IMG/VR virus record: IMGVR_UViG_3300029263_000025
Coordinates: 1 to 31,255 of that record
DNA: 31,255 bases
Strand: one strand, 5' to 3'
Source of the DNA: a virus
In this document: positions 1 through 31,255 of the stretch, piece by piece
How the letters are laid out: every line of letters starts with the position of its first letter
Position numbering within the stretch: position 1 is the first letter of the stretch
Program-made: the position numbers and the translations under genes
Notes under the pieces: generated by a model
Databases searched by the model: none
Told to the model about the DNA's origin: nothing
What the model saw: the letters and a program-made list of their open reading frames with translations, nothing else

Positions 1-1797
1 GTGAACTCTGGCAACATTCACACGGACTTTGAGAACGTCATTAGATACCTCAATACAGCCGAGCTTGGAGACAAGACGCTTGCGGAATTGATGGCTACCA
101 TCTTTAACGAGCAAGGTGTGTTTGACGGTCCTGTTCAAATGCGCCTAGACGCCACGGCGGGCATCCAATACCGCATCGGACAATACGCTGGTGCGGAAAC
201 GGGCTGGGTAACAATCGCAGATGTGTCTACTTTCCGAGGAACAGCAGGCGCATCGGTCGGTAACGTCGAGGGTCCATTCTTCTTTGGCCGTGCCGACATC
301 CTGATTGGTGGAGCCTTGACTGCTCTTAGCGTAACCGCTGGTGGCGCGAACTACGCAACCGTTCCAACCGTCACAGTTTCAGCACCCCAAGAAACTACAG
401 GCACGACGGCGACTGCAACCGCAACGATTTCTGGCGGGGCAGTTACGGCAATTACATTAGTAGGCGCTGGGTCTGGATACACAGCCGCACCGACAGTCAC
501 CATCACAGGTGGTAGTGGATCGGGTGCAACTGCGACAGGTGCAGTCGGCGCAGCCAATAGTGTGCTGGCCTATTCGTTCGACCCCTCTACAGAAAACATT
601 GTGGTGTATCGCAACGGCTTGCTTCTGCACGATACGACGACTGCAAGCACCGCAGCCCAGTACACATTCAACGCGACTGCCAACACGATCACTCTTGCGA
701 CAGCAAGCCCAGCCGTAGCTCTTGGTGACAAGATCAGCGTCTACTCAATTCGCGCTCAGTCGGTCACGAACTTCCGTCGTGTCGATAACGAAATCTCTGG
801 CTCGACTACACTGGTGTCGTTCGTTCACACCGACGACGAGAAAATCCTAGTCTGGCGAAACGGTATCCTTCAGCAGCCCGGAGGCAGCGCAGATTATCTG
901 TCTTCGTCCACCTCTGACACAATCACGTTCGTCGATACTTCAAACCAGCTAACTACTGGCGACAAAGTCACGATTATGACTGTAGAGAACCAGTCATTAA
1001 AAACCGTGGCTGGCATGATGTTCGAGGACGAATACACCAATGCGTCGGGCTTCATCAACTTTGGAAAGATCGCGGTACTCGACAACGAAATTCCACAGTC
1101 GAAAGTTAGCGCCTTGGCAACCACTCTGGTTAATAAAGCTAACATTGTTTACCAGCAGGCTACCCCGACTAGCCCGCAGACGGGCGACTTGTGGCTAGAT
1201 ACTTCTCTCGCCCCAGCTATCCTGAAATTCTACGAAGGAACGCAATGGTTAGAGACTTCGCCGGAAAGCTCTCTGCCTACGTTTGTGCAGACGAACGCTA
1301 ACCAATACGTGCGCGTGAACGGCACAGGCACAGGCTTGCAATACGGCGACATCGACTTCTCGTCCGTCGTACCCAAGACTTACATGGGCGCAGCTAACGG
1401 CGTGGCTACGCTGGACAGTTCAGGCAACCTTCCCGTCACGCAGCTCCCCGAAACATTCTCGACTGTTTCGATCCCGTTTTTCTCTGTTCACGAAGACAGC
1501 AGCGCGAACATTGGCAACAAGACTTACTACCTGTCACGCATCTGGAAACAGACAATTCGCATAGACGGCATAGCGTACAAGCTATCGTCTGGCACTTGCA
1601 CCCTACAGCTATCCGTCGATGGCACGGCAGTGGGCGGCACGTTCTCTGCGACTAGCAGCTTGCAGTCGGACAACATTGCGACGGTTATTGAGATTGACGG
1701 TACAGTCGCTTCTAAACGCATAGAACTTATCGTGACCAACAACTCATCAGGCCAGAGCCTAGAAGTCGTAGTCGCGGCAGCAACAGTCAACGTGTAA
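1..1797 (+). CDS. Tail fibre protein (possibly 5'-truncated by window edge)
   Basis: Likely receptor-binding or receptor-attaching tail fibre of the virion. The N-terminus ([14 protein letters not shown]) and the following GPVQMRLD segment resemble fibre starts I associate with podophages. Residues about 105-180 hold two Gly/Thr-rich repeats built around [13 protein letters not shown] and [15 protein letters not shown], a beta-repeat common in phage structural proteins. Residues about 187-255 and 266-335 hold two copies of a module with (V/I)VYRNG(L/I)L followed by NTITLA/DTITFV and LGDKI/TGDKV, as in beta-rich fibre stalks. A DLWLDT...FYEGTQW segment near 395-415 and [16 protein letters not shown] near 465-480 resemble short fibre connectors. 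The protein ends in a beta-rich domain. Seen: repeats and composition. Known: such repeats occur in fibres. Inferred: tip receptor specificity at the C-terminus. The frame opens with GTG at base 1, so whether this is the true start cannot be seen. An RBS (AAGGAG) for the next gene follows directly. Confidence 0.8.
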
Positions 1798-1808
1798 GGA
1801 GAAGTATC

Positions 1809-3125
1809 ATGGCAGGTTATTTCAATAAGCCCGATGAAAAAATGAGAACTGTCGGCTTGGAAGGCTTGGGCGCTTTCCTTAAAGGCAAGATACCAAAGAA
1901 CGCTGGCCTAGACCGAGAAGAAATAGTGCGCCTGTTCAACCGCAACATGGCGCACAGGGGGCAAGCTGCTAATCGTCCAGAAGATCACCAAGCCGCATTG
2001 GACGCGGGCAAGTCTCCCGTGCAAAGCCAGTTCCCAAGGGGAATTTTGGACTTTGGGACTGGCACCCCTCCTGACACGTCCTTGCCTGAGATGTTTGGCA
2101 CGGCTCGCGACCCAGACAGCTTTGACCGCGACGACTTAGAGCGCAATGACCGCATGCACGACAACGCTATGCGCGGTGGCGACGACACGTTGTCGTACAC
2201 TGAGAGCGGCGATATTGTCATTCCTAGAAAAGCAGCGGAAGCAAACCCCGCACTTGCTATGGCCGCAATGAAAGTTCTCGAAGACATGGGGGCGAACCCT
2301 GCCCAGTACGTCGCAGGCTCACCCGAAGGCAGCTACAACCCAGAAACGGGCGCACAAGAATTTGCATGGTACGACGATATTTTTAAGTACGGTTCAATGG
2401 GCCTAGATAAAATCGCCAATAGCACTTACGGCCAAGCCGCGATGTCTGGCCTTGGTTCCGCAGCCGCGTCTAAATACCTCTTTGGGCAAGACACCAAGAC
2501 TGCACTTTATACAGGTGCAGGGTCGGCTCTTGGCTATGGCGTAGGTAACTATTTGCAAAAACGCAATAACGCAAAAGCCAATACGCTAGATACAACCGAT
2601 CCGAAATACGAAGACCTAGACACAAACACGGTCATGGACACACAAATGACGGGGACGAACTCAGACGGTGAAAGTGTCTTTGGCTTTAACGACTTGAAGA
2701 CCGCAGCGGGCGGTGTGTACGACAATCTAAGTTCAAAAGGATTGAAGTATGCGGGTTATGGTGCGGCTGCTGGCCAGCTTTTGGCACCCATCCCAAAGAA
2801 GTTTTCGCCTGCCTTAAACATCGCTACGCCCACGCCGACTAGGATGCCCGCTATCGCATCAATGTCAGACTTTGAAGACCAGTTTGTGCAGAACCAGAGG
2901 GCCAACCTTTCTGCAACTATTCCGCCGCCCGCGCCTATCGCGCCTGTTGTGCCAGTCGCAATGCCGCAAGGCGTGACTTACCAAAACCGCGTTCGTGACA
3001 GGGACACTGGCGAGTATCGTTATACAGGCGCGTCCAACCCCTCAGATCAGAGCGCGTTTGGTCGAGCAGTTAGAGGAACCAGTCGGCGCAGAGGTTTAGG
3101 TTTTGGCAATAGCATAATGGTATGA
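1809..3125 (+). CDS. Virion structural protein with SGDIVIP-type domain
   Basis: A 438-residue putative tail or internal virion protein of unknown exact role. Start ATG is preceded by GGAGAAG at suitable spacing. Residues about 127-197 carry the pattern SGDIVIP, then an Ala-rich helix, then MGANPAQYVAG, then YNPETGAQEF. This resembles a module I know from many phage structural proteins (typically written G(E/D)xVxP ... G.dp..y.vG ... NPxTGxxEF). Residues about 210-255 are Gly/Ala-rich and hydrophobic (GSALGYGVGNYLQK), possibly membrane-interacting. A proline-rich linker (PPPAPIAPVVPV) lies near 370-385, and the C-terminus is basic with SRRRGLGFG. It lies between the tail fibre and the GNAT genes and overlaps the next gene by ATGA. 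I do not recognise a catalytic site. The structural assignment rests on the domain pattern and location. Confidence 0.65.
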   Translation: MAGYFNKPDEKMRTVGLEGLGAFLKGKIPKNAGLDREEIVRLFNRNMAHRGQAANRPEDHQAALDAGKSPVQSQFPRGILDFGTGTPPDTSLPEMFGTARDPDSFDRDDLERNDRMHDNAMRGGDDTLSYTESGDIVIPRKAAEANPALAMAAMKVLEDMGANPAQYVAGSPEGSYNPETGAQEFAWYDDIFKYGSMGLDKIANSTYGQAAMSGLGSAAASKYLFGQDTKTALYTGAGSALGYGVGNYLQKRNNAKANTLDTTDPKYEDLDTNTVMDTQMTGTNSDGESVFGFNDLKTAAGGVYDNLSSKGLKYAGYGAAAGQLLAPIPKKFSPALNIATPTPTRMPAIASMSDFEDQFVQNQRANLSATIPPPAPIAPVVPVAMPQGVTYQNRVRDRDTGEYRYTGASNPSDQSAFGRAVRGTSRRRGLGFGNSIMV

Positions 3126-3577
3126 CGGAAACCGTCAGGCCAGCAGCGGCGAAAGACTTAAAGAATTGTGTAGCCCTTGCCTTAGATATGATTTCTGAGG
3201 GCTACTACAAAGACTACGACGTGAATGAAGGCGACATGCTAACGCACGCATTGTTGACATACCATGAGCCAGATTGGCTATTCATGGTTTACGAGAAGGA
3301 GGGTAAGGTTGTGGGGTTTTTTTCGGCGCAGATAACTAAGACCTTCTTTGGATCAGACTTAGTGGCAGAGCAAAAGCTAATGTATATCGACCCGTCGCAT
3401 CGCGGCGGCATTAAAGCGCCGATGGCTTTCATGCGAGGGTTTAGAGACTGGGCAGCGGCCAACAAATGTAAGGGCGCGTTCTTTGCGCCGACTGTCTCTG
3501 TTCGCACAGGATTTGACGCGATCGCAAAAAGACTTGGCTACGATTTCGTTGGCCCAATGTACGGGATCAAGCCATGA
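3122..3577 (+). CDS. GNAT-family N-acetyltransferase (first of tandem pair)
   Basis: A 151-residue protein with the fold pattern of GCN5-related acetyltransferases, which move an acetyl group from acetyl-CoA to an amine. The N-terminal RPAAAKDLKNCVALAL is the usual beta1-alpha1 start. The central strand with VGFFSAQ, then EQKLMYIDPSHRGGIKA, forms the motif A region: strand beta4, then an R-G-G-x-x-A pyrophosphate-binding loop, which is a degenerate form of Q/RxxGxG/A. The C-terminal FDAIAKRLGYDFVGPMY is the usual alpha4/beta7 end. The start codon overlaps the upstream stop as ATGA, which implies translational coupling in the late operon. The substrate is unknown; a virion or host protein, or a small amine, are all possible. 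It is a diverged relative of the next gene. Confidence 0.85.
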   Translation: MTETVRPAAAKDLKNCVALALDMISEGYYKDYDVNEGDMLTHALLTYHEPDWLFMVYEKEGKVVGFFSAQITKTFFGSDLVAEQKLMYIDPSHRGGIKAPMAFMRGFRDWAAANKCKGAFFAPTVSVRTGFDAIAKRLGYDFVGPMYGIKP

Positions 3578-4026
3578 TTAAAGTACGACTAATTGAGTTT
3601 GAAGATATAGCAACGCTCGCTGAGATGGGTAAGTATATGCACGCCGAAGGTGTGTTCAACAAATCCGACTACGACGTAAAAAAAGTTACAACAATGCTAA
3701 CAGATTATTACGCTGATGGAGATAAGCTATCTCTAGTCGCGGTAAACGAAGATGGCATAGTCGGCTGGTTTCTAGCGAGCCTATCAGCACATTACTTTGG
3801 CGCGACGAAGCTCGCCGTCGAGCAGTGTATGTATATTCACCCATTACATCGCGGGTCATCAGCGGCAACACGTTTTATGAAAAAGTTTGAACATTGGGCG
3901 CGGTATATGGAAGCTGAAGCGATGTTGTTTATGCCCTGTAATAATGGCGTGGATGACCGATGGGACAAGTTCGCAAAACGATTTGGATACACTCAAACTG
4001 GCTATATTTTCACGAGGAATGTTTAG
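3574..4026 (+). CDS. GNAT-family N-acetyltransferase (second of tandem pair)
   Basis: A 150-residue paralogue of the preceding gene, again ATGA-coupled. Shared landmarks are RLIEFEDIATL at the N-terminus, a central VGWFLASLSAHYFGATKLAVEQ strand-loop, the CMYIHPLHRGSSAA motif A region, and a KFAKRFGYTQTGYIF ending. The CoA-binding loop is R-G-S-S-A-A here, versus R-G-G-I-K-A in the first copy, so both keep the Arg-Gly start but not the full consensus. Similar length and spacing of motifs argue for duplication followed by divergence, perhaps giving different substrates or a heterodimer. A strong RBS (GAGGAA) for the next gene lies inside its 3' end. The target cannot be read from the sequence. 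Confidence 0.83.
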   Translation: MIKVRLIEFEDIATLAEMGKYMHAEGVFNKSDYDVKKVTTMLTDYYADGDKLSLVAVNEDGIVGWFLASLSAHYFGATKLAVEQCMYIHPLHRGSSAATRFMKKFEHWARYMEAEAMLFMPCNNGVDDRWDKFAKRFGYTQTGYIFTRNV

Positions 4027-5652
4027 ATGTGTTTCGGTGGCAGCGAAGAAAAAACAAGTGACCAGAATGTGGGTGGAAACCCCGACATGAAAACAAGCGT
4101 GATGCCAAAGCTAAGGCCACGTACTGTTACCTATCCTGAGATAATGAACCCTGCCGCTGAGTTTCAAGGCGATACTGGGTCGGACGACTACACCACCTAC
4201 CAGTTAAAGCGTGCGGGCTACGACCCCGGCGGTCACAAAGGCGTAGTCGATCGCTATGGTAACGCAGTCCTAGACGGCAACGGCAAACCTGTCTTGTCTG
4301 GCACTTATGCGAACATAGAAGACAAATCATCAGATAATTATCAAAGCTCGAATGATTACAATATTGCCCGTGTGTCTGCCGTCGAAAAATTTAAGGCAGC
4401 GCAAGCGGGAGCAACGGAGAACATTAGCCCCGCGCTGATAGCGGCTGGCCTTGGTACGAGCCAGTTTGGCTTGCAGGATGGTTACAGCCTTACAAACGCG
4501 GAGTACGGGACAGCAGCGGCCACGAAAGAACAGCAGCTTGCATACACAAAGATGCTCGCGTCAGCTATGCGAGATAGTTATCTTGGCACCAATGTCCGAA
4601 GGTTTCCCGAAGCCACTTTTGACGATCCGCTTGGCACGTCGTTGGCCAACACGCTCAACGGAACATACCTTGGGTCCGACTTTTCGATGGATCAGCAGCG
4701 GGCGAACTTTGAAAGGTTATCTTCTGCCTACAACCGTGGGCCGTTCAGGTCGAAACTTGAGGCAGATGCAGCAGGCAACGTCGGCACTTCGACTTGGGGC
4801 CAAAGGTTCGGCGGCGGGTTAGCCAATATCATTGAAGGCGTAGTGTTGGGCGGTGTCTTAGGCCCAATTGGCAGCGGGCTTGCAGTTGGGACCGACTACA
4901 ACACTATGGATAATTACGGCACACCAGTCGATGGGTATGGGACAGGCACCACTAGCACAGCCTCTTTCGATATGAAGAACATGATCGGTGGCGTTGCGGG
5001 TGATGCGCTCGCGGGGTACGCGGCCCCGAAGGTTGGGCAAGCAATATACGAAAGCACAGGTAGCGTAGGGCAAGCCACAATGGGCGCGGTCGGAACAGGC
5101 ATCATAGCGTCAGAGCAAGGCGGCGGTGCGATTGGTGGCATGCTGTCTAATGCTTTCGGTCTTTCTCCCAAGATTATGAGCAGCGACATCAGGCAACCAT
5201 TCGAGCAGCAGCAACAACCGCAAGAGCCAGAGGGCGGTTTCGGGGCAAGTCTTTCAGACGGGCAAAGCAACTCATCGGTAGCCCCACAGGCACCATCCGT
5301 CGCCCCAGCGGTTTCCACGCTAGACAACTCAGGACTAGCGGCCACCTCAACAGACGTAGCCGCAGCCCCGTCCGACTTCGACTATCAAGCGTGGCTATTG
5401 GCCAATGCAAAGCGGGCAAACCCTAATTCTGGCCAGCCCGTAGACTTGGCGGGCAACTCGCAGAACACCTCATCTAACAACCCATTGTTCAACGCACAGC
5501 CAAACTTGAATGGAGTGCGATACTTGCAAGGGGGTGGGACGAACAGAACCTATGGAACTGCTAGTATGGCCCCAGTCAACAGCATGCAGCAGCGACGTAG
5601 TACACGTCGAGCAGGGTTAAACGACAAGCGCGTAGGCGTGATCATAGGATAA
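4027..5652 (+). CDS. Putative internal virion / DNA-ejection protein, 541 aa
   Basis: Unrecognised by family, but it looks like a podophage internal virion protein. ATG follows the previous TAG without a gap; GAGGAA lies 7 nt upstream. The N-terminus MCFGGSEEK is a Cys-Gly start I have seen in phage virion proteins. Residues about 262-289 (GGGLANIIEGVVLGGVLGPI and onward) and 319-378 are glycine-zipper-like, uncharged and hydrophobic, as expected for a protein that inserts into or crosses membrane. The region after residue 385 is Gln/Pro/Ser/Ala-rich and probably disordered, and the C-terminus is basic (RRSTRRAGLNDKR). Residues 148-155 (GLQDGYSL) are identical to residues 222-229 of the 4006-residue protein. 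Role in ejection is inferred from composition and position. Confidence 0.6.
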   Translation: MCFGGSEEKTSDQNVGGNPDMKTSVMPKLRPRTVTYPEIMNPAAEFQGDTGSDDYTTYQLKRAGYDPGGHKGVVDRYGNAVLDGNGKPVLSGTYANIEDKSSDNYQSSNDYNIARVSAVEKFKAAQAGATENISPALIAAGLGTSQFGLQDGYSLTNAEYGTAAATKEQQLAYTKMLASAMRDSYLGTNVRRFPEATFDDPLGTSLANTLNGTYLGSDFSMDQQRANFERLSSAYNRGPFRSKLEADAAGNVGTSTWGQRFGGGLANIIEGVVLGGVLGPIGSGLAVGTDYNTMDNYGTPVDGYGTGTTSTASFDMKNMIGGVAGDALAGYAAPKVGQAIYESTGSVGQATMGAVGTGIIASEQGGGAIGGMLSNAFGLSPKIMSSDIRQPFEQQQQPQEPEGGFGASLSDGQSNSSVAPQAPSVAPAVSTLDNSGLAATSTDVAAAPSDFDYQAWLLANAKRANPNSGQPVDLAGNSQNTSSNNPLFNAQPNLNGVRYLQGGGTNRTYGTASMAPVNSMQQRRSTRRAGLNDKRVGVIIG

Positions 5653-5665
5653 TAGGAGAAGACTT

Positions 5666-6349
5666 ATGGGTGGATTTGGCGGCGGCGGCGGAGCACCAGC
5701 GGTTACAGCAACACCAGCGGTTACACCAACACCAGCGACGACAGGCCCGACTGTGCCAGACGGCAGCATGGCTCAGACGTTTATCACCAATAACTACGGT
5801 GAAACGCCTGACATTCAGGCCGACTATGTTCGCAAGGAAGGCGCGGCGGCAATTCCAGGTATGGGAGAAGACGACTTAGCTGCTGTGCTTGGCGGCGATG
5901 GCATGAACCAGATGTTCCAACCCTTTGCAGAACAGCGTGGCGGTGCATCATTTCTAGGCGACCAGTACGAACAGGCCGAAGGCTTGCCCAGTATGGACGC
6001 AGTAGTGTCGAACCAAAACCCGCAAGCTACAGGCGAAGGCGGTCAGGGATTTGGCAACCGAATTATCGGTGGCGAAGCAGGGGTTGAAGCTGGCGCTGTA
6101 CCAGATGGCAGCATGGAGCAGACTGACGTAGTCGGCACAGAAATGGCTTCCGACGTAGCATCGACTAACGAGCAGCCATTGCCCGGACAGGCGCTAAACA
6201 ACGACGTAGATTACGAAATGGCGATGGCGGGCGGCGGTCAGCAGGCAGGGTTTATGCCCAATTCACGTCGGGCGGCTGGTCTTGGAACGGGCCAGATGTC
6301 CCGTGGCTTGATGTCACCGCGTACAGGCTTTGGCCGGAAAATGGGCTAG
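5666..6349 (+). CDS. Low-complexity putative virion protein, 227 aa
   Basis: Unrecognised. The start ATG has AGGAGA at 5654-5659. The N-terminus is Gly-rich followed by Thr/Pro/Ala repeats encoded by an 18-bp tandem repeat. The hexapeptide VPDGSM occurs twice, at residues 30-35 and 145-150, each followed by a Q-T pair, which suggests an internal duplication or a recurring recognition or processing site. The middle is acidic and Gly-rich (QATGEGGQGFGNRIIGGEAG). The C-terminus is basic and Gly/Met/Arg-rich (RGLMSPRTGFGRKMG). The end style is shared with the two upstream virion proteins, which also finish in short basic Gly/Arg segments, hinting at a common packaging or assembly tail. No enzymatic motif is seen. 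Structural role is inferred from the operon. Confidence 0.5.
   Translation: MGGFGGGGGAPAVTATPAVTPTPATTGPTVPDGSMAQTFITNNYGETPDIQADYVRKEGAAAIPGMGEDDLAAVLGGDGMNQMFQPFAEQRGGASFLGDQYEQAEGLPSMDAVVSNQNPQATGEGGQGFGNRIIGGEAGVEAGAVPDGSMEQTDVVGTEMASDVASTNEQPLPGQALNNDVDYEMAMAGGGQQAGFMPNSRRAAGLGTGQMSRGLMSPRTGFGRKMG
5696..5737 (+). repeat. 18-bp tandem repeat
   Basis: Two copies of an 18-bp unit (ccagcggttacaNcaaca) differing at one base, followed by the first 6 bases of a third. It encodes the Ala-Val-Thr-x-Thr-Pro run near the N-terminus of the 227-residue protein and keeps the frame. Confidence 0.8.
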
Positions 6350-6358
6350 GAGTAAGGC

Positions 6359-7276
6359 ATGTTCGGAGAAACAATTGGTAATGTCGTTGGCAGCAATTAC
6401 GACGCTGGCAGCAAGGGTCGGTACAAGGCGCAAGCCTACGGCTCACTGTTTGACATGGGTTATTCCTACCAGCAGTCACGAAAAGACGAAGCCGCTTTAG
6501 ATGAGATAACTGCGCTGCAAAGACAGATTGCAGAGGCGCAAATGTCTGCCGCAGCGCAATCGTCTGCCGACGAAGCGGCGTACCGTGCAAGGATCATTGA
6601 GCGCATCAACGCAATGGACACGTCGCTCAAGTCGTCGATGGCGAAGCTAGGCGCGAGAACGCAAGTCGATGGCGACGACATCGCCGCAAACTACAAGACG
6701 TTTCGCGGGCAGATGATGGACGACTACTATGAAACCGTTGAATTGGTAGGCTCTCAAAACAAAGCCTCAGCCATACGTCGAGGCATGGACCGCTCAACGC
6801 AATTCACTGACACGCAGGCAGAGCTAATTAAAAAGTCTACAAGTCAGTTAGGCGCAATAGACCAGAGTGCTTTCGACGCAGCGATCTCGCGCAGCAAAGG
6901 CTTTGCTGATGCGATGAACTCTGGACGATCTGAAACCTTCTCCGAGCTTACAAGTGTACTTGGCAAAGCCGCCGAGATGGAAGGCCAGTTCGTTACGAAC
7001 AATGCGCCTAACCAAATGAAGAACGCTTCATCCGCGCTGGATGGGTTTGGCACAAATGCTTACAATAATTTCCAAGATAGCCAAAGCGTTATGGGTGACA
7101 CTATGGCGAGCTTTAACGAAAAGCTGGCACCTAACTTCTCCTATGGGTTTGGCGATAAAGGTGTCTACACGGACTTGGCTGGCGGTAAGGACGCTCGTCG
7201 CGACGCCGCGCTTAGGGCCGCGATTGGTGGCGACAAATATGATCAAATAGTATCAGACACGAATGAGGTTGTTTAA
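6359..7276 (+). CDS. Putative internal virion protein, 305 aa, mostly helical
   Basis: Unrecognised helical protein. RBS AGGAGTAAGG lies just before the ATG. Residues about 35-90 are Ala/Gln/Glu-rich with heptad-like spacing (DEITALQRQIAEAQMSAAAQ) and probably form a coiled coil. Few hydrophobic stretches are present and no membrane segment is clear. The size, Ala/Gln content and position just before two very large proteins recall the small member of T7-type ejection trios (gp14/gp15/gp16), but no residue-level similarity can be claimed. The gene ends in TAATG, sharing a base with the next start. Virion location is inferred. Confidence 0.55.
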   Translation: MFGETIGNVVGSNYDAGSKGRYKAQAYGSLFDMGYSYQQSRKDEAALDEITALQRQIAEAQMSAAAQSSADEAAYRARIIERINAMDTSLKSSMAKLGARTQVDGDDIAANYKTFRGQMMDDYYETVELVGSQNKASAIRRGMDRSTQFTDTQAELIKKSTSQLGAIDQSAFDAAISRSKGFADAMNSGRSETFSELTSVLGKAAEMEGQFVTNNAPNQMKNASSALDGFGTNAYNNFQDSQSVMGDTMASFNEKLAPNFSYGFGDKGVYTDLAGGKDARRDAALRAAIGGDKYDQIVSDTNEVV

Positions 7277-10239
7277 TGCGTATAGGTTCAGCTTTTCTCA
7301 AGGCACGCGACAATAAAGAAGACCGCGTACAGAAACGTCGCAGTGACAACATGGCGGCGTTCAACAGCTATGTGAAGACGCAGTCTGAGCTTGGCGTAGA
7401 AGCGTCAGTTCAAGACTTAGAGAAGATGAAGCAGAACCTTGCGGGCGGTGATTTCTTTTACGGAAAGCAGCTACCGTCATCGAACGTCATCGAAGAAACG
7501 TCATCTCGACTTGGGGCTATCAAAGCCGACAAAGAAGCAGAAGAAGCAAGGACGGTTCTGCAAAACGCGAACACAAAAGCGGATGGCATGCGAGCCTCTA
7601 TGGCAGGCTTTTTAGGCGCTAATCCTGACAACGCAGCGTGGTGGAACGCTAATAGTCAATCCGGCCCCTTAAAGGCCGTTGTTGATATGTATGGTGACAC
7701 GCAGGCTAAAGTATATCTGAAAAACTTAAATGACCGAGGGGTCGCTGAGTACATACGAGACTTTGACCTGAGTAGCTACAAGACAATTGATGGCATTGAA
7801 GCCGCTGTCTCAGCCGCCCCAGCGTGGCAGCAGCCAAAGATCAAGGCTTATTTGAAAAGCAATTTGCAGCAATGGACTAATACTGAACGCAACAATGGGA
7901 AAAACGCCGCTCAAACCGCCCTGCCAGGAATTGTGAAAAACGCGCTCACCGAAGATGCCGCTGTCACAGCCGCACTTGCAGCGGGCAAACTTGGCATGTC
8001 AGACGACGCGACCACAAATTATGCGTGGCGCGACGCCATTACCCAACAAGCAAAAGCGGCGTTCGCCTTAAGGCTGAAGCCAAGATTTACGAAAGCGCAA
8101 GGCATCGCGTCTGGTCAGAATGATAAGAATTTGTTTACGAACAAGGCAGCTCGCGATTTGGCGGTTAATAAAATACTGGCAGATGCAGAAATTTTAGATG
8201 ACGGTAGCAAAGAAGTAGACGATCTTAAGACGCAGCTAAATAACACCCTCAAGACCAACGCATCGGTTGCTAATACAGCTTTCGAAGACGCAACAATTAC
8301 AGCATTAGAAGCGAAAATTGCTCTACTACCACCCTCCACGCTAGACCACTTAACCGCCGAAGATGACCCGCAAAAAAAGGTGATGGAACTTATAACAAGT
8401 ATGGGCTTAGACCTTACTGGCACGCGCTGGGTTGATCCGAATGGCCAGCCCACTCCGTTCTTCAAGATAATTCAAAATAAAGTCTTGGCACAGATAACGC
8501 CCAAAATTGCACGCGGCCTTGTGCTGGCAAACGACGTAGACGAAGCCAACATAGAATTAGAAATTTTCGGTGGCGTTGCGAATGGAAAGGGCCAGTCTGC
8601 GGCAATCGCAGAATACATAAACATGCCACAAGACGCCGACCGTATGGGCAAGCTATTCACGGAAGTGAACCGCATACGTGTAGAGAATGATAAGCCTCCG
8701 TTTAAGTCGATAGAACTTGCCCAAGGTGACGAGGTAGACGACGGATGGACCGCAGTCTGGAAACAGCTTTCAGATCGGATTGGTTTGTCTCAAACCACTC
8801 TCTACAACACACGACGAGATGCAGCCGTCAAAACCGCCGACGCCCAAATATTAGAAGCACAGGAAACCGCTCAAGGATTGATCGGCAATTTGATAAATGA
8901 CAACGATAAGGAAAGCCCCGAATTTAAGGCTTTGAACTACGTCGTGGGGAAGTTTTTTCTACCCCAAGGCGAACAAGAGTTGAGCGCAATATACCAACAA
9001 GTTATGGATGTCATCCGAACTGAGGGCTTAACTTTCGATGATGTGGATGAAGGTGTAGAAGCTAGATACCGAATAAGCCAAGTTGTTAAAAGTTTAAACG
9101 TACTGACTAAGGCCAGTGGGCAGGCTAGATTTCGTGCAGCACTATTGAGAAAAGCCGTAGACGGCATTGTGAAGCCCGGAAGCTCTCTAACAGCTTGGGC
9201 CACAACGAACATAGACGGCTTGGACGACAAACAAATGAGGTTCACGCTCGACATGGAGGCGCTGACCCTCGACGCTGACCCCTTAATCATAGCGCAAAAG
9301 CAGAAATTATTAGATAAAGCGATAAAGAATTGGGACGCTCTTAAGATAGCCTTGGCCGCAAGCGCAGAGACACCACAGGTGGGCGGTGTGTTAGCTAACC
9401 CTGAGAAGCATGCAGCGGAGCTTACCCAAGTTTATAAGGATATTGACGAAAAGATTAAAACGCTCAAAAACACAAAGCCGACGGGAACGCCGACGTTCTT
9501 TAACCGCGACCCAGCGTCGAACCGTTTCGAGGTAAGAGAAGGTTTAGGGGACAGTGCAGAACAAATCGGTTTCAAAATGTTCACACTGTATAAGCGCGAC
9601 TTAGAAGGCGGGTTTGTAATCGACACGGCGGCTACTTTGGCGAAGTACCCAAATGGCGCACCCGCAGCGGTCGGACCAGACGGCGGTCCAACCACCAGCG
9701 CCCAGCCACCTATCATATCGCCGGAAGACAACGCCGACCCCGTGCGGTTCGCCTCACCACTAGCCGCCGAGCCACTTTATAGCAATATTGTAGACCCTTA
9801 TCGCACACTCGACGGCAAAAGTGCGCCCCGATTTATGAACCCTACTGGCGCAGCCACATTGAAAACGGTGAAGGTTAATGCGAAATTCTCAACTGGCAGG
9901 GTGCGTGCGTTAATAAACACCAAGTTCGAAACTGTTTCGGATGAAGATAAGCCAGTCGTTTCAGCTATTTTGAGGAGCGAGGCTTTTGCAAGATATCTCA
10001 CTAAGAACGATGGTAGTAAGGGGGCCATGTTCGGTGTGTGGGATGGGTACAATGGCAATAGCCTAGAAACCATGTTTGCTAACCCAAGACAGTTCCTAGA
10101 AAATATGGCTAATCTTGACCTAGAGAGCGTGGCAAAGGGGGACAGGTATGAAGCAAATCAACTATGGAAACCCACCGCAGATGAAGCAAAAAAACTATTA
10201 GCGGCTATCTCAGCCTACGAGGAAGATATGTTCGACTAG
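7276..10239 (+). CDS. Large putative internal virion protein, 987 aa
   Basis: A long, soluble, largely helical protein placed where podophages carry the gp15-like inner-core ejection protein. ATG shares a base with the upstream stop (TAATG). Residues about 1-90 are charged and coiled-coil-like. Long Ala/Lys/Asp helices follow. A Gly/Pro/Ala linker (GPDGGPTTSAQPPIISPE) lies near 800-818 and separates a C-terminal domain of about 165 residues containing FARYLTKNDGSKGAMFGVWD. No transglycosylase catalytic pattern was convincing. It ends with an amber TAG that lies in the same frame as the downstream giant gene. Function in DNA ejection is inferred from size and neighbours. Confidence 0.6.
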   Translation: MRIGSAFLKARDNKEDRVQKRRSDNMAAFNSYVKTQSELGVEASVQDLEKMKQNLAGGDFFYGKQLPSSNVIEETSSRLGAIKADKEAEEARTVLQNANTKADGMRASMAGFLGANPDNAAWWNANSQSGPLKAVVDMYGDTQAKVYLKNLNDRGVAEYIRDFDLSSYKTIDGIEAAVSAAPAWQQPKIKAYLKSNLQQWTNTERNNGKNAAQTALPGIVKNALTEDAAVTAALAAGKLGMSDDATTNYAWRDAITQQAKAAFALRLKPRFTKAQGIASGQNDKNLFTNKAARDLAVNKILADAEILDDGSKEVDDLKTQLNNTLKTNASVANTAFEDATITALEAKIALLPPSTLDHLTAEDDPQKKVMELITSMGLDLTGTRWVDPNGQPTPFFKIIQNKVLAQITPKIARGLVLANDVDEANIELEIFGGVANGKGQSAAIAEYINMPQDADRMGKLFTEVNRIRVENDKPPFKSIELAQGDEVDDGWTAVWKQLSDRIGLSQTTLYNTRRDAAVKTADAQILEAQETAQGLIGNLINDNDKESPEFKALNYVVGKFFLPQGEQELSAIYQQVMDVIRTEGLTFDDVDEGVEARYRISQVVKSLNVLTKASGQARFRAALLRKAVDGIVKPGSSLTAWATTNIDGLDDKQMRFTLDMEALTLDADPLIIAQKQKLLDKAIKNWDALKIALAASAETPQVGGVLANPEKHAAELTQVYKDIDEKIKTLKNTKPTGTPTFFNRDPASNRFEVREGLGDSAEQIGFKMFTLYKRDLEGGFVIDTAATLAKYPNGAPAAVGPDGGPTTSAQPPIISPEDNADPVRFASPLAAEPLYSNIVDPYRTLDGKSAPRFMNPTGAATLKTVKVNAKFSTGRVRALINTKFETVSDEDKPVVSAILRSEAFARYLTKNDGSKGAMFGVWDGYNGNSLETMFANPRQFLENMANLDLESVAKGDRYEANQLWKPTADEAKKLLAAISAYEEDMFD

Positions 10240-10240
10240 C

Positions 10241-10269
10241 GGGGTCTGAAGGGGTACGACTTAGACCCC
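10241..10269 (+). promoter_or_regulatory. Inverted repeat upstream of giant gene
   Basis: GGGGTCT at 10241-10247 pairs perfectly with AGACCCC at 10263-10269 across a 15-nt loop. The loop contains AGGGGT, which could instead pair with ACCCCT at 10265-10270, so two exclusive stems are possible. No T-tract follows, so it is not a standard terminator. RNA processing or translation control are possibilities. Confidence 0.5.
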
Positions 10270-10284
10270 TCACGACGATATGAT

Positions 10285-10311
10285 GTTTCCAACGTAGCGC
10301 GGAAACTGGAG
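10285..10311 (+). promoter_or_regulatory. Hairpin plus Shine-Dalgarno for the giant gene
   Basis: GTTTCC (10285-10290) pairs with GGAAAC (10301-10306), directly followed by TGGAG (10307-10311), which lies 9 nt before the GTG at 10321. This decides the GTG start even though the frame is open back to the upstream TAG. Confidence 0.6.
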
Positions 10312-10320
10312 TACCGTCTT

Positions 10321-13300
10321 GTGAGCAATGAAATTGACGCCATCCTTAGCAATATGGATGATGACGTTTCTGACAACGGGTCAGGAATGGGAACTAACAG
10401 CGGGCTTGGGTACGCAGCCAACTTAAACAAAGCAAACGCCAAGAATGTTTTTGCGCGGCAAGACTTTGTTCAGGACATTTACGACTACTACTACGAAAGG
10501 GACGGAAAGTCTTTTAGTGGTATCGACGAAGCAAAAGATTACTTCATGGAAGACCGCCGCTGGCGCAACATGAACCTCGTATCCATTGGCCGCGACTTAG
10601 TTGACGCTAATAATCAGTCTGATCAGCAGGGCAAAAGACTTGCACGACTACAGACTACCTTCGACGCCATGCCAAACTTCTACGAGGATGGTGGGGATGG
10701 CTGGAAAGGTTTTGCTACAAACGCTTTGGCAGTAGTGGCAGACCCAATAAATCTGATTGGTTTCGGTTCTGGTGGTGTGGCCGCAAGAGCGGCAGCGGCG
10801 GGCGTAATAGCAGGCGGCGGTAGGCAAGTCTTACAGCAGTCGGGCATGGCGGCGGTGCGAGGCACAGCATCAAGGGAAGCCTTGAAGGCGGGCATATTCA
10901 AAGGTGCATTGTACGAGGGCGGCGTGTCTGGTTTGGCCGAGGGCGTGCTAGACGTAGGGATACAAGCACGTAACACAGAGTTAGGATTACAAGACGGCTA
11001 CAGCTTGAAGCAAGGCGCTGTTGCGGTAGCTGGCGGCACGGTAATAGGCGGGGCTATGGGTGGTGCGCTTGGTGGTTTAGCCGCCAAGGTACGAAACCCC
11101 TTTTCAGACGGCATGAGCCAAACAGACCGTGGCATCCAAGACGGCAGAAACAGGGTAATGGACGCCGAGATGGACGCCGCAAACGCGGATAACATCGCAC
11201 TAGATGAGGCAAACGCAAACGCAGACACGGGCGAAACAGCCCAAGAGAGTTTCACTCGGCGCATTGGCGAGACACGGGCAGCGGTCAATCAAAGAACGAA
11301 CCTAAGTCGTGCGTCTGCGGCAGAAGGCGAACGATCAGCCAACGAACAGCGTACAGAGACAGGCCCATATGACACGCAAGACACGGATGGCGTCAATGCA
11401 GGCCAACTGACCGAAGACGACACTCTCGACTTAGCGGCTCAGAATGTTCAAAGCATGGATGAGTTGGCTCGCAAAGCGGAGCTAGACGCAACAACGGAAA
11501 CCGACTTAAACAAACGTAACGCTCTTAATGAACGTGCGGTGAAGCTACGTCGGGCGTCCGAGGCTCTGCATGGCAAGCTGGAAAGGTATCTCAGCCCCGA
11601 CGAGGTCACTAGCACTGAGCTAGTTCAAGAGATACTGCAAATTACAGACCAGAGCGATCTGCTAATAAAAATTGGCAACGACCCTGATGCGCCTCAACCG
11701 ACAGGTAATACGGGTGGCGGTACTGCTAGAAACCTGACTGGTGCAGAGGCCGACGCCGACGCCGACGTAGCTAACAATGCTGGCGCAAGACCAGGGGATG
11801 GCGGCAATCTAACTGGCGATGAGGCCGGAGATTTCAGCGACCCTCAAAACTTTACAGGTGGCGATAATCGCATGGGGCCAAATCGGCCTGAAACCGCGCT
11901 GGTTCCTGAAACTGGGCCTGAGTTATCTCAACCTGACCAAGAGTTTAAAGATCGACTTGAGGAAAGTAAGGTTATCGACACAAGGCTTGAAACAGACGTT
12001 GCAAGTCTCAATGAAGAATTAGTCGGTGAACGGCAGAAGTTTGAGACTGACAGTCCCCTCATTGGCGAAGAACCAGATATCACGGAAATACTTAAAGCTG
12101 GCGACATTGCCGAAGTCGGTGAAGCCGCCGACGCCATGAAAGTACGTCTGTCTGGTGTGGCGCAGCAGAATGGCGTGGACATATCAGGCATACCAGACAT
12201 GGAAAACTCTGGTGGCAAGGTTATTGTCGAGCGACTTAACGCGAAGCGTGCAGAATTACGAAGTGTCCAGCAAGCCAGAATAACTGAACTGGAAGCTAAG
12301 ATCGACCAGACTGAGTTACGGCGTGCTGACAACAGTAGGATAAGAGACACTGAAAAAGTAGATTACGAAAAGGCAGTTGTGGAGCGGGACGCCCGACTAG
12401 CCCAAGAAGAATTAGACAGGGAAGTTACACGGACCCTTGAGAAGCAGCGCAAAGAAGCAGTAGTAGAGCAAGCCGCAGCCGACGCACGCAATCCGTCTTT
12501 AGTCTTTGAAACGCTCAACAGTAAGTCTGATACGGTTGAATACCTAAAGTCGATAGGTGTTAGCGAAGAAGATATGAAGCCGCTTACTAATCTCGACGCT
12601 CGGACCAACAGGCCAGCGCGACAAGAAGCATTTGTCAAAATCTGGAACGAACGAATGGGCCAAGAGTTGATGGTTCAGTACGCCACTTCCCGCATGGGTG
12701 ATAATGGCCCTATCGACAGTTTCTACAACACTGACGTTTTGCCTGATAGTACCATGACCTTTTTTGAGGCCATTCTAGTCGAGCAGGGTTTTGATCCAGA
12801 CTTACGCGCAGCAGCGTTAGCCTCTCACAACAAGATATTGGATAACCCCAAAGACCTTAACGACAAAGTCTTGGAATTACATACTTCACCTGAACATATA
12901 AATAGCCCCGAACTTTTCTTTGAGGCAGCAAAAGAACGGTTTGGCAATGCGTATGCCGAGAGGCTCGCCGTGCATCTTCACGATGACATTATTAACGCCC
13001 CAATCGCCAAACTCGATAGCTACACTTACAAGCAAGATGGGATAAACGCGACGTTACCGCCAAGGGACATGGCCAGCCCGTCTGGCGAGCCGCTTTACGG
13101 TATGAAGGTAGCGGGCGCAGAAAGAACACTGCCCTCTGGCAACCTCTCGACGGAGCCGAACGCTAACCGAGATGGGCGCGTAAAAGAAATCGAAGCGGTT
13201 ATGTCCGACGCTATAAACAAAGAGCTTATGGCTTTGAAAGAGCGTGCAAGAAAGACTGCGCTCTTGGCTGGCATAACCGAAGAACAGGCAGACGCCGCCG

Positions 13301-16300
13301 CCACAAGAATTTACTACGACAAGATAGACAAGATGGTGGCTGACCGCGAAGGGTTCTTGGAGCGCAACGATGCGTTCCTTGATGGCCAGATGAAAACAGT
13401 CGCTAGTAGCATTTTAGAGATGAAGTCGGCGCGAGATGCTTACAACAAGACCCGTTCCGACTTGCCTAAAAAGTTTAATAGCAACCTTACTTCTGAGGAA
13501 GTTATTGTCCAAGAGCTTGATAGCAATGGCGAGTTAGTCGATCTGGATAAGATTAGATACACCTTAACACAGAGCGCGAAGCCGACCATTGAAGAAAGTG
13601 CTCTTTTGAACGCGCACTTCAAAAGCCTTGAGGCTCTAAGGGAGACTAAGCGTCGTTACTCAAGCACGGCTAAGTACAACGTCGTTATGAAAAACAATAA
13701 TGTTCTCCCTATCGGCCAGCTTATTATGGAAGCTGAGAACGAAATACTGACGTTAAAAAGCAAGAAGCAAACCAGCATAAAAATTATCGCGCCTAAAGAT
13801 CGTTCGTCGAAAGACATCAGCGTGGGTTTTGACGCAGGCTTGGCAGACTTCATAGGTCGATCACAAAACCGAAAGGGTGACGGCACATACGAGGTGAAAA
13901 ACAAAGTTCAGGCTATCCTTAAAGGCTCTAACATCAATGGGTACGAGGGAAAGTTGTTCCGCAGAGGGCAGAAACTTGCTGACAATGGCCGATACGAGCA
14001 ACGAACTGCGACCGCAAATGCAATCGACGAAATGCAAGCCTCTCGCATAGCGGCAGGCACGCAGCAGAGAGTGAGAGATGAAATAGAGGCCGAGCGTAAT
14101 AAGCCACGGGTCACAGAATTAGACTTTCATATTAAAAAGATCGACGCTCTCAATTCTAAAATCTATCAGGTCACTAAGAACAGAGGGTCTAACAAGCCAA
14201 TCAAGTATGATGGCAAAATAGTAACGATTGAAGAACTAACCGACTTGCGTAACTCAGCTATGAGCAAGGCTAGAGCAGAAGTTGTAAACTCATTTGACAT
14301 GGGTCCGAGTGGAAGCGTCCTGACTGGCCTAAAAGCCGAGAGAGCACGACTAACGAGCAACACGCAAAAGGGCATGCTTGGCAACCAAGCCGAGGAGTAC
14401 AACAAAAACCGTGCTCGCAACATCATGCTCAGTACATGGAACCAGATCAGGCGTGAACTGAACGATCCAAAAACGTCCGATGATCGGGTGCGACTACTGC
14501 AAACAATGACCCGCGACTTGAAACGTATGGGCAATGTTCAAAAGCAGAACGGCAAGCCTTACGATGAGAAGCTGGCAGAGAGAATTGCCACGTTCGCAAC
14601 GAAGAAGGAAGCCGCTGGTCGCAGGGCCGAGGCCGCTTACAAACGTGATGTCGAGGCTGGCATGTACGACTATGAGAACAGCAGTTACGGTGAAGGCGCA
14701 GACCGCTTTGAACCCGAAGACTTGGGCGTAGCAGATGCTTACGCCGAACAATTAGCCCGACGCGATATGGGCGAATATAAGGTTGATGAAAGCGCGACTG
14801 AGAATATGTTGTTTGGCGACAACTTACCGCCCCAGTTAAAAGACGAGGTTTTACAAGCCGCCAACCAGAAAAAAGTAGCCGAGGTAGCACGCCTAGACGG
14901 CCTAGCAGAGTACACTTTACTCTCAGCAAGGGCGCACCGAGGGGAGATTTCAGGAGATGAGCTGGTCGCTGCAATAGGCCGACTTAACCAAGAGATCAAA
15001 CGCCGAGCAGAGGCAGCGCCAGAAGAAGTAACAGTCGCGGGGCGCAAGCACGCAATAGAAGTAGCGTCTACGACTAAGGGTGTGGAAGTAGATATAAACA
15101 ACGACATCTCTTACTCTCGACCAGAAGGCAGCAAGATCGTCACAATAAAAATTGACGACGTAAAGCTGGGAGAAGCTATAGAAAAACCCGATGGCGGCTT
15201 TTCTATCATGCACCCCGATGGCCAGCGAATAAATTTTAAAAAATTTGGGCCGCTCAAGAAGTCTCTTGTTCAAATATTTAACAGGCAGATTGATGGCATC
15301 CAAGAAAAGTCTGGCAACACGCGCTTTTCAGTTAAGGAAAATGCGAAGGGCATCCCGCACGTACAGAAAGACCCCTCTCAGACTGCGACTTACAAGACTG
15401 ATCCACCTATCCCAGTCGCAAAAAACGTAGCCGCACCAGACGTAAACATAAAGCCAGAAGCCGACGCTAATGATCCGACCACTTGGAGCGGCTTAGACTT
15501 TGAAGATATGCCCGCTGGCCGTAAGCTGGCGATACAGTTCTTAGGCGATGGCCCGTTAGTGAAGCGGCAAGTCGTGCGTATGGATAACGAGAAATCCCCT
15601 CAATCAATTAGGGAAATGCTTGGGACAAGTGGCGACGTGCCATACGTCATTGGCCATGTGCAGTCTGGTGGCCCGAAGGCAGCAAGCCAAGAAACTTTCT
15701 TCCCGATGGACCCAGAGAGCATCTTTATCGACCAGCGTGGCGTTGAGGTTGTTGGGCTAGACGTGCCAGAAGGCAAGCGTGGGTTGTCTGGAAATTCACA
15801 GAGCCGACGTAAGCGTGAAAACAGGGCGTCTGACTTAAGCAAGGTCCAAGGTAACAAGCTCAAGATAGCAGAGGACGATCAAGCGTTCTTTGCAGAAATG
15901 GGCGCAGAGCTAAACACGGTAAACGATTTAGTCCTCCACATCGAAAAGCTAGAGACTGCCGATTGGCAGGGCGAAATACGATCCTTAAAGGGGTTAAAGA
16001 AGTACGCGACCGCACGTTCAGCAGCGGCACGCATACTCAAGGCAAACGTACCAAACGGCATTAAGAAGCCTACGACTACCACAGCCAAGGCGAACGAAAC
16101 TCTACGGACTATGTTCGATGGCTACCCACAGGCAGAAGTCCAAACAGCGGTAGACTTTATTGAAAGAGTGGCGCTTTTGAACGGTGGGGTTGCGCCGAAA
16201 ATGCGAGCAGGCGATAGCCCGCTATTCGACGTAAACACAAATGAGATCCAAATCGACGTAGCGAGCGGTTCAAAGACTGGTGAAGTAAGAAGCACCCCTA

Positions 16301-19300
16301 TGTCTATGGAGCTAGTGCATGAGATGGGCCACTGGGTCTATGACAACCTTCTCGACGAAGGTGATCGTCAAAAGTTCTGGTCGTCTATGGAAAAATACTA
16401 CGATGATAACGGCACCCTTAACTTCAAAGACTTAGAGCGTGGCTTGGTAGACCCGAAGTTTATCAGCAATTCCGCGTCTAACCCGCAAGAGTTTTTCGCC
16501 AACCAGTTTCTAGGGTTTGCGATGCAGACTGACGCGGTTCGCGTGCCGGGTTCCGCTTTGCACCAAGTCTTTGCGAAAGTAAGCAAGATTGGCGCTGATC
16601 TTTTGAACTGGTTGCTAGGTCGTGAGACATTTCAGATCGACAGCGACTTGTATCAAATCTTCCAGAAGCACATGCCGCAAGATGTAATCGACCCTGAGAC
16701 TAATCTGCCCACAGCGCAGCCCTCTATGTTCGGACACCTAGAAGCACTTGGCCGTGAACACGGTAATGATGGCTCAATCACCGTTGGTTCGGGCATGATG
16801 AAGCCAGCAGAATTTGCGGGCAAACAAATGCGCGTCTTAGACACACGTATCCGCGAGCTTCACGCAGCAAAACGCGCCTACCCCACAGGTCTTGGTGACA
16901 GCATGTCTCTGGCAATCGACTTAGAGCGCATAGCCAAGGAGACTTACGGTGAATATGGCGGGGCAAAGGGCCAGCCGTTCCATAAGAAAATCCCAGGAGC
17001 ACCTGAGAGCGGTAAAGCTCGGATAATGGCGCTCGACGAAACCGTTTCACGCGAGCCAATCATTCAAGCCCAGTACGCAATCCATACATTCCTCAGAAAA
17101 CTACGTGCAGAGGAAGCTGACCACAAATTCTCTACCATGCTAGGCGGCATGTCTACCAAAGACAAAGCAGCACAAGAAGCGATTATCTCTGAGATGACGG
17201 GTATGGGGGAACGAAACCAGCAGGCGATGTACGAGCGGCTGCTGACAGATAGCAAGTCGGCCTACGAAGGTCTTGATGAAGCTATCGTCGATCACTTGCA
17301 CCGCCTGTCTACTGACTTGCAGATCGCGCTACAGGGAGCGGTCAAGGAATACACGGGGATGTTCCAGAGAACTATGCCGTTCACGGAACGCAAGCGCATA
17401 GCGATAGACGAATACACAGGTGCGGCATACGTCGAGACAGATAGCCCGAAGACAGGTCGGTACAAAAAAGCGGCTCGCAAACTAGCGCGGCAAGAGCTTG
17501 CACTGTCTCAGTCTGTAAACGAAGTCGTGAGCAAGATGTCTAGCTCTGGGATTGATTGGCGCACGGTGTCTGAGAAGGATATTATCTCAGCAGCACAAGG
17601 CAGAAAAAAAGAACTAATCACAATTTCCGAACAAAGACATGAACTTGCTAGGGCGGTTTCCGCAGAGGGGGCAGAAGACTTAGGCGCGAAAGCCACAGCC
17701 TTTAACCAACTCAAGGCCAGCGAGACACACAAGTCTTTTGACTTGCCTGCTATCTTAAACCGTCTGGAAAACGGCAGCGATACACAGCGAAGACTTCTTG
17801 AAATCTTTAGAAGTGATCGCCAAGACCATAAAAACCATATGTTGAAGATTATTTCTGAGACAGACCTTGAGGACACCCACGACTTAATCATAGCTGGCCG
17901 TCATTATGGTGCGGAACTTCCAGATGCACCAAGCGCCGTTTCAACTGAGCCTATGTCTGGTGCGGTAAGCCAGTTCACAAGCTCTATCAGCGTGAGGGGT
18001 AAGGACAAAAGCCAGCAAGCGATGGCGCAAGACTTGTTCACAAAGATGACAAGAATGATAAAGGGCTTTGAAGACCCCAGCGTCAAGATTGATGACGATA
18101 TCTTTATGACCGCATACGACGTGGCGATGATAAGGAACGATCCAAACGCGCTGGACGCTGACGACATAGACATGGCCTCACCAGTTGGCGAAGCATGGGA
18201 TGATGCGCGAGATGCGATGCGTGACATGGCTGACAACGTGATAGCGATCAACAAGCTACGCGAAAAGTTCCCGTCCGAGCTAAGTGGCACTATGGAGCAA
18301 TCCGCTAAGTACGATGCTGAGATTATGAAGTACCGTAAGCCTTTGTTCGACTATCTGTATGACTTCACTTACGCACTACAGACAGGAACAGACCAGCGGG
18401 CGATCAAAGGATTGGACGCAGCAGGCGTAGAGCAAATGAAGGCAAAGTTTGCACGCATGACTACAATAGATTTCACCACGACTGATGCGTTTACAGTTAA
18501 AGGTGGGTCTACCGAGGCTAACGCTTCACTCAGAAAGATGATCGACGAAGCCGTGCAGATATTGGACGGCATCCTGTTCCAGCCACAATCATCAGCAGAC
18601 CGATTGATGGAAACCCGACGCATGGGTACTGCCGACTTGCACAGGGCAGAGCGTGACAAGCACGCTATCTTGGGAATGGTTAGAGGTGCTGACGGCCAAG
18701 CCTTGGTACACCCATCGGTCGCGAGTAAGTATGCAGATGCCTACCTAGACACTATCGGTGACAGACTTGACGGCTCTGCAAGAGACTTGACTGGCGCTGG
18801 CCCAAAGGCTGACTTAAAAAATCGCCTGAAATTCAACGTGTCGTCTGACCAAAATGTTCGGGGTGTTACATCCACACCGAATGGTCAGTACGGAGATGGC
18901 GTTTATCTCAAGAGCATTAAGCACGTAGATAAAGGTTTCGACGTAGTAGAAGTTAAGCGGGCAGCGGATGAGGCCGCAAGTTCTTCCAGACTTAACTCCA
19001 ACCAGAAGAAAGAGTTAGATTTCTCGGTCAACTCAACGATTTGGTTGCGTGAAGCTATCAGAGATTTAAACAATAAACTCGATACATCCTTTGATGAGAA
19101 GCAGCTTTTAGAGAGGCTGTTAAAAATGGATCGAACTCACTGGGGTGTAATCGACGACATAACAAATGGCCGTATGAAGGACCAGAAAGTAGCGCCCGTA
19201 TTTGCAAGGGTACGCGCACCGCTCGACCTCACAAGCAACACTCAGTATTCTTTGAATGGCGAGACAGACGGGACGATGCGCCATTTCATAATGAAGCTGG

Positions 19301-22300
19301 CCGAGGGTAGAGTGCTAGATGCAGAGGGCGTGCAGGCGGCAGTGGACGCATTTACCGCACCGATGTCAGGCCGCGAAATGTATCAAGTGTTTACGAACAA
19401 CTCGAATGGCTTGCTTCACAAGTATGGCAAGTCGAACAATGGTCCCGCCTCAAGACTAGCGTTCAACCGCATGCTGAAAGACATGGGCTACGACGGCCTG
19501 CACACCGACGAAGGCGACGTAGTCTTTAACCCGGAGATGGTTAAAGAGGCCAATAGCTTTAAACCCGAAGACAACTTACTCCATGATGGAGAGGGTTTTG
19601 GCGGGGACATGAAGCTGACGGGCCAAGTCGTCGAGGAGATGATGGTTCAGAACGGTCGTCTTGGAAACCCAACCTTTGTTGGTGTCGCACGCGAAGCGCG
19701 ACGCATGGGTATGCCGCAGGCGATACTCGACGTAACTGAAAAGGTATTCAAGAAGCGCAGTATCCAGCCCGAAGACGTAGAGAAAATATCCAAATGGTCT
19801 ACGGTCAAAAACTTCTTCCGCGAAAACTCAAGTCTATTCAGGCAGCTTGGAGCCAATTGGTTTGGTGATCAGATACAGCCCATGAGCGGTGTTGGTACTT
19901 TTGAAAAGCACGACGCACTGCTGGCCCGCAGAATGTCTCCGATCATTAGAAAGCTAAATGCTCTCCCCGATGGCGGTGGAGCATTTAAGCGGTGGAACCG
20001 CCGTAACCGTGGCCTTGCTATGGGTGCGCTGGACGCTGGACAACCCGCCAGCCACGAACGCATCATCAATGCGTTGCGCCGTGGCCGTGGTGCGGTTCAA
20101 GCTCTGGGTCTTGCGGAGCGAGAGATCGCTATGGACATAGCCAATGGCTTTAACGATGAGCTTAACCAGATGAAGGCTCTCGGAATAAAAGTGGGCGATG
20201 CACGTAAACTCGGTTCAGACTTTTATGTCCCACAAGTTTACGACAGGGAAAATATCTTATCAAACCCTAGCCGCTTTAGAGAAGGCTTAGTCGAAATACT
20301 GAAGCGCGAGCAGAACAGACCTGACTTCGATAGCCAGAGAATGACTGAGGATGAGCTTGGCAAGATCGCTGACCTCATGGCTCATAGGCTCACCAAAGGC
20401 TTTGACCCTTCGACCGACGAAGCAATACAGCAAGCACTAGGATCACCGTTTGCGGCTCGCGTCATCAACATTAAGCCAGGTGACTACGACTTTATGGATG
20501 AGTTTCTTGTGCAAGACTTGCAAGGTATCTTGGCTAAATACTACGACCGCACAATCCGCAAGCGCGTGCTGACGGAGCAGTTTGGTGTGAACGGTCATGG
20601 CTTTAACGCTTATGTAGAGACAGCCCAAGATGGCCTCGACGCTGGGGTCCAGATACTCAACAGTAGATATAGCCCGACTAACGCTGTTACGACTGAAAGC
20701 GGCATGGCGATGGTTGACGATCTGCAAATACCATCCTTACGTCTAACCCCCGATCAGTCAAAAACTTTAGTCGTGAAGCTAAAGCGCCTACTCGACGACC
20801 CAGAGACTAACGTCAACAACAAGCAGACCGCGATCAATATGATAATCGAAATGGGTGGGCCAGATGCTTACAACAATGTGCAGTTTAAAAAGCGCGTTGA
20901 GGCAGTGGTGAACGCCGCCGTAGACTTTGCTGGCCGTAAGCCTTCCAGTACGACAGTAGCCAAGATGCGTCAGATGATGGACGTGTTGAACAAGAAGCCG
21001 ATTGATGGTGGGTCAGGTCAGGAAGCACGCTACAAGGTTAGCCGTGCGCTCAAGTCTTTCACCAGCGTATCTCTTTTGGGCTTCACGACATTTACTTCTC
21101 TACCCGATATTGCTCTGCCCCTAGTTCGCAGCGGCAACATGAGAGCCTTCGCAAAAACATGGGCGAAGTATAGCACTGACCCGTCCTACCGAGCAGCAGC
21201 CAAGAACATCGGCGTAGGCATAGACAATCTTATGCACGAACGAATGGTTCAGATGGCAGGCGACGGCAACCAAAAGTTCGCCAACGCCTTCTTTAACGCG
21301 ACGTTGCTTACGCCTTGGACAAACACCATGCGTGAAGTCGCGTCCTTAGTCGGGTTCGAGAGCTTCAAGAGCGAGATTGACCGGGCTGTTCGACTAGCCA
21401 GCAAAGGCAAGAGGGGCAGCAAGTCGTATGCGACGGCTGTTAGGTATCTGGAACGCTATGGCTTGACGGGAGACAACGCCCCTCACGACTTCTTAGCGGA
21501 TGGCAGCTTTAGAATAGACATGCTCCCCAAGGACGAGGGCATTGAGATGCAAGTTCAAATGGCGATGCTTAGGTTTACCAACGAAGCGATCTTTACGCCT
21601 AATCCGAACGACGTGCCGATGTGGGCGCAGACCCCTTGGGGCAGCATGATGTTCCAACTCAAGTCTTTCCCACTAATGATGATGAAGCTACAGGGCTACA
21701 TTGTTGATGAGTTTAAATTGGGCAACGTCGCACCCGCGTTCTACATGCTTACAGCAGGCGTCGGGGCTGGTTCCCTATCGGTTGGCGTAAAAGACTATGT
21801 GTCTTTGCGGGGCGGGGATGACGAGCGTTCAGCGGAGTTTAGGAAGCGCAAGCTCACAGAAAGCAGAGCGGGCATAGCCGAGATACTTGGCGTAAAAGAA
21901 GGCGACGACCTAGACGCCGCGCTGGGGTGGTACTTGGATGGACTGCTCGCGGTTGGCGGCATGGGCCTAATCGGTGAAATGCTCTACAACACAAGCGCAC
22001 AACTCGACAATGGCAAGTATGGTTTTGTACGCACAATGTCGGCAGCGTTTGGGCCACAAGTAGGCACCGCAGAACTAGCGTTCAATGCGGCAGCAGGCGC
22101 AGGGCAAGTGATCAGCAACAAGATAAACGACGAGGATAAAAACGATAAGATCAGAAACACGTTGCGCGATATGTTCGGACGATTACCTGTGGTGGGTCGT
22201 ATCGCTGGTGGCCCAACAGGCAGGGAAACCTTCGTCGATGCAGTCGGTGGAGAGGCCAAGAAGGCAGGCCGACCAGCCAAAGGAAAACTTGGCGACAGTA

Positions 22301-22341
22301 AGTTTGGCGGCGTGGAGTTCGGAGGAGCGTTCGACAAATGA
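10321..22341 (+). CDS. Giant 4006-aa polyvalent ejection protein: zincin + ADP-ribosyltransferase-like
   Basis: A single 12-kb frame, GTG start with TGGAG 9 nt upstream. Visible order: acidic start; hydrophobic Gly/Ala segments at about 126-165 and 230-260 (GGTVIGGAMGGALGGLAA); low-complexity Asp/Ala region with NLTGAEA, NLTGDEA and NFTGGDN near 470-520; charged coiled coil about 654-723; long helical region; zincin metallopeptidase motif H2000-E2001-M-G-H2004 with probable third ligand E2057 in NPQEFFAN; another helical stretch; an ADP-ribosyltransferase-like domain about 2840-3080 (GDGVYLKS, ARVRAPLDL, GYDGLHTDEGDVVFNPEMV); and a 900-residue C-terminal region with several hydrophobic helices after 3560 (FQLKSFPLMMMKLQ near 3785). 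Zincin and ART domains joined in huge phage proteins are the hallmark of polyvalent proteins, thought to be delivered with DNA and to modify host targets. The position after internal virion genes suggests it is ejected. No T7-type RNA polymerase motifs were found, so it does not look like an N4-type virion polymerase. Confidence 0.8.
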   Translation: MSNEIDAILSNMDDDVSDNGSGMGTNSGLGYAANLNKANAKNVFARQDFVQDIYDYYYERDGKSFSGIDEAKDYFMEDRRWRNMNLVSIGRDLVDANNQSDQQGKRLARLQTTFDAMPNFYEDGGDGWKGFATNALAVVADPINLIGFGSGGVAARAAAAGVIAGGGRQVLQQSGMAAVRGTASREALKAGIFKGALYEGGVSGLAEGVLDVGIQARNTELGLQDGYSLKQGAVAVAGGTVIGGAMGGALGGLAAKVRNPFSDGMSQTDRGIQDGRNRVMDAEMDAANADNIALDEANANADTGETAQESFTRRIGETRAAVNQRTNLSRASAAEGERSANEQRTETGPYDTQDTDGVNAGQLTEDDTLDLAAQNVQSMDELARKAELDATTETDLNKRNALNERAVKLRRASEALHGKLERYLSPDEVTSTELVQEILQITDQSDLLIKIGNDPDAPQPTGNTGGGTARNLTGAEADADADVANNAGARPGDGGNLTGDEAGDFSDPQNFTGGDNRMGPNRPETALVPETGPELSQPDQEFKDRLEESKVIDTRLETDVASLNEELVGERQKFETDSPLIGEEPDITEILKAGDIAEVGEAADAMKVRLSGVAQQNGVDISGIPDMENSGGKVIVERLNAKRAELRSVQQARITELEAKIDQTELRRADNSRIRDTEKVDYEKAVVERDARLAQEELDREVTRTLEKQRKEAVVEQAAADARNPSLVFETLNSKSDTVEYLKSIGVSEEDMKPLTNLDARTNRPARQEAFVKIWNERMGQELMVQYATSRMGDNGPIDSFYNTDVLPDSTMTFFEAILVEQGFDPDLRAAALASHNKILDNPKDLNDKVLELHTSPEHINSPELFFEAAKERFGNAYAERLAVHLHDDIINAPIAKLDSYTYKQDGINATLPPRDMASPSGEPLYGMKVAGAERTLPSGNLSTEPNANRDGRVKEIEAVMSDAINKELMALKERARKTALLAGITEEQADAAATRIYYDKIDKMVADREGFLERNDAFLDGQMKTVASSILEMKSARDAYNKTRSDLPKKFNSNLTSEEVIVQELDSNGELVDLDKIRYTLTQSAKPTIEESALLNAHFKSLEALRETKRRYSSTAKYNVVMKNNNVLPIGQLIMEAENEILTLKSKKQTSIKIIAPKDRSSKDISVGFDAGLADFIGRSQNRKGDGTYEVKNKVQAILKGSNINGYEGKLFRRGQKLADNGRYEQRTATANAIDEMQASRIAAGTQQRVRDEIEAERNKPRVTELDFHIKKIDALNSKIYQVTKNRGSNKPIKYDGKIVTIEELTDLRNSAMSKARAEVVNSFDMGPSGSVLTGLKAERARLTSNTQKGMLGNQAEEYNKNRARNIMLSTWNQIRRELNDPKTSDDRVRLLQTMTRDLKRMGNVQKQNGKPYDEKLAERIATFATKKEAAGRRAEAAYKRDVEAGMYDYENSSYGEGADRFEPEDLGVADAYAEQLARRDMGEYKVDESATENMLFGDNLPPQLKDEVLQAANQKKVAEVARLDGLAEYTLLSARAHRGEISGDELVAAIGRLNQEIKRRAEAAPEEVTVAGRKHAIEVASTTKGVEVDINNDISYSRPEGSKIVTIKIDDVKLGEAIEKPDGGFSIMHPDGQRINFKKFGPLKKSLVQIFNRQIDGIQEKSGNTRFSVKENAKGIPHVQKDPSQTATYKTDPPIPVAKNVAAPDVNIKPEADANDPTTWSGLDFEDMPAGRKLAIQFLGDGPLVKRQVVRMDNEKSPQSIREMLGTSGDVPYVIGHVQSGGPKAASQETFFPMDPESIFIDQRGVEVVGLDVPEGKRGLSGNSQSRRKRENRASDLSKVQGNKLKIAEDDQAFFAEMGAELNTVNDLVLHIEKLETADWQGEIRSLKGLKKYATARSAAARILKANVPNGIKKPTTTTAKANETLRTMFDGYPQAEVQTAVDFIERVALLNGGVAPKMRAGDSPLFDVNTNEIQIDVASGSKTGEVRSTPMSMELVHEMGHWVYDNLLDEGDRQKFWSSMEKYYDDNGTLNFKDLERGLVDPKFISNSASNPQEFFANQFLGFAMQTDAVRVPGSALHQVFAKVSKIGADLLNWLLGRETFQIDSDLYQIFQKHMPQDVIDPETNLPTAQPSMFGHLEALGREHGNDGSITVGSGMMKPAEFAGKQMRVLDTRIRELHAAKRAYPTGLGDSMSLAIDLERIAKETYGEYGGAKGQPFHKKIPGAPESGKARIMALDETVSREPIIQAQYAIHTFLRKLRAEEADHKFSTMLGGMSTKDKAAQEAIISEMTGMGERNQQAMYERLLTDSKSAYEGLDEAIVDHLHRLSTDLQIALQGAVKEYTGMFQRTMPFTERKRIAIDEYTGAAYVETDSPKTGRYKKAARKLARQELALSQSVNEVVSKMSSSGIDWRTVSEKDIISAAQGRKKELITISEQRHELARAVSAEGAEDLGAKATAFNQLKASETHKSFDLPAILNRLENGSDTQRRLLEIFRSDRQDHKNHMLKIISETDLEDTHDLIIAGRHYGAELPDAPSAVSTEPMSGAVSQFTSSISVRGKDKSQQAMAQDLFTKMTRMIKGFEDPSVKIDDDIFMTAYDVAMIRNDPNALDADDIDMASPVGEAWDDARDAMRDMADNVIAINKLREKFPSELSGTMEQSAKYDAEIMKYRKPLFDYLYDFTYALQTGTDQRAIKGLDAAGVEQMKAKFARMTTIDFTTTDAFTVKGGSTEANASLRKMIDEAVQILDGILFQPQSSADRLMETRRMGTADLHRAERDKHAILGMVRGADGQALVHPSVASKYADAYLDTIGDRLDGSARDLTGAGPKADLKNRLKFNVSSDQNVRGVTSTPNGQYGDGVYLKSIKHVDKGFDVVEVKRAADEAASSSRLNSNQKKELDFSVNSTIWLREAIRDLNNKLDTSFDEKQLLERLLKMDRTHWGVIDDITNGRMKDQKVAPVFARVRAPLDLTSNTQYSLNGETDGTMRHFIMKLAEGRVLDAEGVQAAVDAFTAPMSGREMYQVFTNNSNGLLHKYGKSNNGPASRLAFNRMLKDMGYDGLHTDEGDVVFNPEMVKEANSFKPEDNLLHDGEGFGGDMKLTGQVVEEMMVQNGRLGNPTFVGVAREARRMGMPQAILDVTEKVFKKRSIQPEDVEKISKWSTVKNFFRENSSLFRQLGANWFGDQIQPMSGVGTFEKHDALLARRMSPIIRKLNALPDGGGAFKRWNRRNRGLAMGALDAGQPASHERIINALRRGRGAVQALGLAEREIAMDIANGFNDELNQMKALGIKVGDARKLGSDFYVPQVYDRENILSNPSRFREGLVEILKREQNRPDFDSQRMTEDELGKIADLMAHRLTKGFDPSTDEAIQQALGSPFAARVINIKPGDYDFMDEFLVQDLQGILAKYYDRTIRKRVLTEQFGVNGHGFNAYVETAQDGLDAGVQILNSRYSPTNAVTTESGMAMVDDLQIPSLRLTPDQSKTLVVKLKRLLDDPETNVNNKQTAINMIIEMGGPDAYNNVQFKKRVEAVVNAAVDFAGRKPSSTTVAKMRQMMDVLNKKPIDGGSGQEARYKVSRALKSFTSVSLLGFTTFTSLPDIALPLVRSGNMRAFAKTWAKYSTDPSYRAAAKNIGVGIDNLMHERMVQMAGDGNQKFANAFFNATLLTPWTNTMREVASLVGFESFKSEIDRAVRLASKGKRGSKSYATAVRYLERYGLTGDNAPHDFLADGSFRIDMLPKDEGIEMQVQMAMLRFTNEAIFTPNPNDVPMWAQTPWGSMMFQLKSFPLMMMKLQGYIVDEFKLGNVAPAFYMLTAGVGAGSLSVGVKDYVSLRGGDDERSAEFRKRKLTESRAGIAEILGVKEGDDLDAALGWYLDGLLAVGGMGLIGEMLYNTSAQLDNGKYGFVRTMSAAFGPQVGTAELAFNAAAGAGQVISNKINDEDKNDKIRNTLRDMFGRLPVVGRIAGGPTGRETFVDAVGGEAKKAGRPAKGKLGDSKFGGVEFGGAFDK

Positions 22342-22595
22342 TGTTCATCACGCTCTTATTCGTCGGGCTGGCCAACCCCACCTACACTACCTGTGGGTTG
22401 GCCAAGCGCACGACGATACAGGGCGAGATGGTCTGCATATACCGTGGGCCAAACGGCACCACGGGTTATCACTATCCATCATTTAGCTTCAAGGAATGTC
22501 CGAGCACATTTCGGTGTCGTTACACCCCCAACGCCAAGCGCCGACCCACAGTCAAAGAGATCATGGATGGACTGAAAGAGGGATTTGAAAATTGA
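22338..22595 (+). CDS. Small Cys-rich protein with hydrophobic N-terminus
   Basis: An 85-residue protein whose ATG overlaps the giant gene's stop (ATGA). The N-terminus MMFITLLFVGLA is hydrophobic, like a short signal or anchor but lacking the usual positive residues. Four cysteines (C19, C33, C54, C60) could make two disulphides in the periplasm. The rest has a CIYRGPNGT segment and a basic tail (NAKRRPTVKEIMD). It opens the lysis cassette, so a role at the envelope is plausible, but I do not recognise a family and no spanin lipobox is present. A second in-frame ATG follows immediately, so the start may be one codon later. Confidence 0.6.
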   Translation: MMFITLLFVGLANPTYTTCGLAKRTTIQGEMVCIYRGPNGTTGYHYPSFSFKECPSTFRCRYTPNAKRRPTVKEIMDGLKEGFEN

Positions 22596-22798
22596 CAACA
22601 GCCTTTGAGAAAATTCTAGAATACAAGTTGCTACCCCGACTGTGCATGTTCGTAATGATGATCATGTATATTCGCGTAGTCGAATGGTTCATGTCGCTAC
22701 CGCAAGACGTAGTGTCTACACAAGCCACCGCGCTAACTGCGACCGTGACAGGCGCACTTACGGGAGCGTTCGCAATATGGGTGGGAAATGAAAAATGA
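22592..22798 (+). CDS. Holin-like small membrane protein, 68 aa
   Basis: Starts at TTG overlapping the upstream stop as TTGA. Two predicted membrane helices: about residues 17-35 (LCMFVMMIMYIRVVEWFMSL) and 46-64 (TALTATVTGALTGAFAIWVG), the second glycine-containing. The N-terminus has mixed charge and the C-terminus is short. Size, two-helix topology and placement two genes before an amidase fit a class II or pinholin-like holin that permeabilises the inner membrane at lysis. The TTG start and overlap suggest deliberately low, coupled expression. Known: holins are rarely conserved in sequence, so the call rests on topology and context. Confidence 0.7.
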   Translation: MTTAFEKILEYKLLPRLCMFVMMIMYIRVVEWFMSLPQDVVSTQATALTATVTGALTGAFAIWVGNEK

Positions 22799-23187
22799 TA
22801 CTTAGTTCACTCATAGGACCAATCGCCAATCTCGCAGGCACATGGCTGCAAGCCAAGGTCGATACGAAAGCAGCGGAGACTAAGATGAAAGTCTCAGCAG
22901 CCGAGGCCAAGTCGCAGATACTCATGTCGCAGTGTCAGAGCGAAGCGAACTGGGAAGCGATCATGGCCCAAGGATCAACGTCGTCGTGGAAAGACGAATA
23001 TATAACAATTTTGATGAGCCTGCCCATAATAATTTGCTTCACTGGTGAGGCTGGGAGGGACATGGTCTTTGATGGTTTCGCTGCTCTCGACGAAGCGCCC
23101 GACTGGTTCATATACACATGGGGTTGTGTCGTCGCAGCGAGCTTTGGAATACGTGGTGCCACTCAATATTTTGGTAACAAGAAGTGA
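22795..23187 (+). CDS. Putative holin / 3TM-holin-like lysis membrane protein, 130 aa
   Basis: ATGA overlap with the preceding holin-like gene. Residues about 20-60 are a charged Ala/Lys/Glu helix (probable coiled coil), followed by SSWKDEYITI and a hydrophobic segment about 69-84 (ITILMSLPIIICFTG), then APDWFIYTW leading into a second hydrophobic segment about 105-118. The pattern of SWKDE, a membrane helix, and D/PDWF...W...AASFGIRG is one I associate with phage proteins annotated as holins (including the gene-transfer-agent 3TM type). It may act with the neighbouring 68-residue protein as a holin/antiholin pair; which does which cannot be read from sequence. Ends in GTGA, overlapping a possible micro-gene. 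Confidence 0.68.
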   Translation: MILSSLIGPIANLAGTWLQAKVDTKAAETKMKVSAAEAKSQILMSQCQSEANWEAIMAQGSTSSWKDEYITILMSLPIIICFTGEAGRDMVFDGFAALDEAPDWFIYTWGCVVAASFGIRGATQYFGNKK

Positions 23188-23267
23188 GCTACGACCAGTC
23201 TGACGATGCGGAATTTACGTCGGTATGGAATAACCAACACAAGGAAAAAACCATTGAGAAATATTAA
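23184..23267 (+). CDS. Possible 27-residue micro-gene between holin and amidase
   Basis: A short frame starts at GTG 23184, overlapping the upstream stop as GTGA exactly like neighbouring gene junctions, and ends at TAA 23265-23267. The product (VSYDQSDDAEFTSVWNNQHK, then seven more residues) is hydrophilic and starts acidic. The amidase RBS (AAGGAA) and TTG start lie inside its 3' end, so it could serve simply as a coupling leader. No family is recognised; the evidence is positional only. Confidence 0.35.
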   Translation: MSYDQSDDAEFTSVWNNQHKEKTIEKY

Positions 23268-23691
23268 CGAAATTATAATTCATTGCACCGCGACCAGACC
23301 ATCATGGTATGAAGATCGTCCTATAAAGGATGCGGTCAAAGAATTGACAAGGTGGCACGTCGAGGACAATGGCTGGTCAGACTGCGGGTATCATCTCGCC
23401 CTTAGTCGTAGTGGCGAAGTGGGCGAGGCCAGACCTATGCGACGTACAGGAGCGCATTGCCGTGGCAAGAATAAGTCGAGCATAGGCATCACACTTTTGG
23501 GAGGACGGGGCGGTCAGACTGACGACGACTTCTTGGAAAACTTCACCGAAGAACAGGACAAAGCGTTGCGAGATTTGATCGCAGACTTGAAGGCTGAGTA
23601 CCCGACTATAACCAAAGTATCGGGCCACTCAAGTTACGCCAACAAGGCATGCCCGTGTTTCGACGTGGAAGATTGGATGATGGGTAAGTAA
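23254..23691 (+). CDS. Endolysin: T7-lysozyme-type N-acetylmuramoyl-L-alanine amidase
   Basis: Zn-dependent amidase_2 enzyme that cuts the amide bond between muramic acid and the peptide stem of peptidoglycan. Numbered from the upstream ATG at 23206, the zinc ligands are H26 (IIIHCTAT), H141 (SGHSSY) and C149 (NKACPC), and the catalytic Y62 (GYHLALSRSG) and K147 are present, matching T7 lysozyme H17, H122, C130, Y46 and K128. The GAHCRGKN and SIGITLLGG segments are also typical. I prefer TTG 23254 (146 aa) because AAGGAA sits 8 nt upstream, whereas ATG 23206 (161 aa) has no visible SD. There is no signal peptide, so access to the wall needs the holin-like proteins upstream. Near-complete motif match makes this the firmest enzyme call in the cassette. 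Confidence 0.92.
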   Translation: MRNINEIIIHCTATRPSWYEDRPIKDAVKELTRWHVEDNGWSDCGYHLALSRSGEVGEARPMRRTGAHCRGKNKSSIGITLLGGRGGQTDDDFLENFTEEQDKALRDLIADLKAEYPTITKVSGHSSYANKACPCFDVEDWMMGK

Positions 23692-23694
23692 AAA

Positions 23695-24129
23695 GTGGAA
23701 CCTATATCCGCAGCAATGGCGGCATTTGCCGCCATCAAAACTGGCGTTAAGCTAGGTAAGGATGCCCATTCCATGATGGGCGACATAGGAAAAATGTGGG
23801 GTGCGATTGATGATATCAAGCAGGGCCACACCAAAGGTAAGAAAAATCCTTTCTCGTCCGTAGAGGAAGAGGCGCTGTCAACTTTTGCGGCTAAGAAAAA
23901 AGCCGAAGACTTGGAAGAAGAATTAAAAAAATATGTGATTATGACCAGAGGTATTTTTGCGTGGAGAGAGCTACTTCAACTGAGAGGCCAGATACGCAAA
24001 GCTAGAACCGAGGCTGCTAAAAAAAGGAAGGCCGAGATACAGGCTAACATTGAGATCGGCGCAGTGGCTCTGTTGTTCATAGTGCTAGTTGCTGGCATGA
24101 TAGCTGGCGTCTGGCTGTGGTTAGGTTGA
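23695..24129 (+). CDS. Coiled-coil protein with one C-terminal membrane helix, 144 aa
   Basis: GTG start three bases after the amidase stop. Residues 1-45 are Ala/Gly-rich helix; about 55-115 is a strongly charged helix with VEEEALSTFAAKKKAEDLEEE and Lys/Arg/Ala runs, probably coiled coil; residues about 121-143 (GAVALLFIVLVAGMIAGVWLWL) form one membrane helix with the C-terminus at the other side. Similar small proteins accompany phage tail or lysis genes, but I cannot name a family with certainty. Its place right after the amidase and its topology (long soluble helix tethered to membrane) are compatible with a lysis accessory, though not a typical spanin because the anchor is C-terminal. 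Its last codons form part of the pseudoknot-like repeat pair. Confidence 0.6.
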   Translation: MEPISAAMAAFAAIKTGVKLGKDAHSMMGDIGKMWGAIDDIKQGHTKGKKNPFSSVEEEALSTFAAKKKAEDLEEELKKYVIMTRGIFAWRELLQLRGQIRKARTEAAKKRKAEIQANIEIGAVALLFIVLVAGMIAGVWLWLG

Positions 24130-24163
24130 CCTCGCCGCAGTGCGAAACCTAACAAGCGAGGTC
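24121..24163 (+). terminator. Interlocked inverted repeats with pseudoknot topology
   Basis: Two perfect inverted repeats interleave: TTAGGTT (24121-24127) with AACCTAA (24146-24152), and GACCTCGC (24128-24135) with GCGAGGTC (24156-24163). The order A-B-A'-B' is that of an H-type pseudoknot. The first arm covers the stop codon of the preceding gene. No T-run follows on either strand. The site lies between convergent operons, where a transcript 3' end is expected, so it may be an end-protecting structure rather than a standard terminator. Confidence 0.5.
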
Positions 24164-24234
24164 GTGAGGATCAGCGATTAAAAACATATTCTGTGACCCA
24201 GCAACGCCTTTGGCCAACCCTCTGTAAAACCGTA
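24164..24234. other. Convergent intergenic spacer
   Basis: Seventy-one bases between the repeat pair and the 3' end of the dNMP kinase gene. A short TTGGCCAA palindrome is present, but no frame, promoter or clear terminator was seen. Confidence 0.5.
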
Positions 24235-24774
24235 TCATTTTATGTGACCACGCGCAAGAAAGTCTAGCGTTCTAAACAGTCTCTCGTCCAAAGTATTGTT
24301 GACCTCAACGTCTACGTCGCACGTCAATCCCTCACTACTGTGGACTTCGCCTGTTCCTGTCGAGGGTTGGCCCTTCACGGACAGACGGATTATCATCCCG
24401 CCCATTCTCCGCACCCGCTCCGCTTCGTTTTGAAAGCGACAGTCGTCGGTCACGACTGGATGCGTCGGCAACAATCGCTTGGCGGCGTGTTCCCACACGG
24501 TTCCCCATAGGTTCTTGCTTATTAAGTCTCGACCCCATTCCGTTCCCAATGTCTGCATTGCCCATCTCGGCGTCCTTCCATCCAAAATATCACAGGGCTG
24601 CTCTTTGAGCGCACCCTCAAGGTGTTCGTCGGTCAAGCCCATCTCTTTGAGCATGCGCTTAAGCGGTCCAGCAAACTTGATGTTAGTATAACCGTAATTC
24701 TTACATAAGTATTCCGCACACATCGACTTGCCGCTGCCGATTGGCCCGACGAAAGCTAAGAGACTAGGCTTCAT
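24235..24774 (-). CDS. Deoxynucleoside monophosphate kinase
   Basis: A P-loop kinase that phosphorylates dNMPs using ATP to raise precursor pools for phage DNA synthesis. Walker A is GPIGSGKS at residues 10-17. Residues 67-90 carry GRTPRWAMQTLGTEWGRDLI and a following W, the substrate-side signature I associate with T4 gp1-type dNMP kinases (R, QxLGTExGR, W). VVTDDCRFQNEAE (107-119) matches the conserved V(T/D)D.RF.nE segment. At 179 residues it is smaller than T4 gp1 (241), in keeping with the compact phage form. It is the last gene of the minus-strand recombination/nucleotide operon and overlaps the preceding small gene by 11 nt. Base specificity cannot be read. Confidence 0.88.
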   Translation of the reverse strand: MKPSLLAFVGPIGSGKSMCAEYLCKNYGYTNIKFAGPLKRMLKEMGLTDEHLEGALKEQPCDILDGRTPRWAMQTLGTEWGRDLISKNLWGTVWEHAAKRLLPTHPVVTDDCRFQNEAERVRRMGGMIIRLSVKGQPSTGTGEVHSSEGLTCDVDVEVNNTLDERLFRTLDFLARGHIK

Positions 24775-24988
24775 CGTCGATCACTTCTTTTGAAAGGTCA
24801 GCGATCTCTCGTCGAATGTATTTCAGTTTGTCATACGCCTTCCGACGATCAGACAATTCTGTATCCTCATCGGTCGGGCGGTCGTTGCCATAATTTATCA
24901 TCCACTCTAAGTCAGTGATCCGCGTCTGGATGCTTTCAGCCATGTGGCGTAACTCGACGATCTGTTTTTTCTTAGCATTTAATTTCAT
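24764..24988 (-). CDS. Small coiled-coil protein, 74 aa
   Basis: A highly charged helical protein with KKQIVELRHMAESIQTRITD and a second helix ending in YIRREIADLSKEVID, joined by an acidic NDRPTDEDTELSD loop, which predicts a helical hairpin. No catalytic or metal site. It is ATGA-coupled to the upstream nuclease gene and overlaps the dNMP kinase start by 11 nt. No family recognised; it could be an accessory of either neighbour. Confidence 0.6.
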   Translation of the reverse strand: MKLNAKKKQIVELRHMAESIQTRITDLEWMINYGNDRPTDEDTELSDRRKAYDKLKYIRREIADLSKEVIDDEA

Positions 24989-25770
24989 GTCGCCCTCGGC
25001 TCATAGAGTTTCCAGTCGGTGCAAGTGGTGCCATCACACACCTCGCATTGTAAATTTCCCATGCGATCAGCGTGGCTATTGCCACAAGTTCTGACCGACT
25101 TCTCGTCTGGCACAAGGCCGTTCCAACACGCATCTCGCTTGAAGCAACCCTTGCAGCGCCAGTCACTTTCGTCCGTTGCTATGCGTGTGGCCCTGTTGGT
25201 AAGTACATCTTCGACCTTAGTCGTCAGGTAGGCCCAGCGAAAATCATCGAAGTCGATATACTGATGGTGATAGGCACTATTGTTTTTATTGTACGCAATC
25301 AGCACAAATTTACGGAGGCCAGACAGCCCCATCATAAACTGCATCTGGTCATAGTAAGAAGGGTGCGATCCCTTCACGCCCTTCTTAACAAACTCCTGAT
25401 GCTTGGCCATGTTCATGGACTTGATCTCGACGCCGAATGTTTCGCCGTCTATCTCCATCAATCCGTCAGCGTTGCCCATCACCAAGCCACCGTACCCCGT
25501 CCATCTCCACTGTCGTCCAGTGAGCGGGTCAGTCTCCATGACGTGCATGCCAGCTTTACGCATGTCTTTAACCACGTCGTATTCAATCTTGTGACCATCA
25601 CGAAAGATGCGCTTGAGTTGTGGCTCTGGCGCAGTCTCAGGGTATCCGCGATATGAGTACGCGATTGACGCCAGACACTGCTGGCCTATTCCACTGGCCC
25701 CGATGTACTGCCTCGGCTTGCCGCGCTTCTCGGCGCGATACGCCTCGGTTATTAGCGCGGTTATATCCAT
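24985..25770 (-). CDS. Cas4/RecB-like PD-(D/E)XK nuclease with probable Fe-S cluster
   Basis: Likely DNA exonuclease that makes single-stranded ends for the phage recombinase. The catalytic core reads H60 (DGHKIE), D102 (GNADGL), E115-I-K117 (GVEIKS), and the QxxxY-like YYDQMQF at 139-145, the order found in RecB/Cas4/AddB nucleases. C32 (GQQCLAS) plus C206, C209 and C215 (CKGCFKRDAC) match the one-plus-three cysteine pattern of the Cas4/AddB iron-sulphur fold. Four more cysteines follow (C229, C242, C245, C250), possibly an extra zinc site, which is unusual. It sits downstream of SSB and a Sak4-like ATPase, consistent with recombination, not with CRISPR; no array or cas1/cas2 is present. RBS AAGGAA at 25777-25782 (minus) follows a terminator-like structure, so its expression may be separately controlled. 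Confidence 0.87.
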   Translation of the reverse strand: MDITALITEAYRAEKRGKPRQYIGASGIGQQCLASIAYSYRGYPETAPEPQLKRIFRDGHKIEYDVVKDMRKAGMHVMETDPLTGRQWRWTGYGGLVMGNADGLMEIDGETFGVEIKSMNMAKHQEFVKKGVKGSHPSYYDQMQFMMGLSGLRKFVLIAYNKNNSAYHHQYIDFDDFRWAYLTTKVEDVLTNRATRIATDESDWRCKGCFKRDACWNGLVPDEKSVRTCGNSHADRMGNLQCEVCDGTTCTDWKLYEPRAT

Positions 25771-25781
25771 AGTCGTTCCTT

Positions 25782-25858
25782 AAAAAAAGGGGGCGAGCTA
25801 CCAAAGTTCGGGCGCTGCGGCGATATACGTCGGGCATACCCACAGGCTCTCACCCCCT
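25782..25858 (-). terminator. Terminator-like stem with T7 tract before the nuclease gene
   Basis: On the minus strand AGGGGGTGAG (25858-25849) pairs with CTCGCCCCCT (25797-25788), 10 bp with one G-U, followed by an unbroken T run to 25782. The 51-nt loop can itself fold (GGG-TATG-CCC and CGA...TCG). It lies between the SSB stop and the nuclease start, so it could terminate or attenuate transcription inside the operon. Confidence 0.65.
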
Positions 25859-25864
25859 AGTTAG

Positions 25865-25891
25865 TTCCGTCCAAGGGAGATCAGAACGGAA
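25865..25891 (-). repeat. Inverted repeat across the SSB stop codon
   Basis: TTCCGT (25865-25870) pairs with ACGGAA (25886-25891) with a 15-nt loop that holds the SSB stop codon. It precedes the larger terminator-like structure by a few bases. Confidence 0.4.
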
Positions 25892-26369
25892 TTTCGTCAT
25901 CAGGGATAGGCGGTGCAGATGCGGCCTTCGACGAAGATGATGTCTCAGTCTGGAAACCTTTGGGATCAAAGAAACCTTTTACCTGTGAGCCTGTGCGAGA
26001 CTGCCCATCCTTTTCATAACTTTCTTGAACGACCAGCACGCCGACCTTCAATCCGTTTATGCTGGCGATGCCAGACTTACCTACATTGTCTGGGTCTTTG
26101 TGACCGCCATGCGTGAGCAACGCTTTCAGTTGCTCTCTACCAATGCGCGTGGCCATGTCCGACTTAGGAACGTCCACGTTTATGAACCCACGAATACTGG
26201 CCCCACTGACTACGTCCTCAAACTCTACCTCGACCATAGTGCCGCCCGACTTACTGTTTTTTAGCTTGGCATGCTTGGCGACACAGACGTACCGACCGGG
26301 CTGTAAAATATTTGAAGCCGATGAAAGCTCTATGCCTCCAAGATTTAGATCGTTAAACGAAAAGCTCAT
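25881..26369 (-). CDS. ssDNA-binding protein, DUF669-like, with SSB-type acidic tail
   Basis: A 162-residue protein expected to coat single-stranded DNA. The N-terminal MSFSFNDLNLGGIELSSA, then PGRYVCVAKHAKLKNSKSGG and MVEVEFED, are the beta-strand pattern I know from phage DUF669 proteins found beside Sak4-type ATPases. A Ser/Ala/Pro linker leads to a terminal DDEIPF, almost identical to the DDDIPF tip of E. coli SSB, which docks host repair and replication proteins. The fold is presumably OB-like, inferred. The gene is ATGA-coupled to the ATPase upstream in transcription. The tail and the neighbours make the SSB role likely even without a standard SSB_OB signature. Confidence 0.85.
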   Translation of the reverse strand: MSFSFNDLNLGGIELSSASNILQPGRYVCVAKHAKLKNSKSGGTMVEVEFEDVVSGASIRGFINVDVPKSDMATRIGREQLKALLTHGGHKDPDNVGKSGIASINGLKVGVLVVQESYEKDGQSRTGSQVKGFFDPKGFQTETSSSSKAASAPPIPDDEIPF

Positions 26370-27172
26370 TCTGATGTCTCCTTAGTTTTTGCATATTTTT
26401 TAAAGTCGGCGTCGGAAAGTTCCATGCGCTTGAACAAATCGACGACTGAACCCACGCGCTCTATCGGAGCAAGCCTACGCTTTTCGTCGCGCACCTTACC
26501 CTTCCAGCCACGCACATCGTCGGTGATGATGTAACGGACTACCTTTTGGTCTTCTTTCTCGCCACTGGTCGCTCGGACCCCAGCGAAAACGCAGTCAAAA
26601 ATTCCAGGCAATTTTTCAATAGTTGCCTTGCCATCGACCATCGGCCAGTGCTCGACGTTGCCGTTCTCGTCTTGGCTCGACTTGGCTAACGCCGTGCAGA
26701 GAAAGTGCATTGGCATATCCCTAATGGCCTTGCACGCCCCGACTAACTGCGAACCGTGGATAGCCCACGCTTCAAAGCCATTGGCTTTTTTGCCGAGCTT
26801 ATCCGCTTCTTCCTTCACCGACTTCTCAGCAGCACGAATGGAATGGCTGGATAATTCGGTGAGGCTGTCAAGGCCCACCCACTTGTAGTCCTTCTCCGCA
26901 AAGTCGGGGGTCTTCATCCAGCGGAAAATATCCACGAATGAATATTCATTTGCTTCTGGATTGGTACGACCAGCCCAGCTATTGAACGGCAAGTAGTCGA
27001 TGCCAGCGGAGCGAATGGAACTAAGGCCGCTTTCCCCGCTAATGATGAAGCCTTTGCCGTAATGGCTTTGCATGTGGGCCATATTCGTAGTCTTGCCCCA
27101 CCCCGCATCTCCGAAGAGTACAGTCTTTAAATAAGATGTACTGTGGTCGATGGTATTTTTTGGCTTAAACAT
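26366..27172 (-). CDS. Sak4-like RecA-fold recombination ATPase (AAA_24)
   Basis: A 268-residue single-strand annealing/strand-exchange type ATPase. Walker A is GDAGWGKT at residues 21-28. Walker B is KWVGLDSL with D102, and a sensor-like strand MHFLCTALAK lies near 155. Residues 42-50 (FIISGESGL) and the C-terminal VVRYIITDDVRGWKGKVRD region match the usual AAA_24/Sak4 shape (minimal RecA core, no N-terminal domain). Length is within the 220-270 range usual for Sak4. The neighbours, SSB-like DUF669 protein and PD-(D/E)XK nuclease, are the standard partners in phage recombination cassettes. It overlaps the upstream 139-residue gene by 8 nt. The distinction between recombinase and helper ATPase cannot be settled from sequence. 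Confidence 0.88.
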   Translation of the reverse strand: MFKPKNTIDHSTSYLKTVLFGDAGWGKTTNMAHMQSHYGKGFIISGESGLSSIRSAGIDYLPFNSWAGRTNPEANEYSFVDIFRWMKTPDFAEKDYKWVGLDSLTELSSHSIRAAEKSVKEEADKLGKKANGFEAWAIHGSQLVGACKAIRDMPMHFLCTALAKSSQDENGNVEHWPMVDGKATIEKLPGIFDCVFAGVRATSGEKEDQKVVRYIITDDVRGWKGKVRDEKRRLAPIERVGSVVDLFKRMELSDADFKKYAKTKETSE

Positions 27173-27584
27173 CTGCGCTCACCTTAATAACCTTCACACG
27201 CGCTGGTCCCGGCGTTCTTGTCAACGCTGGCATCAGAGCCTTTTTCTGTTCGTCGTCTAGGAATGTGAACAACTTTTTATTCACTGTGAGCCGCTTCTTT
27301 ATATGATCGGGCAGATCATCCTGAGACATAAACAAGTCTTCGAGGAGATCGTTATCCCATGTCCAACGCTCTAGTCGCGTGCATGTTACGGTCATGCCAG
27401 CAACGTCGATTGCTTGCTCACCAGACATGATGGGAAACTCTGCGGCGATGGTTTCAAGCAAGCCTTCGTGCGTTTCTTTCAGGCTCTCTAAAGTTTCAGT
27501 CACTCGCTGATACTCATCCACTGCTGCGATTAGCGCGGGCGATGAGTTGTTAATTGGTACGGGCGTGGTGTCCCAGTCAGACAT
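27165..27584 (-). CDS. Unknown protein leading the recombination operon, 139 aa
   Basis: First gene of the minus-strand operon, with an excellent RBS (AAAAGGAGA) upstream of the ATG. Residues 18-45 form a helix (AVDEYQRVTETLESLKETHE), then a beta segment (AIDVAGMTVTCTRLERWTWD) and an acidic/hydrophobic part (MSQDDLPDHIKKRLTVNKKL), ending KVIKV. I recognise no family and no catalytic motif. Similar small proteins often precede Sak4 ATPases in phage cassettes; a recombination-accessory role is only an inference from this position. Confidence 0.65.
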   Translation of the reverse strand: MSDWDTTPVPINNSSPALIAAVDEYQRVTETLESLKETHEGLLETIAAEFPIMSGEQAIDVAGMTVTCTRLERWTWDNDLLEDLFMSQDDLPDHIKKRLTVNKKLFTFLDDEQKKALMPALTRTPGPARVKVIKVSADV

Positions 27585-27748
27585 TCGATGTCTCCTTTTG
27601 AGTTTACGTTTTGATTTAACACCTTATCCATACCCCCCATCACCAATATAGACAACTAGGTGTTCACCAAGTTTGTGTCACAAACGTGACAGATGCGTTG
27701 CCGCTGTGTAATTAGACAGCTAGTGGGTATATATAAAGGAGGAGTACA
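27585..27748. promoter_or_regulatory. Divergent control region
   Basis: A 164-bp spacer between the leftward recombination operon and the rightward early operon. It holds operator-like palindromes (27671-27691), AACACCT (27618-27624) facing AGGTGTT (27658-27664), GGTG-TT-CACC (27659-27668), and an AT-rich TATATATAAA (27728-27737) that merges into the AAAGGAGG RBS of the rightward regulator. A weak leftward -35/-10 pair (TTGTCT, 17 nt, TATGGA on the minus strand) can be drawn; no strong rightward promoter is obvious. Confidence 0.65.
27671..27691. promoter_or_regulatory. Overlapping operator-like palindromes
   Basis: GTTTGTG-T-CACAAAC (27671-27685) is a perfect 15-bp palindrome. Overlapping it, TGTCAC-aaac-GTGACA (27676-27691) is a second perfect inverted repeat. 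The position between divergent operons and before a Cro-like gene makes them likely repressor sites. Confidence 0.6.
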
Positions 27749-27967
27749 ATGAAGATAAAATTCAATGCCGCAAAGTTAGTCGAAGATTGCGGTGGCGTAA
27801 GCGAGGTTGCGAATGTGTTGGGTAATACCCGCACCGCACCTTATCGCGCAATCCGCACAGGATATTTCGGCACCCCCACTCTAGCTAAATTGCTAGAGAA
27901 AAATCCAAATCTCAACATCAACAGTTATTTCGAGGAAGAACAAAATGCAGGGTACGAAACTGAGTAA
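27749..27967 (+). CDS. Cro-like helix-turn-helix regulator, 72 aa
   Basis: A small DNA-binding protein at the head of the rightward early operon. Residues 8-24 (AKLVEDCGGVSEVANVLG) and the following NTRTAPYRAIRTGYFGTP resemble the HTH of short phage regulators, with the recognition helix likely around RTAPYRAIRTG. The C-terminus NPNLNINSYFEEEQ is acidic. RBS AAAGGAGG is strong. Genes of this size next to operator palindromes and divergent operons usually act like Cro, repressing one or both flanking promoters. No partner CI-type repressor or integrase is visible in the window, so a temperate lifestyle is not shown. It overlaps the primase-helicase gene by 23 nt. Confidence 0.72.
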   Translation: MKIKFNAAKLVEDCGGVSEVANVLGNTRTAPYRAIRTGYFGTPTLAKLLEKNPNLNINSYFEEEQNAGYETE

Positions 27968-29936
27968 GCACGACTTAGACGAATGGAAAGGACGGGAGTA
28001 CACGGCTGCGCTTGAGGCGCATGATCGGGGCTGGAATATTATGCCGTTGTCACTGAACTCCAAGACGCCATTGCTCGGCTGGCTCGACTGGCAGACGAAC
28101 GCGGTCACTAGCGATATGATTGACCAGTGGTTCACCGAGGGCGTCACGACGAAATCAGGTCAGGTCATAGAGTATTTCAACATTGGCCTAATCACTGGCG
28201 AGCTAAGTGGTGTGGTCGCTGTTGATTGTGACAATGAAGACGCGATCAAATACGCACACAAGAATGGGTTATCCTCACCGTTTAAAGTTCTAACTCAGAA
28301 GGGCGCACACTATTATTTCAAGCACCCACGCGAGGGCGCAAGGTTCGCTAACAAGGTCGGCAGCAATGCGCGTGACTGGCCGAAGGTGGATGGCTTGGAC
28401 TTCCGAGGTGACGGCGGGTTCGTTGTCATGCCGCCCAGCATCAAGGTCAAGGACGACGTGGTCGAGCATGAGTATCGGTTTGAAACGACTGCTGACTTTG
28501 ACGACATGGACTTACACGTTTGGAAGGGTGCGCCTTCCGAGAAAACCGACGACGAGTTTTCCTTTGATGCGCTCGACTTAAGTGGTGTGTCTATACATAA
28601 TCCAGACGAAGGCTCAAATATCTGGGACAACACGCATGCGCGTGTCGCGCACCTTGGCCGCAAGCTGCAAGATGGCGACGGTACTGACGCCCTGATGGTC
28701 AAGTACGTCGGTCAAAAGTGCCGCCAAGGTGTCATGGGTGATGACCTTTTGAAAATGGCCGACGACTTCTACGGCGAATACTTTAATAGCAGTGGTTACA
28801 CTGAGGTTGATACCGCGAGGTGGATCGAAAGCAAGTGTCGCAGCGCAATCGAAATGGATCGGCGCAATTACCCAAGCGATTACGACGACCAAGGATACCG
28901 CAAGTCGGCTGAGAAAAAACAAGTGAGACTGGGCAGGCTCAAGCCCATATTAAATGCAGACATTGATCGACTGATCGACAGCATCGGTGAAACAGAATAC
29001 TGGTGCGACCCGTTGATCCCAGCCGCCACGATCACACAAGTCGTGGGCTACAATGGACACGGCAAGTCTTTCTTTCTGCAAGCATTGCTTACGTCGATGG
29101 CTGCTGGCAAAAGTGTGTTCGGACCCTACGAAACCAAGCCTGCCAAAGTGCTGTACTTAGACTACGACAATCCAAGCCGCACCATCCTGTACCGTTTCAG
29201 GAACTTTGTTAAAATGTTTGGCGACACATCCGACAAGTTCAATATGTGGTCGCCGTCACTGATATCATCAGAGGATGGTGGCGAAATGTCCCTTGCAACT
29301 GAGCAGGGGTTTGGCCTGTTAGGTGAATGGCTTGAAGCGATCAAGCCCGACGTTGTCGTGATCGACACCGTGAGAAATGCGTTCGGTGGACTTGAAGAAG
29401 CGAGCGCATCGGAATGGTTCAAGGTTAATCACGTAGCCAAGTCGATCCGTAACAAGTACGGCGCGTCAGTCGTAATGGTTCACCATCGGAATAAGCCAGG
29501 TGAGAATGGTATGGGTAGAGAGGCTGGCTCGACTGCCCAGCTTACCGATATCGACACGCAAGTAATGGTGACGCAAGTGTTCCGCCAGAAGTCTGACGCC
29601 AAAGCGAAGGCTGGGTTGCTCGACGCTGACTTGGAAATGTACGACATGACTGGCGCGGCACACACACCATTCGGCTACCTCGAAAAGCGCATGCGCCCTG
29701 ACAGCCGCCTTCGAATGGTCAGTCAGATAAGTTTCGGAAAGGTTAGGCAGACTACCGAGCTACACGAAACCCATTATATCGGTTGGGCAGAGAGCCTGCT
29801 CGACGGTACGCAGTATGTGGTTAGCACCGCAAGCGTCAAGCAAAAGGCTGCTCACTATTACGCCAATGGCATGACGGTACAGGACGTGAGCCGCAAGTTG
29901 AACTTGCCTGTGTATGAGGTGCAGTCATGGGTGTGA
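27945..29936 (+). CDS. Primase-polymerase / RepA-like helicase fusion, 663 aa
   Basis: Bifunctional replication protein making primers and unwinding DNA. N-terminal Prim-Pol domain, about 20-200: NIMPLSLNSKTPLLGW at the start, VVAVDCDNED with catalytic D94 and D96, THE KGAHYYFKHP segment, and LDFRGDGGFVVMPPS, the GG-(F/Y)-VV-x-PPS signature of the family. C-terminal RecA-like helicase, about 340-600: Walker A GYNGHGKS at 368-375, PAKVLYLDYDNP, Walker B VVVIDT with D474, and VMVHHRNKPG as the later motif. The C-terminal 40 residues (KAAHYYANGMTVQDVSRKLN) look like a small HTH. ATG 27945 has GAGGAAG upstream and lies inside the end of the HTH gene, giving coupling. This fusion suits a phage that initiates its own replication; no DNA polymerase is seen in the window. 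Confidence 0.9.
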   Translation: MQGTKLSKHDLDEWKGREYTAALEAHDRGWNIMPLSLNSKTPLLGWLDWQTNAVTSDMIDQWFTEGVTTKSGQVIEYFNIGLITGELSGVVAVDCDNEDAIKYAHKNGLSSPFKVLTQKGAHYYFKHPREGARFANKVGSNARDWPKVDGLDFRGDGGFVVMPPSIKVKDDVVEHEYRFETTADFDDMDLHVWKGAPSEKTDDEFSFDALDLSGVSIHNPDEGSNIWDNTHARVAHLGRKLQDGDGTDALMVKYVGQKCRQGVMGDDLLKMADDFYGEYFNSSGYTEVDTARWIESKCRSAIEMDRRNYPSDYDDQGYRKSAEKKQVRLGRLKPILNADIDRLIDSIGETEYWCDPLIPAATITQVVGYNGHGKSFFLQALLTSMAAGKSVFGPYETKPAKVLYLDYDNPSRTILYRFRNFVKMFGDTSDKFNMWSPSLISSEDGGEMSLATEQGFGLLGEWLEAIKPDVVVIDTVRNAFGGLEEASASEWFKVNHVAKSIRNKYGASVVMVHHRNKPGENGMGREAGSTAQLTDIDTQVMVTQVFRQKSDAKAKAGLLDADLEMYDMTGAAHTPFGYLEKRMRPDSRLRMVSQISFGKVRQTTELHETHYIGWAESLLDGTQYVVSTASVKQKAAHYYANGMTVQDVSRKLNLPVYEVQSWV

Positions 29937-30487
29937 TGAAGTGTATTAGTTCTAATAGTAGAACTGCTCCAATGCAGACCGATAATGACGATAGTCAATT
30001 ATCGCTCTTTGAACATTTAGAACTAATACCCAAGAGCTTCGCTATTATACACACACCCCCTAGACCCCCGTCAATACCACTTTGTGTCACTATTGACCTA
30101 TCCAAAGAGGATATCCCCCTTGGGGGGGGTATCTTTTGCAAAGTCGCGGCAGAGGAACCCAAGATGACAATTCGCAACCAACTTACGGAGGGGCAGCGCG
30201 ACTTGTTGGAATGGATGCTGCACAACGATTACTCTTACCGCGCAATGGCCCGACGCTTCGACGTTAGCAGTGACACGCTCAAGCGCATACTCATACGTGA
30301 GGAACTGGCCGAGTTTGAAGGTGCGAAATACGCGATAGTTTCGCAAGAGGTTGACACCCTCGACAATTGGGAACGGCCTTGCATCAAGTGCAAGTCTGAC
30401 GAACCCCGCCCCCGCTGGCAATACGTCTGCATCAACTGCAAATCTCCAGAAAGCACAGGATTACCCGATGAATGGCTACTAGATTAG
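29927..30487 (+). CDS. HTH + zinc-ribbon protein with uncertain start
   Basis: Likely DNA-binding regulator or replication accessory. In the C-terminal 107 residues, an HTH (YSYRAMARRFDVSSDTLKRI) is followed by a zinc ribbon with two C-x2-C pairs (CIKC and CINC, 13 residues apart). The start is unclear. ATG 29927 overlaps the primase stop by 10 nt with GAGG 7 nt upstream, giving 186 residues and an N-terminal extension that contains QLSLF at residues 24-28, the consensus beta-clamp-binding pentapeptide. ATG 30164 has AGAGGAA (30151-30157) and would give 107 residues starting MTIRNQLTEG. The stretch between them holds strong inverted repeats and a terminator-like hairpin, which argues for the short form, but the 79 codons are free of stops, which argues for the long one. 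Both may be made. Confidence 0.7.
   Translation: MGVMKCISSNSRTAPMQTDNDDSQLSLFEHLELIPKSFAIIHTPPRPPSIPLCVTIDLSKEDIPLGGGIFCKVAAEEPKMTIRNQLTEGQRDLLEWMLHNDYSYRAMARRFDVSSDTLKRILIREELAEFEGAKYAIVSQEVDTLDNWERPCIKCKSDEPRPRWQYVCINCKSPESTGLPDEWLLD
29944..30028. repeat. 12-bp perfect inverted repeat with nested hairpins
   Basis: TATTAGTTCTAA (29944-29955) is the exact reverse complement of TTAGAACTAATA (30017-30028). AGAACT also occurs at 29960-29965, allowing a competing hairpin with AGTTCT (29948-29953). The motif TAGAAC thus appears three times in 81 bp, as operator or iteron sets do. Confidence 0.65.
29980..30004 (+). promoter_or_regulatory. Near-perfect hairpin inside the larger repeat
   Basis: CGATAATGAC (29980-29989) pairs with GTCAATTATCG (29994-30004) except for one bulged base, closing a GATA loop. 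It sits in the middle of the outer 12-bp repeat. Confidence 0.6.
30070..30097. promoter_or_regulatory. Inverted repeat carrying the operator core
   Basis: GTCAATA (30070-30076) pairs with TATTGAC (30091-30097). The interval ends with TTTGTGTCAC (30081-30090), a 10-base match to 27672-27681 in the divergent operator region, suggesting a second site for the same regulator. Confidence 0.5.
30106..30137 (+). terminator. Rho-independent-type terminator within/before the HTH-zinc gene
   Basis: GATATCCCCC (30110-30119) pairs with GGGGGGTATC (30124-30133), 10 bp with one G-U and a TTGG loop, followed by TTTT (30134-30137) that can face the A-rich CAAAGA upstream. It would end or attenuate transcripts leaving the primase-helicase gene. 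Confidence 0.65.
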
Positions 30488-30498
30488 GAGAATATATT

Positions 30499-30981
30499 TT
30501 GAGTAAGCAGAAAAGAAAAGGTGACGGATACGAACGCGAGCTTGCCAAGTGGTTAGACAAGCGACTGTTCGGAAGTTCAGGAAAAATTAGTCGAGCACCC
30601 CTGTCCGGCGGCGGTTCATACATGACAGGTGGTGGTCGCGCCGACTTAATTGGCGTTCCCGACTTATGGATTGAGGCCAAGCGCACGGAACGCTTTGTTC
30701 CTTATGCTGCTATGCAACAGGCCGAGACTGGTATCCATAAATCTGACACACCTGAAATGCCTGTCGTCGTGCAAAGGCGAAACGGAATGAAGACGGGGGA
30801 TAGCTTAGTCGTTATGCGCTTGCACGACTTCGCCTTTATCTACGAGGGATACCTCAACCAGTACGGCTGGGAGACAGAGGATGCTGAGTTCGACGAACCA
30901 ACCGAGGAAGAATTTTCCGCAGAAATCGTTACACTATTTGATGTAATGAGGGGTGAACCGAATGACGAAGGGTCGAGTTAG
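30499..30981 (+). CDS. PD-(D/E)XK nuclease, Holliday-resolvase / VRR-NUC-like
   Basis: Probable structure-specific endonuclease resolving recombination or replication intermediates. From the TTG start, KGDGYERELAKWLDKRL (E12/E14 helix) is followed by SRAPLSGGG and then the core P54-D55-LWI-E59-A-K61 (GVPDLWIEAKR), a classical PD-X3-EXK; D49 is another acidic residue close by. VVVQRRNGMKTGDSLVVMR gives the later core strands. The acidic C-terminus (DEPTEEEFSAE) is extra. I prefer TTG 30499 (160 aa) because AGGAG (30486-30490) lies 8 nt upstream and MSKQKRKGDGYEREL is the usual start for this group; ATG 30472 would give 169 aa and overlap the previous gene. Exact subfamily (Hjc-like versus VRR-NUC) is not certain. 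Confidence 0.83.
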   Translation: MSKQKRKGDGYERELAKWLDKRLFGSSGKISRAPLSGGGSYMTGGGRADLIGVPDLWIEAKRTERFVPYAAMQQAETGIHKSDTPEMPVVVQRRNGMKTGDSLVVMRLHDFAFIYEGYLNQYGWETEDAEFDEPTEEEFSAEIVTLFDVMRGEPNDEGSS

Positions 30982-31222
30982 TAGTGCTTGCAAAGGCAAG
31001 AAAATAAACAAGCCTTGGAAGACACCGAGCGCGGCGAAGAAGTCTGCCGTCTGCGTGAAGGATGGTGGCGCGACTAAGGTCGTTCGCTTCGGGGACCAGA
31101 ACATGACGATCAAGAAAGACATACCCGCTCGTCGCAAGTCTTTTCGAGCAAGACATAAGTGCGACGAGAACGGCGGTGGCCCGAAGACTGGTGCTCGTTA
31201 CTGGTCGTGTAAGGCTTGGTGA
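30962..31222 (+). CDS. Small basic Cys/His protein, conserved phage C-terminal motif
   Basis: An 86-residue, strongly basic protein. The stretch VVRFGDQNMTIKKDIPARRK, followed by SFRARHKC and ARYWSCKAW, is a motif I recognise from the C-termini of many marine phage proteins, but I cannot attach a function to it. Conserved C, H, C and C residues could bind zinc and the charge suggests nucleic-acid binding. I choose ATG 30962 because GAGGGG (30949-30954) is well spaced; an in-frame GTG at 30953 would overlap that RBS. The start lies within the end of the nuclease gene, so the two are coupled. Confidence 0.72.
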   Translation: MTKGRVSSACKGKKINKPWKTPSAAKKSAVCVKDGGATKVVRFGDQNMTIKKDIPARRKSFRARHKCDENGGGPKTGARYWSCKAW

Positions 31223-31244
31223 TAACAAGGGAAGGGAAAGACTT

Positions 31245-31255
31245 ATGGCGTGCAA
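31245..31255 (+). CDS. Start of next gene (cut by window end)
   Basis: ATG at 31245 follows a purine-rich AAGGGAAAG at suitable spacing and comes 22 bases after the previous stop. Only Met-Ala-Cys is visible, so no product can be named. Confidence 0.4.

Follow-up and report, generated by a model that had tools for sequence, protein, structure and literature searches.

A giant, probably ejection-type protein of a CRP-810-type marine phage with a predicted zincin and an ART-like domain between its terminal modules

The window analyzed here, the whole stretch of a 31255-base virus record, contains one gene encoding 4006 residues, and this raises the question of what such a protein could do for the phage that carries it. 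The gene runs on the plus strand, as do all features below, from a GTG start to a stop codon (10321..22341) with zero internal stops, and is preceded, 9 nt 5' of the GTG, by a ribosome-binding-site-like GGAG (10308..10311, read by eye). At the base composition found here a random frame of such length has a log10 probability of about -85. A second public contig (L002) encodes a 100% identical protein, and relatives (L003, L005, L006, L007, L008 and L009) have uninterrupted frames of 4018-4126 codons, counted from stop to stop. The identical copy, together with full-length frames in divergent relatives, indicates that the giant frame is no assembly artefact, and the single uninterrupted 12-kb frame of a preliminary description of this DNA is thus confirmed. 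The same description's statement that it fills more than a third of the window holds for the 31255-base record; since CRP-810 has a genome of 57.7 kb and nine other records of relatives span 53-64 kb, the gene would make up roughly one fifth of a genome of that size.

Scanning the protein directly against Pfam and PHROG recovered no useful match, and Pfam scans of L003 and of two relatives were equally unproductive. By sequence homology the gene belongs to a CRP-810-type marine phage: the similarity extends over the N-terminal, zincin, ART and C-terminal parts of the protein, and the GNAT, ejection-type, lysis and replication genes follow the same order as in CRP-810. Sequence comparison divides the giant protein into four modules, namely an N-module (residues 1-300; 10321..11220), a zincin-type metallopeptidase region (modelled residues 1850-2200; 15868..16920), an ART-like domain (about residues 2836-3090; 18826..19590) and an 857-residue C-module (residues 3150-4006; 19768..22338). 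Relatives were gathered by a C-module scan (78 loci of the 182 relatives found) and a zincin-motif scan (79 loci of the 127 found), each capped at 80 loci and with representatives containing X being excluded, and the set comprises 64 sequence groups, including HTVC121P and the doubtful L187. Four alignments were built, each with the window and L003 added: A6 with 53 representatives, A7 with 51, A8 with 44 and A9 with 41 of 60.

Among the matches listed, the order N-zincin-(ART)-C is seen in all 39 single-frame representatives with N-module, zincin and C-module; an ART match of at least 250 aa is present in 34 of these, and a short or no ART match in the remaining five. Uncut single-frame representatives range from 2917 to 4115 residues. 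The N-to-zincin distance varies from 453 to 1607 residues across the 39 representatives, and the window protein has in this position a fast-evolving spacer (residues 301-1560; 11221..15000), recognized from identity and distance variation, with 9-57% identity to five relatives when scored per 100 residues. The Aeromonas phage phiA008 has the zincin and C-module, with neither an N match nor a convincing ART match, and scans of seven zincin-to-C-module stretches from members with missing, short or weak ART matches recovered nothing meaningful. As a motif-free control we used the 78 C-module frames, 46 of which extend far enough upstream and represent 24 groups; all 24 have an ART match of at least 250 aa, implying that the ART-less members entered via the zincin scan. 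In the contigs L135 and L141, whose sister relation is the sole use made of a tree, the N-module is a separate gene lying 4.9 and 1.5 kb upstream respectively, and the C-module is still fused to the zincin and ART. The CRP-810 record has its modules split over three overlapping frames, gp36, gp35 and gp34, which cover the N-module, the zincin plus ART, and the C-module respectively, whereas its relative L058 has one frame; likewise, L186 and L078 (one contig behind both) show a split frame, whereas L083, L152 and L189 are intact. Given these intact relatives, the splits may be sequencing errors. The argument that gene fission generally favors separable modules was dropped, real separation of the N-module being confined to L135 and L141.

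The two ends of the protein point to the virion. Searches with the N-module by tblastn matched 19 records within residues 43-231 (lowest E 2e-14); in 17 of them, CRP-810 among them, the matched protein is annotated as internal virion protein. BLASTP matched it to gp43 of HTVC121P (E 8.5e-27 in a 12-sequence set), identifying it as a module common to internal virion proteins of pelagiphages and providing the homology to internal virion protein D that is typical of T7 gp16-type proteins. An hhalign comparison of the N profile with HTVC121P was discounted as circular, since the HTVC121P protein is a row of that profile. The C-module is the most conserved part of the protein. Among the PHROG matches listed for it, phrog_6958 and phrog_684, both 'virion structural', were found in 41 of 43 and 35 of 43 members respectively; a further family, phrog_342 ('internal virion protein with endolysin domain'), was matched by 10 of the 43. 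The window's own C-module matches phrog_684, phrog_6958 and phrog_16310, the last of unknown function. Directly upstream lie genes for a 987-aa protein (7276..10239), with no family in a PHROG search and conservation, judged by eye, mainly near its start, and for a 305-aa protein (6359..7276), with weak PHROG matches of unknown function; on order and size only these are possible second and third ejection proteins. The giant protein is encoded beside virion (late) genes, as expected of polyvalent proteins. The N-module homology, the virion PHROGs of the C-module and the gene order shared with CRP-810 support the earlier suggestion of an ejection-type protein, and the giant protein looks like the largest ejection protein of a CRP-810-type phage, from which we infer that it is packaged and ejected. 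With both ends homologous to virion proteins and the gene among late genes, we consider it very improbable that the protein is absent from the particle.

The hydrophobic segments previously noted near both ends hold up in their placement, but their strength is only moderate. By Kyte-Doolittle analysis, 14 of the 15 peaks of at least 0.9 fall either in a moderately hydrophobic Gly/Ala-rich stretch (residues 135-250; 10723..11070) or in moderately hydrophobic stretches within residues 3576-3932 (21046..22116). The 19-residue maximum is 1.49, no segment reaching 1.6, and there are fewer peaks than in shuffled sequence (mean 24.9), which leaves their placement as the one notable feature. Among eight relatives, three reach 1.61-1.73.

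The HExxH motif singled out in the preliminary description is HEMGH (residues 2000-2004; 16318..16332), the sole such motif in the protein, and the alignment and model suggest Glu2057 (16489..16491), within NPQEFFANQF, as the third metal ligand. Among the matches listed, this H, E, H, E set is invariant in 55 of 55 aligned members with 21-71% identity to the window, and accounts for four of the eight invariant alignment columns. This invariance is partly built in, because the motif was used in the scan that collected members; in the motif-free control the zincin motif is found in 24 of 24 groups among the matches listed. Zincins adopt a fold of a helix, three strands and two helices (PMC5512222, in part). 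An AlphaFold2 model of residues 1850-2200 (pLDDT 85, pTM 0.81) shows this arrangement, with a helix at model positions 88-103, three strands at 111-130, a helix at 145-160 that bears HEMGH and a helix at 206-221 that bears Glu2057. Nearly all of the structural matches listed for it are to zincins, the best having a Z of 6.7 and an rmsd of 3.5 over 137 residues, and its Foldseek scores are modest (best E 0.045, none below 0.001). Of the profile searches that had been proposed, that for MPTase-PolyVal (PF18818) found no match in the window record at E 10; Pfam scans of the zincin set gave scattered weak matches in at most two of 55 members each (Peptidase_M91, Tox-MPTase3, M48, M13 and two unrelated families). 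The zincin proposal is thus upheld, with all metal and catalytic residues present and the fold recovered in the model with modest scores, and the domain is expected from its sequence to be a working protease.

The ART-like domain presents a different picture. Its signature is indeed present (GVTSTPNGQYGDGVYL from residue 2848 and GYDGLHTDEGDVVFNPEMVK from residue 3056), but it is not C-terminal as first described, being followed by the C-module. In the H-Y-D class of ARTs the His lies in strand 1, the Tyr in strand 2 and the Asp in strand 5 (PMC5512222, in part). The window retains the catalytic Tyr (Tyr2862, 18904..18906; Tyr in 48 of 53 members), but has Asn2839 (18835..18837) in a column with His in 37 of 53 members (38 of 53 counting L094, which is one position off, among the matches listed), and Asn3070 (19528..19530) where the canonical enzyme has Asp (30 of 53). 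Complete H-Y-D sites occur in 20 of 53 members among the matches listed, L176 and L058 being examples, the pattern-called His being found in 36 of 53 and missing L028 and L094. With Asn in place of both the catalytic His and Asp, the window domain probably no longer works as a canonical H-Y-D ART, although it is still constrained. This probable loss speaks against the ADP-ribosylation of host targets envisaged earlier: an ART-like signature alone does not imply an active ART. Nonsynonymous divergence from L003 is 0.197 in the ART core, as against 0.189 in the zincin and 0.359 in the spacer; in comparisons with L005 and L006 the ART core (0.32 and 0.37) is close to the neighboring linker (0.36).

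The assignment to the ART class comes through the family. The other proposed profile search, for Pfam ART-PolyVal (PF18760), found no match in the window's own domain, while 25 of 53 members match at E 0.01 among the matches listed, and in a set of ten records three match, one above the Pfam cut-off (40.6 bits); these relatives support the earlier call of an ART-type domain for the family. For a model of residues 2760-3140 (pLDDT 86, pTM 0.79) Foldseek lists first the B chain of the pre-ejectosome from cyanophage A4 (PDB 9k3a, E 0.036), a match that a second aligner ranks fourth by Z, with three helical proteins scoring slightly above it. ART enzymes were not among the structural matches listed, which is no proof of their absence. 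Searches of PDB sequences with profiles of all four modules recovered no convincing relative (best for the zincin 0.01, with Pro-Pro endopeptidase at 0.8; best for the ART 7e-4, a designed coiled coil). The preliminary description would have been abandoned had models shown neither fold; of the two, the zincin was recovered, with modest scores, and the ART stands mainly on relatives' profiles. Of the two or more disparate enzyme-type domains that characterize polyvalent proteins, the zincin is well supported and the ART is recognized via relatives and probably inactive in the window. The pre-ejectosome resemblance and the degraded ART active site would both suit an explanation in which neither enzyme-like domain is catalytic and both serve the ejection core as structural parts; retention of the zincin H, E, H, E set over so wide a range of identities argues against this, and we hold it to be quite unlikely.

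We favor, as having somewhat better than an even chance, the reading that a CRP-810-type phage has here enlarged its gp16-type ejection protein into a carrier with a working zincin and a pseudo-ART. To judge from their homology, the N- and C-modules would form the ejection machine and see to packaging of the chain, and the zincin and ART-like domain are enclosed both by these modules and by the two moderately hydrophobic regions. In T7 gp16 the segment that separates the two membrane regions is assigned to the host cytoplasm, and by analogy the zincin and ART-like domain might be delivered to the cytoplasmic side. The main job of the zincin would lie within ejection, as self-cleavage, either inside the head or upon arrival, that frees the modules; the next possibility is action on a host protein. 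The window's ART-like domain may have been kept as a pseudo-enzyme or structural piece after losing two of the three canonical active-site residues, other members having an apparently complete active site.

The alternative that the zincin is a host-directed effector which at infection cuts a host protein, as first put forward, or opens an envelope barrier, we regard as possible but doubtful. Zincins of polyvalent proteins have been proposed as self-processing agents or as effectors (PMC5512222, in part). SLT-type transglycosylase and M23 domains were not found at E 0.01 in any of ten records of 53-64 kb, nor SLT in the window at E 10, so the zincin could replace a wall-opening enzyme; however, the wall may be served by other lysis-type enzymes, such as the amidase encoded in the window or the lysozyme and GH108 domains found in one record of ten each. 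Further, the motif is kept in CRP-810 from Roseobacter, in L111, a contig named as a Sphingomonadaceae prophage (PMC11288001, in part), and in Aeromonas phage phiA008, and such persistence across different hosts is more readily expected of a machine component than of an effector tied to one host. Cleavage by the zincin could also precede packaging, leaving only fragments in the head and a zincin that may never reach the host. Such a course has a precedent in P1 DdrB, which is processed before packaging with its zincin as the predicted agent (PMC5512222, in part), and the separate N-module genes of L135 and L141 imply that this module can work as a separate piece. Nevertheless, the C-module stays fused to the zincin and ART in these same contigs, and the virion RNA polymerase of N4, HExxH domain included, enters the particle without processing (PMC5512222, in part), and we judge this course of events unlikely. 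Returning to the enlarged-carrier reading, one may extend it, tentatively and with more doubt than belief, to an ocean-phage family in which every infecting particle would deliver an obligatory zincin within the channel-building protein of its ejection machine, and in which the ART would be an optional weapon that became a dead structural piece in the window lineage; a structural role of the ART in the ejection core is hinted at by its resemblance to the A4 pre-ejectosome.

Should the largest protein of CRP-810-type phages prove to carry a protease into the host on ejection, it would connect the study of how short-tailed phages eject their genomes with that of polyvalent injected effectors, and both lines would meet in a single cultivated pair, the phage CRP-810 and its host Roseobacter, in which packaging, processing and the need for the protease are directly testable. 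Among known systems, the Roseobacter phage CRP-810 (OR671924; PMC11288001) has the same gene order and the same four modules. CRP-810-type phages have been described as having a global distribution in the ocean (PMC11288001, in part); the portion of that paper examined names only 'internal virion protein D' for the family and contains no mention of the giant protein. T7 gp16 and the internal virion protein D of pelagiphages are comparable in the homologous N-module of the latter and, on order and size only, in being the largest of a block after two smaller candidates; unlike them, the window protein has 4006 residues (against 1281 in HTVC121P and 1318 in T7), its record has no SLT at E 10 in an own-record scan, and its C-module finds no match in HTVC121P gp43. 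One ejected protein of phage N4 has 3500 residues, with a HExxH domain ahead of a large helical part at its C-terminus (PMC12633501, in part), and this virion RNA polymerase (gp50) resembles the giant protein in its size and in that arrangement. The zincin shows weak profile similarity to gp50 (probability 23%, pairwise E 9e-4), while the C-module has no match to N4 C2 (probability 0.5%) and, unlike in gp50, no polymerase was recognized in the giant protein. The cyanophage A4 (Anabaena phage A-4L) protein ORF27, chain B of 9k3a, weakly resembles the ART-like model and has near residues 1425-1600 YHGT, GSGTYFS and VGVDALTDGDTTLVINPD, which on our own reading may be an ART signature; HMMER found in it no Pfam family and no match to the giant-protein family's ART profile, hhalign gave a partial match to that profile (probability 47%), and, unlike the giant protein, ORF27 has no HExxH. 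Finally, polyvalent proteins likewise unite zincin and ART-type domains in a single very large chain encoded next to virion genes (PMC5512222, in part), whereas here the zincin has no Pfam MPTase-PolyVal match, the window ART lacks the His and Asp, and the domains are flanked by the N- and C-modules of an ejection-type protein. The giant protein is in these respects a variant of known polyvalent, ejected proteins.

The open frame at 10321-22341 (+), with 4006 codons and a GTG start preceded by GGAG, encodes a real and well-conserved protein, whose outline in the preliminary description was correct. An identical giant protein is encoded in a second contig (L002), and a third (L004) contains a 1206-residue part that is 100% identical to it. 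In six further related contigs (L003, L005, L006, L007, L008 and L009) the frame measures 4018-4126 codons from stop to stop, with alignment identity to the window protein being 64% for L003, 52% for L005, 53% for L006 and 33% for both L007 and L009. Among 50,697 phage records Roseobacter phage CRP-810 was the sole match over much of the second half of the protein. Its family, of which it is the isolate, was defined using 251 uncultivated genomes, and internal virion protein D is listed as common to all subgroups; the available portion of the family paper makes no mention of the giant protein, a protease or an ART (PMC11288001). Our literature search found no paper joining three of the terms CRP-810, polyvalent, ADP-ribosyltransferase and internal virion protein.

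The window is the complete IMG/VR record of 31255 bases, which is shorter than the genomes of the relatives, and no tRNA or Rfam family at gathering score was found in it. Its first gene (1-1797, +), cut by the record start, matches tail-fibre, baseplate and other virion families, mostly via residues 97-246, which are possibly a common surface domain. Within the tail and ejection block lie two tandem GNAT-type acetyltransferase genes (3122-3577 and 3574-4026, +; phrog_1249, E 2.8e-13 and 8.7e-21); CRP-810 has a single GNAT gene at this place. The 987-residue protein encoded upstream of the giant gene (7276-10239, +) shows 15-32% identity to five relatives, with conservation mostly near its start and great divergence elsewhere. 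After the primase-polymerase gene, the frame at 29927-30487 (+) gave a weak match of a sigma-factor-like or DNA-binding type (E 3.7e-4).

Both ends of the giant protein are well conserved and its middle poorly so: measured per 100 residues, identity to five relatives runs at 34-80% over residues 1-300 and 9-57% over 301-1600, climbs again at about 1700-2200, and reaches 39-94% in 3201-3900. Profiles of the four modules (N, zincin, ART and C) were run on 193 loci, which form 64 groups by shared sequence. Representatives of 39 groups carry N, zincin and C in a single frame, invariably in the order N-zincin-(ART)-C (39/39), with an ART match of any size in 36 and one of at least 250 residues in 34; in the other three (L140, L142 and L165) the ART profile found no match. 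The 37 frames uncut by a contig end span 2917-4115 residues (median 3297), and across the 39 representatives the N-to-zincin distance is 453-1607 residues and the zincin-to-C distance 845-1110. A frame with N and C lacking the zincin was found in none of the loci. In two sister loci the N-module is a gene of its own, separated from the zincin-ART-C gene by other open frames: 4.9 kb upstream in L135 (1295-3067 and 7979-16591) and 1.5 kb upstream in L141 (4663-6309 and 7817-16507). Frame changes interrupt the giant gene in CRP-810 (L010, 16382-26022, gp36-gp34) and likewise in the contig behind loci L186 and L078, with their relatives intact; this could be either sequencing error or a true split.

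The N-module accounts for most of the matching to the first half of the protein, which comprised 19 phage records; 17 of these are Pelagibacter phages (one genome counted twice), and in 17 of the 19 the matching gene carries an internal virion protein annotation. Of 43 C-modules compared with PHROG, 41 and 35 matched families named virion structural protein, and 10 matched one named internal virion protein with endolysin domain. The C-module is also present in Escherichia phage TL-2011b and in Aeromonas phage phiA008, where a 2050-residue protein (L195, 4102-10254) has it preceded by a zincin with the motif HELGH (E 2e-8, five-sequence search); neither an N match nor a convincing ART match was found there. 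The zincin and C-module pair thus occurs outside the CRP-810 family. Bacterial and archaeal genomes encoded one relative among 80 pattern matches. L193, a contig of 6.9 kb assigned to a Phycisphaerae MAG, carries a C-module at 96-2066 and is likely a virus fragment inside that bin.

The two histidines and the glutamate of the zincin motif, along with a downstream glutamate, are invariant in all 55 aligned members, constituting four of the eight invariant columns. The zincin scan used the motif itself; in the control, comprising frames fetched via the C-module alone, the motif was carried by all 24 groups reaching far enough upstream. Modelling residues 1850-2200 with AlphaFold2 from 54 sequences gave a mean pLDDT of 85 and a pTM of 0.81. 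Foldseek returned no match below 0.001, its top four matches being anthrax lethal factor, and in a second aligner nearly all listed rows were zincin entries, including PPEP, Zmp1, ArdC of plasmid R388 and IrrE (best Z 6.7, rmsd 3.5, 137 residues). By themselves such Z values are not strong; what makes the case for a predicted zincin fold is that the rows agree and that the motif sits on the correct helices.

The preliminary description had this domain proteolysing host targets. The zincin has been retained across phages with differing hosts, namely CRP-810, phiA008 and L111, a contig named as a Sphingomonadaceae prophage (PMC11288001), and it persists with the C-module even where neither N nor ART is found. 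For these reasons we slightly favor a role within the ejection process, most simply self-processing, over that of a host-specific effector. In ten records of 53-64 kb no SLT transglycosylase or M23 domain was found, and a lysozyme and a GH108 domain were each detected in one of the ten, so that the zincin may possibly open the wall. These readings of the giant protein overlap, and their odds do not sum to one.

ART-PolyVal was matched by 25 of 53 members at 0.01 or better (best 1e-9); CRP-810 gp35 matches below the cut-off (E 7e-5, 24 bits), three of ten records match, one of them exceeding the cut-off at 40.6 bits, and the window's own domain gave no match. ARTs of this class are reported to have the active-site residues H, Y and D (PMC5512222). 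Of the 53 members, 48 retain the Tyr, 30 the Asp and 20 all three residues; the His column contains His in 37 and Asn in nine, which include the window and its closest relatives. In L003, L005 (row L014) and L006 (row L025) the Asp is present but the His is likewise replaced by Asn; the window site reads Asn, Tyr, Asn. Hence, of the earlier claim of an ADP-ribosylating effector, an ART-type domain in the family was borne out but an active one in the window was not: judging by sequence, the ART of this phage is probably no active H-Y-D enzyme. With synonymous sites near saturation, nonsynonymous difference to L003 is 0.197 in the ART core, 0.189 in the zincin and 0.359 in the spacer (residues 301-1560), and the ART core values of 0.32 against L005 and 0.37 against L006 are similar to the linker. 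It follows that the domain remains somewhat constrained despite the loss of its canonical site.

A model of the window ART region (residues 2760-3140; AlphaFold2, pLDDT 86, pTM 0.79) had as its top Foldseek match chain B of 9k3a, the cyanophage A4 pre-ejectosome (E 0.036, probability 0.94). The second aligner ranked this chain fourth (Z 8.2, rmsd 4.2, 156 residues), below three helical proteins (Z 8.3-8.6) with 82-96 residues aligned; it was the only listed row exceeding 100 residues. This chain, ORF27 of Anabaena phage A-4L, has at about residues 1425-1600 YHGT, GSGTYFS and VGVDALTDGDTTLVINPD stretches, which we read as a putative ART signature. HMMER found no match of ORF27 to the family ART profile, nor did a Pfam scan give any match, and hhalign gave a partial match (probability 47%). 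Together this suggests, short of proof, that an ART-type domain forms part of an actual virion's ejection core.

In T7 gp16 the N-terminal part is described as periplasmic, and the part between two putative membrane regions has been placed in the cytoplasm (PMC8954989). The window protein similarly has hydrophobic stretches at both ends with the zincin and ART between them, so that by analogy both domains would naturally be delivered to the cytoplasmic side of the host, an expectation weakened by the modest hydrophobicity of these stretches. A protein of 3500 residues is ejected by N4, a short-tailed phage (PMC12633501), and the zincin domain of N4 RNA polymerase, tied to lethal factor by Iyer and colleagues (PMC5512222), bears a weak resemblance to that of the window.

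Follow-up and report, generated by a model that had tools for sequence, protein, structure and literature searches.

The window analysed here, a virus record of 31,255 bases, carries at positions 29937-30163, next to a primase-helicase gene, a dense nest of inverted repeats and hairpins, which raises the question of what this DNA does for the phage. A sequence-only reading had offered a replication origin, an attenuator or a small RNA gene, and had suggested that the DNA could serve a dual use. From these functions the origin is the best supported, the attenuator and small-RNA readings being weaker. On the basis of the conserved architecture, the pairing and loop rules, the gene context and the protein relationships, we propose, with a probability of about 0.62, that the element is the DNA replication origin of a CRP-810-type phage. 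Replication origins are poorly mapped in tailed phages with archaeal-type primases.

The gene preceding the element (27945-29936, + strand) encodes a 663-aa protein, the presumed initiator/primase-helicase, that combines a Prim-Pol domain (PF09250, E 4e-20) with an AAA_25 RepA-type helicase (PF13481). RSF1010 RepA (1g8y, E 0.0045) was the only PDB match of this PrimPol-helicase, and the profile of its family found pRN1 ORF904 (E 3e-4); the primase matches pRN1, and no RepB'-specific match was seen for it. According to alignment and modelling, the last 32 residues (29838-29933, + strand) form an HTH, with model helices at 98-107, 112-119 and 123-129, which is presumed to be the repeat-binding domain. 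In Foldseek this HTH resembles those of RcsB and DesR over 34 columns at 1.4-1.6 Å, with an E-value that is not significant, and the fold searches with both HTH models gave HTH resemblance alone and zero significant matches. Downstream of the element, in the window as in its relatives, a + strand gene (30164-30487) encodes a 107-aa protein with an HTH and a four-Cys zinc ribbon, whose recognition region is strongly conserved. The most likely start of this gene is the internal ATG at 30164, since that start is common to the relatives and a Shine-Dalgarno-like AGAGGA lies at 30151-30156. Ahead of the helicase gene there is a short + strand frame with a good ribosome site (27750-27940), which corresponds in position to the 'transcriptional regulator' encoded before the primase of Salicola phage CGphi29 (L146, 1821-2006). 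Elsewhere in the window, positions 10321-22341 encode a 4006-aa protein almost without database matches, of which the C-terminal quarter alone matches PHROGs virion structural or unknown families.

The fold and the repeats of the nest are beyond chance. Its outermost part is a perfect inverted repeat (29943-29955 and 30017-30029), recognized earlier but 13 bp long instead of the 12 bp first given. On the + strand, the left arm contains the short repeat ATTAGTTCTA and the right arm TAGAACTAATA, and an extra copy of the short repeat, TAGAACT, is found at 29959-29965; in the relatives, lineage-specific repeats occupy the place of the left arm. Counting both strands, the three copies of TAGAAC/GTTCTA that had been reported are confirmed (29949, 29959 and 30018), against about 0.04 expected per 227 bp from the rate in the rest of the window. 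The central hairpin (29980-30004), located inside the outer repeat as had been described, has the + strand form CGATAAT-GAC-[GATA]-GTC-A-ATTATCG, with a 7-bp lower stem, a single bulged A at 29997, an upper stem, and a GATA loop closed by a C-G pair. To its right lies a short − strand hairpin, AGC-GAA-GCT, with a C-GNA-G loop and a stem of just 3 bp in the window (30035-30043). The 7-bp inverted repeat GTCAATA/TATTGAC (30070-30076 and 30091-30097), whose arms are absent from some relatives, flanks GTGTCAC, and an intrinsic terminator-like hairpin on the + strand (30110-30137) has a 10-bp stem (30110-30133) with one G·T pair followed by TTTT; both had been correctly picked out before, the former as a repeat with an operator core. 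On the − strand, a leftward promoter-like TTGACG-N19-TATAAT extends over 30044-30074. Its −35 hexamer corresponds to a GTCAA of the + strand, the anchor discussed below, and it includes a DnaA box-like TTATACACA at 30045-30053. Zero shuffles were as stable as the native sequence, either in RNA folding (z = −5.0 for the + strand and −3.6 for the − strand) or in DNA folding of 29937-30060 (z = −5.8 and −5.4). Outside the nest, TTTGTGTCACAAACGTGACA (27673-27695), from the divergent promoter region that precedes the helicase operon, has TTTGTGTCAC in common with the element at 30081-30090, a possible common operator for a phage regulator.

Among named phages, the window's nearest is Roseobacter phage CRP-810, and the window lies close to the family that this phage founded. 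In the 2024 description of that family (PMC11288001) the words 'intergenic' and 'non-coding' are absent and 'origin' is never used of replication. The PrimPol-AAA_25 homologue of that family shows 37-40% identity over 97% of the protein, and in OR671924 the module order is that of the window, with an AAA ATPase, a PD-(D/E)XK nuclease and a Holliday junction resolvase as neighbours. About 50 distinct relatives have a helicase identity of 52-100%, one of them (L131) lying in a Neomarinimicrobiota MAG contig. In nearly all of them the helicase stop is followed, in the same order, by short AT-rich repeats, a hairpin, inverted repeats, GTCAA, a G+C-rich hairpin at the place of the window's terminator, and the HTH/zinc-ribbon gene, and all of the relatives listed have the GTCAA anchor. 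Repeats are dense in the element, which often ranks first or close to first for repeat density within its locus. CRP-810 shares with the window the gene order, the proteins, the element (an 11-bp outer repeat, a hairpin and GTCAA, about 100 bp ahead of the HTH/zinc-ribbon gene) and that gene itself, and differs in that the element lies about 270 bp past the helicase stop. In four loci (L100, L101, L104 and L115) there are genes between the helicase and the element, and the element adjoins the HTH/zinc-ribbon gene, so it may belong functionally to the latter.

Several observations were made at the margins of these loci. The HTH/zinc-ribbon gene between gp22 and gp23 of OR671924.1 (L057, 6398-6688) is not annotated, and in the CRP-810 record the whole 800-bp gap holding the element and this gene lacks annotation. 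An extra conserved stretch like GATAAAACTTTGT is found from the terminator to the HTH/zinc-ribbon gene, within about 100 bp ahead of it, in the distant relatives L099, L106, L107, L109 and L117-L119, and is probably that gene's own promoter or operator. The gap between the element and the HTH/zinc-ribbon gene is filled in the L100 group (about 6150-6290) by a small cysteine-rich open frame (CLRCAR...CVSCG).

Pairing within the hairpin has been kept through double changes, so synonymous-only conservation with no pairing does not apply. In the alignment of 16 relatives, each of the eight stem pairs shows double changes, 100% of the cells are paired and one-sided (G-U) changes number zero. Cells changed on both sides amount to 43 in that alignment compared with 8 in shuffled sets, with a covariation score of 0.76 versus 0.17, and Watson-Crick pairs fill 151 of the 162 cells for the six lower pairs of 27 distinct hairpins that have a single bulged base on the 3' side, versus 55 when shuffled; relatedness inflates such shuffle comparisons, yet slid controls, which retain it, also fail. 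Complementarity of the outer arms gave a mean score of 9.1 within genomes, 6.9 across genomes and 5.6 after shuffling, the pairing being weak in L070, L020, L035 and L027. The comparison of relatives indicates that the structure of the hairpin is selected, with its sequence free to drift. The terminator is a separate conserved part and could attenuate the downstream gene.

Is the selected structure formed by DNA or by RNA? RNA helices usually pass through G-U, and the aligned stem is devoid of such intermediates; the wider hairpin set has four G·T cells in the lower stem, all on the + strand. The loops follow a rule. About two thirds of the 38 distinct main hairpins have a C[G..A]G loop on the + strand, often C-GAA-G, and the short hairpin beside ATTATA has it on the − strand in 12 of the 14 comparable cases, with GAA, GCA, GGA or GTA as triloops, while among 251 hairpins from other places in these loci such loops number only 3 and 9 on the two strands. 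In the promoter hairpins of phage N4, a C-G closing pair and a loop with 5' G and 3' A, which form a sheared G:A pair, are required for extrusion (PMC4496689). Nearest-neighbour energies favour neither strand consistently, and hence the strand argument is based on the loop rule. Judging from the lack of G-U intermediates in the aligned stem and from the C[G..A]G loops, the part made of hairpins and repeats more probably works as a DNA structure than as an attenuator or RNA gene. These two signatures help to separate DNA from RNA hairpins.

The frame that had been noticed across the nest is indeed open from 29927 to 30487 on the + strand, with 29927-30163 as a potential in-frame extension of the HTH/zinc-ribbon protein at its N-terminus. 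Between the helicase end and the HTH gene it is open in 10 of 10 distinct genomes of the window's clade, where all length differences are multiples of three; outside that clade the lengths are mixed and stops are present. Neutral simulation on the clade tree, which ignores structural constraint, gave about 20 stops summed over the leaves and left all leaves open in 0 of 2000 runs. Codon-position differences over the extension were 0.30/0.33/0.36, and this small third-position excess implies that most of the extension is weakly constrained. Around a QLSLF segment (codons at 29996-30010, + strand) the differences were 0.15/0.21/0.34, and the QLSLF codons vary almost only synonymously; we take QLSLF to be the consensus bacterial clamp-binding motif. 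Consequently, in the window's own clade the bases of the element seem to be read also as protein code, which agrees with the dual use suggested earlier; if true, this would clearly exemplify a DNA structure that also bears protein code. We put forward only tentatively, as a possibility that we would not favour at present, the more elaborate arrangement in which a PrimPol-phage origin acting through DNA hairpins on both strands is, in one clade, crossed by a protein frame, the covarying hairpin bases encode a QLSLF clamp-binding segment, and origin structure and clamp-recruiting peptide co-evolve.

The same features could be understood in other ways. If the element acted in the helicase-HTH transcript as a + strand RNA (an attenuator, an antiterminator or a processed 3' UTR), hairpin and terminator would control read-through into the HTH/zinc-ribbon gene. 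This would agree with the good folding of the + strand RNA, with an intrinsic terminator placed immediately ahead of the ribosome site, with the + strand location of all four lower-stem G·T cells and with a boxA-like CGCTCTTTGAACA after the hairpin in the window. We nevertheless consider it unlikely, in view of an aligned stem without G-U intermediates, of the many GAA triloops in place of RNA-type tetraloops, and of the Rfam search, which gave no match at gathering score in the window and chance-level hits below it in the region. BoxA/nut-like antitermination was discarded, as the boxA-like match is present near the window only and lost in the relatives. A purely regulatory region, in which a leftward promoter TTGAC-N17-19-TATAAT and short-repeat operators for phage HTH proteins would direct an antisense transcript through the hairpin with no role in replication initiation, draws on the GTCAA/TTGAC common to all relatives listed and on TATAAT-like hexamers that peak strongly at 19 bp; such a hexamer occurs 15-20 bp from TTGAC in 18 of 32 representatives, compared with 1.5 in shuffled sequences. 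HTH proteins are also encoded on either side, and the operator-like GTGTCAC is common to the element and the divergent promoter region. Nevertheless, 14 of the 32 representatives have no TATAAT-like hexamer at that spacing, at which the promoter is also unrecognisable in distant lineages, there is leftward no gene or obvious terminator before the far side of the helicase gene, and the strict pairing of a freely drifting stem is left unexplained. We thus judge it quite improbable for the element as a whole, although the − strand promoter-like element could be the true function of its right half.

The loop rule is identical to that of the N4 early promoters, and the window encodes a giant virion protein of 4006 aa, so the supercoil-extruded C-GNA-G hairpin might be a promoter for an N4-type virion RNA polymerase. 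Pfam and PHROGs, however, gave no match of that protein to a polymerase, only 2 of 251 hairpins elsewhere in the loci are of the C-GNA-G type while N4 has three promoters of this kind with conserved sequence, and the stem sequences vary freely here, all of which makes this reading very improbable. Even harder to believe is that the region is only coding, a protein extension in which repeats and hairpin are accidental. The frame open in all 10 genomes of the clade, with its length differences in threes, speaks for it, but the protein is barely conserved, as the codon-position differences given above indicate, and the reading is contradicted by the persistence of the architecture where the frame is broken and by the double changes that preserve pairing. 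A DnaA-box origin was likewise rejected, TTAT[AC]CACA being found, sporadically, in just 10 of 51 elements.

For the replication origin, we infer protein binding, hairpin extrusion, priming and initiation at the element, and propose the following model. The PrimPol-helicase, composed of a primase, a RepA-like ring helicase and the C-terminal HTH, would bind the short lineage-specific repeats that flank the hairpin. The DNA hairpins would be exposed by negative supercoiling, by the action of the helicase or by both: the + strand would form the main hairpin and, some 30 bp further, the − strand would form the short one in many lineages. The primase domain would take them as single-strand start sites, like RepB' at ssiA and ssiB in RSF1010, giving one start per strand. 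The leftward promoter and the GTCAA anchor may aid opening or regulation, perhaps via the HTH/zinc-ribbon protein, and the terminator would stop rightward transcripts ahead of the HTH/zinc-ribbon gene. Distant lineages either lack the short − strand hairpin or differ in it. Profiles of GC skew, proposed earlier as a check, and of AT skew show no switch at the element and give no support for an origin. Co-evolution of repeats and HTH residues, judged by eye, was suggestive in one clade and is not counted as evidence. The candidate can be deduced from evolution alone, in a family of marine phages that is widespread and that includes CRP-810, which is in culture.

Outside the close relatives, a search around distantly related phage helicases turned up this design clearly in CGphi29 only. 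In this distant primase phage (L146, 3993-4236), many GGGGACA/TGTCCCC repeats in both orientations surround a G+C-rich hairpin directly 3' of the primase gene, which makes the region a candidate second origin of the same type. A more distant locus with 34% helicase identity (L132, from the genome of Poseidonocella sp. HB161398) has at about 6020-6290, before an HTH/zinc-ribbon gene, a 20-bp perfect inverted repeat with about nine tandem TCCTTGG-type 7-mers inside; it resembles an origin related to the one proposed here and would belong to a prophage or another kind of element.

In plasmid RSF1010 each strand has one ssi site, with the hairpin spanning nt 7-27 and GTG occupying nt 31-33, and these hairpins are where the AEP primase RepB' starts (PMC4434180). 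The oriV of the RSF1010-type IncQ plasmid used for comparison (NZ_CP047016) has on one strand a 21-nt hairpin, CCCCTACCC-GAA-GGGTGGGGG, then CGC-GTG, and on the opposite strand, found by reading the sequence, a hairpin with a C-GCA-G loop, both of them adjoining the iterons. From the published geometry these hairpins would be the ssi sites, the first because it is 21 nt long with GTG after 3 nt. RSF1010/IncQ and the phages have in common repeats (iterons in IncQ), C-GNA-G triloop hairpins on opposite strands with an internal mismatch or bulge, a RepA-type helicase and an AEP-class primase; among the phages, the closer lineages have hairpins with RSF1010-like loops on both strands and the distant ones do not have the second. 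They differ in that RSF1010 has separate RepA, RepB' and RepC whereas the phage has a single fused protein, with no RepC homologue identified; in that the RSF1010 iterons are of 20 bp and bound by RepC whereas the phage repeats are of about 7-11 bp; and in that the phage hairpins vary freely in sequence and are not copies of each other.

Replication of the archaeal plasmid pRN1 requires a stem-loop that follows the PrimPol gene and whose structure, though not its sequence, is conserved; placing it elsewhere on the plasmid restores replication, and a resembling stem-loop has been noted in phage BIP-1 (PMC4234260). The phages likewise have a PrimPol-helicase-DNA-binding protein, a terminator and, just downstream of the PrimPol gene, a large stem-loop conserved in structure and free in sequence. 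The pRN1 helicase is of the SF3 type, whereas that of the phage is AAA_25/RepA-like; unlike pRN1, the phages have clear short repeats, a second hairpin on the other strand and an HTH/zinc-ribbon gene downstream; and GTG is not constant 3' of the main hairpin, unlike in the primase sites of pRN1 and RSF1010. Since RepC, 20-bp iterons, a constant GTG and an SF3 helicase are missing, we do not claim membership in the RSF1010 or pRN1 type. Phage N4 has three hairpin promoters with conserved sequence (PMC4496689). Its early promoters, like the phage elements, have C-GNA-G mini-hairpins extrudable under supercoiling (PMC4496689; here deduced from the sequence), and differ from the single site of variable stem sequence in a phage where no virion RNA polymerase was detected. 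If the origin reading holds, RSF1010, archaeal pRN1 and marine phages would be linked by a common design in which an AEP primase starts at hairpins.
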